From positions 2,542,001-2,606,000 of the forward strand of contig NZ_CP076128.1 of NCBI RefSeq assembly GCF_018736065.1: a DNA stretch of 64,000 nucleotides. The letters run 5' to 3'. Source of the stretch: Flammeovirga kamogawensis (GTDB taxonomy: Bacteria; Bacteroidota; Bacteroidia; Cytophagales; Flammeovirgaceae). Shown one piece after another: positions 1 to 64,000 of the stretch; the stretch's first letter is position 1; each line of letters starts with the position of its first letter. A program made the translations under genes and the position numbers. The notes beneath the pieces were generated by a model. That model was given only the letters and a program-made list of their open reading frames with translations. It had not been told where the DNA came from and made no database searches.

Positions 1-57
1 ATACAATCCTTGCCATAACTGTTCATTCTAAATTTATTGCAAAGATATTAAGATCGC

Positions 58-744
58 TTATAAATGCTCTAAAATTAAAAGCAGATTATCTATTTCTATA
101 TCTGCAACAGTAGCTTCTGTACCAAAATAAATTGTTGGTAAACCGTATTCTTTTGCTCCTTTAATATCTGTAATGGGATTATCTCCAATCATTATAGAAT
201 TTTCTTTTGACGCTCCTGCTTGTTGCAATGCAAAATCAAAAATTTTAGCTGATGGTTTTTTATGTCCGCAAGATTCAGAGGTAACTATTGTAGAAAAATA
301 TTGACCGATACCTGTAGTTTCTAGCTTTATAGCTTGTGTAGCATCAAAACCATTTGATAAAATATGCATCGTATAATTTCCTTCTAAAGCAGCTAGTAAC
401 TCTCTAGTACCGGGTATTAAATTGGGTTTAGTTGGGCATATTTCTAGGTATTCTTCTCCAATTGTTGGAGGCGTAGTAGTTGGATCTAAACCAATAGTTG
501 TATAAGTCATAGGAAAGCGTCTATCTCTAATTTCTTCTTTTGTGACTTTACTAAAATTATACAGTTCCCATAACTCAAAATTTGCTTTTCTATACGCTGA
601 TAAGAAATCTTGAAGAGCTACATTACCATCACCAATATCATATTTATGGAAAAGGTAAGTAAGAGTTTCTTCAGAGTTTTTTTCAAAATCCCATAATGTA
701 TGGTCTAAATCAAAAAATATATGTTCGACTGTATCTTTATTCAT
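58..744 (-). CDS. yjjG: YjjG-family HAD pyrimidine nucleotidase
   Basis: A 228-residue HAD-superfamily phosphatase. Motif I is DLDHT, with nucleophile D12 and general acid D14. Motif II is the S of HILSNG, the motif III lysine lies in CGHKKP, and motif IV is MIGDNPITDIKGAK, all in the usual order. The helical cap between motifs I and II and the length fit the YjjG noncanonical pyrimidine nucleotidase family, which hydrolyses nucleoside monophosphates and is thought to clean up modified pyrimidine nucleotides in the cytosol. Its ATG lies 2 bp downstream of the stop of the PP2C gene at 747-2852 on the same strand, so the two are probably cotranscribed. HAD substrate assignment from sequence alone is uncertain; phosphoglycolate phosphatase is the main alternative. 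Confidence 0.82.
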   Translation of the reverse strand: MNKDTVEHIFFDLDHTLWDFEKNSEETLTYLFHKYDIGDGNVALQDFLSAYRKANFELWELYNFSKVTKEEIRDRRFPMTYTTIGLDPTTTPPTIGEEYLEICPTKPNLIPGTRELLAALEGNYTMHILSNGFDATQAIKLETTGIGQYFSTIVTSESCGHKKPSAKIFDFALQQAGASKENSIMIGDNPITDIKGAKEYGLPTIYFGTEATVADIEIDNLLLILEHL

Positions 745-746
745 GC

Positions 747-2852
747 TTATATCTTTATACCTATCACTAATACATCATCTACTTGATCATAAGAACCTTT
801 CCACTCATTAAATGAATTTCTAACAACTTTATATTGTTGTTTTGTATCCATTTCTGCTATTTCATCTAATAAAATTTTAAAATTCTTATGCATTAATTTT
901 TTACCTTTTTTACCTCCAAATTGGTCCTTATACCCATCTGTAGATAAAAATAAAGCATCTCCTTTTTTCACCTTAACTATGGTATCTGTAAAAGAGGTGT
1001 TTTTTTCTTCTCCAACAGCTTTTTTAGCTGTATTATAAAGGTTTAAATTATCGTTTTGTTTTAAATATACTTTTGCTCTTGCTCCACTAAATTCAATTTC
1101 TTCTCTATCTAAATGATAAGCAACAACAGAAATATCCATCCCATCTTGAATATAATTTGAGAGGTCTTTTAAAAGAGCAATAAACCTATTATTAATTTTA
1201 TATAATATTTCAGATGGCTTTCTTACACCTTCAATATTAATTATATATTCTAAACTTGCTACACCAAGAACAGATAAAAAGGCTCCAGGTACACCGTGCC
1301 CTGTACAATCTGCACAAACCACATATTTAATATTATCAACCTCATATACCCAATAAAAATCTCCTGACACTTGGTCTTTTGGCTTAAAGAATATAAAATG
1401 ATCACCTAAAAGTTCATTCAATTTATCTTTAGAAGGCAGCATAGATGATTGTAGCCCTTTAGCATAGCGAATACTTTCGTGTAATTTATTATTTGTAGAA
1501 GTAAGTTGTTCTTTCTGTACATTCACTACTTCTAATGCTATTGATAAATCGGCATTCTTTTTTTCTATTTCTGCCTTTTGATGTTTAACTATATCTAAAC
1601 TATCTTCTAATTCTAAATTTAAAATTTTAGATTTTCTAAACGATTTATTGAGGTAACTGATAAGAATTATCAATAAAACTAAACTCAATGACGATATAAA
1701 TAATAATGTTCTTTGATAGAGTAACAGTTTATCGGTTTGTTCTGCAGCAAGTTTTAAAGCTTTATTTTCTGCTTCTGTTTTTCCCACTTCAAAACCTAAA
1801 AGAATATCTGCCACTTCAATACTCGCCTTAATACTATCTGCTTTCTCATCAATTTCTAAAAAACTAGATAGTTGAATATTGGCTTTTCTAAACTGATTTG
1901 TTTTTGTATAAATTTCAGCTAAGCCCTTTTTCACTATTGCCTGATCTTTTAAACTTTTTCGTTCTACGGCAACAGCTAATCCTTCCTTATAGAGTTTCTC
2001 TGCTTCTCTGTATTTTTTGATCTTGAAATTATAATTTGCTTTTAAAATCAATAATTCTGCTGACCAACTATCAATAGAATTTTTAGTATATAATTGTTGA
2101 GCAAGATTAATGTAAGTGCTTGCTGAATCTAATTTATTAACTCCTAAATAACTATCAGCAATATTTATACAAGACTCAAGTAAATGTTTTGGAGTACCGT
2201 GTTCTTGTCTAATTAAATAACTCTGCTTAAAATATTTAATCGCCTTATCGAATACTTGCTTATCCTTATAAACAATACCAATATTATTAATAGCGTTAGA
2301 TTGTCTTTTGGGTTTATCTTCTTCTAAAGCGAGATTATAAGCTTTATTGTAATAACTAATTGCTCTATCATATTGCTTTGTACCCAAAAGAATACTTCCT
2401 ATTAGGGTATAAATATTACTGAGCTTAGACTTACTCTTAGCTTGAATAGCATATTTCTCTGCCAAAATTAAATTACGCATTGCTGTTTTTTCATACTGCA
2501 TACTATGATAAATATTACCAAGGTTAGTGTATGTCATACATAATTCATAAGGGGTTCTAGAGGGATCTGTAGCAAGAAGATAATATTTCTGAGCACTGTC
2601 ATAATTAATATTTAAACCATGATAATAAACACCTAAATAATGAGCAGACTTTCCCGCTCTACTTACATCTTTAATCTGATTAGAAAGACGTAAGGCTTCT
2701 TTTGCAAAATAAGCAGCACTATCGCTTCTTTGTTTGTAATGAGAGTAGAATTGTTCCAACTGCTGATCTATAATAACTGTATCGTTTAATACTGTTGTTA
2801 AACTATCTGATGGACCAAATAAAAAGAGAAGTACTATAATTGAAACACTCAA
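747..2852 (-). CDS. TPR-repeat membrane SpoIIE-type PP2C phosphatase
   Basis: A 701-residue sensor-type phosphatase. It has an N-terminal hydrophobic signal or anchor, about six to eight TPR-like repeats (residues ~40-360), one transmembrane helix (~372-398), a coiled coil (~405-460) and a C-terminal SpoIIE/PP2C domain (~480-700). The metal-binding acidic motifs are visible: SGDFYW, CADCTGHG, DGMDIS and LSTDGYKD. This architecture is common in Bacteroidota: an extracytoplasmic TPR sensor linked to a cytoplasmic Ser/Thr phosphatase, presumed to act in partner-switching on an anti-sigma or anti-anti-sigma pair; no such partner is adjacent. The start is TTG: the frame upstream runs to a TAG with no ATG or GTG, and TTG places the hydrophobic N terminus correctly. 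It is the first gene of a two-gene operon with the HAD nucleotidase. The signal and substrate are unknown. Confidence 0.85.
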   Translation of the reverse strand: MSVSIIVLLFLFGPSDSLTTVLNDTVIIDQQLEQFYSHYKQRSDSAAYFAKEALRLSNQIKDVSRAGKSAHYLGVYYHGLNINYDSAQKYYLLATDPSRTPYELCMTYTNLGNIYHSMQYEKTAMRNLILAEKYAIQAKSKSKLSNIYTLIGSILLGTKQYDRAISYYNKAYNLALEEDKPKRQSNAINNIGIVYKDKQVFDKAIKYFKQSYLIRQEHGTPKHLLESCINIADSYLGVNKLDSASTYINLAQQLYTKNSIDSWSAELLILKANYNFKIKKYREAEKLYKEGLAVAVERKSLKDQAIVKKGLAEIYTKTNQFRKANIQLSSFLEIDEKADSIKASIEVADILLGFEVGKTEAENKALKLAAEQTDKLLLYQRTLLFISSLSLVLLIILISYLNKSFRKSKILNLELEDSLDIVKHQKAEIEKKNADLSIALEVVNVQKEQLTSTNNKLHESIRYAKGLQSSMLPSKDKLNELLGDHFIFFKPKDQVSGDFYWVYEVDNIKYVVCADCTGHGVPGAFLSVLGVASLEYIINIEGVRKPSEILYKINNRFIALLKDLSNYIQDGMDISVVAYHLDREEIEFSGARAKVYLKQNDNLNLYNTAKKAVGEEKNTSFTDTIVKVKKGDALFLSTDGYKDQFGGKKGKKLMHKNFKILLDEIAEMDTKQQYKVVRNSFNEWKGSYDQVDDVLVIGIKI

Positions 2853-3041
2853 CTTTATCGACTTTGTAGTTAGGTAATCGAATAACAGATATTCAAATAT
2901 GGCATTAAGCTATTAAAAGATTTAGGAGATTAACTACATAAAAAGCATTTTCTATGATATATTAACATGTATTATTCCTAATTACATGATAAATATCATT
3001 TATGTGTAGGATGGACACTAATTTATTAAGAAGTCTTTTAT

Positions 3042-3049
3042 TACCTTTG
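3042..3049 (+). promoter_or_regulatory. Putative Bacteroidota -7 promoter element (TACCTTTG)
   Basis: TACCTTTG matches the Bacteroidota sigma-A -7 consensus TAnnTTTG exactly and lies 52 bp upstream of the E2 gene start. No convincing TTG -33 element is placed about 19 bp upstream, so the promoter call rests on the -7 box and its position. Confidence 0.45.
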
Positions 3050-3100
3050 CACAAAATTGTAATACCATTGGTCTTCAATTTATAATTCAATAAATACAAT

Positions 3101-4411
3101 ATGGCACAAGTAGAAATGGTTCTTCCAGCAATGGGAGAAGGTATTATGGAAGCTACGGTTTTAGAATGGCTTAAAGAAGAAGGTGATTCTATTACGTTAG
3201 ATGAATCGGTTGTTGAAGTAGCAACGGATAAAGTAGATACTGAAGTACCTGCTACTGTAGAAGGAATAATAAAAAAAATATTAGTTACTAAAGACGATGT
3301 TGTGCAGATTGGAGCTGCCATTGCAATTGTTGAAATTGCAGGCGATGATGCTACTGAAGCTGAACCAACAGTAACTACTACAAATAATACAGTAGAAAAT
3401 GCTGCTGTACCTACAAATAATACAGATAATACAAACGGAATTAGTGCGAAAAGTGGAAATAGATTCTACTCTCCTCTAGTTAGAAATATTGCTAAAAAAG
3501 AAGGCATTTCGCAAGAAGTGTTAGATGGTATACCTGGTACAGGCAAAGAAGGACGTGTAACGAAAAAGGATATGTTAGATTTCCTTGAAAATGGCGTTAC
3601 TACCCCTGTTCAGACAACAACCTCAGTTCAGAAACCTCCTGCTCCTTCTGTTTCTTCGGCTCCTAAAGTAAGTACTCCTCCTCCTGCTGTATCATTAGAT
3701 AATGGTGATGAGGTTATTGAAATGGATCGTGTACGTAAGATGATTGCAGACAGAATGATCCAATCAAAACAGACAGCACCTCATGTTACTTCTTGTGTAG
3801 AAGCTGATATGACAAATGTTGTTTTATGGAGAACAAAGTCTAAAGAAGCATTTAAAAAACAAGAAGGTGCAAATCTTACTTTTATGCCTATCATTATCTC
3901 TGCAATTGCCAAAGCAATTAAAGAATACCCAATGATAAACGTACAAGTAGATGGTTCTAATATTATTGTTAAGAAAGATATTAATATTGGTATGGCTGTA
4001 GCTATGCCAAATGGTAATTTAATTGTTCCTGTAATTAGAAACGCAGACCGCTTAAGTTTAAGTGGCTTAGCCTTAAAAATTCAGGATCTATCTATAAGAG
4101 CTAGAGAAAATAAATTGAAGCCAGAAGAATTGTCTGGTGGAACATATACAGTTTCCAATATTGGTTCTTTTGGTAATACTATTGGTACTCCTATTATTAT
4201 GCAACCACAAGTGGCTATTATGGCAATTGGTACTATACGTAAAAAACCTGCTGTAATAGAAACGCCACAGGGAGATGTAATTGGTATCAGACAGTTTGCT
4301 TACTTCTCTCATTCTTACGACCACAGAGTTGTTGATGGGGCTTTAGGTGGCATGTTTGTTAGAAAAGTAGCTGATATACTTGAACAATGGGATTTAGATT
4401 TATCTATCTAA
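3101..4411 (+). CDS. 2-oxo acid dehydrogenase E2 (dihydrolipoamide acyltransferase)
   Basis: A 436-residue E2 component that passes an acyl group from lipoyl-lysine to CoA. It has an N-terminal lipoyl domain (residues 1-80) with the lipoylated K44 in ATDKVDTE, a Thr/Ala/Pro-rich linker, a peripheral subunit-binding domain (~123-160, YSPLVRNIAKKEGIS...GRVTKKD), a second linker, and the catalytic core (~205-436). The active-site signature SYDHRVVDG contains H408 and D412. A single lipoyl domain and this length fit the branched-chain or generic E2 of Bacteroidota better than a multi-lipoyl PDH E2. No E1 or E3 gene is adjacent, so the complex is encoded at separate loci and the substrate (pyruvate, 2-oxoglutarate or branched-chain acids) cannot be fixed here. 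A TAnnTTTG promoter box precedes it and a strong terminator follows. Confidence 0.9.
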   Translation: MAQVEMVLPAMGEGIMEATVLEWLKEEGDSITLDESVVEVATDKVDTEVPATVEGIIKKILVTKDDVVQIGAAIAIVEIAGDDATEAEPTVTTTNNTVENAAVPTNNTDNTNGISAKSGNRFYSPLVRNIAKKEGISQEVLDGIPGTGKEGRVTKKDMLDFLENGVTTPVQTTTSVQKPPAPSVSSAPKVSTPPPAVSLDNGDEVIEMDRVRKMIADRMIQSKQTAPHVTSCVEADMTNVVLWRTKSKEAFKKQEGANLTFMPIIISAIAKAIKEYPMINVQVDGSNIIVKKDINIGMAVAMPNGNLIVPVIRNADRLSLSGLALKIQDLSIRARENKLKPEELSGGTYTVSNIGSFGNTIGTPIIMQPQVAIMAIGTIRKKPAVIETPQGDVIGIRQFAYFSHSYDHRVVDGALGGMFVRKVADILEQWDLDLSI

Positions 4412-4437
4412 CATTTTATATACATAATATTCAAAGG

Positions 4438-4468
4438 AGAGTCTTTATTTTTAAAGACTCTTTTTTTG
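4438..4468 (+). terminator. Rho-independent terminator of the E2 gene
   Basis: A perfect 10-bp stem AGAGTCTTTA / TAAAGACTCT with a 4-nt loop is followed by a run of T. It starts 26 bp after the E2 stop codon. Confidence 0.9.
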
Positions 4469-4553
4469 TCTTTCTTTTTTTTTGATGAAGTCTAAAATTG
4501 AACAGAATACTAAAAATTGTCTATATAAAGCATAGATTATTGAATAGGGTACA

Positions 4554-5011
4554 AAACCGAACACTTTTTGATAAATTATAAAAAATACCAATTGATTTAA
4601 TTATATAATTAGTAAATCAATAAATAAAGATGAAAAAATTACAAATACAGTAAGAAAACACTGTTTAAATAGAATAGAGCAAGATTTATAAATCAAGAGC
4701 ACTTTAAAATCTTTAAACAAACAGAATATTAACCACCAAAAACAAAAATAAACCTTCAATATATTTCGTGTAAACATTTAAAAATAGCATTAAATGAAAT
4801 ATTATTCTGAATAAACACACTCTAAATGTCCGTTTATGAACAACTTGTCCAAATTAGCAACAAATAAAGTGTATAAATATCACTTTAAAAACAAAATAAC
4901 ACACTTAAACAACTAACAGACAGATAGTTAATAAAACATGGCATGTGATTAGTATTACTAGAAATGTAATCAAAATCGAATTTCATTCTTATTATTTAAA
5001 AATATACGGTC
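4554..5011 (+). promoter_or_regulatory. Long AT-rich leader of small exported protein 1, with conserved blocks
   Basis: This non-coding stretch precedes the 5012 gene. It shares ordered blocks with the leader of the paralogue at 6136. The 16-mer AAACCGAACACTTTTT is at 4554-4569 and 5652-5667. A dyad-containing block is at 4828-4860. A block beginning TGGCAT.T.ATTAGTA is at 4939-4970, about 70 bp before the start codon. I see no ORF or structured RNA with strong GC pairing. The blocks are probably regulator sites and promoter; their exact roles are not known. Confidence 0.55.
4837..4851. promoter_or_regulatory. Candidate operator dyad, copy 1
   Basis: TGAACA-ACT-TGTCCA is a near-perfect inverted repeat (5 of 6 pairs). 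The equivalent site in the second leader (5968-5982) is perfect. It lies 161 bp before the end of the leader. Confidence 0.4.
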
Positions 5012-5413
5012 ATGAAAAATTTAAGAAATATCTTCGCAATCACATTAGTTACTTTATTTTCTTTAACAAGCGTATTCGCTTCGGGTACAGATAATGAAGA
5101 TAACGAAATCACTAAACTTCGTAATAGTGTAGAAAATGCTTCAGCTAATGATTGGACTGTATATGCTGATGCTGCTGAAAGATGTATTGAATTAAAAACT
5201 AACTTAAGTGAAGCTTATGTTTGGTTAGATACAGCTTTAGAAATTGCACCAAATGCAAGAAATTACGAATTGAAAGGTGATTACCTAGCCCTTAACGGTG
5301 CTAACGATATGGCAATGGAAGCTTACCGTCAATCTATCCTTTTAGGAATGAACGACAGTGATTATGATATTCCTGCTGTACAAAAAAAATTATTGAAACT
5401 GTATAATAAGTAA
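5012..5413 (+). CDS. Small exported TPR-like protein, paralogue 1
   Basis: A 133-residue protein with a Sec signal peptide (residues 1-23, hydrophobic core followed by FASG). The mature ~110 residues look helical. The segment ENASANDWTVYADAAERC and the following IELKTNLSEAYVW resemble one degenerate TPR, and LKGDYLALNGANDMAMEAYR resembles a second. I recognise no named family and give no function; a periplasmic or secreted helical-repeat scaffold is the most that can be inferred. It is the first of two tandem paralogues; the second is 132 residues at 6136-6534 and shares about half its residues, including ADAA.RCIELK.NLSEAYVW. It is a single-gene unit with its own long leader and terminator. 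Confidence 0.8.
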   Translation: MKNLRNIFAITLVTLFSLTSVFASGTDNEDNEITKLRNSVENASANDWTVYADAAERCIELKTNLSEAYVWLDTALEIAPNARNYELKGDYLALNGANDMAMEAYRQSILLGMNDSDYDIPAVQKKLLKLYNK

Positions 5414-5435
5414 TAAATATAATTTCACACGAAAT

Positions 5436-5468
5436 GGTGTTGATGTTAATTCGTCAACACCTTTTTTT
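5436..5468 (+). terminator. Rho-independent terminator of small exported protein 1
   Basis: An 8-bp stem GGTGTTGA / TCAACACC with a 10-nt loop is followed by a T tract, 23 bp after the stop codon. Confidence 0.88.
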
Positions 5469-5651
5469 ATGTCTTTTTTTTAATGGAGTTTAGAAAATAA
5501 TTTTAATAGAATTTGCTATAAGTTTTAACCTGCACAATTTAATAACATACTATCTATACCTATAATTTTCACATCCAATCAACAGCAATATATTACCATT
5601 TAAAAAGATCAAAAATGAACGACTATAACACTATAAACTAGATAATAATGT

Positions 5652-6135
5652 AAACCGAACACTTTTTATTAAAAACCATTCAAATAGCATAAAAAATTAC
5701 AATTACAATAATTAAAAAGATGAAAAATAAATATTTTTACACTTTTAATAAAAATACACCTTATTTTTTATCAAATTATTAAAAACAGAAGTGAGATATA
5801 AATAATCACACAACGAAATGTATAAAAACCAGTACTAGCAAGACCAATAAAACATATACAAAATTACGCAAAACAATAAAAAAACAGTACAATATTCTTA
5901 ATAAGTGTAAATAAAAAGAGTAAATCAGAATAATATTTGGATAGATTCTATAAAACATGACCGATTATGAACAATATGTTCAATTATGTAACCCAAACAG
6001 CGTTACGATTACACTTAAAACAGTAAAAAACCACAACAAATAATTGATAATCAGCTACTTATATACTATTGGCATTTAATTAGTAATAGTAGAAGTATAA
6101 AACATTTAGATAAAAAAACACAAACATATATAATC
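5652..6135 (+). promoter_or_regulatory. Long AT-rich leader of small exported protein 2, with conserved blocks
   Basis: A non-coding region paralogous to 4554-5011. It carries the same 16-mer AAACCGAACACTTTTT (5652-5667), an AAAGATGAAAAA block, the dyad block at 5959-5990, and the TGGCATTTAATTAGTA block at 6070-6085 about 66 bp before the start. Spacing of the blocks to the ATG is conserved to within about 30 bp. The sequence between blocks has diverged, so the blocks are probably under selection. Confidence 0.55.
5968..5982. promoter_or_regulatory. Candidate operator dyad, copy 2
   Basis: A perfect inverted repeat, TGAACA-ATA-TGTTCA, in the conserved leader block, 168 bp before the start codon of the 6136 gene. 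Confidence 0.45.
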
Positions 6136-6534
6136 ATGAAATCTTTAAAACAATTCTTCGTAATCGCACTTTTAGCTATCATCACTGCTGCACCTTCTTT
6201 TGCTGGTATTCATGACAATGAGGATAACGAAATTAATAAATTACGTGCTACTGTAGAAAATGCTAGTGCAACAGATTGGGCTATCTATGCTGACGCTGCT
6301 GATAGATGTATTGAATTAAAGAAAAATTTAAGTGAAGCTTATGTATGGATTGAGAAATCAATCGCAATCAATACTAACTCAGAAAACCTTGAAGTAAAAG
6401 GTGATTACCTTGCTTTAAATGGTGCTAAAGACATGGCTATTGATACTTACAACAAAGCAATCTTATCTGGAATGCAGGAAGGAAAAGATATCACTAAGCT
6501 TCAAAAGAAAGTATTGAAAATGTCTCGTCGTTAA
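6136..6534 (+). CDS. Small exported TPR-like protein, paralogue 2
   Basis: A 132-residue paralogue of the 5012 gene. A signal peptide covers residues 1-23 (ending PSFAG) and is followed by the shared core: DNEDNEI.KLR..VENASA, ADAADRCIELKKNLSEAYVW and KGDYLALNGAKDMAI. The mature part is predicted helical with degenerate TPR character. There are no catalytic motifs, cysteine pairs or metal ligands beyond the single conserved Cys of the RCIEL motif. The duplication included the upstream regulatory region, so the two proteins are probably made under related but not identical conditions. Function unknown. Confidence 0.8.
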   Translation: MKSLKQFFVIALLAIITAAPSFAGIHDNEDNEINKLRATVENASATDWAIYADAADRCIELKKNLSEAYVWIEKSIAINTNSENLEVKGDYLALNGAKDMAIDTYNKAILSGMQEGKDITKLQKKVLKMSRR

Positions 6535-6562
6535 TCGATAGACATACTAACCATAAATACAC

Positions 6563-6600
6563 AAAAAAGACCTTGATCATTTAAATGATCAAGGTCTTTT
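6563..6600. terminator. Bidirectional terminator between small exported protein 2 and trpA
   Basis: A long perfect hairpin, AAAAAGACCTTGATCATT and its complement around a central TTTAAA, has A and T tracts on either side. It can terminate both the plus-strand gene ending at 6534 and the minus-strand trpA ending at 6623. Confidence 0.92.
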
Positions 6601-6622
6601 TATTTATATAAACTTTTATTCC

Positions 6623-7399
6623 TTACTCCCCTCTAACAGCACTAACAAAACCCTTTATATCTTTTGGTAAATCTGTAGACTGCCCAATCAGTTTTACAAA
6701 AGCAGAACCAATAATAGCTCCATTAGAATAAGAAGAGGCTTCTTTAAAAGATTTATTATCTGAAATACCAAAACCAATTAATCTTGGGTTCTTCAATTTC
6801 ATAGCTTCAATACGTTTAAAGTAGTCTACTTGCTCAGAAGAAATTCCTGTTTTGGCACCTGTTACACTTGCAGAAGATACCATGTAGATAAACCCTTCTG
6901 TATTATCATCAATTTCTTTAATACGCTCATCAGAAGTTTGAGGGGAAATCAAGAATGTATTTCTAATGCCATGTGCGTTAAACATTTCTTTTAAGTTCAT
7001 TTGATATTCAATCATAGGAAGATCTGGAACAATAATTCCATCAATCCCTACGCGCTGAGCATCTTTACAGAACTTTTCTAAACCATATTGCATTATTGGG
7101 TTAAAATATCCCATAACAACAACTGGTACATCTACCTCATTTCTAAACCCTTCTAATTGCTCAAACAACTTTTGCATTGTCATTCCATTCTCCAATGCTT
7201 GCTCATTACTTTGTTGGATAGTCGGACCATCTGCAACAGGATCCGAGAAAGGTATGCCAATTTCTATTAAATCTGCACCACTATCTTGTAGACTTTTTAA
7301 GATTGTTCTTGTATCGTCTAATTTTGGATAGCCTGCTGTAAAATAAATATTTAATACCTCTTCTGGCTTACGCTGAAATAATTCGTCTATTCTATGCAT
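6623..7399 (-). CDS. trpA: Tryptophan synthase alpha subunit
   Basis: A 258-residue TIM-barrel enzyme that cleaves indole-3-glycerol phosphate to indole and glyceraldehyde 3-phosphate, the indole being channelled to TrpB. The catalytic residues are present: E46 in LIEIGIPFSDP and D57 in PVADGPT. The loop and phosphate-binding segments (MVSSASVTGAK, GFGIS, GAIIGSAFV) are in order, and the length is normal. No other trp gene lies within the window on either side, so trpA is separated here from trpB at least by the neighbouring genes. It is read toward the small exported protein gene and shares the terminator at 6563-6600. Confidence 0.96.
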   Translation of the reverse strand: MHRIDELFQRKPEEVLNIYFTAGYPKLDDTRTILKSLQDSGADLIEIGIPFSDPVADGPTIQQSNEQALENGMTMQKLFEQLEGFRNEVDVPVVVMGYFNPIMQYGLEKFCKDAQRVGIDGIIVPDLPMIEYQMNLKEMFNAHGIRNTFLISPQTSDERIKEIDDNTEGFIYMVSSASVTGAKTGISSEQVDYFKRIEAMKLKNPRLIGFGISDNKSFKEASSYSNGAIIGSAFVKLIGQSTDLPKDIKGFVSAVRGE

Positions 7400-7550
7400 A
7401 ATTTTGTTTTTTGTTTGTTAACTCCGAAAGTTACACATTCAAATTGAAAGCAAAAACTCATATCTTTTTAATAACTTGCAACGTTTAAAGTTTTAAGGCC
7501 AAAATAGGCTTGTTAAACTGATATATACTTTCTAACAAAAAGCATAGAAA

Positions 7551-8330
7551 ATGATAAATTTCTGGAAATACCAAGGTGCAGGTAACGATTTTATTATGAT
7601 CGATGACCGTAACAATACTTTTAATATTAACGATTTTGAAAAAGTTGCTTTACTATGCCACAGACGTTTTGGTATTGGAGCTGATGGCTTAATTCTTATT
7701 CGCTTAAAAGAAGGCTACGATTTTGAAATGGTTTACTTTAATGCTGATGGACATTTAGGAAGTATGTGTGGTAATGGAGGCAGATGTGCTGTTAGGTTTG
7801 CCCATACCTTAGGTTTATTTGAGAATAAGACATCGTTCTGGGCTGCTGATGGAGCCCACGAGGCAACCTTAGATGATAAACAACTGGTACATTTATTAAT
7901 GAACCCTCCTGGTGACATAGAAATTAATAATGATCATTACTTTATGGATACAGGTTCTCCTCATTACGTTCGCTTTGAAAATGACCTTATAAATTTTGAT
8001 TGCGTTGCTGAAGGTAAAGCTATTAGACATAATGAAAGATTTAATGAGGAAGGTACAAATGTAAACTTTGCTCAAGTAACAGGTAAGCAATCTTTAGATG
8101 TAAGAACTTTTGAGAGAGGTGTTGAAGATGAAACGTATGCTTGTGGTACAGGTGTAACAGCTTGTGCTATTGCAGCAAATATTGAACATGATATGCAAAG
8201 TCCTATTCAAGTTAAAGTTCTTGGTGGACAATTAGCCGTTGGTTTTACTAAGGTTAGTGATAAAAAATATACAAATATCATATTAACTGGACCTGCAACT
8301 CCTGTTTTTAAAGCAGAAATTGAAGGATAA
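7551..8330 (+). CDS. dapF: Diaminopimelate epimerase
   Basis: A 259-residue enzyme that interconverts LL- and meso-diaminopimelate for lysine and peptidoglycan synthesis. The two catalytic cysteines are present: C73 in SMCGNGGRC and C198 in YACGTGVTA. The N-terminal QGAGNDFI signature is intact and the length is slightly short for the family but complete. An IS3-family element has inserted 12 bp after its stop codon. The probable native terminator now lies beyond the element at 9736-9772, so dapF transcripts would run antisense into the transposase genes unless stopped elsewhere. Confidence 0.96.
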   Translation: MINFWKYQGAGNDFIMIDDRNNTFNINDFEKVALLCHRRFGIGADGLILIRLKEGYDFEMVYFNADGHLGSMCGNGGRCAVRFAHTLGLFENKTSFWAADGAHEATLDDKQLVHLLMNPPGDIEINNDHYFMDTGSPHYVRFENDLINFDCVAEGKAIRHNERFNEEGTNVNFAQVTGKQSLDVRTFERGVEDETYACGTGVTACAIAANIEHDMQSPIQVKVLGGQLAVGFTKVSDKKYTNIILTGPATPVFKAEIEG

Positions 8331-8342
8331 TTATATGTATTT

Positions 8343-8367
8343 TGTCTAGTCCGTCCATAGCGTTACA
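8343..8367 (+). repeat. IS3-family terminal inverted repeat (orfB-side end)
   Basis: Begins TGTCTAGTCC and ends TAGCGTTACA. It pairs with 9700-9724 with mismatches concentrated in the middle. Confidence 0.85.
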
Positions 8368-8378
8368 GATTTAGACTA

Positions 8379-9236
8379 TTATATATTGATAGCATCGGGT
8401 GTAGACTCGGTGCTATTTTTACTTTTATAAGTTCTCATTTTTATTTCACTTTGCTGATGCATCTCAACAGGTGTCTTCATATAATTACTCCAATGAGGCC
8501 TTTCATTATTGTAAATATATACAGATTCTCTAATAAATTTATTCATTAAATCGAGATCATTAATTTTTATTCCTAAAATAAATTCTTGCTTAAGAATTCC
8601 GTTTATTCTTTCTGCTACCGCATTTTGATAAGGATCGTAAGATTCCGTCATCGAGCACAATACTTTATTTTCATGAAGATGTCGTTGATACTCGTGACTA
8701 CAATATTGTAATCCTCTATCTGAATGGTGTATCATTGGTAAATCAACATAGTTTCTATTTTTCAGTGCTTCTTTTAATGCTGCAATAGCTCCATTTGCAT
8801 TCAAACTATCTGATACGTTTAACCCCATTATTTTCTTAGAATAAGCATCTGTTACCAAGGAGAGATACATTGGGTTACTTCGCTCACCTATGTAAGTTAT
8901 ATCAGAAACTAATACTTGTTCAGGTCTATTTATTTCCAAATGCTCAATAAGATTTTTATGCTTTTTAAACCTGTGATGAGAATTTGTAGTGACATGATAT
9001 TGTTTTTTAGGCTTGATATCGAGTCGATTAGCCCTCATGATATCAAAAAGCTTATCTCTACCTACATTTAGTAATTGCAATTCAGGAAGAAGTAATTGAT
9101 ATAATTTCCTTGTCCCTATTTTAGTTTGCTTCAAGCGAATTCTTTTCACTAAGTCTACTACTTTAGATGCAATACTATTATTCTTTTTTACTTTCCTTTT
9201 CGAACGATAATAAATTTGTCGATTTAACCCAAGCAA
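8379..9236 (-). CDS. IS3-family transposase OrfB (DDE integrase domain)
   Basis: A 285-residue open frame with the retroviral-integrase-type catalytic core. The DDE residues are visible in VLVSDITYIG, IHHSDRGLQY and NAVAERINGILKQE, followed by the HWSNY and TP.E motifs of IS3 elements. The TTG at 9236 is only the first possible start. The frame is open further upstream (EEKIGVKPTCELLG) and joins orfA by -1 slippage at the A6G heptamer, so the true product is probably an OrfAB fusion covering 8379-9685. It ends 12 bp before the inverted repeat. Confidence 0.93.
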   Translation of the reverse strand: MLGLNRQIYYRSKRKVKKNNSIASKVVDLVKRIRLKQTKIGTRKLYQLLLPELQLLNVGRDKLFDIMRANRLDIKPKKQYHVTTNSHHRFKKHKNLIEHLEINRPEQVLVSDITYIGERSNPMYLSLVTDAYSKKIMGLNVSDSLNANGAIAALKEALKNRNYVDLPMIHHSDRGLQYCSHEYQRHLHENKVLCSMTESYDPYQNAVAERINGILKQEFILGIKINDLDLMNKFIRESVYIYNNERPHWSNYMKTPVEMHQQSEIKMRTYKSKNSTESTPDAINI

Positions 9237-9256
9237 TTCACAAGTCGGTTTGACTC

Positions 9257-9685
9257 CTATTTTTTCTTCTTTTTTGAATTGGTCAACCGCTTGGGTAAAG
9301 ACTTTTTTCTAATAGGAATATTAAACTCATCCTCAGCAATATCGATCATCATATCAAAGAAAATTGCTTTTTTATCTGTTACGTAGAGTTGTTTTTCTAA
9401 AGAAGCTTTTTGTTTCTCTAATAATAGAACCTTTTGTTCTAGCTCCAATAATTTTTGTTCTGGTGTCTTTCCCATTTTTAAATCAGATTTATTATCCCAA
9501 TCTAAATTACCATACTTTCTTATCCAAGTACGGATGGTACCATGACCTTGTATTCCATATTTAAGTCTTGCTGCCGTTATACCTATTTCCCCTCGTTCCA
9601 CTTCATCTACAACTTGTAATTTAAAAGAGTAGCTGTAATCTTTTTGTGTACGCTTAGTGTACTGATATTCTTGATCTTCATTCAT
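9257..9685 (-). CDS. IS3-family transposase OrfA (HTH domain)
   Basis: A 142-residue DNA-binding subunit. The N-terminal helix-turn-helix of IS3 OrfA is recognisable (SFKLQVVDEVERGEIGITAA then GTIRTWIRKYG). It is followed by a leucine-zipper-like heptad helix (residues ~80-110, LLELEQKVLLLEKQK) that mediates multimerisation. It ends in a lysine-rich tail encoded by the slippery A-rich stretch. OrfA alone usually acts as a regulator, and the fused OrfAB is the active transposase. Confidence 0.92.
   Translation of the reverse strand: MNEDQEYQYTKRTQKDYSYSFKLQVVDEVERGEIGITAARLKYGIQGHGTIRTWIRKYGNLDWDNKSDLKMGKTPEQKLLELEQKVLLLEKQKASLEKQLYVTDKKAIFFDMMIDIAEDEFNIPIRKKSLPKRLTNSKKKKK
9269..9275 (-). promoter_or_regulatory. 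Programmed -1 frameshift heptamer (A AAA AAG)
   Basis: In the orfA frame the codons read tcA AAA AAG, the canonical slippery heptamer of IS3-family elements. A -1 slip moves ribosomes into the orfB frame, giving EEKIGVKPTC and then the integrase domain, before orfA's TAG is reached. Confidence 0.75.
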
Positions 9686-9699
9686 AATGTTACGTTTTG

Positions 9700-9724
9700 T
9701 GTAACACTAATTCAGGACGAGACA
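9700..9724 (-). repeat. IS3-family terminal inverted repeat (orfA-side end)
   Basis: On the minus strand it begins TGTCTCGTCC and ends TAGTGTTACA. It lies 14 bp upstream of the orfA start and matches the end of the mini-element at 16950-16973. Confidence 0.85.
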
Positions 9725-9735
9725 TTTGACAGTAG

Positions 9736-9772
9736 AAAGGCATTGTTCTTAATAGGACAATGCCTTTTTTTT
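9736..9772 (+). terminator. Probable native dapF terminator, displaced by the IS
   Basis: An 11-bp stem AAAGGCATTGT / ACAATGCCTTT is followed by eight T. There is no plus-strand gene between the IS end and this hairpin. Removing the element puts it about 25 bp after the dapF stop. Confidence 0.85.
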
Positions 9773-10110
9773 ATAAAGTGTCTCACCCTGAGTTAATACT
9801 TACATTCAGTATTCAACATTAGGTTGATAGATATTGTCATTTGTTATCAGAGATAAAGTTTGTGTAGTAAGTACCTTAATAGTCAGATAGAACAGAATCA
9901 TCGTTATATCAAAAAAGAGTAAAACCTATGTTAGAGTTTTAAAACTTTGATTCAGCAGAGCATACAATTTTAAGAATAGAAACGATAAGAATGATCCAAC
10001 TTTCTAACAGAAATATCATACCTAATTTTAAAGCTCTCAAAACCTTAGCAACTTAGCGAAAATATCAAAATTGAAGATGAAAAATGATCCTTAAAACCAG
10101 GGTAACAAAG
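9773..10110. other. Gene-free stretch downstream of the CHAT operon
   Basis: About 340 bp with no supportable ORF. It begins with an IS-end-like sequence at 9779-9804 (TGTCTC.CCCTGA.TTA...TTACA) that resembles the right inverted repeat of the neighbouring IS3 element, with no recognisable transposase sequence after it. No hairpin followed by a T tract was recognised on the minus strand for the operon ending at 10111. Confidence 0.5.
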
Positions 10111-10653
10111 TCAATTTTTCATTATTGAGTAGTAAATTCTATCTAAAACCTCACAAAATGATTTCTTAAAATAAAGGATATATAAATCAATTTTGAAAAA
10201 TAAAGAAATACGGCTATTATATTGATGATCTTGATTTTCTTCAACCTTTCTTAAAAGAGGTATTACTTTTGAATATTTTTCTAATCCAATATTAGCTTCA
10301 ATAAGTAACCAATCTTTATGATCAGAATCAGGTTCTTTTTCTAAAAGAGATATAATCTTATCATATTTTTTATTATTAAGTGCTAAATATGATTTTTCTA
10401 GTATATTTTTAGTTTCATTCATACTACCTCTTGTTGAGTAGGAGTAACTAGTAGAATTTATTAATTTTTCATTACTCAGTTGAAATGAATAAAGAAAGAG
10501 ACTTCCTAATAATAAAAAAGAAGCTGCAATAGAGCCGAATTTTGATAACCCATCATATTTCTTTTCTCTTTGTTTCATATTCATGATTATTCCATCTAAC
10601 TCTCTTTTTCTATGAGTTATTTGAATTCTTTTTTCTATTTTTTGAATATCCAT
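10111..10653 (-). CDS. Small single-pass membrane protein of the CHAT/sigma operon
   Basis: A 180-residue protein with a basic, helical N-terminal segment (~1-40, cytoplasmic by the positive-inside rule), one transmembrane helix (~41-60, IAASFLLLGSLFLY) and an extracytoplasmic part. That part has TPR-like helical pairs (LEKSYLALNNKKYDKIISLL and LIEANIGLEKYSKVIPLLRK). I recognise no named family. It is the third gene of an operon after the CHAT protein and the ECF sigma factor, 72 bp after the sigma gene. Its topology, a short cytoplasmic N terminus and an outer sensor domain, is that of an anti-sigma factor, but it has no zinc-binding HxxxCxxC motif, so an anti-sigma role is only inference. 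Confidence 0.72.
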   Translation of the reverse strand: MDIQKIEKRIQITHRKRELDGIIMNMKQREKKYDGLSKFGSIAASFLLLGSLFLYSFQLSNEKLINSTSYSYSTRGSMNETKNILEKSYLALNNKKYDKIISLLEKEPDSDHKDWLLIEANIGLEKYSKVIPLLRKVEENQDHQYNSRISLFFKIDLYILYFKKSFCEVLDRIYYSIMKN

Positions 10654-10725
10654 GTTGTAGTTTAAATTTTATTATTACTCATTAGATACCTAAAATTATT
10701 TTTGTAATCAGTGATCTTAAAAAAA

Positions 10726-11367
10726 TTATAAGCACGAAGATATAATTGATAGAAGTTCTTCCTTATCATCCGTTCTGTTTTCAAAACCTTGCTTTAAATA
10801 TTTAAGACATCGGCTTTTCTTATTTCTAATAGCTTGTTCTGATGAGTATTTATTGACAAAGCGATGTTGAATTTCTGAATAACTTAATTTATCAAAATAG
10901 TAATTCTTTAAAATTTTTTGACAGTCTTCTCCAATCCTGGAAAGTAAACTTTCAAAATACCTTTTACTTTCTAAGTCATCTTCATTTCCTAAAGGAACTT
11001 CTGATAATAAAGAAGAATGATCAGATACGTCATGTAATTGTGAGTTATATTCAGTTGTTCTGAGCTTTTTATTTTTTTCTATTGTTTTTAACCACATATT
11101 CTTAGAAACAGTGACTATGTAGGTTGATATATGTGAGGTCCCTTGAAATTGACCTTCATCAATACTCCATAATACTTTAGCAAAAGCATCTTGAAAAATA
11201 TCCTCTGCATCTTCCAAAGATCCGTTCATTTTTAAAATGATGTGTTTGACAGTAGGAAAATACTTTTTGTAGATGTATTCAACAGTATACTCATAATTGT
11301 TTCTATTTTTTAAGTTAGAAACAATTTTTTCTGAAGTGAGATTATTTTTAAAAATTGATAATAGCAT
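10726..11367 (-). CDS. ECF-type RNA polymerase sigma factor
   Basis: A 213-residue sigma-70-family protein. Region 2 is clear (YIYKKYFPTVKHIILKMNG, then LEDAEDIFQDAFAKVLWSI) and so is region 2.4 (STYIVTVSKNMWLKTIEKNK). Region 4 (~145-190: IGEDCQKILKNYYFDKLSYS followed by EIQHRF and RNKKSRCLKYLKQG) is the -35-recognition HTH in somewhat divergent form. It lies 17 bp after the CHAT gene and upstream of the small membrane protein, so it is translated from the CHAT transcript. It probably controls a small regulon tied to whatever the CHAT protein senses; that link is inferred from the operon. Confidence 0.87.
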   Translation of the reverse strand: MLLSIFKNNLTSEKIVSNLKNRNNYEYTVEYIYKKYFPTVKHIILKMNGSLEDAEDIFQDAFAKVLWSIDEGQFQGTSHISTYIVTVSKNMWLKTIEKNKKLRTTEYNSQLHDVSDHSSLLSEVPLGNEDDLESKRYFESLLSRIGEDCQKILKNYYFDKLSYSEIQHRFVNKYSSEQAIRNKKSRCLKYLKQGFENRTDDKEELLSIISSCL

Positions 11368-11384
11368 ATTTAGAATAGAAATAA

Positions 11385-13892
11385 TTATTGGGATCCTATC
11401 ATTTTAAGGAAACTTGTTTTTAGCGACGGTTTTACAATAGCTGAAGAGTTTCCATTTAGAACCAAGCTTCCCCAAAACATTGGATTATTATATAATATCT
11501 TATTTTCATAAATGAAGTCTTTTTTTGCTTTCTGCAATGCTATATCTTTCTCCCATCCCTCTTTTAAGTAGTTATAAAAACTTGTTATTACACTTAAAGA
11601 CACCTGATCGTTAACATTCCATTTACCTGCTATAATACTGGGAATTTTTGCATAAGCAAAAGCTCTTTGCAAACTCATATTTCCTTCTCCTTCCAGAAAT
11701 GCACCATCGGCAGATTTACAGCTACTCAGTATAACTAGCTTCACTGAGGTTAATTTCAAATTTTCAATTTCTGAAAAAGAAATTACGTTTAAGCTTTCTA
11801 AAGGGTAAAGTTCAATACAAGACCTTTGAGGAATATTATTAATTTTTGTATGTGTCGCAAAATGTAGAATATCAAAGGATTCATTCATTAACATTCTATG
11901 TATATTTTCATAGTTTGCATTCTCATTTATCAATGTCTCATTTCCAATATTGAGAGCTTCCTGCTTAGAATAAGGGAGATTAATATTTGCAAATGGAGCA
12001 GCACTAAAAACGTTAAGAGATGAATTAAGGTCACTATTGAAAGTATCACTCACTAAATCATGATGCAAAGAAAAAGAATAACTTACAGCATGATTTTCTA
12101 CCAAATATTTATTGTTAAATTTTAAAATCTCAAAAGGTAGTTTATTCAAAAGACCACTTTGCGAAATGACAAGTCTTTGATTATTAGTAGTTTTAATCCA
12201 CTCTGGTAAGAGTACTTTACTTATTTCATTTAAACTTGTCAAAAACTGATTAGGTAAAAAATAGTTACTTTCTTGAATATTTTTAAGAATAGTATTCAGG
12301 TTTTCATTTAGCTTATCAGTTCTTGGAATCACTTTAAGATAAAAGTTGGCTTCGTTGTAACTGATACAGTAGATTTTATTGTTATTAAGATGATAAGAAA
12401 TAAACGATTTATCTAAATAATGCGTTTGAAAAAATGGAATAATTTTTTCTGATGACAAAAGAGATGAATTAGATACTCGGTCTTTCTTCAATAAAAGTAA
12501 TTCTTCATTATCCAAATACTGTTTAAAGGTAATATTTTTGATTCCTAATGACCTCCTATTTAAAATCGATGATTTTAAATTCTCTATAATTTCTATAGCA
12601 TCCAATAAGTACTTCTGATCTTTTGTACTTTCATATTGTGCTGTAAAAAAGTCTACCCATTCATCCTGAACATATCTTAACTCTTGAATATGAAATAATT
12701 GATCTTCATCTTGGTGCTGATGAGTAATAAATTTTTTAAAAAGCTGATAGCTCTTCCTGTAGTACTTTTCTTTCTGCACCATAGACTTTGCATGTTTACC
12801 ATAGTAATAATTTTGGATCATGAGTTCATATTTCAAACCATCACTCGTATCACCTTGTATTTTTATACTTTCATCTATGATAGCTTGTGCAGCATCTAAA
12901 AACTGTTTTTTATTACTTTCTGAGTAATTACACAGGGTTCTATAAATATTCGCCCCTAATATAGAAATTCTTTGATTGGGTAATTTTTTTGCTTTATGAT
13001 AATATTCTAATGCTTCATTTAAGTGAAAATTCCGTTTCTTTTTATCAGAAATATCATAATAACAATTTGAAATATTTAAATGTGCTCTCGCTTTAAAAAA
13101 GTAGTGATCAAAAATTTCATCTTGACTGTAAAAAAAATCCCCTGAATCATTAAAATATGCTTCATTGTCAATCAAAAATTTTTGATAAAGGGTAATAGCT
13201 TTTGTATAAAGCTTGTTTTTTTGTAGAAAGGTACCATAATGATAATGGTGTATTCCCTTGTTTTTTTTGGGGGATGATATTATTGAATTATAAGTAGAAT
13301 CAACATCTTCTTTATCTCCCAATAAACCTTTCAAATGTAGATTATTTGAAGAAAAAGTATAACTTATTTTTTCATTAGAAAGAATCACATTATTCAATAT
13401 CTCTTTTGATAATGTATATTCATGTTTTATAGTAAAAATATGTTGCAGGTTATTTAAAATAAAGTGAGCACTTTTGATGGATTTGGTTTTCTTTAAATTA
13501 AATAATATTCCCTGTTTATAATAATACTCAGCTGAATCTAACTTTCCCAATTGATAATAATACTTCCCAAGAAGTCCATAAGCATTCAATTGATGAGACC
13601 TAAAAGGAATATCCTTTTCAAGTAGTTTAAACGATTTTCTTAAAAAATGAATTCCCTTTTTAAAATCTAACTTTTCTTTACCATAAATATGACCAATCGC
13701 ATTATAAGCAAAAACTATAAAATCTTTATTTTCTGTTGTTACTGTCAGCTCTAAAAATGTCTCAATAGATTTGTCAAATTCATACCTATAAAACTCCTTA
13801 ATACCTCTTTGTTTAAGCTCAATATCATTTGCATATCCATTTAATGATGAAAATATTGTAACAAATAATAGAGACCTTAGTAAAATGTTCAT
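11385..13892 (-). CDS. TPR-CHAT protein (caspase-like peptidase fold), exported
   Basis: An 835-residue protein with a signal peptide (residues 1-21, ending NGYA), about ten TPR-like helical hairpins (~25-450) and a C-terminal CHAT domain (~550-820). The caspase-type catalytic dyad is present: His in ILHFATHT (~682) and Cys in ILSSCKSADG (~725), with the typical AFAYAKIPSIIAGKWNVND strand after it. CHAT proteins are clan CD peptidase relatives found with TPR repeats in bacteria. They are proposed to be proteases triggered by signals sensed through the repeats. It leads an operon with an ECF sigma factor and a single-pass membrane protein. A perfect 8-3-8 palindrome lies 36 bp upstream of its start. 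The substrate is unknown. Confidence 0.88.
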   Translation of the reverse strand: MNILLRSLLFVTIFSSLNGYANDIELKQRGIKEFYRYEFDKSIETFLELTVTTENKDFIVFAYNAIGHIYGKEKLDFKKGIHFLRKSFKLLEKDIPFRSHQLNAYGLLGKYYYQLGKLDSAEYYYKQGILFNLKKTKSIKSAHFILNNLQHIFTIKHEYTLSKEILNNVILSNEKISYTFSSNNLHLKGLLGDKEDVDSTYNSIISSPKKNKGIHHYHYGTFLQKNKLYTKAITLYQKFLIDNEAYFNDSGDFFYSQDEIFDHYFFKARAHLNISNCYYDISDKKKRNFHLNEALEYYHKAKKLPNQRISILGANIYRTLCNYSESNKKQFLDAAQAIIDESIKIQGDTSDGLKYELMIQNYYYGKHAKSMVQKEKYYRKSYQLFKKFITHQHQDEDQLFHIQELRYVQDEWVDFFTAQYESTKDQKYLLDAIEIIENLKSSILNRRSLGIKNITFKQYLDNEELLLLKKDRVSNSSLLSSEKIIPFFQTHYLDKSFISYHLNNNKIYCISYNEANFYLKVIPRTDKLNENLNTILKNIQESNYFLPNQFLTSLNEISKVLLPEWIKTTNNQRLVISQSGLLNKLPFEILKFNNKYLVENHAVSYSFSLHHDLVSDTFNSDLNSSLNVFSAAPFANINLPYSKQEALNIGNETLINENANYENIHRMLMNESFDILHFATHTKINNIPQRSCIELYPLESLNVISFSEIENLKLTSVKLVILSSCKSADGAFLEGEGNMSLQRAFAYAKIPSIIAGKWNVNDQVSLSVITSFYNYLKEGWEKDIALQKAKKDFIYENKILYNNPMFWGSLVLNGNSSAIVKPSLKTSFLKMIGSQ

Positions 13893-13927
13893 TGATTATT
13901 GTAAGTAATACTAAATTTTCATATGAA

Positions 13928-13946
13928 CACAATTTATAAAATTGTG
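13928..13946. promoter_or_regulatory. Palindromic candidate operator upstream of the CHAT operon
   Basis: A perfect inverted repeat, CACAATTT-ATA-AAATTGTG, 36 bp upstream of the CHAT start codon. No T tract follows it, so it is not a terminator. Its symmetry and position suit a dimeric regulator, but an AT-rich chance palindrome cannot be excluded. Confidence 0.4.
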
Positions 13947-14093
13947 AAGTATTTAATAACAATAACAAACAACCGAAGACTTAACAAAACCTAACATTGA
14001 TTACGCAACCGATTGTTATGTATATTTACTAATACTTTTCGTTTTTTAGGTTGTTACAAAGAATTTTAACGTTCTAAGAATATTATTTTTAAA

Positions 14094-14124
14094 ATAAAAA
14101 AAACACCCTTAATATAAAGGTGCC
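14094..14124 (-). terminator. Probable terminator of the 14222 receptor gene
   Basis: Read on the minus strand, CACCTTT and AAGGGTG form an imperfect 7-bp stem followed by eight T. It lies about 100 bp after the receptor's stop codon. Confidence 0.6.
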
Positions 14125-14221
14125 TTTAATAAAAATATAGTATAATTAGATACCCAAATACTCAAAATTTACCTACTTTCTTTTGAACATTATAAATATT
14201 TATTTTCAATCACTCATTTTC

Positions 14222-16540
14222 TTAATTCAATCCACCTTTTGTGTGAAGTTTTCTATTCTTTCTACCTTTAAACTGTCCTCCAAAATCATAATTAAAGGAT
14301 ATTTTATATATCGGCACTTCACCTAAAGTATACGTTCTGTCTTCAAATCCATCACCATATACGGTAGATCCAAATCCACTATTTACAAAATCATCTACTT
14401 TTAAAGTTAAGGTACCTCTGTTTTTTAGAATACGTTTCTGAATAGACATTCCAAGAGCATAATTAGTATCTGAAATCACTTGGGCATTATACTGTATACT
14501 TGCATACCTTCCTGATAAATTAAATACAAAACCTTTTGGAAGGGTAATACTTGAATTCAACTTACCTGAAAAGTTAAAAGGGCTCTTTTCACCTGGGATA
14601 GTATAAGTTTCATCTTGAACATCTAAATAAAATACGTTGATACCTCCATCTATTTTCCACCATTTTACAATCTGATAATTACTTGATAAAGAAAGGCCAC
14701 CTGTTTTAGTTACTCCTAAATTCTCATAAGAATTAACAGTTATATTTCTTTCATTATCAAAATTGGCAATGCTAGTAATTACATCTGTACTATGTCTGAA
14801 ATACACACTAGTAGTAAAGCTGAACTTATTTTTATAAAAGCTATGGTCCATACTAATAGAATTTGTGTAAGAAGGTTGTAATTCAGGGTTACCGACTAAT
14901 ATACTGACAGGGTTTATAGCAATTTCAATCGGCAATAACTGTGATATTTTCGGTCTTTGAATTCTTCTACTGTAGCTTAAGCCTAAATTATTATGATCAT
15001 TAAGTTGTTGACGTAAATGAAGACTTGGGAATAAACTTTTATAATCAATGGTATAATTTTCTTTTCCATCCTCAATAATGTCTGCCGATATATTTACCAT
15101 TTCTGCTCTTAAACCTGCCTTCATTGAAAACTTACCCAGTTTCAAAGAGTAAGATGAATAAGCTGAGTTAATAGACTCTCTATAATCATAATTATACCCG
15201 TTGTTTCCTATTGGATTTTTGATATCCATCAATAGGTTGGCCCCAATTGTTTGACTATGAATACCTACATCAAAAGCTGATTTATCATTTATAGCTTGTG
15301 AATAATCCACCTTATAGGCTTGAAAGGTAAAATTACCACCTGTTAGATTTGAATAATCATCGTTAACGTTAGACACTAGATCAAATTCTCCAGTATTCAA
15401 TGTGATATCTGTTTCTAAACTACCTTTTTTAAATTGCTTTTGATGATTTAAGCTGAAGGTATAACTATCCTCTTTACTACTAAGGTATGATCTATCCAAT
15501 ACGTCATATTCAGATCTTTCTCTGGTCAATACATTTTGAGTTGTCTCGTACTTGTTTTGTTCAAAATAAAAAGTAATCACATTGGTTGAGTCTAAGAAGT
15601 AGTCCGTTCCTACTTTAATTTTATGGTACTCACCACGGTTTACCTTGTCTATATCCTGACGTAACACACTATTATTTTCATAATTTGTTCTGTCTAATGT
15701 ACCATCAAACTCATTTCTATTCGCTCCATAATTACCACTAGCAAAGAAGTTAAACTTTTTCACCCTGTAATTTAGACCTACATAGTTGTTATTCTTCTGA
15801 CGAGAACCAACTTCTGTATACAAACCTACATTGAAACCTTCCATGGTATTTTTCTTAGTGATAATATTTATGATACCAGATAAACCTTCAGGATCATATT
15901 TAGCGGAAGGATTTGTAATCACTTCAATTTTATCAATCGAGCTTGCCGGAAGACTTTGTAATACTTGAGTGATATCCATTTGAGACATTTTTCCGTCAAT
16001 CAGGATTTTTACATTCGATTCACCTCTTAGGCTAATTTTCCCTTGAGAATCTACACTTATCTCAGGGATTTTATTTAAAAATTCAGAAACAGAATTTCCA
16101 CTTGCTTGTTCAGGAGTTACATTTACAATATTCTTATCAATAGTTCGCTCAATCATCATTTTATCCCCTTGAATCACAACTTCATCAAGTTGCTTTGTAC
16201 TTACAGCAAGCTTAACTGTTCCAATATTCAAAGTAGATTTATCAACAACAATCACTTTTTTATACATCTCATAACCAATAAACTGTATTCTCAATTCATA
16301 AGTCCCATAATAAACATCTTTAATAGTAAAGTTTCCTTTATCACCTGATAAAACACCTCCTATTATTTTCCCTTGGTTATCCAATACGGATACTGTTGCA
16401 TAACCAACAGCTTCACTAGTTTGAGCATTTATGATGCCCCCTATAATTTGTCCTTTTTTTTCTGCAGCATGTGAGTCAAAAGATTGCCCGATGAAGAAAA
16501 AATTAGAGATCAGAATTAATGATAATTTTATTAAATTCAT
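14222..16540 (-). CDS. Outer-membrane beta-barrel receptor with CarboxypepD-like N-terminal domain
   Basis: A 772-residue protein. It has a signal peptide (1-25, ending SHAA), a carboxypeptidase-regulatory-like beta-sandwich (~30-115), a plug domain (~118-230; VSEFLNKIPEISVD, LRGESNVKILIDGK, SIDKIEVITNPSAKYDPEGL) and a C-terminal barrel (~240-772). It belongs to the OMP_b-brl_3 group of TonB-dependent-receptor-like proteins of Bacteroidota. No TonB box is clear between the beta-sandwich and the plug, so energised transport is not certain. The ligand is unknown; there is no SusD partner. The interrupted ORF at 16645-17406 lies 104 bp upstream on the same strand and may once have been cotranscribed with it. 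Confidence 0.87.
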   Translation of the reverse strand: MNLIKLSLILISNFFFIGQSFDSHAAEKKGQIIGGIINAQTSEAVGYATVSVLDNQGKIIGGVLSGDKGNFTIKDVYYGTYELRIQFIGYEMYKKVIVVDKSTLNIGTVKLAVSTKQLDEVVIQGDKMMIERTIDKNIVNVTPEQASGNSVSEFLNKIPEISVDSQGKISLRGESNVKILIDGKMSQMDITQVLQSLPASSIDKIEVITNPSAKYDPEGLSGIINIITKKNTMEGFNVGLYTEVGSRQKNNNYVGLNYRVKKFNFFASGNYGANRNEFDGTLDRTNYENNSVLRQDIDKVNRGEYHKIKVGTDYFLDSTNVITFYFEQNKYETTQNVLTRERSEYDVLDRSYLSSKEDSYTFSLNHQKQFKKGSLETDITLNTGEFDLVSNVNDDYSNLTGGNFTFQAYKVDYSQAINDKSAFDVGIHSQTIGANLLMDIKNPIGNNGYNYDYRESINSAYSSYSLKLGKFSMKAGLRAEMVNISADIIEDGKENYTIDYKSLFPSLHLRQQLNDHNNLGLSYSRRIQRPKISQLLPIEIAINPVSILVGNPELQPSYTNSISMDHSFYKNKFSFTTSVYFRHSTDVITSIANFDNERNITVNSYENLGVTKTGGLSLSSNYQIVKWWKIDGGINVFYLDVQDETYTIPGEKSPFNFSGKLNSSITLPKGFVFNLSGRYASIQYNAQVISDTNYALGMSIQKRILKNRGTLTLKVDDFVNSGFGSTVYGDGFEDRTYTLGEVPIYKISFNYDFGGQFKGRKNRKLHTKGGLN

Positions 16541-16644
16541 TTTCTTACATTATATACGTTTACAGTTTATTCAATAGCTTTTGTCTGCTATATTATTTAG
16601 ATCTGTTTTTTTAAAATTGTAATCAGTCCTTTTTAAAAAATTCA

Positions 16645-17406
16645 TTAGGCTTTTGAAGAAGAGAAAATATTGATAAAATGATAAGAATATAAATTTTCTA
16701 AATTCACCATCTCACTTATTATATATTGAGGATAATAAATAAGCTTATTAAAAGTGATGAATTTTGGCACCAAGGCTAATTTTTCTATTTGTATATTCCC
16801 CAACTTAAACTGAATGTGCTTAGTGTTATAAAATATGATAAATGGATTAACTTTAAATTTTGCGTTAAGAATGTGATCAGTATCAGATAAAATAAATTGG
16901 TCAGATTTTATTATTTCTTCATTTTTAGAAATTCCTGTTTTTGAAACTCTGTCTCATCTGAATTAGTGTTACACAAAACGTAACAATTATGAGTGATCAT
17001 CAAGAATATCAGTACACTAAGCACGCACAAAAAGATTACAGCTACTCTTTTAAATTACAAGTTGTAGACGAAGTGGAGCGAGGAGAAATAAGTATAACAG
17101 CTGCAAGACTTAGATATGATGATCGATTTTGCAGAGGATGAGTTTAATATTCCTATTAGAAAAAAGTCTTTATCCAAGCAGTTGACCAATTCAAAAAAGA
17201 AGAAAAAAATAGGCATCAAACTGACTTATGAATTATTTGGGATAGATCAACAAAATTATTATCGTTAGAATAAGAAAGTAAAAATAGCACCAAATCTACA
17301 CCTGATACTATCAATATATAGTAATCTAAATCTGTACCACTATAGATGGATTATACATAATAACATCATTCTCAAGAAAATCATTTTTATAAATTACAGT
17401 TTTCAT
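16645..17406 (-). pseudogene. 117-codon ORF split by a mini-IS insertion
   Basis: Removing the 408-bp mini-element (16950-17357) joins an upstream ATG segment (17358-17406, MKTVIYKNDFLENDVI) to a downstream open frame (16645-16949, beginning RVSKTGISKNEEIIKSD and ending IFSSSKA) in the same frame. This gives 117 codons plus a stop with no internal stop. With the element in place translation ends after 25 residues at a TAG inside it. I recognise no family in the reconstructed product, which is rich in Ile, Asn and Phe with no clear signal peptide. The exact in-frame join supports a real former gene, although the ORF is short for an AT-rich genome. Confidence 0.6.
16950..17357 (+). mobile_element. 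Internally deleted IS3-family copy (mini-IS)
   Basis: A 408-bp element with both ends of the IS at 8343-9724 but two internal deletions. It keeps the orfA start (MSDHQEYQYT...EISITAARLRY). It then jumps to the orfA 3' end (MMIDFAEDEFNIPIRKK) and the orfB beginning (TYELFGIDQQNYYR), and then to the last ~80 bp of the element. The coding sequence is broken by stops. The ends are TGTCTCATCTG at 16950 and GGATTATACA at 17357. No target duplication is visible (CTC against TAA). It could be moved only in trans. It interrupts the ORF described at 16645-17406. Confidence 0.88.
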
Positions 17407-17531
17407 ATTAAATAAATTTGCAGATCAATAAACAAACTCCTAACTTCTATAATCAAGAGGTTTTTAAATGAACATCTTGAAAAAATCAATTTCACTGACC
17501 TTAGCAAACCATTGAAACGCAAATTACAAAC

Positions 17532-19499
17532 ATGAAGCGTCTTCTTTTATTTATATCAATCGCAAGCATTATTGCTAGTTGTTCTTCTCCTTTAAGTGTT
17601 GCAGAAAAACATTTCGAGACAGGAGAATATGAACCTGCAATAAAAAAATATGAGGCTATTGCTGAAAACAATAAATATGCAAAAGAGAAACCTGAAGCAT
17701 ATTATAAAATTGCAGAAGCATATCGCCTTTCAAATCGTATATCCGAAGCTTTACCTTATTACAAAAAGGCAAAAGATAATGGTTACGAAAATATGGATAT
17801 GTATTTCTATTATGCCTACGGCTTAGAATTACAAGGTGATTATGAGAAAGCTCGAAAACTCTTTAGCAGGTATGCTAAAGAAGGTAGCGATCGTCAATTA
17901 ATCAGAAGAGCCAAAGATGAAATCAAACAAATTGATTTAGTAGACAGCCTTTCAAAGGTTGTTGACCCATTTATTGATATATCCCTTTGTGAAGCTTTAA
18001 GTAGTAACAAATCAGATTATTCTCCGTCATTTTTTAATGGCGATCTAATCTTTACTTCTACTAGAGATTCTGAAGCTGTATATCAAGGAACTGGAGAAGG
18101 ATATGCCAACTTATACCGCTACACTTTTGATAAAGCTGATAGCTGTAATGGTCAGGTAACGTTTTTTGATAGTCTAATCAATAATCCTAATTTCCATGAA
18201 GCATCTGCTACTTTTAGCAGAGATGGTAAGTTTATGATTTTTGCACGTAGCAATACGGGGCATCATAAAGAAGATTATAAAGAAGTAGATTTGTATGAAT
18301 CTCGTTTTGAAGATGGAAAATGGACTGAACCTACTATTTTAAAATTTAGTAACCCTCAATCTTGGGATGCTTGCCCTGCCCTTTCTGTAAATGGTAAAAC
18401 ACTTTATTTTGCTTCTAACCGAAAAGGTGGTTACGGCGGTATAGATATTTATAGGTCGCAACGTAATGTAAATGGCACTTGGGGTAAACCTAGAAACATG
18501 GGGCCTAAAATTAACTCTAGAGGTAATGATATGTTCCCTTATGTTGCTGCAACTGGTAAAATGTATTTTGCTTCCGATGGGCACCCAGGTTTAGGAGGTT
18601 TAGATTTATTTGAAGCATCTCGAAAAAATAAAAAAATAAAAATCAAGAATATGGGTAAGCCGTTCAACTCGTCTGCAGATGATTTTGGCTTAGTATTCTT
18701 AGAAAAAAGATTTGGTGCATTTACTTCTTCAAGGCAAGTTGGTGATGATAAATTAAATCAAGATCATATTTATTTCTTTTCAGATAAAACACCAATTGAT
18801 AAACCAATAAATTATTTCTTAGCAGGTAACTCTATTGGTGTCAAAGATACTTCTGAAGTACCTCTTGCAGGTGTTGATGTTATGCTTTTAAAACCTGATG
18901 GTTCACTTGTAGAAAAGGTACTTTCTGATGATAAAGGAAGGTACAAGTTTAAAACACAATTGGTAATGGGTGATGATTATATCTTGATTGCCCAAAAGGA
19001 GAAATATTTCCAAGATTCTGTTTATTATACAACTGCTGATAAGGAGATTGACCAAGAAGATGTTAAAGACCGACCTGAAAAAATTGTTGATTGGGTATTA
19101 GAATCAGAGGTTGATCTTACAAAAGATTTCTATGATGAATTAATTGAAGAAGGTGAAATTACTTTAAACAATATCCTTTATGATTTTGACGATTATAGAA
19201 TCCGTATTGATGCTGCTAGGGAACTAGACAAACTAGTTACATTGTTAGAACAACACCCTAATATTAGTATTGAACTTGGTTCTCATACAGATGATAGAGG
19301 ATCTGAAAAATACAATATAAAGCTATCTCAAAAAAGAGCAGAATCTGCTGTAAATTATATTATTAGTAGAGGTATTGAAAAAGATAGAATTGAAGCAAAA
19401 GGTTATGGTGAATTACTTCCTGTAATTTTTAATGCAGAAACAGAAGAAGAACATCAAGTGAACCGTAGAACAACGGTAACTTTACTTGATGAAATATAA
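17532..19499 (+). CDS. porE: PorE-like type IX secretion lipoprotein (TPR-PD40-CRD-OmpA)
   Basis: A 655-residue lipoprotein: signal peptide with lipobox ending at C17 (IIASC), TPR repeats (~22-130), a PD40/WD40-like beta-propeller (~150-405, with SYSP-like and LYFASNRKGGYGG.DIY repeats), a carboxypeptidase-regulatory-like domain (~425-505) and a C-terminal OmpA peptidoglycan-binding domain (~540-655; ELGSHTDDRGS, LSQKRAESA, GYGE, NRRTTV). This domain order is that of PorE (PG1058) of Porphyromonas gingivalis, an outer-membrane-anchored T9SS component that binds peptidoglycan. The same order also occurs in paralogues, so the exact T9SS role is inferred. It is a single-gene unit closed by a strong terminator. 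Confidence 0.82.
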   Translation: MKRLLLFISIASIIASCSSPLSVAEKHFETGEYEPAIKKYEAIAENNKYAKEKPEAYYKIAEAYRLSNRISEALPYYKKAKDNGYENMDMYFYYAYGLELQGDYEKARKLFSRYAKEGSDRQLIRRAKDEIKQIDLVDSLSKVVDPFIDISLCEALSSNKSDYSPSFFNGDLIFTSTRDSEAVYQGTGEGYANLYRYTFDKADSCNGQVTFFDSLINNPNFHEASATFSRDGKFMIFARSNTGHHKEDYKEVDLYESRFEDGKWTEPTILKFSNPQSWDACPALSVNGKTLYFASNRKGGYGGIDIYRSQRNVNGTWGKPRNMGPKINSRGNDMFPYVAATGKMYFASDGHPGLGGLDLFEASRKNKKIKIKNMGKPFNSSADDFGLVFLEKRFGAFTSSRQVGDDKLNQDHIYFFSDKTPIDKPINYFLAGNSIGVKDTSEVPLAGVDVMLLKPDGSLVEKVLSDDKGRYKFKTQLVMGDDYILIAQKEKYFQDSVYYTTADKEIDQEDVKDRPEKIVDWVLESEVDLTKDFYDELIEEGEITLNNILYDFDDYRIRIDAARELDKLVTLLEQHPNISIELGSHTDDRGSEKYNIKLSQKRAESAVNYIISRGIEKDRIEAKGYGELLPVIFNAETEEEHQVNRRTTVTLLDEI

Positions 19500-19512
19500 A
19501 AGTTGCATTCGT

Positions 19513-19552
19513 AAAAAAGTCCTCTTGAAGTAAATTCAAGAGGACTTTTTTT
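19513..19552. terminator. Bidirectional terminator between porE and the DUF3857 operon
   Basis: A perfect stem AAAAAAGTCCTCTTGAA and complement with a short AT-rich loop and T tract. The stop codon of the convergent gene (complement of TTA at 19551-19553) overlaps the end of the T tract. Confidence 0.93.
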
Positions 19553-21476
19553 ATTCAACATCTTTTGTAGTGCCTTGACTGGCATTTTTTAGCCAAAAAC
19601 GTTCTGTATCAGCTTTCTTTATTTTAGTTCTAAAAGCATAATAGTCTTTATATCTACTTGCTTCAAATTCTCCTTTATTAGTAATAAATTCTCTTTTATA
19701 AAGATAAACAGAAGTTGATACCTTAGTAAAAGATGATCTGTAAGAGCCAAAATCAGAAAGAATCTCTTTTGATGTTGGTAATTCTTCAATTGATGTACCT
19801 TCTGGTAAATGAAATTCTATCTCATCAACATCTTTGTAATCATATTTTAACCTAAAAGCCAATTTTCTTGATCTGTATTTTTTAGGTAAACCATAATCTC
19901 CATAATAAGGAAATAAGGGAATTAGTTTACCTTCTGATATCTCTTTTCCAAAATCTTTGACCTCTACAACATAAGCTAATGTAGCAGAAGGATCAGGATA
20001 AGATTTATCGATATCAATTGACAGGTTTACAAGTTCTGATGTAGTTAAAGCATAACTTCTTAGAAAACGTTCTCTCAATTCTTTATCAGATAATTGTTCC
20101 CAATGAGAGAAATTACCAAATTGATACCCTTTCCCTACTAAGTCACCTTCTACAAGTGCCCCTCCATTATTATTTATTTTTACTATTGATTTTCGAGTTT
20201 GCAAATTATCATCCACTCCATAAGATGTAGTATTTACTAATTTACTATGTCCTTCCTCAATCAATAATGCTTTTCTATTCCCCGTAAATTTACCTAAATA
20301 CCCAAAAGGAGTAGTTTGACTAGTACATTCTAACCAAACCGTATCTGCAACAGTTGGTAAACATAAAATTGCATGATTAAATTGAGTACCCACCATTTCA
20401 ACATCTACTTTTGTCGGGTTTCTACCACCGTAAATTATTGCATACCTACTTTCGACCCCAACCTCTTTAAGTAGGGTGTACATATAATTTGAAAGACCTT
20501 TACAGTCTCCATAACTCTTTGTATCTACTTGCAAAGAATTAGCAGGTTTTAAACCACCGATTCCCAGTTGAACACTTATATAACGCACTTTATTTTGAAG
20601 ATAATTATATACTATCTGTGCTTTTTCTAAGTCTGTTGAAGCATCTTTTGTAAGCTCTTTAATTTCTACTTTGGTTTCATCACTTAAATCCCAAGTTCCT
20701 TTATTTAGTGAATAAATATAATCTCCAAACGAGGTCCATGTATCTAACCTTCCTTTTGTTTTTTCATATTCAAAACCATAAGGTTGAACTTCTACACTTG
20801 GAAAAAGTTCATACATGGGTAAATGCATTACTTCTGGTTTTAAAATTGGTAAGTTATTTACAGACCAGTTATAAACTTCACGACCATCTTTTTCCGAAAA
20901 ATCTGCTTTATCTACACCTTTTATTTTCTGTCTAAATTTAAATCCTTTTGGTATGTCAAAAGTATAAGAAGATGACAGTACGTATTGTTTAAAATCAGAA
21001 ACAGGGTACCACGTAGGATAACTAAAAAGGCCTGAATACTTTTTGGTGTAAGAGTATTCTAATATAACTGGGTATGTTGTTAAAGTAGGGTCTACATACA
21101 AAACACGACCATCTGTAACACTTACTGACCCACTGCTTTCTGTACTTCTATCTATAATATCAGTTGATTTAAACTTCTTTGGCTTCTTATATCCACTTTG
21201 ATAGATGGAACCTTCAAAATCTGTAACACTAGAAGAGTTATCATAAAAGACAACCATTTGTGCCTCATCTTTACCTTCCTTATTTAAAATAACAATCTTC
21301 TTAGTAAAAGATAACTCTGCAGACCCTTCATCAAGTATTGTAAAGTGAGTAGCTGAAGAAAGAATCACACTATTTGCCCCTTTAATTAAGTTCGGGTCAA
21401 TACCATCTAATGATTGAGCATTTAGTTGCCCAATCATTAATAGTAGTATAGCTATTATAAACTGTTTCTTCATCAT
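19551..21476 (-). CDS. DUF3857 / transglutaminase-like periplasmic protein (active-site intact)
   Basis: A 641-residue protein with a signal peptide (1-20, ending LNAQ), an N-terminal DUF3857 beta-rich domain (~50-250) and a transglutaminase-like domain (~270-400). The transglutaminase nucleophile Cys is present in YGDCKGLSNYM (~324) and the His in QFNHAILCLP (~367). The third acidic position is in WLECTS. A C-terminal beta domain follows. The family acts in the periplasm or envelope, and a peptide-bond or crosslink-directed activity is presumed. It is translated immediately after its partner at 21478-23466 with a 1-bp gap, so the two are probably made together. The substrate is unknown. Confidence 0.86.
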   Translation of the reverse strand: MMKKQFIIAILLLMIGQLNAQSLDGIDPNLIKGANSVILSSATHFTILDEGSAELSFTKKIVILNKEGKDEAQMVVFYDNSSSVTDFEGSIYQSGYKKPKKFKSTDIIDRSTESSGSVSVTDGRVLYVDPTLTTYPVILEYSYTKKYSGLFSYPTWYPVSDFKQYVLSSSYTFDIPKGFKFRQKIKGVDKADFSEKDGREVYNWSVNNLPILKPEVMHLPMYELFPSVEVQPYGFEYEKTKGRLDTWTSFGDYIYSLNKGTWDLSDETKVEIKELTKDASTDLEKAQIVYNYLQNKVRYISVQLGIGGLKPANSLQVDTKSYGDCKGLSNYMYTLLKEVGVESRYAIIYGGRNPTKVDVEMVGTQFNHAILCLPTVADTVWLECTSQTTPFGYLGKFTGNRKALLIEEGHSKLVNTTSYGVDDNLQTRKSIVKINNNGGALVEGDLVGKGYQFGNFSHWEQLSDKELRERFLRSYALTTSELVNLSIDIDKSYPDPSATLAYVVEVKDFGKEISEGKLIPLFPYYGDYGLPKKYRSRKLAFRLKYDYKDVDEIEFHLPEGTSIEELPTSKEILSDFGSYRSSFTKVSTSVYLYKREFITNKGEFEASRYKDYYAFRTKIKKADTERFWLKNASQGTTKDVE

Positions 21477-21477
21477 A

Positions 21478-23466
21478 TTATTGAATTTGAGTAAGTTCTA
21501 ATGGCATCTTTTGGATTGAGTATGCTTTTTCAAAGAAAGTCTTCAAAATAGTATATTCATCTGTATTAAAAACTAGTCTATTTAATTCAAAGTCAATAAG
21601 AAAAGTAAGTAAATTATTATTCTTAACTATCTGATACCTAAACTTGCCACCTTTATTAGGTAATACCATTTGTTGAGGTCTTGGTAAATCCACTACATCA
21701 AATCCTTCAGGTAATTCAACCTGAAATGTATATTTTCTATCGATACTATATGGAAGTTCTACAGGGTACAGTCTTTTTTCTTGAGTAAAAGGATTTTCAC
21801 TTAAGTTTATTAAGAACATTGGATTAAAGATAAATTTATCACCTACTTTTTCAATAACATTTTCTACTTCAAAATTATAGTTCTCAATAGCTTTCTCGTA
21901 CATATTAGAAGCACCTTGTTTTTCATAGTCAGAAATTGAAAGCCCAATAACATCTTCTTCTAAAGAAGTTAAATATTCTTCTTCATCATTTCCATTCACA
22001 TCTTCTCTCCAATCAATAGCAGCATATCCTTTATAACTAACTATTTTATTTCCCTCCACACCTAAATCAGGATTTATTTTCATCTTCATTCGAATACTAA
22101 TATCATCTTTTACAGTTGGATTGATAGCTATAAATTGTCCATTTATATGATCGTTGTTAGACATTAAAACACCTTGATAATTTAATGCTCTTTCAGGGAG
22201 AACTCCAAAAGGTGTAGATTTAGAAGTAGCATCTAAAATAATTTTATTTCCATCAATAGAAGCAACAGCCATTACATAAATCAATTGTGATTTTTCTGCT
22301 GACCCTCTAACAATTTTACCATATTTTCTAGTACTACCGTACAAAGGAGAAGTAGTTATTCCAACTTTATTTAAGGCACCAATTAATAATAAATTAATAT
22401 CAACAACATTCCCTTTTTTATCCATATAACTCTTTCTTAATGGACTACTTTTATACCTTCCATAATCACCGTCCCATGTCATACGAGATTGAATTAATGT
22501 ATAAACTAAAACTGCACGTTCTGTTTTATCTTCTGTTTTAGCCATTATCGCTTCTAATTCATCTTTCATAAAACCAACACTAATAGAAGACGTTCCGTTA
22601 TAAACAGATCTACGAATATCATCTAAAACTACTGGCCATGATGTTGTATGAGGTTTCATTCCAAAGTCTGATGACTTAAGTTCAATCTTTAACTTAGCTA
22701 AGTAATCATAAGGTGATGTTATCAATGGCTCAGGCTTAAATGCTGGAATATTTTCAGCTCTCCACTTTCTAATATTTACTGTCATTGATTGTGACTCAGA
22801 ATTTACTCGTATTTGTTGAGTAGAAACTTCTGATTTTAATTCTGGTATTTGATAATATCTAGAATTAATCACTTTATATTCAAAGTAATTTAAAGTTCTC
22901 ATAACAAAACTACTCACAAGAACTGGTATATCTTTTTGAGCAACCCAACTATCAGGAGAATACACATAACTTGATGTCAAAAGGTAAGAGTATTCTATTA
23001 TTGAGCCCACTTTCACATTAGGTAAATGTATTTTTTTATTTGTTCGTTCTTCTGTCACTTTTTCTACATGAACCATACTTGGTTTGAACTTTTCCTTTAC
23101 AACTTTACCGTTAACTAAGTTATATACAGCTCCTTTAATAGAACTAATAGATTCTCCATCTCCACTAGATTCGTAAGTTGAAAGCACAATATTTGCTTGA
23201 TCTAGCCCCTCTTTCTTTAATATTTTTATACGAACGTGCTTTTTAAGTTTATATACAAGTCCGTTTCCTCCTATATCAAACGACATATCTCCAAAATCTC
23301 CAATAATTAGAGCATTGGCAGAAGTATCCGCTTCATAAGTAGTCATTTTAAGATTTTCTGTAGAGATTTTCCCAAAGTTCAATTTTTTAGGAAGTGTTTG
23401 TGCGTAAGAATGCCCACTTATTACAAAGAATAAGAGCATTAATAATAGTCTGCTTTTTGTATTCAT
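21478..23466 (-). CDS. DUF3857 protein with degenerate transglutaminase domain
   Basis: A 662-residue paralogue of the downstream gene. It has a signal peptide (1-22, ending SYAQ), a DUF3857 domain (~45-260) and a transglutaminase fold (~280-420). The segment aligned with the Cys motif reads GNVVDINLLLIGALNKVG, without Cys, and the His segment reads QLIYVMAVASID, without His; only the Asp region (IILDATSKSTPFG) remains. It is therefore probably not an enzyme by the usual mechanism and may act as a binding or regulatory partner of the intact paralogue, with which it forms a two-gene operon. DUF3857 pairs of this kind are common in Bacteroidota; their role is not established. Confidence 0.85.
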   Translation of the reverse strand: MNTKSRLLLMLLFFVISGHSYAQTLPKKLNFGKISTENLKMTTYEADTSANALIIGDFGDMSFDIGGNGLVYKLKKHVRIKILKKEGLDQANIVLSTYESSGDGESISSIKGAVYNLVNGKVVKEKFKPSMVHVEKVTEERTNKKIHLPNVKVGSIIEYSYLLTSSYVYSPDSWVAQKDIPVLVSSFVMRTLNYFEYKVINSRYYQIPELKSEVSTQQIRVNSESQSMTVNIRKWRAENIPAFKPEPLITSPYDYLAKLKIELKSSDFGMKPHTTSWPVVLDDIRRSVYNGTSSISVGFMKDELEAIMAKTEDKTERAVLVYTLIQSRMTWDGDYGRYKSSPLRKSYMDKKGNVVDINLLLIGALNKVGITTSPLYGSTRKYGKIVRGSAEKSQLIYVMAVASIDGNKIILDATSKSTPFGVLPERALNYQGVLMSNNDHINGQFIAINPTVKDDISIRMKMKINPDLGVEGNKIVSYKGYAAIDWREDVNGNDEEEYLTSLEEDVIGLSISDYEKQGASNMYEKAIENYNFEVENVIEKVGDKFIFNPMFLINLSENPFTQEKRLYPVELPYSIDRKYTFQVELPEGFDVVDLPRPQQMVLPNKGGKFRYQIVKNNNLLTFLIDFELNRLVFNTDEYTILKTFFEKAYSIQKMPLELTQIQ

Positions 23467-23847
23467 GATTTAGTTATTTTTAGTTTTCATTTTAAGTAAT
23501 CATAACCACCTTTTCTCCTTATTTCTAGGTAAAAAATAAATTGTTTAACTCTAAAATATACTATCTATCAAAAGTTTGCTTGTTTTTAGTAAAAGTAATA
23601 TTGTTAGAATTAAGAGTTTATTTTTTGCTAATATTTCTATTCAGTCGAGTAAAAAGTTCTATAATAAATATCGAAAGTTTTTAAGCTAATTTTCTAGTTC
23701 TTACATCTTTTGAGGAAGTAAACTCTAGTATTATAAATTACTAGTGAAAGTGTTTTTTATATATATCACTAAAAATATAATAGTTACAAATAACACTATT
23801 CTTTTTAAATTTCCGAAGGGATCAATATTTTTCTTTAAGTATTATTA
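23467..23847. other. Gene-free AT-rich stretch
   Basis: About 380 bp between the GNAT gene and the DUF3857 operon, both on the minus strand. It must hold the DUF3857 promoter and the 3' end of nothing recognisable. I see no ORF, no strong hairpin and no repeat. Confidence 0.5.
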
Positions 23848-24573
23848 TTAATTATTTTCCAATACTCTATAAGTTTGTAATTCACCATAAGGCTTGAATC
23901 CTAATTTTTCATATATTGGTTTCCCCATAAGAGAAGCATTTAATACACAATAATTTGATTTATATCTTTTAGCTTCAATTATTAACCTTTCTGTAATACT
24001 TTTCCCAATTCCTTTTCCTCTTCCTTCTGGTAATGTCCCTATCATATGCAAGCCTGCATTGTTAGAAGCATCAATAAATATCATTCCGCATCCAAGATAT
24101 TTATTATTCAACTTGTATAAGAATAGCTTAATTTTATTTGACTGTTCAATAATCTGAGCTATCACTTTCTTGTCTACATAATAACCAAAAGAAGCAGATG
24201 CTGTACTTGCAAAACCTTCAATATCATTTTTTGAAGTTACTTCTATAATATTGGGGTTTGCTTTAAGTTTATCAAATTCAGAGCTTAAATTTAAAGCCAT
24301 ATTAAGTTGACCAAATACAAGCTTTAGATTTGTATTTTTATTAAGAGTATTTGGTTTTTCTACTGTTAGTACTGCTGGTAATTTTGCTTCTCTACTTAAT
24401 TGAATTATTGTAGAAAAACCATCCTCATTAGTATGAATATCAAATATTCTATTGGGCCAATCAGAATCTGTAATTTCTATAGATTTGTAATTTTTACTAA
24501 TATTTAATTTGTGGAGTGAGTTACCTATTTCTTCCCAAAACTCAAATAAATTATTCGTTATTTCCTTATTCAT
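23848..24573 (-). CDS. GNAT-family N-acetyltransferase
   Basis: A 241-residue protein. The C-terminal half (~105-241) is a GNAT domain: the acetyl-CoA pyrophosphate-binding loop RGKGIGKS follows the beta-4 strand LHMIGTLPE, and motif B ends with NASLMGKPIYEKLGFKPYGE. The N-terminal ~100 residues (EFWEEIGNS...DSDWPNRIF) are an extra domain seen in some GNAT proteins of this size. The acceptor is unknown. It is monocistronic, separated from menB by a terminator. Confidence 0.85.
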   Translation of the reverse strand: MNKEITNNLFEFWEEIGNSLHKLNISKNYKSIEITDSDWPNRIFDIHTNEDGFSTIIQLSREAKLPAVLTVEKPNTLNKNTNLKLVFGQLNMALNLSSEFDKLKANPNIIEVTSKNDIEGFASTASASFGYYVDKKVIAQIIEQSNKIKLFLYKLNNKYLGCGMIFIDASNNAGLHMIGTLPEGRGKGIGKSITERLIIEAKRYKSNYCVLNASLMGKPIYEKLGFKPYGELQTYRVLENN

Positions 24574-24626
24574 ATTATTCTTTTTTTGAATCTCTTTCTC
24601 ATTTATGTCCTAATAATAATTTAGAA

Positions 24627-24670
24627 AAAAATAAGCAGTTAAATATGGAATTACCTAACTGCTTATTTTT
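24627..24670 (-). terminator. Terminator downstream of menB
   Basis: A perfect 13-bp stem AAATAAGCAGTTA / TAACTGCTTATTT. On the minus strand it is followed by a T tract. It lies 25 bp after the menB stop and ends transcription before the GNAT gene. Confidence 0.88.
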
Positions 24671-24692
24671 ATTATTTTATCTAGAAATCGAT

Positions 24693-25535
24693 CTAAGGAA
24701 ATTTAGGGAAGTCTGAAAAGTCTCTTTTTCTTTTTTCTAAGAATGCATTTCTACCTTCAACAGCCTCGTCTGTACCGTAAGCTAATCGAGTTGCCTCTCC
24801 TGCATACACTTGTTGTCCAACTAATCCGTCATCAATTAAATTGAAACCGAACTTAAGCATTTTGATTGCTGTAGGACTTTTAGTCATAATTTCTTGAGCC
24901 CAATCATAAGCAACTTGCTCTAGCTCCTCATGTGGTACAACTTTATTCACCATACCCATTTCAAAAGCTTCTTGAGATGAATATTCAGCCCCTAAAAAGA
25001 AGATTTCTCTTGCTCTCTTTTGGCCAACTTGACGTGCTAAATATGCTGAACCAAAGCCACCGTCAAAGCTAGCTACATCAGCATCAGTTTGCTTAAATTT
25101 ACCATGTTCTTTACTTGCAATCGTTAAATCACAAACAACATGTAAACTATGGCCACCACCAACAGCCCATCCTGGAACTACTGCAATAACCACTTTATTC
25201 ATAAACCTAATCTGACGTTGAACATCAAGAATATTAAATCTATTAATACCGTTTGCACCTTTATACCCAGTAGTTGATCTTACACGTTGATCTCCACCTG
25301 AGCAAAATGCCCATCCTCCATCTTTCTCAGAAGGTCCTTCTCCGGTAATTAAAACAACACCTATTTCTTGACTTTCATGGCAAATAATTAACGCTTCCCA
25401 TAATTCATCAACTGTTTTTGGTGTGAATGCATTACGACATTCAGGTCTATTAAATGCTATTCTTGCAACACCATTCAACGTTTTGAAGGTTATTTCCTCG
25501 TATTCTTTTTCTGTTTTCCACTCAAGATTTGCCAT
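24693..25535 (-). CDS. menB: 1,4-dihydroxy-2-naphthoyl-CoA synthase
   Basis: A 280-residue crotonase-fold enzyme that cyclises o-succinylbenzoyl-CoA in menaquinone synthesis. The family-specific segments WAFCSGGDQRVRS (oxyanion hole and substrate loop), GWAVGGGHSLHVVCDLTIAS, TDADVASFDGGFGSAYLARQ and KMLKFGFNL are all present, and the length is normal. Other men genes are not adjacent. It lies 58 bp downstream of the thioredoxin-reductase fusion gene on the same strand and may be cotranscribed with it. Confidence 0.96.
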   Translation of the reverse strand: MANLEWKTEKEYEEITFKTLNGVARIAFNRPECRNAFTPKTVDELWEALIICHESQEIGVVLITGEGPSEKDGGWAFCSGGDQRVRSTTGYKGANGINRFNILDVQRQIRFMNKVVIAVVPGWAVGGGHSLHVVCDLTIASKEHGKFKQTDADVASFDGGFGSAYLARQVGQKRAREIFFLGAEYSSQEAFEMGMVNKVVPHEELEQVAYDWAQEIMTKSPTAIKMLKFGFNLIDDGLVGQQVYAGEATRLAYGTDEAVEGRNAFLEKRKRDFSDFPKFP

Positions 25536-25593
25536 TGCTCTATTTTTGTATTTTATGTCTTACAAATGTAAGTACTATCCAATTAATTTCGCT

Positions 25594-26190
25594 TTATTTT
25601 AAGAAGTTTCTTATTCCATAACTTGCTAAAACACCTTCTCCTGTGGCTGCTGCAACTTGAGCTATGGCACCTTCTCTACAATCTCCCGCTGCAAAGATTC
25701 CACCTACTGACGTTTCTGCTAAGCCAGTCGTTTTTATAAATCCTCTCTCATCTAAATCAATTAATTCTTTAAAAGGAGTTGTATTTGGTATCAACCCTAT
25801 AAAAATAAAAACACCATCTGCAGAGATTAACTCTTCTTCATTAGAATCATTATCTCTAACTTTTAATGATTGGAAGGTTTCATTTTCGCTAGCAATAAAT
25901 TCTATTGGTGTTTTATTTAAGTAGGTAGAAATATTATCAATTGTTTCTAACTTTTCTACGTAAGTTTTTGATGCTGAGAACTCACTTGAGCGATGAACAA
26001 TTTTAACTGATTTACAAAAACCAGCTAAAAATATACCTTCTTCTAATGCAGAATTTCCTCCTCCTACAACAATAATATCTTTATCTCTATAAAATGCCCC
26101 ATCGCAGGTAGCACAAAAGTGAATACCTGATCCCACTAATTCTTTCTCATTAGGTATGCCTAATAAACGGTATGTAGAACCTGTAGACAA
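25594..26190 (-). CDS. C-terminal fragment of the thioredoxin reductase fusion
   Basis: The part after the in-frame stop: redox-active CATC, the NADPH domain and the C-terminal FAD motif. The first possible start (TTG at 26190) lies inside the fold, within STGSTYRL, and has no obvious translation signal. It lacks the N-terminal FAD-binding GGGAAG, so it is unlikely to be active by itself. Confidence 0.5.
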   Translation of the reverse strand: MSTGSTYRLLGIPNEKELVGSGIHFCATCDGAFYRDKDIIVVGGGNSALEEGIFLAGFCKSVKIVHRSSEFSASKTYVEKLETIDNISTYLNKTPIEFIASENETFQSLKVRDNDSNEEELISADGVFIFIGLIPNTTPFKELIDLDERGFIKTTGLAETSVGGIFAAGDCREGAIAQVAAATGEGVLASYGIRNFLK

Positions 26191-26307
26191 TACAACTGTT
26201 TTACTTAAAAAAGTTGTACTCTTTGTTTCTACATTAAATAAATCATCTTTCTTAAGGATAGAAACTACTTCTTCGCCGGTTTTAATCTCTGCTCCATAAG
26301 TTTTTGC

Positions 26308-27000
26308 TTATTCTTCCATTTTATCCATTAATGCTGGGCCTGAAATGGAATTAAAACCTGGGTAGTTTTCTATTTTCTCAGTTAAGAAAGCATTTCCCCC
26401 TATATTCTTCTTTTCTAAAATAAGTGTATCAAAACGATCTCTTTGTGCATAAATAGATGTTGTTAAACCTGCTGCACCTCCACCAATAATAATTGTATCA
26501 AAAACTTTATGCTCTTTTTCTACATTAATTGATAATAAATCTGTTAAGCTAACATTATCTGGGTTAGTATAAGGAACGTTATCAATTAGAATTGTAGGAA
26601 TTATTCTTTTACCATTATTGATTTCTTCTACTTTAGCTGTGGCCCATTCATTTTCATCAACATCAATAAATTCAAAATTAATTGCATTGTCTTTCAAAAA
26701 GCTTTTTGCTCTTCTACAATCTGGACACCAATCGGCTCCAAACAGCTGTACTCTTCCTACTTCATTTATTCCTAAGACAGCAGAGAGTTCTATATTAGAT
26801 GGGTTAGTAAATGATTTTCCATTTATAATAACAGTTGGAATTATTCTTTTACCATTATTAATCTGCTCTACTTTTAGAGTAGCTTCTTTATCTAAATCTA
26901 CATCTATGAATGTATAATCGATATTATTATCATTTAAGAAAGCTTTTGCTCTTCTACAGTCTGGACACCAATCGGCTCCAAACAATTGTATTTTATTCAT
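26308..27000 (-). CDS. Tandem glutaredoxin domains plus truncated thioredoxin reductase N terminus
   Basis: A 230-residue open frame ending at the premature TAA. The two glutaredoxin-like repeats (~80 residues each, CPDC active sites, cis-Pro in IIPTVII and IIPTILI) are complete and could fold. The reductase part stops after the first FAD-binding segment (IIGGGAAGLTTS...ENYPGFNSI). The repeats are nearly identical at DNA level around the active site, pointing to a recent tandem duplication or gene conversion. Confidence 0.75.
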   Translation of the reverse strand: MNKIQLFGADWCPDCRRAKAFLNDNNIDYTFIDVDLDKEATLKVEQINNGKRIIPTVIINGKSFTNPSNIELSAVLGINEVGRVQLFGADWCPDCRRAKSFLKDNAINFEFIDVDENEWATAKVEEINNGKRIIPTILIDNVPYTNPDNVSLTDLLSINVEKEHKVFDTIIIGGGAAGLTTSIYAQRDRFDTLILEKKNIGGNAFLTEKIENYPGFNSISGPALMDKMEE

Positions 27001-27321
27001 TTTTTATTTGTTTAAGGGTTAAAAAAATATTTGATATTCTCACTTAAAAATTAATTCTAGTTAAGTTCTTCTTATTCAAGTTAAATTACAAATATTGGAA
27101 CACGAGTTTATTTAAATACTTTACATCTTGTGAGTTGAGATTAGTATAAAAATTTACTTTTCAAGTCTTATATTTTTAGAATCAAAATAATAACAATTAC
27201 CTTCATCCTACAATTATGATTGTGAAACTCCTTTTGAGTTTTCAAACATCATGATATAAAATACAATCTCTTCAATTTTAATATTCAAAACTTTATTTGA
27301 ATTACATAAGTGATAAGATAA
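27001..27321. other. Divergent intergenic region
   Basis: About 320 AT-rich bp between the reductase fusion gene and the CoA-binding gene. It must carry both promoters. I can place no clear TAnnTTTG box, operator or ORF. Confidence 0.5.
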
Positions 27322-27681
27322 ATGAAAAAAACTGTTATTATCGGAGCTACACCTAATCCTTCTAGATATGCATTTTTTGCAGCTGAAAGGTTAACTCAAA
27401 AAGGTCATGAAATTGTACCTCTAGGTATTAAAAAGGGTACTGTAGCTGGAGTTCCTATAATTAATAATAAACCTAAAATTATAGATGTTGACACTGTAAC
27501 AATGTATGTTGGTCCTCAAAGACAAGAAGAATGGATAGATTACATTTTATCTCTTAAGCCTAAAAGAATAATATTTAACCCAGGTACAGAAAACCCTATT
27601 TTTTATCAAAAAGCAGCTGCAGCAGGAATTTTTACTGAAGAGGCGTGTACTTTAGTTATGCTTTCCTCTCAAACATATTAA
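27322..27681 (+). CDS. CoA-binding protein (CoA_binding_2 family)
   Basis: A 119-residue single-domain Rossmann-like protein of the CoA_binding_2/YccU group: N-terminal TVIIGATPNPSRYAFFAA (nucleotide-binding loop), then VPLGIKKG, and the conserved PKRIIFNPGTENP near the C terminus. Members bind CoA or acyl-CoA; the physiological role is unclear. It is followed after 3 bp by the histone-deacetylase-family gene, so the two form an operon. That pairing suggests acyl-group metabolism, by inference only. Confidence 0.86.
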   Translation: MKKTVIIGATPNPSRYAFFAAERLTQKGHEIVPLGIKKGTVAGVPIINNKPKIIDVDTVTMYVGPQRQEEWIDYILSLKPKRIIFNPGTENPIFYQKAAAAGIFTEEACTLVMLSSQTY

Positions 27682-27684
27682 TTT

Positions 27685-28587
27685 ATGCTTAAAATTGCTT
27701 ATCACGAACGTTATGGTCATCCTGTAGAAAAAGGACATCGATTCCCTATGGATAAATACCCTTTATTGGTAGAGCAACTTATTTATGAAGGGACGATCAC
27801 TAATGAAAATTTATTTGAGCCACTACCCGTTTCTGCAGAATTTGTTTTAGCAACGCATACTGAAGAATATTGGAAAAAACTGATAGAACAGACTTTAAGC
27901 TATCATGAAGCCAGAAAGATAGGTTTACCCATGTCAGAAGATCTTATTTTAAGAGAATTGATAATAACACAAGGCACTATTGATTGTACTAAATTTGCAC
28001 TACAATATGGAGTGGCAATGAATATAGCTGGAGGTACACATCATGCCTATACTGACCATGGTGAAGGGTTTTGTATTTTAAATGATTTTGGAGTAGCTGC
28101 TAATTACCTGATTAATCAAAAAGGATTTTCTAAAATTCTCATTATTGATTTAGATGTACATCAAGGTAATGGTACAGCTGAAATATTTAAAGACAATCCA
28201 AAAGTCTTTACATTTAGTATGCACGGAGCAAATAATTACCCAATGCACAAGGAAAAATCAGATCTAGATATTCCTTTAAATGACAATACTTCTGATTCAG
28301 AATATTTGAATGTATTAAATGAACAAATAGATGAATTATTCTCATCAATTGAACCTGAATTTGTGTTTTACTTATCTGGAGTAGATATATTAAAAACTGA
28401 TAAATTGGGAAAACTTGGTTTAAGTATTCAAGGGTGCAAAGAAAGAGACGAAATAGTTTTTAAAAAATGCTCTTCTTATAACACTCCTGTTGCCGTAAGT
28501 ATGGGAGGTGGATACTCTAAATCATTAAGATTTATTGTCGAAGCACATGCAAATACATTCCGAGTTGCTAATAATATTTATTTCTAA
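27685..28587 (+). CDS. Histone deacetylase / AcuC-family deacetylase
   Basis: A 300-residue zinc-dependent deacetylase fold. Active-site H119-H120 lie in GGTHHAYTDHGEGFC, zinc ligands D157 and H159 in DLDVHQGNGT, and the third ligand and its neighbour in SGVDILKTDKLG. GGGY near the C terminus (SMGGGYS) is the transition-state Tyr region. Bacterial members remove acetyl groups from proteins, polyamines or small molecules; the substrate here is unknown. Its start lies 3 bp after the CoA-binding gene. Confidence 0.9.
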   Translation: MLKIAYHERYGHPVEKGHRFPMDKYPLLVEQLIYEGTITNENLFEPLPVSAEFVLATHTEEYWKKLIEQTLSYHEARKIGLPMSEDLILRELIITQGTIDCTKFALQYGVAMNIAGGTHHAYTDHGEGFCILNDFGVAANYLINQKGFSKILIIDLDVHQGNGTAEIFKDNPKVFTFSMHGANNYPMHKEKSDLDIPLNDNTSDSEYLNVLNEQIDELFSSIEPEFVFYLSGVDILKTDKLGKLGLSIQGCKERDEIVFKKCSSYNTPVAVSMGGGYSKSLRFIVEAHANTFRVANNIYF

Positions 28588-28856
28588 CACTACAATGACG
28601 AATATTATTATGATTATTAAATAGAAAATCAGAATATTACAGTTGAATTGAAAAATGGCTCTTTTTGAGTCTATTTATCCTTCAAATTAATTTTTATAAA
28701 TCTTTTAAATTAAGCCTTCTTGATCATTATCATATATAAGTTAGATTAACAAATTATTAAATTAATAATAATCAGCTTTTATTAGTAATGAATTAAGTTA
28801 CTTTGCAACTTCAAAAATTATAATTCTTTTTTGAATTTGTAGTATTTTCTTAAGAT

Positions 28857-30566
28857 ATGGAATTTGGAATATTTCAGTTACTAGAACTTATAGGTTCACT
28901 TGGTCTTTTCATCTACGGGATGAAGGTAATGAGTGAAGGTATTCAGAATGTTGCGGGAGACAAAATGAGAGGAATTCTCTCTGCCATGACTTCGAATAAG
29001 TTCGCAGGAGTTTTTACCGGCTTCTTGATAACTACAATCATACAATCTTCTTCGGCAACTACTGTAATGGTAGTAAGTTTTGTAAACGCAGGATTGTTAA
29101 ACTTAACGCAATCTATTGGTGTTATTATGGGTGCCAATGTTGGTACTACAGTAACTGCTTGGATTATCTCAATTTTAGGCTTTAAGGTGAAAATGGCAAA
29201 ATTAGCAATGCCAATTATCGCTGTAGCCTTCCCAATGATGTTTTCAAACTCTAAGAAAACAAAAGACTGGGGAAATACTTTAATTGGATTCGCTATCTTA
29301 TTTATTGGACTAGAAGCATTAAAAAATTCTGTTCCAACATTAAGTCACGATCAATTATCATTCTTAGAATCGTTCCAAAATCTTGGTATTTTTGCTCCTG
29401 CTGCATTTGTAATAGTAGGTACATTAATTACAATCATTGTTCAATCGTCTAGTGCTGCAATGGCACTTACATTGGTACTTTGTAACCAAGGTGTAATTCC
29501 ATTTGATATTGCAGCTGCAATGGTACTTGGTGAAAACATTGGTACTACTATCACAGCAAACCTTGCTGCAATGGTTGGTAATACAAATGCAAAACGATCT
29601 GCAAGAGCCCATTTAATATTTAACGTAACGGGAGTTATATGGATGTTATTAATTTATCCATTCTTCTTAGAAGCTGTTAAATACTATGTAGCAAATTACA
29701 CAGATTTAGGTGCTACAATTGCTCCTGATGGTGCTATTACCCTAGACGCAACGGCAGTTCCTATTGCCTTATCAATATTCCATACCTCATTCAATATCAT
29801 CAATACATCAGTAATGATCTTCTTTATTGGTTCTATCAGAGATATTGTAATTAAAATGGTTCCAGAGAAAGAAGATCAAGATGATTATAGTCTTGAGTTT
29901 ATTTCTGACGGTAGACCAATTGCCAACGAAGCAGGAGTTGAGCAAGCTAAAAATGAAATAAAACGCTTCTCTAAGATTATTGCAAAACAAATTAATACAT
30001 CAAAAAGCTTATTTGGTACTAGTATTGAAAATAAAAAAGTTAGAAAGCAATACATTTCTAAACTTAGAAAAGTAGAAGAAAATACAGATAGAATGGAGCA
30101 AGAGGTAAGTATATTCTTATCTAAAATTGCTAGAGATCAACTATTGTCTTCTTCTCAAATTGATGAAGTAAATAACCTAATGAGAGCTGCTCATGAAATT
30201 GAACGCATTGGGGATATTTATAAAGGAATCACATTTACTATTGAAAAGCGTTACGACGAAAAGATATGGCTCACAAAAGAACAACAAAAAGATCTTGATG
30301 AGTTCCTAGACGTTGTTGAAAACGCCTTCAATACAATGATGAAAAATATTGAGTCTGATAATATTGACTTAGAAGCTGCTATTATTGCTGAAAAAGCAGT
30401 AAACCAAAAACGTAAAGAGTTGCGTAGAAAGCACCTTGAACGTTCGGATAGCGATGATGCTTCTACAGGAACAATGTTAGCATACAACGATTTGCTTTCT
30501 TCTTTAGAAAGAATTGGTGATCACATTCTGAATATATCAGAAGCCTTTGCAGGTGTGGTTGACTAA
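28857..30566 (+). CDS. Na/Pi cotransporter family protein with C-terminal PhoU domain
   Basis: A 569-residue membrane protein. The transporter part (~1-330) has the two inverted repeats of the NptA/PNaS family, each with its QSSSA motif (TTIIQSSSATTVMV and IIVQSSSAAMALTL) and a GA/E-N-x-GTT motif (GANVGTT, GENIGTT), with about eight to nine transmembrane helices. The C-terminal cytoplasmic part (~360-569) is a PhoU-like four-helix domain (MRAAHEIERIGDIY, YNDLLSSLERIGDHILN). It is expected to move phosphate with sodium, and the PhoU domain suggests regulation by phosphate status. It is monocistronic with its own terminator. Confidence 0.92.
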   Translation: MEFGIFQLLELIGSLGLFIYGMKVMSEGIQNVAGDKMRGILSAMTSNKFAGVFTGFLITTIIQSSSATTVMVVSFVNAGLLNLTQSIGVIMGANVGTTVTAWIISILGFKVKMAKLAMPIIAVAFPMMFSNSKKTKDWGNTLIGFAILFIGLEALKNSVPTLSHDQLSFLESFQNLGIFAPAAFVIVGTLITIIVQSSSAAMALTLVLCNQGVIPFDIAAAMVLGENIGTTITANLAAMVGNTNAKRSARAHLIFNVTGVIWMLLIYPFFLEAVKYYVANYTDLGATIAPDGAITLDATAVPIALSIFHTSFNIINTSVMIFFIGSIRDIVIKMVPEKEDQDDYSLEFISDGRPIANEAGVEQAKNEIKRFSKIIAKQINTSKSLFGTSIENKKVRKQYISKLRKVEENTDRMEQEVSIFLSKIARDQLLSSSQIDEVNNLMRAAHEIERIGDIYKGITFTIEKRYDEKIWLTKEQQKDLDEFLDVVENAFNTMMKNIESDNIDLEAAIIAEKAVNQKRKELRRKHLERSDSDDASTGTMLAYNDLLSSLERIGDHILNISEAFAGVVD

Positions 30567-30588
30567 AAAAATATAAATCACTGAAATT

Positions 30589-30622
30589 AAGCCTCTTCTA
30601 CTACTAGTTGAGGCTTTTTTTT
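30589..30622 (+). terminator. Terminator of the Na/Pi transporter gene
   Basis: Inner stem AAGCCTC / GAGGCTT is followed by a T tract. An outer pair AATCACT / AGTGATT can extend the stem beyond the T tract. Confidence 0.85.
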
Positions 30623-30767
30623 AGTGATTTAACGCTTTTGATATTTCAATACGGCGAATATTGTGTATGTTTGCCATCTTAATAGTAATTGTTTAGAAAA
30701 TATTTCTCAAAATAGAAGTATATTGAGCTGTTTTCTAAATTAAATTTAACACCTTATTTTCGCAGCA

Positions 30768-31727
30768 ATGGACCAAAATACACTGCTAGATTTCGAGAAA
30801 CCAATCGCTGAACTCGAAGCGAAACTTGAAGACATGAGAGATCTTGCATCTAAAAACAATGTTGATGTAAGTGCAGCTATAAAAGAACTTGAGGAGAAAA
30901 TTACTCAGTTGAAAGTAAGTACTTTTGAAAATCTTACACGTTGGCAAAGAGTACAACTGTCTCGTCATGCAGATAGACCATATACTTTAGATTATATCTA
31001 TCAGATTACAGATGACTTTATTGAACTTCACGGTGATAGAGCATTTGGTGACGATAAAGCAATGGTTGGTGGTTTCGGTAATATTGGAGGCAAATCATTT
31101 ATGCTGATTGGCCAACAAAAAGGTAGAAATACGAAGCAACGTCAAATGCGTAACTTCGGTATGGCTAACCCAGAAGGTTACAGAAAAGCACTTCGCTTAA
31201 TGCACCTAGCTGAAAAATTCAGAAAGCCTGTGATTACTTTTATCGATACTCCGGGTGCATTCCCAGGTATTGAGGCAGAAGAAAGAGGGCAAGCAGAAGC
31301 TATTGCAAAAAACTTGAAAGAAATGTTCAAGTTAACTGTACCTGTTATCTGTATCGTTATTGGAGAAGGAGCATCAGGTGGAGCACTTGGAATTGCTATC
31401 GGTGATTCTGTAATGATGCTTGAAAACACATGGTATTCTGTAATCTCTCCAGAATCTTGCTCTTCAATTTTATGGAGAAGTTGGGATTACAAAGAACAAG
31501 CAGCTGAAGCTCTTAAATTAACTGCAAAAGACATGAAATCTTTTGGGTTAATTGATAAAATTATTCCTGAACCACTTGGAGGTGCACATACAAACCCTCA
31601 AGAGATGTTCAAAATAATGAAAGAAACAATTCTTTCTGAAGTAGCTGAATTAGAAGCTTTAGACACACTTACGTTAAAAAATAGAAGAATTGAGAAATTC
31701 TCTAACATGGGTGTTTTTAATGAGTAA
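30768..31727 (+). CDS. accA: Acetyl-CoA carboxylase carboxyltransferase subunit alpha
   Basis: A 319-residue protein that, with AccD, transfers carboxyl from carboxybiotin to acetyl-CoA in the first step of fatty-acid synthesis. Family signatures: an N-terminal coiled segment ([17 protein letters not shown]), [62 protein letters not shown] and [14 protein letters not shown]. The length is normal. It is a single gene between two terminators. Confidence 0.97.
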
Positions 31728-31748
31728 AATTTTACTCTGATATATATT

Positions 31749-31786
31749 AAGGCATGTGATCTTTATTTAGATTACATGCCTTTTTT
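31749..31786. terminator. Bidirectional terminator between accA and the HhH/barrel gene
   Basis: Stem AAGGCATGT.ATCT / AGAT.ACATGCCTT with one mismatch, then a T tract. The convergent gene's stop (31785-31787) is formed by the end of the T tract. Confidence 0.9.
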
Positions 31787-33794
31787 ATAACCTCAACTTT
31801 AATTGTAGCACTAAATCATGTTTATATCGTGATGGCACTAAATTCCATCCTGAACTTATTGTAGACCTATCTTCAAAAGAAGTATATCCCCACCTTCCTG
31901 ACAAACTATTTCCGTACCCAAATTTGTATTTCGCAAGTAGATATGTTTTCCATCCTTCTCCATAATACGCAGGAAAAGAGAAAGAATACTGAACATTTCT
32001 TTCATAAGCATAATGTCTGTTTTCATAATGAGTAGCATTAAATATTGCTATTCTAGACGATAACTGTAATTTATTATTAAACTTATAAACCATATCTTGT
32101 GCTAATAAATACCCCCATGAATCATTTTCTAAAAAATACTTCGTCACTTGTAATCGAGGACTTACTAATAAACGTTCATTAATTGTTAATTTTAAGATAC
32201 TTGCTACTTTTGTCCATTGCTCTTCAACATAATCACTTACTTTATTGTACCTATTCAATAGTTGGTAATTAGCTATTTGCTTAAAACTATACTTCAACGT
32301 TAAAACAGTACTTTTATTAAATTTATACGATGAGTTTAATCTAAATTCATAACCTTCATTTCCTGCATCTTGTCTATATTTAGCTGTTGGTGATGAAAAT
32401 AAATCTATATAAGCGGCAAAATTAAACTGTTTATTTCTATGCCACCTAAAACCAGTATAAAACCCTCTTTCATTATTTGGGTGTCCATTTTCTGATAATG
32501 CGTGTCCATAATAACTAATATAATTAGAAGCGTAATTTCTAAACTGTAAAACCCAATCAATGCCTTTGGCTAAACCAATAAAAGCTCCTAGATTAAACGC
32601 ATTCCCATTAGAATATGAAAAAGCAAACTCACTAAAAACACTAATATTTTGCCAGTGATACCTCGTATCGAAACTATAATTAAGTAATTGATCACCCTTA
32701 AAAATTGACATTGAGTCTGTTCTAATGGCAGGTGTAATCCGATCATCAAAATTTATGAAGCCAACATTTACTCCAATATTTAGATTATGGTGATTATATG
32801 CTAACCTTGATCCTAAAACAGCTACTCGGCTTCCACCTTTCTTTTCGATTTCGCTATCATTCCTAAAATTTGTTATCGTAGAAAAACGTTTTAGACTATC
32901 AATTTGATTTATATTTATACCTTTATTAGAATACAAAACGGTTACACTCATTTTATTTCCAAAAGTGAGTTCTGTAGCTACTCCTCTCATAAAACCACTT
33001 TCTGAAACTGAGGTATATGGTCGAATACCATCATTCACTCTTGCTACATTCAAAATAGGATCACCTCCTTTCCCTAAGAAATAGCCTCCACCAAATACTA
33101 AACCTTGTCCAGACATCATTTGATAATCACCAATCATTATTTTCTTAAAAGCACCCCTATTATATATCGAAGCATTTGCAGAAATATGATCAATTCCATA
33201 TTGCAGATTTTTTGGTTCCCAATTCCATGGTTCGCCTTTATCTTGATCAAGAGTTAAAGAAAATGAGTAATCTTGTTTTTTTGCCCACCTAAATCTAGTT
33301 TGAAAACCAATTGGAATACCCTTATAAATTGATTGTGAAAACCCTTTACTCAATGGTAAACTAGTAGAACTATTTACTATCAAATAATTAATATCGGGGT
33401 TATTCAATCTTGTTTTAAAAGGTTTCAATGTAGACTGAATGACGAAAGTACCTGCTTTTACTCTTTTTATTGTTCTTTTATCCCAGCCATCAATACGTTG
33501 TAACTCACTTGTACTACTAAAATATCCATGTTCATCTTTATACTCTTTAAAGCTTTCAACTTCTAAATACGTCAAACTAAATTGCTCTTGTAATTCCCAT
33601 AATTTAATTCTGTTCAAGTTTTTGGGATGATGAAAAAGAGATACCCAATAATCAATTTCTTCTTTAGAAAAATCATCAAGTTCTTGATCTTCAAATACTA
33701 AATTTAGTAGCTCTAAATCTGTTATCGATTTACTTTGAGCTAGTATTCCATTTTTAAATAAAAAAAGCAATACTACTAATAAAAGATATCTCAT
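31785..33794 (-). CDS. Helix-hairpin-helix / outer-membrane barrel-like protein
   Basis: A 669-residue protein from the chosen start (MRYLLLVVLL...), which gives a clean signal peptide (ending ILAQS). An in-frame GTG 45 bp upstream would destroy it. The first ~120 mature residues contain helix-hairpin-helix-like repeats (KEEIDYWVSLFHHPKNLNRI, SSTSELQRIDGWDKRTIKRV), like the ComEA-type HhH that binds DNA. The rest (~150-669) is rich in alternating aromatic strands (YSFSLTLDQDKG, YSFSFPAYYG) and looks like a beta-barrel. The ATG overlaps the stop of the upstream barrel protein as ATGA, so the two are translationally coupled. An HhH domain fused to an outer-membrane barrel suggests DNA handling at the surface, but the function is not known. 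Confidence 0.78.
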   Translation of the reverse strand: MRYLLLVVLLFLFKNGILAQSKSITDLELLNLVFEDQELDDFSKEEIDYWVSLFHHPKNLNRIKLWELQEQFSLTYLEVESFKEYKDEHGYFSSTSELQRIDGWDKRTIKRVKAGTFVIQSTLKPFKTRLNNPDINYLIVNSSTSLPLSKGFSQSIYKGIPIGFQTRFRWAKKQDYSFSLTLDQDKGEPWNWEPKNLQYGIDHISANASIYNRGAFKKIMIGDYQMMSGQGLVFGGGYFLGKGGDPILNVARVNDGIRPYTSVSESGFMRGVATELTFGNKMSVTVLYSNKGININQIDSLKRFSTITNFRNDSEIEKKGGSRVAVLGSRLAYNHHNLNIGVNVGFINFDDRITPAIRTDSMSIFKGDQLLNYSFDTRYHWQNISVFSEFAFSYSNGNAFNLGAFIGLAKGIDWVLQFRNYASNYISYYGHALSENGHPNNERGFYTGFRWHRNKQFNFAAYIDLFSSPTAKYRQDAGNEGYEFRLNSSYKFNKSTVLTLKYSFKQIANYQLLNRYNKVSDYVEEQWTKVASILKLTINERLLVSPRLQVTKYFLENDSWGYLLAQDMVYKFNNKLQLSSRIAIFNATHYENRHYAYERNVQYSFSFPAYYGEGWKTYLLAKYKFGYGNSLSGRWGYTSFEDRSTISSGWNLVPSRYKHDLVLQLKLRL

Positions 33795-34639
33795 TTTCTT
33801 TTTGCAATTGTATACTCTAAAGAAAATTGATGTGACCACCCAAAAACATCATCAGTAGCGAATGCATAATCAAAAGCCCAATATTTATATATTATGGTTG
33901 ATCCTAAATAGATATCTACAGGATATAATGCTGTACCTCCTCTTAAAATAATTGATTCATGTAAGGAATATTCTAACCCAAGTTTATAACTTAAGTTGTT
34001 ATACTTTAATTTGTTTATTTCAGTTACAAAGCGTAATTCATCATCAACTTTATATTCAAAACCTAAAGCAAATAAAGAAGAAATATCAGCTCCAAACTCT
34101 CCTGTTTTATAATTATTTTGACCTATATTTTTAAGATTCAATCCAATGGAAAAATAATCTGATAAATGAGCGATCAAATGATAGTGAATTAGTATGGCTG
34201 ATAAATGATTTAAGTAATTACCACCAATTTGTCTCCATGAAGTTGCTATCCCCATTTCAACAATACCTATTTGATGCCCAATACCAACATTTATATCTTG
34301 TTCAGACATTACCTCATCACCAAAGCGTAGAAAAGAAGCAGAAAGAGCAAATTGTTTTAAAGGAAAAACAACAGCAACTCCACCTGTAGAAAGTGATAAT
34401 TCTTGGAAAGTATAATTATGCCCAATAGCAACACTTGTGTTTTCTAATTGACTAGTTCGACCAATCGCATTTATAGAAGACCATGTATCTGCTGTAAACA
34501 TAGAAGCATTTCCCATTGCCATAGAGGAAGCTCCAAAATAGAATAAAGTACTCGTAGAATATGGGTCTTGTGCTTGTACATTAGAAAATAGCAAAAGACA
34601 AAAGACTAAAAAACAGCATCTTGCTTTAAGAAAAATCAT
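33791..34639 (-). CDS. PorV/PorQ-like outer-membrane protein
   Basis: A 282-residue protein with a signal peptide (1-23, ending NVQAQ). It has the N-terminal pattern of the PorV/PorQ family (YFGASSMAMGNASMFTADTWSSINAIG) and about twelve to fourteen predicted beta strands. PorQ and PorV are T9SS barrel proteins; this one is shorter and may be a PorQ-type relative or another member of that family. It is the first gene of a two-gene operon with the HhH/barrel protein at 31785-33794. Its exact role is uncertain. Confidence 0.75.
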   Translation of the reverse strand: MIFLKARCCFLVFCLLLFSNVQAQDPYSTSTLFYFGASSMAMGNASMFTADTWSSINAIGRTSQLENTSVAIGHNYTFQELSLSTGGVAVVFPLKQFALSASFLRFGDEVMSEQDINVGIGHQIGIVEMGIATSWRQIGGNYLNHLSAILIHYHLIAHLSDYFSIGLNLKNIGQNNYKTGEFGADISSLFALGFEYKVDDELRFVTEINKLKYNNLSYKLGLEYSLHESIILRGGTALYPVDIYLGSTIIYKYWAFDYAFATDDVFGWSHQFSLEYTIAKRK

Positions 34640-34838
34640 AGTATGAATCGAAAAGAAATCGTTAGTTAATAATTAGTGATAATTTATTTCGTTAAGCATT
34701 ATCAACTCTAAACTACTGATTTAGGCTTAAATAACATAGGGTAAAAGTAATATTTAAGCACTTTGAAAAGCATTAATCAATAAAAGAATTGAAATATGAG
34801 CAGTTTACCATCCATAAATTATATATATTTATAATTAT

Positions 34839-34862
34839 GATGGTATTACTGATAATACCATC
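34839..34862 (+). promoter_or_regulatory. Perfect hairpin in the 5' region of the 34904 gene
   Basis: GATGGTATTA-CTGA-TAATACCATC is a perfect 10-bp stem with a 4-nt loop, 41 bp upstream of the start codon and not followed by T. TACCATC at 34806-34812 repeats part of its right arm and can pair with the same left arm, giving two exclusive structures. Confidence 0.45.
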
Positions 34863-34903
34863 AATTACTCGAAAAGTATAAAAACGATTTCTTTTTACAG
34901 TTC

Positions 34904-36187
34904 ATGAAGAAAGACACTAAGAATATATTCAAACCATTTTTATTCACCTTATTGTTAGTAGTATATAGTTTTTCCAGCTATGCAAATTATATACTCGTAC
35001 CTATGGATAAAACACAAACAAATCACCTAAAAGCATACGGGATTACTTATTGGGTTTTACAAAAAGATGTAGAAGCAGAGTGGCTCTTAAATTATAGAGG
35101 AGGAAGCTTTCTCTTTAAATATGCACAAAGTTTCGAAAATGAAATGGTTGTGAGAGGGGTAAGTTATGAAGTTATTTCTGATGCCCAAGTTGTTCAGATA
35201 AAAAGAGAAATTGAACACCCAGAAGCAAATATGGATATTATGCGTTTGGATGTCCCTCCTAAAATTGCAGTATACTCTCCACCTGCTAAAATGCCTTGGG
35301 ATGATGCTGTAACTTTAGTTTTGACTTATGCTGAGATACCATATGATGTTGTTTTTGATGATGAAGTAATTGCTGAACTATTGCCAAAATATGATTGGTT
35401 ACACTTACATCATGAAGATTTCACAGGTCAATATGGTAAGTTCTTTAGAGCCTACGGTAGACAAAAATGGTATATTGATAACCAGAAGAAATTCGAGGCG
35501 TCAGCAAAAAAACATGGCTTTAATAAAGTATCTGAGTTAAAACTAGCTGTTGCTAAAAAAATCAGAGAGTTTACAGCTGGTGGAGGATTTCTATTTGCTA
35601 TGTGCTCTGCAACAGATACTTATGATATTGCTTTATCTGCAGATGGTGTAGATATTTGTGATTTTATGTATGATGGAGATCCTGCAGACCCTAGTGCACA
35701 ATCAAAACTTGATTACAGCCAAACGTTTGCCTTTAAAGATTTTAAACTTTATATGGATCCTTACAAATATGAATACTCGAATATCGACAATCAATATTAT
35801 GAAAGAGGACTGACAGAAGGTAATGATTATTTCAAACTATTCTCATTTTCTGCAAAGTGGGACCCTATTCCAACAATGCTTTCTCAAAATCATGAACAGA
35901 ATATTAAAGGGTTTATGGGGCAAACAACTGCTTTTAAAAAACAGTTAGTTAAATCTGATGTAATTGTACTTGGCGAAACAAGTGAAGCAAATGAAGTAAG
36001 ATATATTCATGGCTCTTATGGTAAAGGAACATGGACGTTTTATGGAGGACATGATCCAGAAGATTATCAACATTTAGTAGGCGAAGAACCTACTGATTTA
36101 AACCTCCATCCAAACTCACCAGGGTATAGACTTATTTTAAATAATATTCTATTTCCTGCTGCTAAAAAGAAAAAGCAAAAGACCTGA
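34904..36187 (+). CDS. Exported amidotransferase-like protein (often labelled asparagine synthetase B)
   Basis: A 427-residue protein with a signal peptide (1-27, ending SYAN). It matches the Bacteroidota proteins usually labelled asparagine synthetase B (NYILVPMDKTQTNHLKAYGI, WLLNYRGGSFLFKYAQ). It has no asparagine synthetase ATP-pyrophosphatase domain and is exported, so that name is misleading. A class-I-amidotransferase-like fold is suggested by EFTAGGGFLFAMCSATDTYD (a candidate nucleophile Cys after a beta strand) and YGKGTWTFYGGHDPEDYQH (candidate His). The substrate is unknown. It starts an operon with a glycosyltransferase (8-bp gap) and a sigma factor. Confidence 0.78.
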   Translation: MKKDTKNIFKPFLFTLLLVVYSFSSYANYILVPMDKTQTNHLKAYGITYWVLQKDVEAEWLLNYRGGSFLFKYAQSFENEMVVRGVSYEVISDAQVVQIKREIEHPEANMDIMRLDVPPKIAVYSPPAKMPWDDAVTLVLTYAEIPYDVVFDDEVIAELLPKYDWLHLHHEDFTGQYGKFFRAYGRQKWYIDNQKKFEASAKKHGFNKVSELKLAVAKKIREFTAGGGFLFAMCSATDTYDIALSADGVDICDFMYDGDPADPSAQSKLDYSQTFAFKDFKLYMDPYKYEYSNIDNQYYERGLTEGNDYFKLFSFSAKWDPIPTMLSQNHEQNIKGFMGQTTAFKKQLVKSDVIVLGETSEANEVRYIHGSYGKGTWTFYGGHDPEDYQHLVGEEPTDLNLHPNSPGYRLILNNILFPAAKKKKQKT

Positions 36188-36194
36188 TCAAAAC

Positions 36195-37313
36195 ATGTAT
36201 TTTTCGACTACAGATTTTTTGACTATTCTTTATTTTCTTTTCTGCGTTCCTCAATTACTTTTTTGGGGAATAATTACTCCATTAAACTTGTGGAAAAAAA
36301 AGGTAAAAATTAAATCTTTTCAAAAACCTGTCAGTGTAATAATTGCTGCTAGAAATGAAGAAAATTCACTTCCTAAACTTTTAAAGGCATTAGTTCTTCA
36401 AAAATATCATGATTATGAAATAATTGTAATAAATGATAGATCATCTGACAATACTGAAAAAATTATAGATGGTTTTGCTTTAAAATATCCGTCCATAAAA
36501 AAAATAAATATTGATACCCTTCCTCATAACAATAGTCCAAAAAAAAATGCTCTAACAAAAGGAATCGAATCAGCGAGCAACAAGTATTTATTATTTACTG
36601 ATGCAGATTGTTATCCTTCCTCTTCTTTGTGGATTCAAGAGATGTCAAGTCAATTTATATCATCTGATTTGATACTAGGAGTAGGTTTATATACATGTAA
36701 TGATAAAAGTAATGTAGAAGTATTTACACAATTTGAAACACTTCATACAGCTTTATTGTATACATCACTTTCCAATGTAGGCGTTAACTACATGGGTGTA
36801 GGCAGAAATATTGCTTATACAAAACAACTTTGGAAATCTGCAGATGGATTTGAGCAACATAAAACTATTTTAAGTGGAGATGACGACCTCTTTGTAAATC
36901 AGGTAGCAAAAAAAGAGCGTACAATAAGTTATTTCTCAAAAAAAGCGATAACTTACTCTAAGCCTCCAATTACTTGGAAAGAGTGGTTTAGGCAAAAAAC
37001 GAGACATTTAAGTGCCGGATATCATTATAAATTTTCAAATAAATTGATATTAGGTACACTTAGCACTTCTCACATAGCAGTATATTTTATATATTTACTA
37101 TTGTTACCACTTGAGGTAACAAATTTAATACACCTCTCAATACTATTCTTGATACGTATAATGTTAGTAATTATATGTTTCAAAAAGTTTTCTGCTGTTT
37201 TAGGAGAAAAAATTAAGTGGTGGAAAGTACCGATTTTGGACATTATGCTTATTGCATATCAAATTATAATTGGAGTATCCTCTGTGATCTCAAAGCGAAA
37301 AACATGGATTTAG
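36195..37313 (+). CDS. Glycosyltransferase family 2, membrane-associated
   Basis: A 372-residue GT-A glycosyltransferase: one N-terminal transmembrane segment (~10-32), the nucleotide-sugar-binding PVSVIIAARNEENSLPKLL, EIIVINDRSSDNTEKI, the DxD-type LLFTDADCYP, and the acceptor-site segment LSGDDDLF...FRQKTRHLSAGYHY. Two to three C-terminal transmembrane helices follow (~290-365). It probably transfers a sugar to a lipid or glycan at the inner membrane; donor and acceptor are unknown. The start is 8 bp after the previous gene, and the end overlaps the sigma-factor start by 10 bp. Confidence 0.87.
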   Translation: MYFSTTDFLTILYFLFCVPQLLFWGIITPLNLWKKKVKIKSFQKPVSVIIAARNEENSLPKLLKALVLQKYHDYEIIVINDRSSDNTEKIIDGFALKYPSIKKINIDTLPHNNSPKKNALTKGIESASNKYLLFTDADCYPSSSLWIQEMSSQFISSDLILGVGLYTCNDKSNVEVFTQFETLHTALLYTSLSNVGVNYMGVGRNIAYTKQLWKSADGFEQHKTILSGDDDLFVNQVAKKERTISYFSKKAITYSKPPITWKEWFRQKTRHLSAGYHYKFSNKLILGTLSTSHIAVYFIYLLLLPLEVTNLIHLSILFLIRIMLVIICFKKFSAVLGEKIKWWKVPILDIMLIAYQIIIGVSSVISKRKTWI

Positions 37314-37909
37314 ACAGACAGTTTTCCCAAAAAGCGCTTGAAGATTTTGACTTAATAGACGAAGCGATTGAAGGTAACGAACAAGCTTACGCAAAGCTTA
37401 TGGGACGTTATCGTAAATCTGTATATCATACAATTTTAAAAATGGTTAGAAATGTAGATGATGCAGAAGACTTAACAATCGAGGCCTTCGCTAAAGCCTT
37501 TAAAAATCTATCAAAATTTAAAAAAGATTACACATTCAGTACGTGGTTATTTAGAATTGCGTCTAATAATGCGATCGATTTTATTAGAAAGAAAAAATTA
37601 GAGACTTACTCTATTGATGCCGAAATCACTAATAAAGATGGCGACACAATGAGTATGAATATTCAAGATTCTGGTTTAACACCTCATGAAGAGGCTATTA
37701 AAGCACAGAAAATTCAAATTGTACATGAATTTGTAAGTTTGCTTCCTCCTAAATATCAACGTTTAGTAAAACTCAGGTATTTTGAAGAAAAATCTTACGA
37801 TGAAATTGCTGCTGAACTTGAAGCACCTCTAGGTACAATTAAAGCACAATTACACAGAGCTAGAGAGTTGCTGTATGATTTGGCAAAGAATAGTAAAAAC
37901 GTACTTTAA
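37304..37909 (+). CDS. Sigma-70-family (RpoE-type ECF) sigma factor
   Basis: A 201-residue sigma factor from the chosen ATG (MDLDRQFSQKALEDFD). Frame-extended starts further upstream lie inside the glycosyltransferase and are GTG. Region 2 is standard (AYAKLMGRYRKSVYHTILKM, DAEDLTIEAFAKAFKNL, STWLFRIASNNAIDFIRKKK) and region 4 is complete (LPPKYQRLVKLRYFEEKSYD, GTIKAQLHRARELL). It overlaps the glycosyltransferase by 10 bp and is therefore probably translationally coupled to it. No anti-sigma gene follows; a terminator lies directly downstream. Confidence 0.92.
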   Translation: MDLDRQFSQKALEDFDLIDEAIEGNEQAYAKLMGRYRKSVYHTILKMVRNVDDAEDLTIEAFAKAFKNLSKFKKDYTFSTWLFRIASNNAIDFIRKKKLETYSIDAEITNKDGDTMSMNIQDSGLTPHEEAIKAQKIQIVHEFVSLLPPKYQRLVKLRYFEEKSYDEIAAELEAPLGTIKAQLHRARELLYDLAKNSKNVL

Positions 37910-37921
37910 GCAAGTATAAAG

Positions 37922-37960
37922 AACAGCATTGATGTATAAAAAACGCAATGCTGTTTTTTT
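37922..37960 (+). terminator. Terminator of the sigma-factor operon
   Basis: Stem AACAGCATTG / CAATGCTGTT with a 14-nt loop and an eight-T tract, 12 bp after the sigma stop codon. Confidence 0.92.
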
Positions 37961-38049
37961 TATAACACATTGTGTTATTTTTGTATAAATCAGTTTTAAT
38001 AATAATATATTAAAAATAGATTTTCTACATTTACATTGTAGTCTATTAG

Positions 38050-38067
38050 AGGTCATCATTTTGACCT
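38050..38067. promoter_or_regulatory. Candidate operator dyad upstream of asd
   Basis: AGGTCA-TCATTT-TGACCT is a perfect 6-bp inverted repeat, 33 bp upstream of the asd start. The position fits a repressor site; nothing more supports it. Confidence 0.35.
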
Positions 38068-38100
38068 TAGCGGTTATTCAAACAAACCAACTATCACAAC

Positions 38101-39090
38101 ATGAAATTAGCAATAGTAGGCGCCACAGGTCTTGTAGGCGAACAAATTCTAAAAGTATTAGATGAAAGAAATTTTCACTTTGATGAATTATTATTAGTTG
38201 CATCTCCAAGATCTGCAGGTAAAAAATTCTCTTACAAAGGAAAAGAATACACAGTTGTTACACCAGAACAAGCAATTGAGCAAAAACCAGACATTGCTAT
38301 TTTCTCAGCAGGTGGTGGTACTTCATTAGAATATGCTCCTAAATTTGCAGAAGCTGGTAGTACAGTAATTGATAATTCATCAGCTTGGAGAATGGATCCT
38401 TCTAAAAAATTGATCGTTCCTGAAGTAAATGCTAAATCTCTTACTAAAGAAGATAAAATTATTGCAAACCCAAACTGTTCTACAATTCAAATGATTGTAG
38501 CAATTGGTCCTTTGCACGAAAAATATACAATTAAAAGAATCGTTGTTTCTACTTATCAATCAGTTACTGGTTCAGGTAAAGCTGCTGTTGATCAATTATT
38601 TGATGAAAGAGCAGGTAAAGAAGCAAATATGGTTTACCCTCATCAAATTGATTTAAATGTTCTTCCTCATATCGACGTATTCCAAGATAATGGATATACA
38701 AAAGAAGAGATGAAGATGATTAATGAAACAAAGAAAATTTTAGAGGATGACACTGTTAAAGTAACTGCTACTACGGTTCGTATTCCTACTGTAGGCGGTC
38801 ACTCTGAATCAGTAAACATTGAATTTGAAAAAGAATTTGATGAAGCTGAATTACGTCAGATCTTAGCAGATTCTGAAGGAATCATTGTTCAAGACGATCC
38901 TTTAAATAATGTCTATCCTATGCCTCTTACATCACATAACAGAGATGAGACTTTTGTAGGTCGTATCCGTCGTGATGAAACACAAGAGAAAACAGTAAAC
39001 ATGTGGATTGTTGCAGACAACCTACGTAAAGGTGCTGCTACAAATACTGTTCAAATTGCTGAATACCTAGTAGCAAGCGGTTTAGTATAA
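38101..39090 (+). CDS. asd: Aspartate-semialdehyde dehydrogenase
   Basis: A 329-residue enzyme that reduces aspartyl phosphate to aspartate semialdehyde with NADPH for lysine, threonine, methionine and DAP synthesis. NADP-binding GATGLVGEQ is at the N terminus. The catalytic Cys is in IIANPNCSTIQM, the substrate-binding region in TYQSVTGSGKAAVDQL, and the acid/base His in PTVGGHSESVNIEF. The length is normal for the family. It serves the same pathway as dapF at 7551 but is not linked to it. Confidence 0.96.
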   Translation: MKLAIVGATGLVGEQILKVLDERNFHFDELLLVASPRSAGKKFSYKGKEYTVVTPEQAIEQKPDIAIFSAGGGTSLEYAPKFAEAGSTVIDNSSAWRMDPSKKLIVPEVNAKSLTKEDKIIANPNCSTIQMIVAIGPLHEKYTIKRIVVSTYQSVTGSGKAAVDQLFDERAGKEANMVYPHQIDLNVLPHIDVFQDNGYTKEEMKMINETKKILEDDTVKVTATTVRIPTVGGHSESVNIEFEKEFDEAELRQILADSEGIIVQDDPLNNVYPMPLTSHNRDETFVGRIRRDETQEKTVNMWIVADNLRKGAATNTVQIAEYLVASGLV

Positions 39091-39117
39091 GCACATCCTA
39101 TTAATTAATAGATTTTC

Positions 39118-39161
39118 AAAAAGACTGAAATAATACAGAAGTATTATTTCAGTCTTTTTTT
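39118..39161 (+). terminator. Terminator of asd
   Basis: A long perfect stem AAAAAGACTGAAATAATAC and complement with a 4-nt AGAA loop, ending in a T tract. Confidence 0.93.
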
Positions 39162-39320
39162 GTTAAAGAAAGTTGAGGAATTTTAAAAAGACATATAACA
39201 ATTTATCATTCTCATCAAATTAACTACTGTTTGTCAATCATATAACGATTCTTTTGTAGCTTCGTGATTCTATTATAAAAAATTGCTACACCAAGTTTTA
39301 ATCTATAAATAATTTCAAAA

Positions 39321-40622
39321 TTGGAACAAAATATAAAAAAAGGAAATCCCTTTGCATTAATACCCTTATTAACTTTTTTAGTAAGTTATTTAGCAATCTC
39401 AATCATTACAGGTGATTTTTACAAAATGCCTGCAACAGTTGCTTTCCTATTAGCATCAATAGTTGCAGTTGCAATGAATACGAAAGTATCTATTAAAGAA
39501 AAAATTAATATCTATGCTAAAGGTATGGGGCATTCTGATATTATGATGATGACTTTAATATTTCTTCTTGCTGGAGCTTTTGGTAAAGTTAGTAACACAA
39601 TGGGAGCCATAGATTCTACAGTAAATCTTGGTTTAACCTTTTTACCAAGTAATATTCTTATTGCTGGTCTATTTGTCATCGCTTGTTTTATTTCTATATC
39701 AGTAGGTACATCTGTAGGAACAATTGTAGCTATTGCTCCAATTGCTGTAAACATTGCCGAAAAAACTGGTATGCCTGTTGGGATAGGCTTAGGTGCTGTT
39801 ATAGGTGGTGCTATGTTTGGTGATAACCTATCAATGATTTCTGACACTACCATTGCAGCTGCACGAACTCAAGGTGCTGAAATGAAAGATAAGTTTAGAG
39901 CAAATATTAAAATTGCACTTCCTGCAGCATTAATCACAATAGCTATTTACTTAGTAACTACAAGTGATATTTCATTAGATTTATCTGGTACTTATGAATA
40001 TTCTTTTATTAAAGTATTACCCTATATAGTTGTGTTAATAGCTGCCCTTGCCGGCTTGAATGTTTTTATAGTATTAATAGTCGGAACTCTTTTATCTGGA
40101 GTTATAGGTATTTACTTAGGAAGTTTTGATATATGGGGACTTATTGCTGCTACATCAGATGGCTTTTTAAGTATGGCAGATACTATAATATTATGCCTTA
40201 TGATTGGAGGTGTAGTAGCTCTTACTCATTTTAACGGTGGTATTGATTATGTAATATATTCAATCACTAAACGTATAAAAAATGAAAGAGGTGGAGAATT
40301 AGGTATTGCACTATTGATTATACTAATTGACATGTGTACTGCTAATAATACAATTGCAATTATAATCGGGGGTCCTATTGCTAAAGAGATTAGTACTAAA
40401 TATAAAATAGAACCCAAAAGAGCTGCAAGTATACTCGATACATTTTCTTGTTTTACACAAGGTTTAATCCCTTACGGAGCTCAAATTTTAGTAGCTGTAG
40501 GTGTTGCAAAAGTCATTACTCCTTTAGGAATTATACAATATTTATATTACCCATTTATCTTAGGAATATGTGCTTTAGCATATATATTTCTAATGAAAAG
40601 AGATAAAGGAATTAGTAATTAA
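39321..40622 (+). CDS. NhaC-family Na+/H+ antiporter
   Basis: A 433-residue membrane protein with about eleven transmembrane helices. NhaC signatures include SISVGTSVGTIVAIAPIAV, GIGLGAVIGGAMFGDNLSMI, SDTTIAAARTQGAEMKDKFR and CTANNTIAIIIGGPIAKEI. It exchanges Na+ for H+ (or a related substrate pair, such as organic acids in some NhaC homologues). The start must be TTG (TTGGAACAA): an in-frame TAA lies 15 bp upstream and the next Met is at residue 36, inside the first helix. It is a single gene with a bidirectional terminator after it. Confidence 0.88.
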   Translation: MEQNIKKGNPFALIPLLTFLVSYLAISIITGDFYKMPATVAFLLASIVAVAMNTKVSIKEKINIYAKGMGHSDIMMMTLIFLLAGAFGKVSNTMGAIDSTVNLGLTFLPSNILIAGLFVIACFISISVGTSVGTIVAIAPIAVNIAEKTGMPVGIGLGAVIGGAMFGDNLSMISDTTIAAARTQGAEMKDKFRANIKIALPAALITIAIYLVTTSDISLDLSGTYEYSFIKVLPYIVVLIAALAGLNVFIVLIVGTLLSGVIGIYLGSFDIWGLIAATSDGFLSMADTIILCLMIGGVVALTHFNGGIDYVIYSITKRIKNERGGELGIALLIILIDMCTANNTIAIIIGGPIAKEISTKYKIEPKRAASILDTFSCFTQGLIPYGAQILVAVGVAKVITPLGIIQYLYYPFILGICALAYIFLMKRDKGISN

Positions 40623-40639
40623 TTTTTAAAACAATATAA

Positions 40640-40684
40640 AAATCCCTATTATCAGAATAGTATCTAATAATAGGGATTTTTTTA
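40640..40684. terminator. Bidirectional terminator between the NhaC gene and the small exported protein
   Basis: A perfect 13-bp stem AAATCCCTATTAT / ATAATAGGGATTT with a T tract. The convergent gene's stop codon (40682-40684) is at its end. Confidence 0.92.
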
Positions 40685-41071
40685 TAAAGATAAATTTATA
40701 TTGATAATTTCTCCTTCATGAATTTTAATCTCTTTTGTATATGAATTACAATTCATTTCATTTTCTTGATCTAGTAAAGTAATTTCTACTTTATAAGTCC
40801 CATTAGATAAATTTTTTATTGTCTCAGTACCCGCTCCTCGATATGAATATTTCTCACCATCAAATACAACTTCAACTGGGTTTAAATATTTCTCATTGTC
40901 TAGGATATCCCATTTAAAAATAACAGTTCCTCCATTAATTTCAGGAGAAGATCTAATTGTTACTATACTATTACTAGCTTTAACGGTGGTAGTTTCGTCA
41001 ATAAAGTTTATACTAATACTTGTAAAGAAGAAACACAATACTCCAAAGGCTACTTTTTGCATTATGTTCAT
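40682..41071 (-). CDS. Small exported protein of unknown function
   Basis: A 129-residue protein with a signal peptide (~1-22) and no lipobox Cys. The mature ~105 residues alternate hydrophobic strands and turns (VIFKWDILDNEKY, VEVVFDGEKYSY, NGTYKVEITLLDQENEM), suggesting one immunoglobulin- or fibronectin-like beta-sandwich. I recognise no family. It lies between the NhaC antiporter and the ATP synthase cluster, with terminators on both sides, so it is expressed alone. Confidence 0.68.
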   Translation of the reverse strand: MNIMQKVAFGVLCFFFTSISINFIDETTTVKASNSIVTIRSSPEINGGTVIFKWDILDNEKYLNPVEVVFDGEKYSYRGAGTETIKNLSNGTYKVEITLLDQENEMNCNSYTKEIKIHEGEIININLSL

Positions 41072-41162
41072 TAGTTATGTAGGTAAAGATTTTTTACTAT
41101 TTAAGTAAAAACATAAATACAGAAACTAAGCCAATAGAGATTTTGAAAACATAATAAGTATA

Positions 41163-41200
41163 AACAAAAAAAATCTCAACCTATTAAAAAGATTGAGATC
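41163..41200 (-). terminator. Terminator of the ATP synthase cluster
   Basis: On the minus strand the stem ATCTCAA / TTGAGAT is followed by eight T. It lies 28 bp after the atpG stop codon and confirms that no atpD or atpC follows atpG here. Confidence 0.85.
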
Positions 41201-41227
41201 AATTTTACTGTAAAATACAGTTCTATA

Positions 41228-42121
41228 TTATTTTCCTGCTAATGCTTCCGCACCACCAACAATTTCAAGGATTTCATTAGTAATTGCAGCTTGACGAGAT
41301 CTGTTATAATCTAGTTTCAATGCATTTAGTAATTCACCTGCGTTTTCTGTCGCTTTATCCATTGCTGTCATACGAGCACCATGTTCAGCCGCATTCGAAT
41401 CAAGCAAGTGTGTATAGAAGTTGATCTTTAAAGTTTTAGGGATCAATTCAGATAGAATTTCTTCTTTATCTGGTTCAAAAATGTAGTCAGCCTCTTGGTT
41501 GCTACCATCTGATTCCGTTACAACGTCTAAAGAGAAAGGTAAAAATTGCTTAGAACGAACAATTTGTGTTGCCACATTTTTAAATTCGTTATATACCATT
41601 ATTACCTTATCAAACTTTCCTGAAATGTAGCCATCCATAGCATATTCAGCTGATTTTCTAGCTTCTTCAAATGTTACATTATGGAAGAAGTCAACAAAGT
41701 CACTATTCAATTCAAAATCTCTTCTTTTGAAGTAATCTTGACCTTTAGATCCAATTGCTAATACTTCTACTCTACCTGCCTTATCTAGAGAAGAATATTC
41801 TTCTTTGATTAAACGAGTAGCTTCTTTTGTAATGTTTGAGTTAAAAGCTCCAGCTAAACCACGATCGGAAGTAACCGCAATTACAAGAACGCTTTTCACT
41901 TCATCATGTGCCTCAACGAATGGGCTAGAAAAGTCGTTACCAAGAGCCGCTGTAACGTTATCAAGTATAGCCTCAAGCTTATTAGCATAAGGTCGCATAC
42001 CTATTACACGGTCTTGAGCTCTACGCATTTTTGCAGCCGAAACCATTTTCATTGCTTTCGTAATCTGCTGCGTTGAGTTAACAGAGGTGATCCTCTCTTT
42101 TACTTCTTTAAGACTAGCCAT
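41228..42121 (-). CDS. atpG: ATP synthase F1 gamma subunit
   Basis: A 297-residue central-stalk subunit. The N-terminal coiled coil (LKEVKERITSVNSTQQITKA and MKMVSAAKMRRAQ) and C-terminal coiled coil (AAEHGARMTAMDKATENAGE, LDYNRSRQAAITNEILEIV) form the rotating shaft in F1. The core segment AVTSDRGLAGAFNSNI is standard. It is the last gene of the cluster and is followed by a terminator. In most bacteria atpD and atpC follow it; here they are absent. Confidence 0.97.
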   Translation of the reverse strand: MASLKEVKERITSVNSTQQITKAMKMVSAAKMRRAQDRVIGMRPYANKLEAILDNVTAALGNDFSSPFVEAHDEVKSVLVIAVTSDRGLAGAFNSNITKEATRLIKEEYSSLDKAGRVEVLAIGSKGQDYFKRRDFELNSDFVDFFHNVTFEEARKSAEYAMDGYISGKFDKVIMVYNEFKNVATQIVRSKQFLPFSLDVVTESDGSNQEADYIFEPDKEEILSELIPKTLKINFYTHLLDSNAAEHGARMTAMDKATENAGELLNALKLDYNRSRQAAITNEILEIVGGAEALAGK

Positions 42122-42198
42122 TTTCTTCTGAGTAATAAAAAGTGAATTAGCAACAGAATATATTTATATAATATATCTGTTGCTAATTTCTATTATAA

Positions 42199-43779
42199 TT
42201 ATCCCTTGTGGTTTTGAGCAATTTCCTCTCCTACTTTACGTAGAACAGCAATTTGTTCATCACCCCATTTGCCTGAAGCAATTGCTTGCATTGTTTCTGA
42301 ATACTTAGTTTCTAAAACGTCTAAATATTCAAATTCAAAAGCTTTTACTTTTGTTTCAGCAACTGGATCTAAAATACCATTTGTACCTGCCCAAATGATA
42401 GCAACTTGCTTCTCAACAGTGTAAGGGTTAAACTGGAATTGTTTTAGAATTTCAGTGTTCTTACGACCACGGTCGATTGTCAATTTAGTTGCTGCATCTA
42501 AATCAGAACCAAATTTAGCGAAAGCCTCTAATTCACGGAATTGAGCTAGATCTAGTTTTAAAGAACCAGATACTTTCTTCATTGGTTTAATTTGAGCGTT
42601 ACCACCTACACGTGAAACTGAGATACCAACGTTCATTGCTGGACGAATACCTGCATTGAATAAGTTAGTTTCTAAGAATACCTGACCATCTGTAATAGAG
42701 ATCACGTTTGTAGGAATATATGCTGATACATCACCAGACTGAGTTTCAATAATTGGAAGGGCAGTTAAAGATCCACCACCTTTTACCAAATGCTTGATCG
42801 ACTCAGGAAGGTCGTTCATATTTTTTGCAATTTCGTCTGATGTGTTTACTCTTGCAGCACGCTCTAATAAACGAGAGTGAAGATAGAATACATCACCAGG
42901 ATATGCTTCACGTCCTGGAGGACGACGAAGAAGTAATGACACCTCACGATAAGCAACTGCTTGCTTAGAAAGGTCATCATAAACAGCTAAAGCAGGACGT
43001 CCAGTATCACGAATGAACTCACCAATAGCAGCACCTGCAAAAGGAGCAAAGTATTGCATTGGAGCTGGGTCTGATGCGTTAGCCGCAACAACTACTGTAT
43101 ATTCCATTGCTCCAGCTTTTTCTAAAGCTTGAACAAGAGATGAAACTGTTGATGCTTTTTGACCAATAGCTACATAAATACAGTATACAGGTTCTCCTTT
43201 ATCGAAGAACTCTTTTTGGTTGATGATTGCATCAAGACAAACTGCTGTTTTACCTGTTTGACGGTCCCCAATGATTAATTCACGTTGGCCACGTCCAATA
43301 GGTGTCATAGAGTCAATAGACTTGATACCTGTTTGCATTGGTTCATCTACTGGCTGACGGTACAATACACCTGGAGCTTTACGCTCGATAGGCATTTCAT
43401 AAGTCTCACCTTGGATAGGACCTTTGCCATCAATAGGATTACCTAAAGCATCGATAACACGTCCAAACATACCTTCACCTACATTAATAGATGCAATACG
43501 TCTTGTACGTTTTACTGTATCACCCTCTTTGATATCTGTGTATTTACCCATAATTACGGCACCTACATTATCTTCTTCGAGGTTCAATACCATACCTACG
43601 ACACCTGACTCGAACTCGATTAACTCGCCAGCTTCAGCATTAAGCAAGCCATAAATACGAGCAACACCATCACCTACTTCTAAAACAGTTCCCACTTCTT
43701 CTAAATCAGAAGAAGCTTTAAAACCTGTAAGCTGTTCTTTCAGGATCGCAGACACTTCATCTGGTCTAACTTGAGCCAT
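42199..43779 (-). CDS. atpA: ATP synthase F1 alpha subunit
   Basis: A 526-residue subunit that carries the non-catalytic nucleotide sites of F1. The Walker A motif is [10 protein letters not shown]. The ATPase signature is near [14 protein letters not shown], and [20 protein letters not shown] is also standard. The N terminus begins with the delta/OSCP-binding helix ([14 protein letters not shown]). The length is slightly longer than E. coli AtpA, normal for Bacteroidota. Confidence 0.98.
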
Positions 43780-43856
43780 TTTGTATCTGGATTTGAATTT
43801 TGACTATTCTTTACTAAAAAAAGTATCCTAAACTTCTAAAGGATACTTAAGTTTTT

Positions 43857-44396
43857 CTAATTACTAAAAGCTACTTTCAATTGTTGCAACTGTGTTTTAA
43901 CAGAGCAATCCAATTGCATATCGCCAACAGTAAGGATGTAACCACCAATGAGACTAGAATCAACTTTTTCTTCTAGCTCAACTTTTTTACCTGTAGATTT
44001 TGTTACTTTATCAAGTAACAATGCTTTTGAATCAGCTGCTAAAGGTGAAGAAGTTACTACAGTAGCTCTTTGGATATTTTTTACAAGATCAAATTCAGCT
44101 AAAATAGATTGCATAATCTGTTTTAACGCTGAAGTTCTATTCTTGTCAACAACTAAGTTGAATAACTTCTGTGTCAGTTCACTTACCTTTGCTGAAAAAA
44201 TCTCTTTAAGGATAGCTGCTTTTTTATCGGCTTTAATAATAGGGCTATTTAGCGCATTTGCTAAATCTCTACTACCGTTGATAGTATCCAAAACTAAATT
44301 TGCATCTTCATACAATTTGTCTTGATCTTGTCCCTGTAATGCTACCGATACAAATGCTTTTGCATATCGAGATGCTACTCTAGATTCTGCACTCAT
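43857..44396 (-). CDS. atpH: ATP synthase F1 delta subunit (OSCP)
   Basis: A 179-residue peripheral-stalk subunit linking the b subunit to the top of F1. The N-terminal six-helix domain begins SRVASRYAKAFVSVALQ, and the C-terminal signature GGYILTVGDMQLDCSVKTQL is intact. The spacing of 51 bp from atpF contains a small perfect palindrome (44415-44429). Confidence 0.95.
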   Translation of the reverse strand: MSAESRVASRYAKAFVSVALQGQDQDKLYEDANLVLDTINGSRDLANALNSPIIKADKKAAILKEIFSAKVSELTQKLFNLVVDKNRTSALKQIMQSILAEFDLVKNIQRATVVTSSPLAADSKALLLDKVTKSTGKKVELEEKVDSSLIGGYILTVGDMQLDCSVKTQLQQLKVAFSN

Positions 44397-44414
44397 GGTT
44401 ATGATTTATGTACA

Positions 44415-44429
44415 GTGAGTTCAACTCAC
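44415..44429 (-). other. Intercistronic hairpin between atpF and atpH
   Basis: GTGAGTT-C-AACTCAC is a perfect inverted repeat with a 1-nt centre, 18 bp upstream of the atpH start. No T tract follows. It could form an mRNA cruciform or hairpin that affects atpH translation. Confidence 0.35.
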
Positions 44430-44447
44430 GTGTGTATCTTATTAAAC

Positions 44448-44939
44448 TTAGATCTTAGCGCTTTCAACTAACTCTTTTACAAGTTCTTGTTGTGCGGTAT
44501 CATTAGATAGTTGCTTACGAACTACTTTTTCAGCTATTTCTAGTGAAAGTTCTGCTACAACACCTTTGATGTTTGCTAACGCGTCTCTTTTTTCTGCCTC
44601 GATAGAAGCTTTAGCTTCAGTCATGATTCTTGAAGCTTCTGCTTTAGCAGCATCACTTGCTTCATTTACCATTTCATCAGCTCTAACTTTAGCCGCATTG
44701 ATAATTTCTTCTCTTTCAGCACGAGCAGCATCTTTCATCTTCTCGTTATCAGCCTTAAGTTGTTCAATATCAGCTTTAGCTTGTTCCGCACTCTTAAGCG
44801 CGCTATCAATAGAATCTTCTCTATCCTTAAGTGCCTTAGAAATTATCGGAACGATTTTCTTTCCAATAATTAAGAACACTACTAAAAAGAATAAAGTGTT
44901 CCAAAATATAAGGCCTATACCTGGAGTTATTATATCCAT
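44448..44939 (-). CDS. atpF: ATP synthase Fo b subunit
   Basis: A 163-residue stalk subunit: one N-terminal transmembrane helix (~8-28, LIFWNTLFFLVVFLIIG), then a long charged coiled coil (~35-140, e.g. ALKDREDSIDSALKSAEQAK) ending in the delta-binding segment. The length is normal. It lies 114 bp downstream of atpE, across a stable GC-rich hairpin. Confidence 0.96.
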   Translation of the reverse strand: MDIITPGIGLIFWNTLFFLVVFLIIGKKIVPIISKALKDREDSIDSALKSAEQAKADIEQLKADNEKMKDAARAEREEIINAAKVRADEMVNEASDAAKAEASRIMTEAKASIEAEKRDALANIKGVVAELSLEIAEKVVRKQLSNDTAQQELVKELVESAKI

Positions 44940-44987
44940 CTTCGATTATATTTTGCGTTGTGCGTTCTGACGTTTCTTTGTTGGAAG

Positions 44988-45025
44988 ATACCCATCGCCG
45001 GGCAAACCCCTTAAGCGATGGATAT
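44988..45025 (-). other. Stable intercistronic hairpin between atpE and atpF
   Basis: On the mRNA, GATA.CCATCGC pairs with GCGATGG.TATC around a GC-rich loop. It is locally far more GC-rich than the surroundings and has no T tract, so it is not an ordinary terminator. It lies just downstream of atpE. Confidence 0.5.
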
Positions 45026-45053
45026 CCAAACAAAATGTTTCTTCAGTTAGGGA

Positions 45054-45317
<264 letters not shown>

Positions 45318-45439
45318 TTAAATAGTTTTAAAAAAGAAACGTATATGAAGCTTTCGCTTAGCGCGAATATCATTCATTTTATTGATTACATCACCAAAAT
45401 TCGAGTTAATTAACTCAAATACAGCTAGTTTAGTAATTC

Positions 45440-46495
45440 CTAGTGATGTTCAGCAACTGCTGAACTAATAAATAATGCAGAAAGCATTGTGAAAATATAT
45501 GCTTGTAATACAGCTACAAATATTTCCATAAAATATAATGGAATGATGATGAAAGAGGCTACACCTCCAACCCATGCTGCTTCCAAAATAAACACCAATG
45601 ACATAAATGATAATAATACAATATGTCCACCAGTAATGTTCGCGAACAAACGAAGCATTAAGGCAATAGGTTTAGTAAAAATACCAATAAGTTCGACTGG
45701 AATCATAATCGGTAATAACCATACTGGAACGCCTGGAGTTGCAAAAATATGGCTCCAATAGTTCTTATTAGCACTTAGATTAGTAACTAATAATGTGATT
45801 ACTGCCATAATCATTGTAAATGATATATTTCCTGAAGAGTTTGCTCCACCTGGTAATAACCCCATAAGGTTATTAATAAGGATAAAGAAGAACAGTGTCA
45901 GTAAATAAGGCATAAACTTCTCTGTTTTACTTCCTAAGTTAGGTTTAATCACCTCGTCTCTCATATAAACAATAAGAGGTTCGAAAAATGATTGAACTCC
46001 ACTTGGTGCTTTACCAGCATTTTTCTTATATCCTTTTGATATTGCACTAAACAATAAAATTAGAATAATTGCTGACATTCCTGTCGAAGCTGCATTCTTT
46101 GTTAATGAGAAATCATAAACTTTTCCCTCATCAACTCTAGAAATATGCTCGTGATGCATTTCATAAGTAGCATACTTACCTTTTACAGGTTTGTGATGAT
46201 AAAATTCGCTTGACGCAAATACATCAACACCTTGCCCAGGTACATATAATATTACGGGTAACGTAATACCATAATGATGTTCGTGACCATGATCATCAGC
46301 TACTGTTGCAAACGTCCAATTATGTTCGTCTTTAACGTGATGTAAAATCGTCTCTACTGGATTATACTCTTTGATATGAATCTCTTTAGATTCACCATGA
46401 CCATCACTCGCAAGTAATGTTTGTGTTGAAAGTGCTGAAAAAAGCACTGCTAGCAATGCTAAGCGTCTGTAAAAAGAATAAAAAATACTTTTCAT
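45440..46495 (-). CDS. atpB: ATP synthase Fo a subunit (with N-terminal exported extension)
   Basis: A 351-residue protein from the start MKSIFYSFYRR, which gives a signal-peptide-like N terminus (ALLAVLFSALSTQTLLASD). Starts further upstream lie inside the neighbouring gene's sequence, and the one 78 bp upstream is TTG. The periplasmic extension (~28-130) is His-rich (DDHGHEHHYG), as is typical in Bacteroidota. The C-terminal ~220 residues form the proton channel with five to six helices; the essential Arg is in LMLRLFANITGGH. The last helix ends ...SSAVAEHH. Confidence 0.93.
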   Translation of the reverse strand: MKSIFYSFYRRLALLAVLFSALSTQTLLASDGHGESKEIHIKEYNPVETILHHVKDEHNWTFATVADDHGHEHHYGITLPVILYVPGQGVDVFASSEFYHHKPVKGKYATYEMHHEHISRVDEGKVYDFSLTKNAASTGMSAIILILLFSAISKGYKKNAGKAPSGVQSFFEPLIVYMRDEVIKPNLGSKTEKFMPYLLTLFFFILINNLMGLLPGGANSSGNISFTMIMAVITLLVTNLSANKNYWSHIFATPGVPVWLLPIMIPVELIGIFTKPIALMLRLFANITGGHIVLLSFMSLVFILEAAWVGGVASFIIIPLYFMEIFVAVLQAYIFTMLSALFISSAVAEHH

Positions 46496-46505
46496 TATTA
46501 TAAAA

Positions 46506-46910
46506 TCACTCATTACCTGATTTACCCTGCAATTTAGGAAAGAGACATACAATCTCAAATATTGTATACGCAAAATAAAAAAAGAAGAAACTTAATATGA
46601 AAGCTAATTTCTCGTGTTTGTCTGCGTCTGCAAAAATAAAAAACAAAGTAAAAACGGTTAAAGATAGTAAAACCCTTATAAAAACCGTTGCCACATAAAA
46701 TCCATGAAAAATTTCCCCATCACCAGATAAGGCTCCTAAACATGTAATCTCATACGACATTACCGCTAAAAATGCATTGAATACAATTTCAATATAAATA
46801 AAGCGGCCTAAATCTAACCCCATTAACTCTATTATCCATACACCTACTGAAAACAGCATTGATATTTTTAATAGACCTATATAGAAACGTGCTCGTAAAC
46901 TTCGTTGCAT
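46506..46910 (-). CDS. Small membrane protein of the ATP synthase cluster
   Basis: A 134-residue protein with four predicted transmembrane helices (VGVWIIELMGL, IEIVFNAFLAVMSYE, VFIRVLLSLTVFTLFFIF, LSFFFFYFAYTIFEIV). It sits between the AtpZ-type gene and atpB, like the small membrane proteins upstream of atpB in other Bacteroidota. A role in Fo assembly is inferred from position only; I do not recognise a named family, though it occupies the position of AtpI. Confidence 0.72.
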   Translation of the reverse strand: MQRSLRARFYIGLLKISMLFSVGVWIIELMGLDLGRFIYIEIVFNAFLAVMSYEITCLGALSGDGEIFHGFYVATVFIRVLLSLTVFTLFFIFADADKHEKLAFILSFFFFYFAYTIFEIVCLFPKLQGKSGNE

Positions 46911-46986
46911 ATATTTTTTTCAGCCCAATCAGCCGAATCGATTGCAAACATAATGTAATAGCTTTTAAACGCAAAGCATGTTTTAA

Positions 46987-47298
46987 TCATTTTTCATAAA
47001 AACCGTCATCTTTACCTTTTTTTTTAATATTCTGCTCTTTTTTTCGCGAAATTTTCCGCAACCCATTGATAAGGATGAATAATGAAGCAAAAACTCCAAA
47101 CAAAAGAAAACCAATAGTAAAATAAGGACCATTGGTTTTCAAGTACTCATCAAGGTACTTTCCAATGTAGGCACAAACCAATAATGTGACTATCATTTCA
47201 GTACTCACAGAAGAATATTTCAAAAAAGTTGAATACTTTTTTGCGGCTTTTGACGCTTTTTCTGAAAATTCAGATTTATTGTGCTTCTGTTGTTTCAT
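46987..47298 (-). CDS. AtpZ/AtpI-family ATP synthase-associated protein
   Basis: A 103-residue protein with two transmembrane helices (~28-48 SSVSTEMIVTLLVCAYIGKY and ~58-80 YFTIGFLLFGVFASLFILI) and a basic C-terminal tail. The AtpZ/AtpI family aids c-ring assembly or cation supply to Fo. Its start overlaps the bactofilin gene by 23 bp on the same strand, so translation is coupled. Confidence 0.82.
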   Translation of the reverse strand: MKQQKHNKSEFSEKASKAAKKYSTFLKYSSVSTEMIVTLLVCAYIGKYLDEYLKTNGPYFTIGFLLFGVFASLFILINGLRKISRKKEQNIKKKGKDDGFYEK

Positions 47299-47725
47299 TA
47301 TCTTCTACCTTTTCAGCTTCTGAAGAATTCTCTGAAGTTGCTAACAAAGGTCTAGATTCGCCCATATGACATTGACCATTAAAGATTGCTCCTGGATCAA
47401 TTGTAAGCTTTTTAGTAATAATATCACCATGAATAACAGCAGATGCTCTTAAAACTAAATTTTCTGCAACTTCTATTTTTCCATGAATCTCACCCTCAAT
47501 CTCAGCATTTTGAGCAAAGATATCACCCTCTACTTGTCCTTCACTTCCTAAAAACAATTTAGAATGACAGTGTAAGTTACCAATTAACTTACCATCCATT
47601 CTTAAAATACCATGCGTCTCAACGTCACCTTTTAATGTAGTTCCTTGTCCAATAGTATTATTGGTTACATTACTTGGTTGCTGTGTTGGAGCAATTTTAT
47701 CTTCGTTATTTCCAAATAAACCCAT
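47276..47725 (-). CDS. Bactofilin (polymer-forming cytoskeletal protein)
   Basis: A 149-residue protein whose core (~25-125) is a right-handed beta-helix of hydrophobic repeats (TLKGDVETHGILRMDGKLIG, VEGDIFAQNAEIEGEIHGKI, AVIHGDIITKKLTIDPGAIF), with short unstructured ends. Bactofilins polymerise without nucleotide and organise cell-wall enzymes. Its upstream neighbour is an M23 peptidase, a pairing seen in many bacteria and used in cell-shape control. Confidence 0.93.
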   Translation of the reverse strand: MGLFGNNEDKIAPTQQPSNVTNNTIGQGTTLKGDVETHGILRMDGKLIGNLHCHSKLFLGSEGQVEGDIFAQNAEIEGEIHGKIEVAENLVLRASAVIHGDIITKKLTIDPGAIFNGQCHMGESRPLLATSENSSEAEKVEDNETTEAQ

Positions 47726-47783
47726 AGTTTCTAAATTTAATTTATATCGTTATAGTAGTACGTTCTATATATGTTTAAGATCA

Positions 47784-48656
47784 TTATTCAAAAGAAATAA
47801 AATCCAATGGGTCTACAGGATTACCATTTACCCAAAGTTCAAAATGCAGATGTTGCCCATCCGTCATCTCTCCACTATTCCCAATAATTGCTATAATATC
47901 ACCAGTTCTTACAGTCTCACCTACTTTTTTAAGTAGAACAGAATTATGTTTATAAAACGATATAACCTGTCCTCTGTGTTGAATACCAATTACATAACCA
48001 GAATCTTGAGTCCAAGATGCTAATATTACAGTTCCTTCAGAAATAGCTGTTATTCCTTCATTTCTTTTTGCTAAAACATCTACACCATAATGTCCTTTTC
48101 TAATATCAAATTTTTTGGAGAGAACTCCATTTGATACAGGGGGAAAAAAGAATACATCATCATAACTTGCTGTAGTTAATTGCGAAGGTGCAGATTTAAG
48201 TTCTAAATCTTCAAATTCACTTCTAAAAAGTGAATCTACAGGATCAATTTTTTTAAGGTCTACTTCAATATTTTCTACTTCTCCTTGTTTTACTATATTG
48301 GCTTTAATGTCTTCAGCATCTTCTACTTCACCATCAATAATAGCTTTAATTGACGCCATATATACATCTTTTTCATCTGATGCTACTTGAAGAGAGTCAA
48401 CTGTTTTTTCCATTTCAATCAGTCTTCTATCTGCCTCTCGGTAAGCTACTCTTGGATCATAGACTTTTGCTAATACTGTTGTAGCAAGAATAAAACTTAA
48501 ACCGCCTAAAACAGTAAATACAATCCCAAACAACAATAAGATTTTTACATAACTCAATCTATATGCTGCTCGTTCCGCAAATGTTTCTTCATCTCTTACT
48601 ACGAGAACAAATCTGGTGGTTAGCCACTCTGATAATGTTTTCCCTTGTTTCTTCAT
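47784..48656 (-). CDS. M23/LytM peptidoglycan endopeptidase
   Basis: A 290-residue protein with a short basic N terminus, one transmembrane anchor (~36-62), a coiled coil (~70-110) and a C-terminal LytM domain (~175-290). The zinc ligands are visible in GHYGVDVLA (H, D) and GQHLHFELW (HxH), with the FYKHNS His. It cleaves peptide crosslinks in peptidoglycan, at the periplasmic side of the inner membrane. It is the first gene of a run with bactofilin and the ATP synthase cluster; 58 bp separate it from bactofilin. Confidence 0.93.
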   Translation of the reverse strand: MKKQGKTLSEWLTTRFVLVVRDEETFAERAAYRLSYVKILLLFGIVFTVLGGLSFILATTVLAKVYDPRVAYREADRRLIEMEKTVDSLQVASDEKDVYMASIKAIIDGEVEDAEDIKANIVKQGEVENIEVDLKKIDPVDSLFRSEFEDLELKSAPSQLTTASYDDVFFFPPVSNGVLSKKFDIRKGHYGVDVLAKRNEGITAISEGTVILASWTQDSGYVIGIQHRGQVISFYKHNSVLLKKVGETVRTGDIIAIIGNSGEMTDGQHLHFELWVNGNPVDPLDFISFE

Positions 48657-48733
48657 GTAATATATTTCTTCTTATGTTTAAGAAGTTAATCGGCGGTAAA
48701 TTTACAATAAATGCGCATTTTCTTTGCATTTTG

Positions 48734-48762
48734 TTTGTAACTATTGAATTATTATAACTTTT
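48734..48762 (+). promoter_or_regulatory. Putative promoter of the PorW-like gene
   Basis: TTTG (48734-48737), 17 bp, then TAACTTTT (48755-48762), which matches TAnnTTTG at 7 of 8 positions if nn are ignored. It lies 66 bp upstream of the start codon. Confidence 0.4.
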
Positions 48763-48827
48763 AGGTGAATAAAAACTGTAAATTAGCTAATTATATATAT
48801 AAATTTTAGCATAACCGCTAGTCAAAA

Positions 48828-51104
48828 ATGAAGCAAACTTTTCTAAAACATATAAATAAATACTTTTTTAAATCAATATTTCTCACTCTTCTTTTTATAA
48901 GTGGAAGTTGTCAATTTTATCATGACACAGCTACGCATTACAATTCTTACTTTTTAGCTAAAGAAGGAATGGATTTATTTGAGCAAGAAATTTTTGATGA
49001 AAATGTAGATGATTATAATGATGTACTTTCAATTCTAATTCCTATTGATTCAAATAAAACATTGTCTCACAAAGATCAATTAGATTATATCATCACAAAA
49101 GCTTCAAGACCCATCAAGTTTCATAAAACTAGTGATTGGATTGATGAATGCTACCTTTTAGTAGGTTGGGTTAGATTATATGAAGAAGATTATGATAATG
49201 CATTAACTACATTTAAATACATCAATGCTAAATTTCCTGACCCGAACAGTAGACATGCTGCTTTGAATGCCTTATTAAGGATGTTTATAGAACTTGATGA
49301 AGAAGCCAACATGACTTTGGTTAAAGACATTATAAAACAACAAAAACAACCTTACAATAAATTAAACACAAAAGAGTATCATTTAAACTTAGCACATTAC
49401 TATAGAAATAAAATCAATTTTAAAAAGTCTATACAACACCTAAGACTTGCTGTTGACTTGGAAGAAAACAAACATAAAAAAGCGCGCTATTATTTCATCT
49501 TAGGACAAATGTTTGAAGAAGAAAACAAAATTGATGATGCATACAAAGCTTATTCAAAAGCTGAAAAACTAGCTAAAACTAATGAGCTAGAGTTCCAATC
49601 TGACATTAGTGCATATAGTATGCAACCTGTTGATTTTAATGATGAAAAACAGGCTAAGAAGATTCAAAAATACTTTGATAAAAAACTCAAAGATCATAAC
49701 AATTGGGACAATAGAGATAAAATCTATTATGAAATGGGGCAGTTTGAATTAAGGAAACCAGATTATGATAGAGCACTAAATAAATTTAATGAATCTGTTC
49801 AGGTTAGTACATCAAATAAAATTCAAAAAGGTCACTCTTACCTTGAGTCTGGGATAATATATTATGATCAGAAAAAGGATTACATCGCTGCATCTGCATA
49901 TTATGATAGTGCAATTCAAAATTTTGATGAGTCTGTATATGGTTATGAAGAAATAAAAGAGAAAGCAGAATATTTGAGAGATTTAGCGAAATACATCAAA
50001 ATAATTAATGATCAAGAGCGTCTTCTTCAATTATATGACATGAACGATGAAGAACGTTCTACTTTTCTAGAAGAAGAATATCAAAAAGAAAAAGATGAAA
50101 TTATTTTAAGAGCTCAATATGCTAAAGAAAATGAAAAGAGAAAGCAACGTCCTGCTACTGCTGAATCTGCATCTTTTAGTAATAAAGAAACTAAAGAATT
50201 TTACTTCTACAATACCACAGCTGTTGCACAAGGAAAAGCTCAATTTCTAAAAAACTGGGGTTCTAGACCTTTAGAAGATAACTGGAGGCGTTCAAATAAA
50301 ATGGACTTTGCATCAAATGATTCTAACTCTCCTGAACAAGGAAATACTTCTTCAGAAACAAAAGGAAAGAGTCCTAAAAATAATGCGAATAATGACGAAG
50401 AGGAAAATGTTGATCTTTTTGCTAATTTGAAATCAGTGGAAGAGAGAAAACAAGAAATCCCAACTTCTGATGAAGAGTTAGTAGGTATTAATAAAAAATT
50501 AGCTGATGCTCTTTTTGAATTGGGTAAAGTATATCTATATAAGGTAAAAACTCCTGATAATGCTCTTACAAATTTCCATCGCTTCTTGGATAATTACCCT
50601 GAAGATGAGAATGCATATGAGGTTGCATATCTAATCTATGTTATTTGTTTAGATTATGAAGATTGTGATTCTGATGTTGCTAAAAAATATTTAATTGATA
50701 ACTATCCAGACTGTTTATACTCTAAAGTATTGGTAAACCCTAATTATGTTAAGGAAACAAATGAAAGAGAAAACTACATTAGAGATCTCTACGCTTCTGC
50801 CTATAACTTATATTTAAGTGGAAATTATAATGCTTCTGATAAAAAATTAAATGAACTTTTAAACGACTTCCCTCAAAATACATATGAAGAAAAAGGGCGC
50901 TTTTTACGTGTTTTGTTAGTAGGAAGAACAACTAAATATTACAAGATCTTTAAGAAATCTTTAGAAGATTACTTAAAAATATATCCTGAAGGGGAATTCT
51001 CTACTATTGCAGAAGGCATGTTAAATGAAATAACAGAAAATAGGTTGAAGAATGGTTACATTCCTGGCAGGTATCATGATTTTGAAATCACTATTGATGA
51101 ATAA
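48828..51104 (+). CDS. porW: SprE/PorW-like type IX secretion TPR lipoprotein
   Basis: A 758-residue lipoprotein with a signal peptide and lipobox ending at the Cys of FISGSC (~29). Immediately after it comes FYHDTATHYNSYF, the YH..T..YN motif found at the same place in SprE/PorW. Many TPR repeats follow (~85-330, 560-700; e.g. YLLVGWVRLYEEDYDNALTT), with a Glu/Lys-rich linker at ~410-520. SprE (gliding motility) and PorW (P. gingivalis) are outer-membrane lipoproteins needed for T9SS function. The next gene, 165 bp on, is PBP1A. Confidence 0.82.
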   Translation: MKQTFLKHINKYFFKSIFLTLLFISGSCQFYHDTATHYNSYFLAKEGMDLFEQEIFDENVDDYNDVLSILIPIDSNKTLSHKDQLDYIITKASRPIKFHKTSDWIDECYLLVGWVRLYEEDYDNALTTFKYINAKFPDPNSRHAALNALLRMFIELDEEANMTLVKDIIKQQKQPYNKLNTKEYHLNLAHYYRNKINFKKSIQHLRLAVDLEENKHKKARYYFILGQMFEEENKIDDAYKAYSKAEKLAKTNELEFQSDISAYSMQPVDFNDEKQAKKIQKYFDKKLKDHNNWDNRDKIYYEMGQFELRKPDYDRALNKFNESVQVSTSNKIQKGHSYLESGIIYYDQKKDYIAASAYYDSAIQNFDESVYGYEEIKEKAEYLRDLAKYIKIINDQERLLQLYDMNDEERSTFLEEEYQKEKDEIILRAQYAKENEKRKQRPATAESASFSNKETKEFYFYNTTAVAQGKAQFLKNWGSRPLEDNWRRSNKMDFASNDSNSPEQGNTSSETKGKSPKNNANNDEEENVDLFANLKSVEERKQEIPTSDEELVGINKKLADALFELGKVYLYKVKTPDNALTNFHRFLDNYPEDENAYEVAYLIYVICLDYEDCDSDVAKKYLIDNYPDCLYSKVLVNPNYVKETNERENYIRDLYASAYNLYLSGNYNASDKKLNELLNDFPQNTYEEKGRFLRVLLVGRTTKYYKIFKKSLEDYLKIYPEGEFSTIAEGMLNEITENRLKNGYIPGRYHDFEITIDE

Positions 51105-51269
51105 TATGATTTATTGATTTATAAGTTTAGTTTTGTATTGATTTTTTTGAAATAGATGTTATCAATTGATTGAATAAATCAAACCTTTAAAAATAGATTA
51201 ACTAAATTGCTGTTTAATTATTAATCTATATTGACATCTTTAAGTTTAAGTACTGAATATTAATAACAT

Positions 51270-53699
51270 ATGTATTTAAAAGCCATAAAAGCACTTTGGG
51301 TACTTTTTATAGTAGGCATCGTAAGTGCTCTTCTTTTAGGATTTTCTTTAACAAATAACTGGTTTAACCTTTACGGTGAACTCCCCGATCCTAGTATTTT
51401 AGAAAACCCTAAGAGTGAATTAGCTTCTGAACTATACTCTGCAGACGGCGTATTATTAGGTAAGTATTTCCGTAAAAACCGTACAAAATCAGAATATGAT
51501 GATTTATCTCCAAATCTAATTCATGCATTGTATGCATCTGAAGATATTCGTTTTAATGAACATAGCGGAATAGATTTTAGAGCCACATTAGCTGTACCCT
51601 ATTACCTCTTTAAATATATTGTTTTAGGAGGACAAAAAAGAGGGTCGTCTACAATTACACAACAGTTAGCAAAAAACCTTTTTAAGATTCGTAATGAAGC
51701 AAATTTAAAAGGGCGTTTATCTGATGTTAAAGGCGTTAATCTTGTCATCAATAAATTTAAAGAATGGGTAGTAGCTGTAGAGTTAGAAACTTCTTATACT
51801 AAAAGAGAAATTTTAACTATGTACCTGAATACTGTGGACTTTGGGTCAAATGCATTTGGTATTCATGTTGCATCAGAAACTTTCTACGGCGTATCTCCAG
51901 ATCAATTAACAATCCCTCAAGCTGCTACTTTAGTTGGTATTTTACAAGCACCATCTTTTTACAGCCCTAGATATCATCCTGATAGAGCAATTTATGTAAG
52001 AAATAAGGTAATCTCTCAGATGGAAAAGTATAATTACATTTCTGATAAGACATCTAAAGAGTTAATGGCAGAAGATCTAAACCTTAATTATAATGTTGAA
52101 AATCATAATAAAGGTATTGCTCCATATTTCCGTGCAGAAGTAGTGAAAGATTTAATTAGATACTGCCGTGAAAATGGTTTTGATTTATATGCTGATGGTC
52201 TAAAAATTTATACTACCATAGACTCTCGTATTCAAAAATATGCAGAAAGTGCTGTTGATAAACATATGAGAGAACAGCAAGGACTATTTGATGAACATTG
52301 GAAAGGACATGGTGAGCCTTGGAGAGATAGAGAAGGTGAAGTTATTCCTAACTTCTTAGCTCATTCAATTAGAAGAACAGCTGTTTATAAAACACTAAGA
52401 AAGCAAATAGGTAATGATTCTCTTGCGATAGATAAGCAATTGAAAGTGAAGAAAAAGATGAAAGTCTTCACTTGGGATAATAAAACCTTCGAAAAAGATA
52501 CTCTAATGAGTTCTTACGATTCTTTAAGATACTACAAAATGTTCCTACAAATTGGTATGATGTCAATGGAACCTCAAACTGGTAAAATTCGAGCTTGGGT
52601 TGGTGGTATAAACTACAAATACTTTAAGTATGATCATGTTAGACTAGGATATCGTCAACCAGGTTCTACATTTAAGCCATTCTTATACTCAAGAGCGTTA
52701 GAAGATCGTTTCCAACCTTGTTCTCCAATTACGGATGTTCCTATTACATTTACTGCTGAAGAAGCTATTGCTGATAAACCTTGGACTCCTAAAAATGCAG
52801 ATTATTATAGTGGTAAAACTTATACGTTGAGACAAGCAATGTCGAGATCTATAAATACAGCTGCAGCATATCTTGTAAAAGAGCTTACTGCACGAGAATT
52901 AGCAAAATATTCTGCCGACAAATTTGGCTTTAGATATATACGTGATCAAATGTTTGATTACATGGTTACTGACGATGAGCGCAAAAGAGGTATTACTGGA
53001 TATAATAAAAAATATATTAAAGGTGTTCCTTCTTTATGTTTAGGTACTGAAGATGTCTCTGTTTATGAAATGGTGACTGCTTATTCTGTATTTATTAATA
53101 AAGGTACTTGGACGGAACCTCAATTTATTACTCGTATCGAAGACAAAAATGGTAGAGTTTTAAAAGAGTTTATTCCTAAAAAGAGGGAAGCTTTAAATGA
53201 AAAAACCGCATGGTTAATGACTTATATGTTAAGAGGTACTTCTGAAGAAGCAGGAGGTACAGCTCTTCGATTAAATCGTTATAACTTTAAAAGAGATAAG
53301 AAAACAGGTGCTGTTTATCATGTTGGTGGTAAAACAGGTACAACTGCAAACTTCTCCGATGCTTGGTTTATGGGCTTTACTAATGATTTAGTAACTGGTG
53401 TATGGTGCGGTGGAGAAGATCGAAGTGTTCACTTTAGAAGTATTAAATATGGACAAGGTGCTAGACAAGCACTCCCAGCATTTGCTTACTTTATGGAAGA
53501 TGTTTACGGAGATAAAAAACTTTGTAGAGATCTTGGTTACAAAAGAGGTTTGTTTCCAGAACCCTCTAAACCAATTGGCGTAGAGTTAGATTGTAGTAAA
53601 TATGATGCAGAAAACTTTGGTGAGTTTGGTGCTGAAGCAGATTCTACTTTAGAAGATGAATATGTGACACCAACTGAAACTGACGATGGTATTTTGTAA
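51270..53699 (+). CDS. mrcA: Bifunctional penicillin-binding protein 1A
   Basis: An 809-residue class A PBP with an N-terminal signal anchor (~8-30). The GT51 transglycosylase (~60-240) has catalytic Glu in ASEDIRFNEHSGID and GSSTITQQLAKNLF. The transpeptidase (~420-720) has the SxxK serine in QPGSTFKPF (~464), the SxN in SRSINTAAAYL and the KTGTT box near 687. It polymerises and crosslinks peptidoglycan. The C-terminal ~60 residues are acidic (ETDDGIL). It is a complete and typical PBP1A with its own terminator. Confidence 0.96.
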   Translation: MYLKAIKALWVLFIVGIVSALLLGFSLTNNWFNLYGELPDPSILENPKSELASELYSADGVLLGKYFRKNRTKSEYDDLSPNLIHALYASEDIRFNEHSGIDFRATLAVPYYLFKYIVLGGQKRGSSTITQQLAKNLFKIRNEANLKGRLSDVKGVNLVINKFKEWVVAVELETSYTKREILTMYLNTVDFGSNAFGIHVASETFYGVSPDQLTIPQAATLVGILQAPSFYSPRYHPDRAIYVRNKVISQMEKYNYISDKTSKELMAEDLNLNYNVENHNKGIAPYFRAEVVKDLIRYCRENGFDLYADGLKIYTTIDSRIQKYAESAVDKHMREQQGLFDEHWKGHGEPWRDREGEVIPNFLAHSIRRTAVYKTLRKQIGNDSLAIDKQLKVKKKMKVFTWDNKTFEKDTLMSSYDSLRYYKMFLQIGMMSMEPQTGKIRAWVGGINYKYFKYDHVRLGYRQPGSTFKPFLYSRALEDRFQPCSPITDVPITFTAEEAIADKPWTPKNADYYSGKTYTLRQAMSRSINTAAAYLVKELTARELAKYSADKFGFRYIRDQMFDYMVTDDERKRGITGYNKKYIKGVPSLCLGTEDVSVYEMVTAYSVFINKGTWTEPQFITRIEDKNGRVLKEFIPKKREALNEKTAWLMTYMLRGTSEEAGGTALRLNRYNFKRDKKTGAVYHVGGKTGTTANFSDAWFMGFTNDLVTGVWCGGEDRSVHFRSIKYGQGARQALPAFAYFMEDVYGDKKLCRDLGYKRGLFPEPSKPIGVELDCSKYDAENFGEFGAEADSTLEDEYVTPTETDDGIL

Positions 53700-53718
53700 T
53701 AAATAAGATTTATTAAAA

Positions 53719-53753
53719 GAAAAACGAGATTAATTATTAGTCTCGTTTTTTTT
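53719..53753 (+). terminator. Terminator of the PBP1A gene
   Basis: Stem AAAACGAG / CTCGTTTT with an AT-rich loop that can extend the stem, followed by T. It lies 20 bp after the stop codon. Confidence 0.9.
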
Positions 53754-53800
53754 ATGTATTAATTTAGGGATGCACTTAATAATAATGTGACTATACAATT

Positions 53801-54616
53801 ATGGAGCTTACTGTAAAAGACAAATCTGCAAACTTAGATATTAAAATTGAACCTTTCAGAAGTTCAATTAGAACTACAAAGCCGCATAAACATTATAAAT
53901 ACTTCGAAGTTATTTTTCTAGCTGAAGGTAATGGTTATCATACCATTGACAATGATACCTATGAAATAAAACCACCCGTATTGTTTTTTATGCGAAAAGA
54001 ACAAATGCACCATTGGGAAATTACAACTCCTCCAAAAGGATATGTAATTATTATGAAGAAATCATTTTTAGAAAATTCTATTGATAAACAACTAGAAAGT
54101 TTTATTTCTGAAATTAGTAATCATGTATGTGTAGAGGTTGATGATAAAAAAAATCTTACCCAAATCTTTGAACTTCTCGTTGAAGAAGCAAAGAATCCAT
54201 CAAAATATCAACAATCAATTATTGAAGGATTACTAAAAGCTCTTTTTGCCAAAACCTTAGTCAATACAAAACCTATTCAAAGTAAATTATCTAATCTTCC
54301 TCCACTTTATGCCTCTTTTAAAGAGCTATTAGAAAGTAATGAAAACATAAAAAACAGTGTAAATTATTATGCTGAAATTTTACATACAACACCTCAAAAT
54401 TTAAATGCAATTTGTAGAAATGCTATTGGTTTATCTGCATCTAAATTAATTGCAGAATACATTATAAAAGAAGCAAAAAGGTTTTTACTATATACAAGTT
54501 TACCCGTTAGTGAAATAGCCTATGAGTTAGGGTTCAAAGATAACTCTCATTTTATCAAATACTTTAAAAGAAATACAGAGCAGACTCCTGCAGGTTTTAG
54601 AAGTCAAAAAGATTAA
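53801..54616 (+). CDS. AraC-family transcriptional regulator
   Basis: A 271-residue protein: N-terminal cupin-type sensing domain (~20-100, HKHYKYFEVIFLAEGNG, MHHWEI) and C-terminal AraC double HTH (~175-271; YAEILHTTPQNLNAICRNAI and FLLYTSLPVSEIAYELGFKD, then NSHFIKYFKRNTEQTPAGFR). The receptor gene 139 bp downstream, on the same strand, is its likely target. The ligand is unknown. Confidence 0.93.
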   Translation: MELTVKDKSANLDIKIEPFRSSIRTTKPHKHYKYFEVIFLAEGNGYHTIDNDTYEIKPPVLFFMRKEQMHHWEITTPPKGYVIIMKKSFLENSIDKQLESFISEISNHVCVEVDDKKNLTQIFELLVEEAKNPSKYQQSIIEGLLKALFAKTLVNTKPIQSKLSNLPPLYASFKELLESNENIKNSVNYYAEILHTTPQNLNAICRNAIGLSASKLIAEYIIKEAKRFLLYTSLPVSEIAYELGFKDNSHFIKYFKRNTEQTPAGFRSQKD

Positions 54617-54755
54617 TAAATCTTTATATCTCTCCTAAATTCTTAATTGTTCCATTAAATTTTCAAATAGACCTCTCTACTATCCTATTCATTTCACAAA
54701 TTGCACACATACAATTAACTACTTATAAACAAATAAAATACTACCTAATTTTATC

Positions 54756-57260
54756 ATGAAAAAAATAAACTTTCTATGCTTATTAGCACTTTTGTGTTCA
54801 ATAAGTTATGGACAAACACGTTCGATTACAGGACAACTTATCGACCAAGAAACCAAAGAAACCATCCCTTATGCAACAGTTAAACTAATTGACCAAAATG
54901 ATGAAATTACTAATTTTGGTAGTTCTGACTTTGATGGAAAATTCTCTATAAGTAAAATTAAAAAAGGCGAATATACTTTTGAAGCTACATTTGTAGGCTA
55001 TCATACATTTAAAAGAAAAATATCAATATCTAACTCAAATATTCAGTTAGGTCCTTTATATGTGTCTCCAAATTTACAAGAGCTTGAAGAAGTTGTAGTT
55101 AAAGGAATGGGTGAAACGGTAAGTACCAAAATTGACAGAAAAGTCTATGCTGCTACAGATTTTGAAACTGCGAGAAGCGGTACTGCAACAGATATGTTGA
55201 ATAAATTACCTTCAATATCTGTTTCTCCTGAAGGTGAAGTATCTGTAAGAGGCACACAAGGTTTTATGGTTTATATAAATGGTAAACCAACTCAAATAGA
55301 TCCATCTACTTTACTTTCTCAAATTTCAGCAAACTCCATCCAAAACATTGAAGTTATTACTGTACCTTCTGCCAAATATGATGCACAAGGTAAAGCAGGT
55401 ATTATTAATATTACAATTGATAAAAACGAACTAAATGGTACTTCAGTAAATGTTGGAGGAATGCTAGGAGGATCCCCTTGGCAAGATGGGGCCGAACCTT
55501 TGAGAGGTGGTGGAAACTTTAATATTGCTCATCAAAAAGATAAATGGTCATATACACTTGGAGCTAATTATCTAAGTAGAAATGTTGATGGTAAAAGAGA
55601 AGGAGAATCTACCATAAATCAATTTGAAGGACCATATAAAGGGGGAACTTATCATATGGATGCAGAAGGTGACCGACCTGAATATCACACGAACTATTCT
55701 GCAAATTTAGGAATTGGATATGATATTAATGATAATTCTTCTATTTCAGCATCTTATTTCTACGGTCATAAAAGCAATAAAAGAACTGCTAATTATGTTT
55801 ATCACAATTATTATAATGATGCCAATGGAAATTTAATTCCAGGAACTAATGAATATATCTACAACCCCAATACTCATGAAAGATATGGTGAATTTCATAC
55901 AGCCAATTTAGATTACAATATTCAGTTTGAAAATATGTCTAAGCTTACTCTTGGATTGGTATATGAACATTCTTCTTTAGGTGATGATCTTGATAATAAA
56001 AATCAAAAATACGATAATGAATCAGGAACGATTGGGGAAGTAACAACACATTATACGCAAACCACAGTTCAACCTTTAGATGGTATTCGTTTATCTATTG
56101 ATTATGAAATGCCTATTGCAGATAATCAAACTTTATCTTTTGGAGCACAGCCTCAATTTTTAAAACAAACTGGTAATTATAATTATGATACCTTAAATAC
56201 TAATGGAAGTTGGGATGTTCACCCTTACTCAAATAATTATAACTTAACGAGAGGTATTTATGCTACTTATGTAGATTATGGAGCTCATTGGGGGAAATTC
56301 AGTTTAAAAGCTGGGGTTAGAATGGAATACATGGACCAACGCATGGAAGTAGGTAATTATAATGTATTTCCTATCGTAGATATTCCAGAACAAGATGAAT
56401 TTGTAGTTCAGAAATTGGATTTTTTCCCATCGATCAATCTTGATTATGAATTGACAGAAAATGACCGATTTATATTTGGTGCTAGCAGAAGAATTAATCG
56501 TCCCCCAACAAAAAACATGGCCCCTTTTCTATACAGAAGACATTATGAAGTGTATGAGGTTGGCGACCCAACATTAGAACCTGAATATGTAAACTTAGCG
56601 GAAATAACGTATAATAAATCAATTGGTAATCAGACAATAGGTGTAACAGCTTTTTATAGGGGTGTTGAAAATGCTGTTTTTAGGGTTAATACAGTTAATG
56701 CTGGAGAAAATGTACTTATGAGAAGTTATACTAATGCTGGTAACGATCAATCTTTAGGACTTGAATTAAATGCCAATTTTGATCTTGCTAAAAAGGTGAA
56801 ATTATTTGTAGGAGGTTCATTATATCACTATTCTATTAATGGCGAAATTTACGACTACAACATAGATCAAAGTAGCATGAATTGGAGTTTAAAATCTACA
56901 ATTAATGCTGATATTCATAAAACACTTTCATTAGTTTGGGATATAGATATTCAATCTGCAACAGTAACTGCTCAAGGACAAAATGATATGTTTTACATGA
57001 GTAATATTGCTCTTGTTTACAAACCTACTACCTTACCAAGTTGGACATTTACAGGAAGAGCAAATGACATTTTCCAATCTAATATTAAGGGGCTTGATAC
57101 TACTGGACAAGATAGAATAACTGGAGAAGATGCCTTTTATCAAAGAACTACATATTATAGATACGGTCCTATTTTAGAAATAAGCGTTAATTATTCACTA
57201 AACTCTAAACCAAAGAAAAAAGCCAATAAAAATACCGTTTTTGGAGAGAAACAATTCTAA
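54756..57260 (+). CDS. Outer-membrane beta-barrel receptor with CarboxypepD-like N-terminal domain
   Basis: An 834-residue protein of the same family as the 14222 gene: signal peptide (1-20, ending SYGQ), carboxypeptidase-regulatory-like domain (~22-110), plug (~115-230; TDMLNKLPSISVSPEGEVSV, SIQNIEVITVPSAKYDAQGK) and barrel (~240-834). No SusD partner and no obvious TonB box. It lies behind an AraC regulator that probably controls it. The substrate is unknown; in this family siderophores and small ligands are possible. Confidence 0.87.
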   Translation: MKKINFLCLLALLCSISYGQTRSITGQLIDQETKETIPYATVKLIDQNDEITNFGSSDFDGKFSISKIKKGEYTFEATFVGYHTFKRKISISNSNIQLGPLYVSPNLQELEEVVVKGMGETVSTKIDRKVYAATDFETARSGTATDMLNKLPSISVSPEGEVSVRGTQGFMVYINGKPTQIDPSTLLSQISANSIQNIEVITVPSAKYDAQGKAGIINITIDKNELNGTSVNVGGMLGGSPWQDGAEPLRGGGNFNIAHQKDKWSYTLGANYLSRNVDGKREGESTINQFEGPYKGGTYHMDAEGDRPEYHTNYSANLGIGYDINDNSSISASYFYGHKSNKRTANYVYHNYYNDANGNLIPGTNEYIYNPNTHERYGEFHTANLDYNIQFENMSKLTLGLVYEHSSLGDDLDNKNQKYDNESGTIGEVTTHYTQTTVQPLDGIRLSIDYEMPIADNQTLSFGAQPQFLKQTGNYNYDTLNTNGSWDVHPYSNNYNLTRGIYATYVDYGAHWGKFSLKAGVRMEYMDQRMEVGNYNVFPIVDIPEQDEFVVQKLDFFPSINLDYELTENDRFIFGASRRINRPPTKNMAPFLYRRHYEVYEVGDPTLEPEYVNLAEITYNKSIGNQTIGVTAFYRGVENAVFRVNTVNAGENVLMRSYTNAGNDQSLGLELNANFDLAKKVKLFVGGSLYHYSINGEIYDYNIDQSSMNWSLKSTINADIHKTLSLVWDIDIQSATVTAQGQNDMFYMSNIALVYKPTTLPSWTFTGRANDIFQSNIKGLDTTGQDRITGEDAFYQRTTYYRYGPILEISVNYSLNSKPKKKANKNTVFGEKQF

Positions 57261-57262
57261 TA

Positions 57263-57301
57263 AAAAAAGAGATTGCCGTTATTGGCAATCTCTTTTTTTA
57301 T
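57263..57301. terminator. Bidirectional terminator between the receptor and the subtilase
   Basis: A perfect stem AAAAAGAGATTGCC / GGCAATCTCTTTTT with a short loop and T tract. The convergent stop codon (57302-57304) follows immediately. Confidence 0.93.
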
Positions 57302-60300
57302 TTATTTTTTTATAAATTTCTTATGATATATTTCTCCATTATGTTGCTGTAATTTCAAAATATAAACTCCAGGTGGTAATGTCGAAACATCCATCACACC
57401 ATTTATAAACTTTTGATTAAGTCCCATAATTTGTCCTGTAGATTTAAAAATCTCTACTTTATCAATAAGTTGATCTGATAAAATATGTAATTGATTTCCT
57501 TCTCCAGGGTTTGGAAATATAATTGGAGAATTAGAAATAATTTCCTCTTCTAAACTTGTAATTGAAGCATCAATTCGAACTGCATTTTGAAATTCTTTTT
57601 GAGTTGTTGATCCAATCACAAACATTGCTATTGATTTGTTTCCTTCAGTAGTATAAGATACTTCGTGAGGACCTGCACCATAAACTACAGATGGTACTGC
57701 ATCTCCTTCTTCTCCAAAGTACCAACCAATTAAAGCTGTATCAGCATCAGAAGTGTTTGTAAAAGTTATATCCTGATTCAAACCGGCTTCCGTTTTATCA
57801 ACAGAATAAGATAAAGAATTAACTTGAGGATTATAAGGTACAACTCTAAAATCGTCTAAAGCTAAACCTACTCCTCCACTCGAATCGGCATTTGCTCCGA
57901 CAAAAAATAACCTAAAGGCTAATTGTTCACCTTCAAAACCTGCCAAAGGAATGTATTTGGTTTCCCAATTATTATTAGTTGAACCCGTAATTAATGGAAT
58001 ACCTTCTCCACCCCAATAGTCTTCAGAAGAAAACTCATTCGTCCAAGAAGGATCTGTAAAGTACCCTAATGGAAACCATGATTTTCCATAATCATCAGAA
58101 TATTCTGTATACATTCCATCAACCTTATTTGCCACATCTTGTTTGATATTAAAAGAGAACATTTGAGTAGAATCTCCATTATTACTATCACCTGGTAAAT
58201 CAAAAACAGAAGTATAAAGGTAGAACCCTGTAGGAATTTCATAAGCTGTAGTATCTGGTCCAAGTACGTATGCACTATCTCCACTTGTTGTTCCCGATTT
58301 TCCATCTACAGATGAATTACCTTTCTTTAAATCAGTTCCAGCTAAATTATATGGATAAAATAATAATTCATTCGACTCTAAATCTCCTCCATCTGAGGGA
58401 TAAAAAGGAGCTTTCTTTTCTCCTAAAATAGCAATAGTATCTTGATAATTTGACGCAGCATTTCCATCAACTTCAAGAGAAACATAATAATTTCCTGCTG
58501 TTGCATATGTATGGGTTGGATTTTTATCTGTTGAGGTATTCCCATCACCAAAGTTCCAAGCATACGTTGTTGCTCCACCAGAGTTATAGATAAAATCAAG
58601 AGGTCTATTTATATATTCTACAATTGAAGGAGAAGTAAATTCTCCAGATGGAGCTTCTGATGTCACTTCAAAGTCTCTGATCATAAAGCCATCATCTGTA
58701 TCTTGAATCTGAAAGGCTGATTCATGACGGTATATAAACCTAAATCGAACATTTTCCCCTGCCAAAAATGACACATTATATGCAGTTGAATCATTATCAA
58801 AGTTACCTAGCCAACCTGTTTGATCTTGAAAAATAATTGGATGGATAGCACATGCATCATCAGGAGATTTATTGTACCATCCTGTTCCTAATCCATCATT
58901 TGCTTCTCCTAAAAGTTTCCAAGTACCTCCATTATCTATTGTATATTGCATCTGACAAGCTGCCGGAGCATTACAATATGTAATATCCATACTCTTTGTA
59001 AAATGAATTTTATATTCTCTATTTGCTGTCGTTAAATCAAAAGTTGGTGTATATAGTATGGCAGAAAAAGACCTTAAGGGTACACCTCCACCAGATGTGG
59101 TAACCCAAACTGCAGAGTCTCCACTATTCAGTTCACTACCCCTAGCTCTTGCATGTTCCCATATATCGTTACCAGATCCACCATCTAAAAACATAGTTTC
59201 TGTTACAAAACCACCTGTATCTAATAAAAAGTCAGTTGCAAAAGGTACTGTTTCTGTTGGACTAGAAGGAGGTCCTTCAGTCATTTGAATACCTCTTCTA
59301 AATGTATTTTTTCTTCCTTGAGAATCTGTTACTGTAAGAGTAATAATATACGATCCTAATTCAGGAACATCTGTATAAATATGCCCTACAGTATCTGTTG
59401 TTGCAGTACTTGTTTGACTGTCTCCAAAATTCCATTCATATGTTAGACCATTCCCTATAGATAAGTTTTCAAACTCTAATTCTTGATTTAAAATACCATT
59501 ATCAGATAAAATATTGAAAGCCGCTAAAGGTCGGTTTGCTAATAAAGCATCCATAGCAGCATCCATATTAATTCTACCTGCTCCTAAGCTATTCTGATAA
59601 CCTGGGTTTCTAGGGTTAATATCTGTTGCTGTACCTAAAAGTAAAGCCTTTAACTGAATTGGTGATAAAGTAGAATCTTGTGTTTTAAGAAAAGCAGCAG
59701 CTCCTGCAACTAATGGGCAAGACATAGATGTACCTGTATATGGTGCATAGTCTCCTTTTGTATTTCCATTGTCTGCGGCTACTGTACTAATAATATCAGT
59801 ACCTGGTGCCGAAATGTCAATCCATGAACCGTATTGAGAAGATGGAGATTTTACATCATTACTTGTTGTATTCGCAACAGCAATCACATTATTATAACCT
59901 GCTGGGTAACTTGCTAAGTTCACATTATCATTACCAGCTGCAGCTATAAAAAGCATTCCATCTTCAGTTGCTTCATCTATCATTCTTGAAACTGTTGCAG
60001 AATAAAAGTAACTTCCAAAAGACATACTCACTACATCCGCTTCCATTGCAATTGCATACATTAAGGCCTCCGTAGAATGGGTAATTACTCTTGCTGATGG
60101 TGTATCATCTGATGTTGCTTTAACAGCTAATAACTTTATACCATTATTCGATACTGAAGATACACCAATTCCGTTATTGGTTATTGCTCCTGCAATACCA
60201 GCACAATGTGTACCATGAGAGAATGTAAATCTTCCTGCTTGTGCTGCTGGAGGATTTGGATCTGGATCTCCATTATCATAAGTAGTTCCAGAAGCATCCC

Positions 60301-60967
60301 AACCATTATAATCATCAATATATCCATTACCATCATCGTCCTTTCCATTATTAGGAATTTCTCCTTCATTAATAAAAATATTTGATGATAAATCTTCATG
60401 AGTTATTAATACACCATCATCTACAATAGCCAAAACTATATCATTTTTTGGTGAATTAGCATTGTCAGTTTTTTTAGACCAAGCATCTATTGCTCCAACT
60501 AAATTAATATGATATTGGTCTGAAAATAACGGATCATTCGGGTCTGTAAATGTTTGTGGTAAAGGAACACTTTCTACATATACTACATTTTTATCCTTAC
60601 TTAACTCATTTCGATAACGCTCTAAATCATTATCATTATAAAGTGTAATTTGAAGTACATCAGACACACTATGTTTTAAAACGCTCATTGGCTCTAAAAC
60701 AGATTTTACTCGTGCATCTGTAAGTAATTTATATAACCTCTGTTTCTCTGATGAAACGAACTGAGGTTGACCACTTTCCATATAAGCATAATTTACATCA
60801 TTTGCTTCTTTTAGTCTTACAAAAAGTTTTGCAGGAGCAGTCTGAATGGAAGGGCTTATCCATTTTTGGTTTGGATTTGAAATTGATTGTAACTTCTGAG
60901 CCTCAGCACCTCTTCCTAAAAAGAGACATCCAATGAGTACTAGAAGAAAAGAAAAATTCTTTATCAT
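57302..60967 (-). CDS. Secreted subtilisin-like (S8) protease with PKD domains and T9SS sorting signal
   Basis: A 1221-residue protein: signal peptide (1-23, ending AEAQ), propeptide (~45-135), and S8 domain (~145-475) with the catalytic triad Asp in LAIVDDGV (~180), His in HGTHCAG (~253) and Ser in GTSMSCP (~415). A calcium-binding-like DDDGNGYIDD loop is inserted. PKD-like domains follow (YEWNFGDSQTST and YAWNFGDGNTST), with jelly-roll-like regions between. The C terminus is a T9SS type A sorting domain: FPNPGEGN, LPPGVYILKL and a terminal KKFIKK. It is thus predicted to be secreted or surface-anchored. It is the last gene of the SusC/SusD operon, 5 bp after the lipoprotein gene. Confidence 0.93.
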   Translation of the reverse strand: MIKNFSFLLVLIGCLFLGRGAEAQKLQSISNPNQKWISPSIQTAPAKLFVRLKEANDVNYAYMESGQPQFVSSEKQRLYKLLTDARVKSVLEPMSVLKHSVSDVLQITLYNDNDLERYRNELSKDKNVVYVESVPLPQTFTDPNDPLFSDQYHINLVGAIDAWSKKTDNANSPKNDIVLAIVDDGVLITHEDLSSNIFINEGEIPNNGKDDDGNGYIDDYNGWDASGTTYDNGDPDPNPPAAQAGRFTFSHGTHCAGIAGAITNNGIGVSSVSNNGIKLLAVKATSDDTPSARVITHSTEALMYAIAMEADVVSMSFGSYFYSATVSRMIDEATEDGMLFIAAAGNDNVNLASYPAGYNNVIAVANTTSNDVKSPSSQYGSWIDISAPGTDIISTVAADNGNTKGDYAPYTGTSMSCPLVAGAAAFLKTQDSTLSPIQLKALLLGTATDINPRNPGYQNSLGAGRINMDAAMDALLANRPLAAFNILSDNGILNQELEFENLSIGNGLTYEWNFGDSQTSTATTDTVGHIYTDVPELGSYIITLTVTDSQGRKNTFRRGIQMTEGPPSSPTETVPFATDFLLDTGGFVTETMFLDGGSGNDIWEHARARGSELNSGDSAVWVTTSGGGVPLRSFSAILYTPTFDLTTANREYKIHFTKSMDITYCNAPAACQMQYTIDNGGTWKLLGEANDGLGTGWYNKSPDDACAIHPIIFQDQTGWLGNFDNDSTAYNVSFLAGENVRFRFIYRHESAFQIQDTDDGFMIRDFEVTSEAPSGEFTSPSIVEYINRPLDFIYNSGGATTYAWNFGDGNTSTDKNPTHTYATAGNYYVSLEVDGNAASNYQDTIAILGEKKAPFYPSDGGDLESNELLFYPYNLAGTDLKKGNSSVDGKSGTTSGDSAYVLGPDTTAYEIPTGFYLYTSVFDLPGDSNNGDSTQMFSFNIKQDVANKVDGMYTEYSDDYGKSWFPLGYFTDPSWTNEFSSEDYWGGEGIPLITGSTNNNWETKYIPLAGFEGEQLAFRLFFVGANADSSGGVGLALDDFRVVPYNPQVNSLSYSVDKTEAGLNQDITFTNTSDADTALIGWYFGEEGDAVPSVVYGAGPHEVSYTTEGNKSIAMFVIGSTTQKEFQNAVRIDASITSLEEEIISNSPIIFPNPGEGNQLHILSDQLIDKVEIFKSTGQIMGLNQKFINGVMDVSTLPPGVYILKLQQHNGEIYHKKFIKK

Positions 60968-60972
60968 TGTTG

Positions 60973-61890
60973 CTATTTTTTAGTGAGATATAAAATCCAT
61001 TGCTTAGTTGTAGTTCCATCACTAAACATGACATCTAATACTATTCGTCCATTAGCTTCTGTATCTCCTTGTACAGAAATGTAACTATCTGATGGTCCCA
61101 AAAACTCTCCACATTGATCAATAATTTGAAATGGAATATCTTGAATATCACCTGCTATGTTAGAAATATCATATAGTCCCCAAATATCATCTGGATTAGC
61201 TAATGCATCTACATTAGTCAATGTTACATCAGATACATCTTGCACTCCTGTTTCTGTAGAAATTTGAGCTCCATAGGTACCTGCTAGACTTGTAGGACAA
61301 TGAATATCATTGATAATGATATTATATTCTTTTTTAATTCCACCTTGTCCAACGGTTATAGGTTCTCCATTATCTAAGTTTTTAGCTGAAGATAAAACAA
61401 TAGATAATGATTTACCAGATGTTTTATCAACTCCTGCTACCACTAATGGAGAAACTTCTATTGTAGCTGTATTTTGAGTATTTGTATAACTTTCTTCACC
61501 TGCTTCATCTTCTGATACTTCTCTATTTTTAATAACAAATTTTCCTCCTTGAGAAGTGGCATACTTTTCAGTGACATCAGATGCATTAGGTTCATTCCTT
61601 TCAATAGCTTTTGCTGTAAAGTCTGTTCCAAAAACAGCATCTCCTTCAAAAGTATATCGTATTTCAATTCCTCTGTTTGTCTGTATTGCCATTGGCATTT
61701 CTACAGTTAAGCTTAATGGAACTGAATTCTCTTTAACAGAATCGGCTTCGCCAACTGGAGTAGCAACTGCAAATGCAACTGTTTCACCAATAAATTCAGC
61801 ATTTACTTCGTCTTTATAAGTATCGTATAATTCGCAACTCTGGAAAGTTAACCCAATACACAGTACCCATATATTTACTATTTTTTTCAT
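60973..61890 (-). CDS. Surface lipoprotein of the SusCD operon
   Basis: A 305-residue lipoprotein with lipobox Cys in TFQSCELYDT (~19). The mature part is beta-rich, with Calx-beta-like features (IEIRYTFEGDAVFGTDFTAK, repeated over residues ~30-190), and a C-terminal beta domain (~205-305). It occupies the SusE/SusF position. It lies 12 bp after SusD and 5 bp before the S8 protease, so it probably helps bind the substrate at the cell surface. No closer family can be named. Confidence 0.8.
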   Translation of the reverse strand: MKKIVNIWVLCIGLTFQSCELYDTYKDEVNAEFIGETVAFAVATPVGEADSVKENSVPLSLTVEMPMAIQTNRGIEIRYTFEGDAVFGTDFTAKAIERNEPNASDVTEKYATSQGGKFVIKNREVSEDEAGEESYTNTQNTATIEVSPLVVAGVDKTSGKSLSIVLSSAKNLDNGEPITVGQGGIKKEYNIIINDIHCPTSLAGTYGAQISTETGVQDVSDVTLTNVDALANPDDIWGLYDISNIAGDIQDIPFQIIDQCGEFLGPSDSYISVQGDTEANGRIVLDVMFSDGTTTKQWILYLTKK

Positions 61891-61902
61891 GTGTATTTAG
61901 TT

Positions 61903-63396
61903 TTAGTTAGATGACATAAACCACATTGGTAAATCCAGTGCCTTTTGTTTAGGAATATTGGGATTAGCACTGACTTCACTTGGAGAGTAAGGTAATCTAG
62001 TAATATGGCTACTCAGAACAGCATCAACTGGTAAAGGCTTATTTTCTGGATAACCCGTTCGTCTCACATAAGTCCAAGCATCCATTCCTCTATTAAAAGT
62101 TTCAATATAGCCTTGTTGGTAAACAGCTTTAATTGCATTTGCCTCAGAAAGGTTATCTAAATCTGGTAACCCTCCAATATAGGTATCAAACTCACCTTGT
62201 GTAATTCCTCTTCCTGAATCCAACACTGTTGCCAAATTATTTAAATGAATAATATTGAGAATTATTCCTTCCTTGTAATATTGGTCTGCATCTGATGCAT
62301 CTCCCGATATCCAACCTTTAAGAATAGCTTCAGCTCTTAAAAACCTCATTTCTGCGGCAGTAACCCAAAAATCTGGAGAAGTTGCAGAAATAAAATGAAG
62401 GCTTAATGAAGAGGTAACAGTAAAAGATGAACGAGCACCTGGATCAACACCTCTATGTGGCACTGCTTCTGAAGTTCCCTCTGGACGATCATAAAATATA
62501 TCAATACGTGGGTCATTAGACCCTCTTAATAAATCTATAAATGGATTTGAAGCATAAAAGAATAAACTTTGTCCACCTGCATATTGATAATGAAGTTTAT
62601 AAAATTGATTAGCATTGGTAAGATCATCATAATAATCTAATTGCACTTGCTCACCTAACTCGTCTACATGATCTTCATTAAATGCTTTTTCTAACCTAGA
62701 TTTTGCATAGTTTGGATTATTTTCTGCTAAAACCATTAATGTTTTAATCTTTATTGAATTAGCAAATTTTATCCATCTATTCAAATCTCCTTTAAAAAGT
62801 AAATCTTCACTACTTATTTTCTCATTGTTACCTACATCTATATCTGCTACTGCTTGATCTATCATTTGCACAATCCCTTTTAATACATTCTCTTGTGTAT
62901 CTCCTTTTGGAAATAGAATATCTGTATTTAATGATTCTGTAAATGGTATATCCTCAAACATTAATGTTAAGTGATAAAATGCAAAAGCTTGAATTATTTT
63001 AAATTGAGCAGCAGTGTTTTGCTCTCCGATACCTAATGCTAATTGCTCTCCTCTACTTGCATTTTTTAATGCCGAAACATAATATGTTGACCAAGTATTT
63101 GTTTGAGGATATGCAGGGATTGAGTAATTATCAGCTTCTGAAAAAACAGATGCTCCAGCACCTACATAATGTTGTGCCCATCTGTTAAATAAATTTGTTT
63201 CCATCACCTTATCAGATGATATCCCTGTAATTACCGTTGTCATTAATAAACCGGGCTGTTCAGCAATCTGATCATCTCCTGCTGCAAAGGGATCTTTGTT
63301 GATATCTAGAATACTATCACAAGAAAATGTTAGGAGAAAAGTCAACGCCAAACATCCTCTTTGAAGTAGGGTTATAATTTTTTTATCCATAATCAT
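61903..63396 (-). CDS. SusD/RagB-like nutrient-binding outer-membrane lipoprotein
   Basis: A 497-residue lipoprotein with lipobox Cys in LTFSCDS (~26) followed by ILDINKDPFAA, the typical SusD-like N terminus. Helical TPR-like repeats make the core (~90-300). The C-terminal motif includes AAEMRFLRAEAILKGW and the final ALDLPMWFMSSN. It belongs to the SusD-like group whose members partner with SusC barrels. The start (MIMDKK, 1 bp after susC's stop) shows close translational coupling. It forms the lid of the SusC channel and binds substrate. Confidence 0.93.
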   Translation of the reverse strand: MIMDKKIITLLQRGCLALTFLLTFSCDSILDINKDPFAAGDDQIAEQPGLLMTTVITGISSDKVMETNLFNRWAQHYVGAGASVFSEADNYSIPAYPQTNTWSTYYVSALKNASRGEQLALGIGEQNTAAQFKIIQAFAFYHLTLMFEDIPFTESLNTDILFPKGDTQENVLKGIVQMIDQAVADIDVGNNEKISSEDLLFKGDLNRWIKFANSIKIKTLMVLAENNPNYAKSRLEKAFNEDHVDELGEQVQLDYYDDLTNANQFYKLHYQYAGGQSLFFYASNPFIDLLRGSNDPRIDIFYDRPEGTSEAVPHRGVDPGARSSFTVTSSLSLHFISATSPDFWVTAAEMRFLRAEAILKGWISGDASDADQYYKEGIILNIIHLNNLATVLDSGRGITQGEFDTYIGGLPDLDNLSEANAIKAVYQQGYIETFNRGMDAWTYVRRTGYPENKPLPVDAVLSSHITRLPYSPSEVSANPNIPKQKALDLPMWFMSSN

Positions 63397-63397
63397 C

Positions 63398-64000
63398 TTA
63401 AAAAATAATTTTTAGGTTTCCTCCAAAACTTCTTGTCGAGGGTAAACTACCCATTTCTACAGCTCCAGATGCATCACTTGCGGCTTGGAATAAACTTGTT
63501 TCTGGATCAATATGAGGTATTTCACTATATATTAACCATAAGTTTCTAGCCTCAAATCCAATTGAAACAGACTTTAAGAAGTTTGTCTTTTTAATAATTG
63601 ATGGTGGTAAAGTATAAGCTAAACTTATCTCTCTCAGCTTTACATAAGTCTTATTGAATACAGCCCCTTCTGCAATACCACTTGTAGAATAGCTCTGCCA
63701 ATAATCTTGATGAGTTACGGCAATATCATTTTGACGTAAAGTACCATCTCCATTTTCTACATATGCATTTTTATCTACAAATGCTTGCTCTCTATTTAAA
63801 GCTGTCTCTTCCGCAAAACCATCATACCTTAAATCACCTACTGTTCTAGAAATCATCTTACCTCCTTGATTCCAATCAATCAAAAAGTTTAAAGTAACTC
63901 CTTTGTAAGTGAAGCTATTTTGAAAGCCTAATAGAAAATCTGGTTGTATTTCACCAAAAGTTTGCTCATCGCCCTGCATTCTTAACCCAGTTTTTGGATC
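63398..64000 (-). CDS. SusC/RagA-type TonB-linked outer-membrane protein, C-terminal part
   Basis: The last 200 residues of a SusC-family barrel; the gene continues beyond the window end, where the frame is open (DPKTGLRMQG). The C-terminal features match SusC: PDFLLGFQNSFTYKGVTLNF, GAVFNKTYVKLREISLAYTL, VSIGFEARNLWLIYSEIPHI, and PSTRSFGGNLKIIF as the last strand. It is the first gene of the four-gene operon and would form the TonB-driven channel for the SusD-bound substrate. Confidence 0.93.
   Translation of the reverse strand, partial: DPKTGLRMQGDEQTFGEIQPDFLLGFQNSFTYKGVTLNFLIDWNQGGKMISRTVGDLRYDGFAEETALNREQAFVDKNAYVENGDGTLRQNDIAVTHQDYWQSYSTSGIAEGAVFNKTYVKLREISLAYTLPPSIIKKTNFLKSVSIGFEARNLWLIYSEIPHIDPETSLFQAASDASGAVEMGSLPSTRSFGGNLKIIF

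What the first reader, a model, noticed from the sequence alone, without database searches (positions are those of the whole stretch)
10111..13892. TPR-CHAT / ECF sigma / membrane-protein operon
Seen: a three-gene operon in which an exported TPR-CHAT protein with an intact His-Cys dyad precedes an ECF sigma factor (17 bp) and a single-pass membrane protein with TPR-like outer repeats (72 bp). Known: CHAT domains are caspase-like (clan CD) and TPR-CHAT proteins are thought to be signal-triggered proteases. Inference: the CHAT protein may cut the membrane protein, releasing the sigma factor, as in regulated intramembrane signalling but with a caspase-like first protease. Membrane topology (short basic cytoplasmic N terminus) suits an anti-sigma factor, yet it has no zinc anti-sigma motif. 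This is the best candidate in the window for a poorly described system.
Basis: partly seen in the sequence, partly recalled or inferred. Interest (0 to 1): 0.7.

Follow-up and report, generated by a model that had tools for sequence, protein, structure and literature searches.

The report
Caspase-like protease paired with sigma factor
Across many Bacteroidota, a caspase-like protease that appears to be exported out of the cytoplasm sits next to a gene-switching sigma factor and its likely membrane-bound inhibitor, suggesting that these bacteria turn on genes by cutting that inhibitor from outside, a step that this work could not test.

Summary
The trio is real: exported TPR-CHAT protein (835 aa), ECF sigma factor (213 aa), 1-TM protein (MEM, 180 aa), one strand, gaps 17 and 72 bp. 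It is not strain-specific. 12 of 14 full-length CHAT homologues in the family (window counted) have sigma and MEM beside them, half in a rearranged, convergent order. A sigma-only search of named genomes gave 80 loci, 52 with a CHAT gene in the fetched flanks. Among deduplicated CHATs within 6 kb of an ECF gene the His-Cys dyad is intact in 63 of 63, and 41 of 63 have a C-terminal membrane anchor against 12 of 59 others. MEM has a conserved Arg in its periplasmic linker (window R75). MEM, small lipoproteins and, in Chitinophagaceae-type loci, the sigma operon and the gene leading the CHAT operon share ECF-type promoter motifs. Best reading: MEM is a membrane anti-sigma factor that the periplasmic CHAT protease cuts, releasing sigma, which feeds back on MEM. 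It works like DegS-RseA and Craspase Csx29-Csx30-CASP-sigma. Nine literature searches found no account of it in Bacteroidota.

The parts
11385..13892 (-). TPR-CHAT protein, 835 aa; probable signal peptide at about 1-21 (by eye); TPR match 62-128; CHAT domain 554-815; dyad H681/C725
10726..11367 (-). ECF sigma factor, 213 aa
10111..10653 (-). MEM: single-pass membrane protein, 180 aa; N-in by charge; periplasmic linker with conserved R75; TPR-like C-terminal part; candidate anti-sigma factor
10682..10711 (-). promoter-like site CTGATTACA-N17-CTAA, 29 bp before the MEM start
16597..16626 (-). second promoter-like site CTGATTACA-N17-CTAA, 57 bp before the outer-membrane protein gene
14222..16540 (-). 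outer-membrane beta-barrel protein (PF14905, CarboxypepD_reg, Plug), 772 aa; candidate regulon member in this genome only

Best explanation
The trio is a module that carries a signal from the envelope to transcription. SHOWN by sequence comparison: recurrent linkage of an ECF sigma factor, a single-pass membrane protein that is N-in by charge, and a TPR-CHAT protein with intact dyad; and shared ECF-type promoter motifs upstream of MEM, of small lipoproteins and (in Chitinophagaceae-type loci) of the sigma operon and the gene leading the CHAT operon. INFERRED: MEM is the anti-sigma factor and its cytoplasmic N-terminus holds sigma at the inner membrane. An unknown envelope signal, perhaps sensed by the TPR part of the CHAT protein or by the lipoprotein, switches on the periplasmic CHAT protease. 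It cuts MEM in the linker between membrane and TPR part, most likely at the conserved Arg (window R75, SYSYSTR-GSM). Intramembrane and cytoplasmic proteases then finish MEM off, as in RseA processing, and free sigma transcribes MEM (negative feedback), the lipoprotein and, in this genome, the outer-membrane protein 14222-16540. My split: one module with MEM as anti-sigma about 0.85; CHAT as the activating protease acting on MEM about 0.6; cleavage at the Arg about 0.4.
For: Linkage: 12 of 14 full-length CHAT homologues (window counted) have sigma+MEM adjacent, 6 same-strand and 6 convergent, so the link survives rearrangement. From the sigma side, 52 of 80 named loci have CHAT in the fetched flanks; of the 28 without, 18 have under 5 kb on one side. 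From the CHAT side, 18 of 60 CHAT loci, one per genome, have an ECF gene in about 13 kb against 1 of 20 control stretches, Fisher p 0.03; in 16 of the 18 the gene after an ECF has a TM by my threshold, and in a 17th (L224) it matches the MEM profile. Catalysis: H and C in 63 of 63. Topology: C-terminal TM in 41 of 63 linked against 12 of 59 unlinked CHATs, p 6e-7; tail charge positive in 40 of the 41; 70 of 75 MEM rows have more K/R before than after the TM. Anti-sigma: relatives of MEM have an about 85-residue cytoplasmic part; sub-threshold zf-HC2 in 2 of 7 scanned, RseA_N in 1 of 7. Cut site: R75 invariant in 10 of 10; R followed by G/D/S/N in 54 of 62 CHAT-linked linkers (shuffles 27.3, sd 3.5) against 13 of 24 FecR linkers (shuffles 11.9). 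Promoters.
Against: No direct evidence of cleavage or binding, and no model of either. The R[GDSN] motif was chosen after seeing the alignment; core MEM rows share it by descent; in 4 of the 54 it lies only outside residues 10-37 of the linker; MEM relatives without CHAT in the fetched flanks have it too (L140, L168); 8 of 62 linked rows lack it, some of these not MEM-like. The separase residue for P1 Arg (D2151) is a Lys in a Craspase CHAT (PMC9729208, passages), and I could not place it in the window protein. In this genome the other 9 of 10 CHAT genes have no ECF or MEM match in the fetched stretches; two full-length CHAT homologues (L057, L060) lack the pair, and one sigma (L102) is solitary. 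42 of 60 sampled CHAT loci have no ECF nearby. The window CHAT lacks the C-terminal anchor. Variant promoter sites (L052, L053, L055, L056, L054) and L058 score 10 of 13, which 202 of 2400 random stretches reach or exceed. In Chitinophagaceae-type loci the CHAT operon itself looks sigma-driven, which fits an effector as well as an activator.
Confidence: 0.6

Rival explanations
1. The sigma/anti-sigma pair controls the CHAT protein as an output: the CHAT protease is an effector of the response (for instance acting on envelope proteins or in cell death) and does not cut MEM.
For: In 27 Chitinophagaceae-type loci the gene leading the CHAT operon has the GGTTAC-N17-T[TG]AC motif in 7 of 22 (GGTTAC alone 14 of 22); caspase-like proteases including CHAT have such roles with bacterial gasdermins (PMC9612521, PMC9729208, passages).
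Against: In Flammeovirga the motif faces MEM and the lipoprotein, while towards CHAT it lies in the opposite orientation, 14-16 bp from the start; MEM has a conserved Arg in an otherwise variable linker, and that linker should lie in the same compartment as CHAT.
Confidence: 0.2
2. MEM is cut by a housekeeping site-1 protease (DegS/Prc-like); the CHAT protein only senses the signal or binds MEM through its TPR part.
For: Known anti-sigma cascades use such proteases (PMC10028731 and PMC8999054, passages); the TPR part is the larger half of the protein.
Against: Dyad intact in 63 of 63 deduplicated sigma-linked CHATs, which a pure binding role would not need; but it is equally intact in the unlinked ones (His 59 of 59, Cys 58 of 59 with one gap), so this speaks for protease activity, not for MEM as substrate.
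Confidence: 0.12
3. Coincidental or loosely selfish clustering without a shared pathway.
For: The three parts also occur apart; the block in this genome lies between an IS3-type element and pieces of a decayed copy.
Against: Linkage in several families and after rearrangement; promoter motif with a 17-bp gap in 35 of 35 matches although 13-18 was allowed.
Confidence: 0.05

Closest known systems
Craspase module Csx29 (TPR-CHAT) - Csx30 - CASP-sigma of type III-E CRISPR (PMC10028731 and PMC9729208, passages read)
   Same: A TPR-CHAT protease encoded with an ECF sigma factor and an inhibitor; in Craspase the inhibitor binds sigma and is cut by the protease, with the H615/C658 pair needed
   Different: Here no Cas7-11-sized gene among the neighbouring ORFs listed, the CHAT protein looks exported, and the candidate inhibitor is a short single-pass membrane protein; cleavage not shown
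DegS-RseA-RpoE regulated proteolysis (as described in PMC10028731, passages; otherwise recalled)
   Same: Membrane anti-sigma factor next to its sigma factor and, as inferred here, a periplasmic protease that starts its destruction
   Different: First protease would be caspase-like (clan CD) instead of DegS; the window MEM gives no RseA_N match
ECF54, model member from Geodermatophilus (PMC8999054, passages)
   Same: ECF sigma reported with CHAT, subtilase or carboxypeptidase genes nearby, proteolytic control proposed
   Different: ECF54 is listed among groups without an anti-sigma factor; here a membrane anti-sigma candidate recurs and the hosts are Bacteroidota
FecI-FecR (recalled)
   Same: ECF sigma followed by a 1-TM regulator; a TonB-receptor-like barrel gene lies next door in the window
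   Different: MEM does not match PF04773; TPR-like periplasmic part instead of the FecR domain

Membership tests
ECF sigma factor | sigma-70 region 2 and ECF superfamily model over curated cut-off | tested here: met
   PF04542 38 bits (cut-off 24), TIGR02937 74.7 bits (cut-off 42.9)
ECF sigma factor | region 4 as a Pfam match of its own | tested here: inconclusive
   no region 4 family at E <= 0.1; TIGR02937 covers residues 29-193, nearly the whole model
CHAT peptidase | PF12770 over cut-off with His-Cys dyad | tested here: met
   147 bits (cut-off 24); H681/C725
CHAT peptidase | proteolytic activity | not testable with these tools
   needs a bench assay
Craspase (Csx29/Csx30/CASP-sigma) | association with Cas7-11/gRAMP | tested here: not met
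   none among the 12 ORFs of at least 80 aa listed for window 6000-18500 (8 of the 12 scanned with Pfam); the rest of the genome was not searched for it
Craspase (Csx29/Csx30/CASP-sigma) | inhibitor cut by the CHAT protease, freeing sigma | not testable with these tools
   inferred only
Zinc-binding anti-sigma (ZAS) | HxxxCxxC motif (recalled) | tested here: not met
   the window MEM has a single Cys, C167; 2 of 7 relatives match zf-HC2, below cut-off
RseA | RseA_N domain | tested here: not met
   no match for window MEM at E <= 0.1; 1 of 7 relatives at E 0.048, below cut-off
FecR | PF04773 | tested here: not met
   no match for window MEM at E <= 0.1
Membrane anti-sigma factor (general) | single TM, N-in, gene next to its ECF sigma | tested here: met
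   hydropathy and charge rules of my script
Membrane anti-sigma factor (general) | binding to the sigma factor | not testable with these tools
ECF54 | phylogenetic group of Casas-Pastor 2021 | not testable with these tools
   classification paper not held; no group models at hand

The most novel reading that the evidence does not exclude
A signalling system spread over Bacteroidota and, as far as nine searches show, not described there: a periplasmic, often membrane-anchored caspase/separase-like protease cuts an anti-sigma factor after a conserved Arg (often Arg-Gly), with lipoprotein partners in one autoregulated circuit. It would be the housekeeping counterpart, possibly the source, of the CHAT-inhibitor-sigma module that type III-E CRISPR uses.
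Probability: 0.35. Interest if true: 0.85.

Novelty: new variant of a known kind. Interest (0 to 1): 0.66.

Why it matters
CHAT genes are common (found in 188 of 395 sampled phylum genomes), while the substrates I met in the passages read are few (Csx30, bacterial gasdermins). This gives, for one large group, a candidate substrate, a candidate cut site, a location and a promoter that can be tested with one reporter strain. If right, caspase-like proteolysis controls transcription across the bacterial envelope, and the Craspase protease-inhibitor-sigma arrangement would be one case of a wider bacterial habit.

Tried and rejected
Chance clustering: rejected by recurrence and rearranged order. 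MEM as a FecR, RseA or zinc anti-sigma: not met. The argument that D762 is the separase-type pocket for a P1 Arg was dropped: D762 is near-invariant in linked and unlinked CHATs alike, and the published pocket residue falls elsewhere as far as I can count. The outer-membrane gene as a conserved fourth member: not upheld; its relatives in other genomes of the genus are not beside exact motif hits. Motif hits genome-wide: of 26 in 9 genomes (reversed control 2), 8 lie at trio loci, at the solitary sigma or before the window outer-membrane gene; the other 18 were not sorted out, and several are near-identical stretches repeated among genomes with no gene start close downstream. A MEM-only search of 395 phylum genomes gave mostly weak matches (35 genomes) and was not used for counts. 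A whole-MEM alignment of the 75 CHAT-linked rows did not line up the linker, so I counted a motif per row. PDB searches with CHAT and MEM profiles returned mainly TPR proteins.

Rows dropped or kept before counts: the 75 MEM rows are the window's and genes after an ECF within 6 kb of a CHAT, with one TM by my threshold starting at residue 31-149; relatives whose TM missed the threshold (L104, L113, L114, L224 and others) are not in them, and some FecR-like or unrelated genes are. FecR controls: 30 loci, 1 without a spanning ORF, 4 without TM, 25 left, 24 after deduplication. L161 and L162 gave no sigma match with my profile and stay in the 80; L162 counts among the 52. L181 gave no CHAT gene by my ORF caller and stays in the 60. 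The 27 Chitinophagaceae-type loci were picked by me, and its motif was read off the same sequences, so its p value is not an independent test.
Full report
OBSERVATION. Pfam gives CHAT and TPR in the first, sigma-70 region 2 in the second and nothing in the third; NCBIfam places the second in the sigma-70/ECF superfamily. The genome is about 7 Mb in 4 contigs; the nearest named relatives are Flammeovirga.

CONSERVATION IN THE FAMILY. The genome has 10 CHAT genes. In the fetched surroundings of the other nine, my profiles find no ECF and no MEM gene. A search with the whole CHAT protein in 18 family genomes gave 13 further full-length homologues; 11 of the 13 have sigma and MEM homologues beside them, 5 in the window's same-strand order and 6 with the sigma-MEM pair convergent to CHAT. 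Counting the window, 12 trios lie in at least 9 of 18 genomes, among them 8 of the 9 of the genus; not every CHAT match of the other genomes was fetched. Seven more CHAT loci fetched for comparison (L061-L067) show no match to the window sigma. In the sigma tree the rows of this family's trios form one group with L102 (10 rows, 100/100); L102 is a Flammeovirga sigma with no CHAT or MEM match in its stretch.

CONSERVATION IN THE PHYLUM. Of the 28 without, 18 have under 5 kb on one side of the sigma gene. Anatomy seen in Chitinophagaceae and Sphingobacteriaceae examples: sigma, MEM of about 255 aa overlapping or abutting it, often a secreted lipoprotein, then a convergent CHAT gene, often led by another lipoprotein gene; in Bacteroidales examples the CHAT gene is divergent. 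Of three lipoproteins after MEM that I scanned, two have DUF4382. In a tree of 83 sigma rows, 73 labelled CHAT (within 6 kb), 32 rows mainly of Chitinophagaceae and Sphingobacteriaceae form one CHAT-only group (89/88; 31 of them 100/98). The label needs 5 changes against 9.6 in shuffles, none of 500 as low. The tree left out near-copies and unlinked rows with under 5 kb of flank, and the label also catches some ECF genes that merely lie near a CHAT. From the other side, 60 CHAT genes, one per genome, taken by hand from the score-ordered list, were fetched with about 6 kb on each side: 18 have an ECF gene, against 1 of 20 control stretches from 20 of the same genomes (p 0.03). This sample leans to high-scoring CHATs.

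CHAT PROTEIN. In deduplicated sets, 63 CHATs within 6 kb of an ECF gene and 59 others were compared. The catalytic His and Cys are present in all 63 linked (and His in 59, Cys in 58 of 59 others, one gap). A hydrophobic N-terminal stretch is seen in 51 of 63 linked and 46 of 59 others, against 1 of 116 sigma factors. A C-terminal TM is seen in 41 of 63 linked against 12 of 59 others (p 6e-7), followed by a positively charged tail in 40 of the 41: such proteins should be anchored in the inner membrane with CHAT outside. The window protein has no such anchor; those of L058-L060 do. These are hydropathy rules of my own script, not a trained predictor.

MEM. The window MEM and its family homologues are aligned; by my threshold they have one TM (the L050 protein falls just below it). 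Of 75 CHAT-linked rows, 70 have more K/R in the 15 residues before the TM than after. The window MEM has only about 38 residues inside; relatives have about 85, with an anti-sigma-like pattern (zf-HC2 below cut-off in 2 of 7 scanned, RseA_N below cut-off in 1 of 7). Alignments tie the short and long forms together through the helix before the membrane, the TM and the C-terminal TPR-like block. Between TM and TPR lies a variable linker with one conserved Arg: R75, invariant in 10 of 10 family rows. Over 62 deduplicated CHAT-linked linkers of 50 residues, 54 contain R followed by G, D, S or N (50 within residues 10-37); shuffled linkers give 27.3 (sd 3.5). FecR proteins of the same phylum give 13 of 24, shuffles 11.9 (Fisher p 0.003). 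The motif was picked after looking, and many rows are related by descent. Of the 8 without it, L167 has Met-Gly at the place. Bacterial gasdermins are cut by caspase-like proteases after Leu or Arg, and in the one mutated the Leu and the next Gly were needed (PMC9612521, passages). Csx30 is reported cut after L407 in one paper and between 427 and 429 in another (PMC9729208 and PMC10028731, passages); these may be different homologues. So an Arg-Gly site is plausible, not proven.

PROMOTERS. Upstream regions of the family trios share CTGATTACA-N17/18-CTAA. Before MEM it is exact in window, L050, L051 and L059 (there before a later start codon), 12 of 13 in L048, 11 in L049, and 10 in the other six; in five of those (L052, L053, L055, L056, L054) I read a variant GGTGACA..TCTAAT by eye. 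Random stretches of the same loci reach 12 or more in 9 of 2400 draws, true sites included, and 10 or more in 202. Small genes divergent from CHAT with a lipoprotein-like N-terminus are present in 9 of 13 CHAT loci examined, 6 with a lipobox by my pattern and 3 by eye, none in the window; the site lies before those of L048, L049, L051, L059 and, with one change, L058. With gap 17 exactly, this genome has three exact sites, two of them in this block: before MEM and before the outer-membrane gene 14222-16540; with 17 or 18 it has five. Genus-wide there are 26 hits of the 17/18 pattern and 2 of its reversed control; 8 of the 26 are at these loci. In 27 Chitinophagaceae-type loci another form appears: GGTTAC-N17-T[TG]AC upstream of sigma in 17 of 27, of the first gene after MEM in 11 of 20, of the gene leading the CHAT operon in 7 of 22, of CHAT itself in 0 of 27, and of all other genes in 8 of 322; a gap of 13-18 was allowed and all 35 matches in the first three groups have 17 (p 3e-23, but the motif was read off the same loci and the loci are related). 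This is what an ECF sigma factor that feeds back on its own module would leave.

MECHANISM AND RIVALS. The parts suit regulated proteolysis of a membrane anti-sigma factor by a caspase-like protease in the periplasm. Shown: linkage, dyad, topology by rule, motif. Inferred: binding, cleavage, signal. The main rival is that CHAT is an output of the circuit.

KNOWN SYSTEMS. The closest is Craspase, in which the TPR-CHAT protease Csx29 cuts Csx30, the inhibitor of an ECF sigma factor (PMC10028731, passages). The window trio works like it in outline but I do not file it as a member: no Cas7-11 among the neighbouring ORFs listed, exported protease, membrane inhibitor. ECF54 is reported with CHAT neighbours and no anti-sigma factor (PMC8999054, passages). 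ECF genes beside caspase-domain systems are also described in the TRADD-N paper (PMC8195603, passages), without this arrangement in the passages seen. Nine literature searches showed no account of a CHAT-ECF-membrane anti-sigma module in Bacteroidota; the library lacks most subscription papers and the ECF classification paper, so it may be noted there.

Noticed in passing
window 8379-9685 and 16950-17362: An IS3-type transposase pair lies downstream of MEM, and three pieces of a decayed copy (85-91% identical, opposite orientation) lie beyond the outer-membrane gene, so the block is flanked by IS sequence on both sides.
   Followed up: partly
L012 5430-16109: Three CHAT genes of about 1150-1210 aa in tandem elsewhere in the same genome, with no ECF match in the stretch.
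   Followed up: no
L013 7204-10694; L066 3798-7274: Another CHAT gene of about 895 aa followed by a response-regulator-like gene (by eye), seen also in a second genome of the genus.
   Followed up: no
L102 8983-9630: A solitary sigma factor of the same group with the promoter motif about 330 bp upstream but no CHAT or MEM match.
   Followed up: no
L051 1679-5914: Beside the lipoprotein of one trio lie a radical-SAM-like protein and a probable peptidase/ABC transporter, as in a peptide-maturation cluster (by eye, not family-scanned).
   Followed up: no
L103 10416-11312; L116 10880-11722: DUF4382 lipoproteins sit between the sigma-MEM pair and CHAT in two loci.
   Followed up: no
L054 4177-4830: Three near-identical tandem ORFs of 67 aa with signal-type N-termini upstream of one trio, and a 74-aa lipoprotein-like ORF at 5003-5227.
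   Followed up: no
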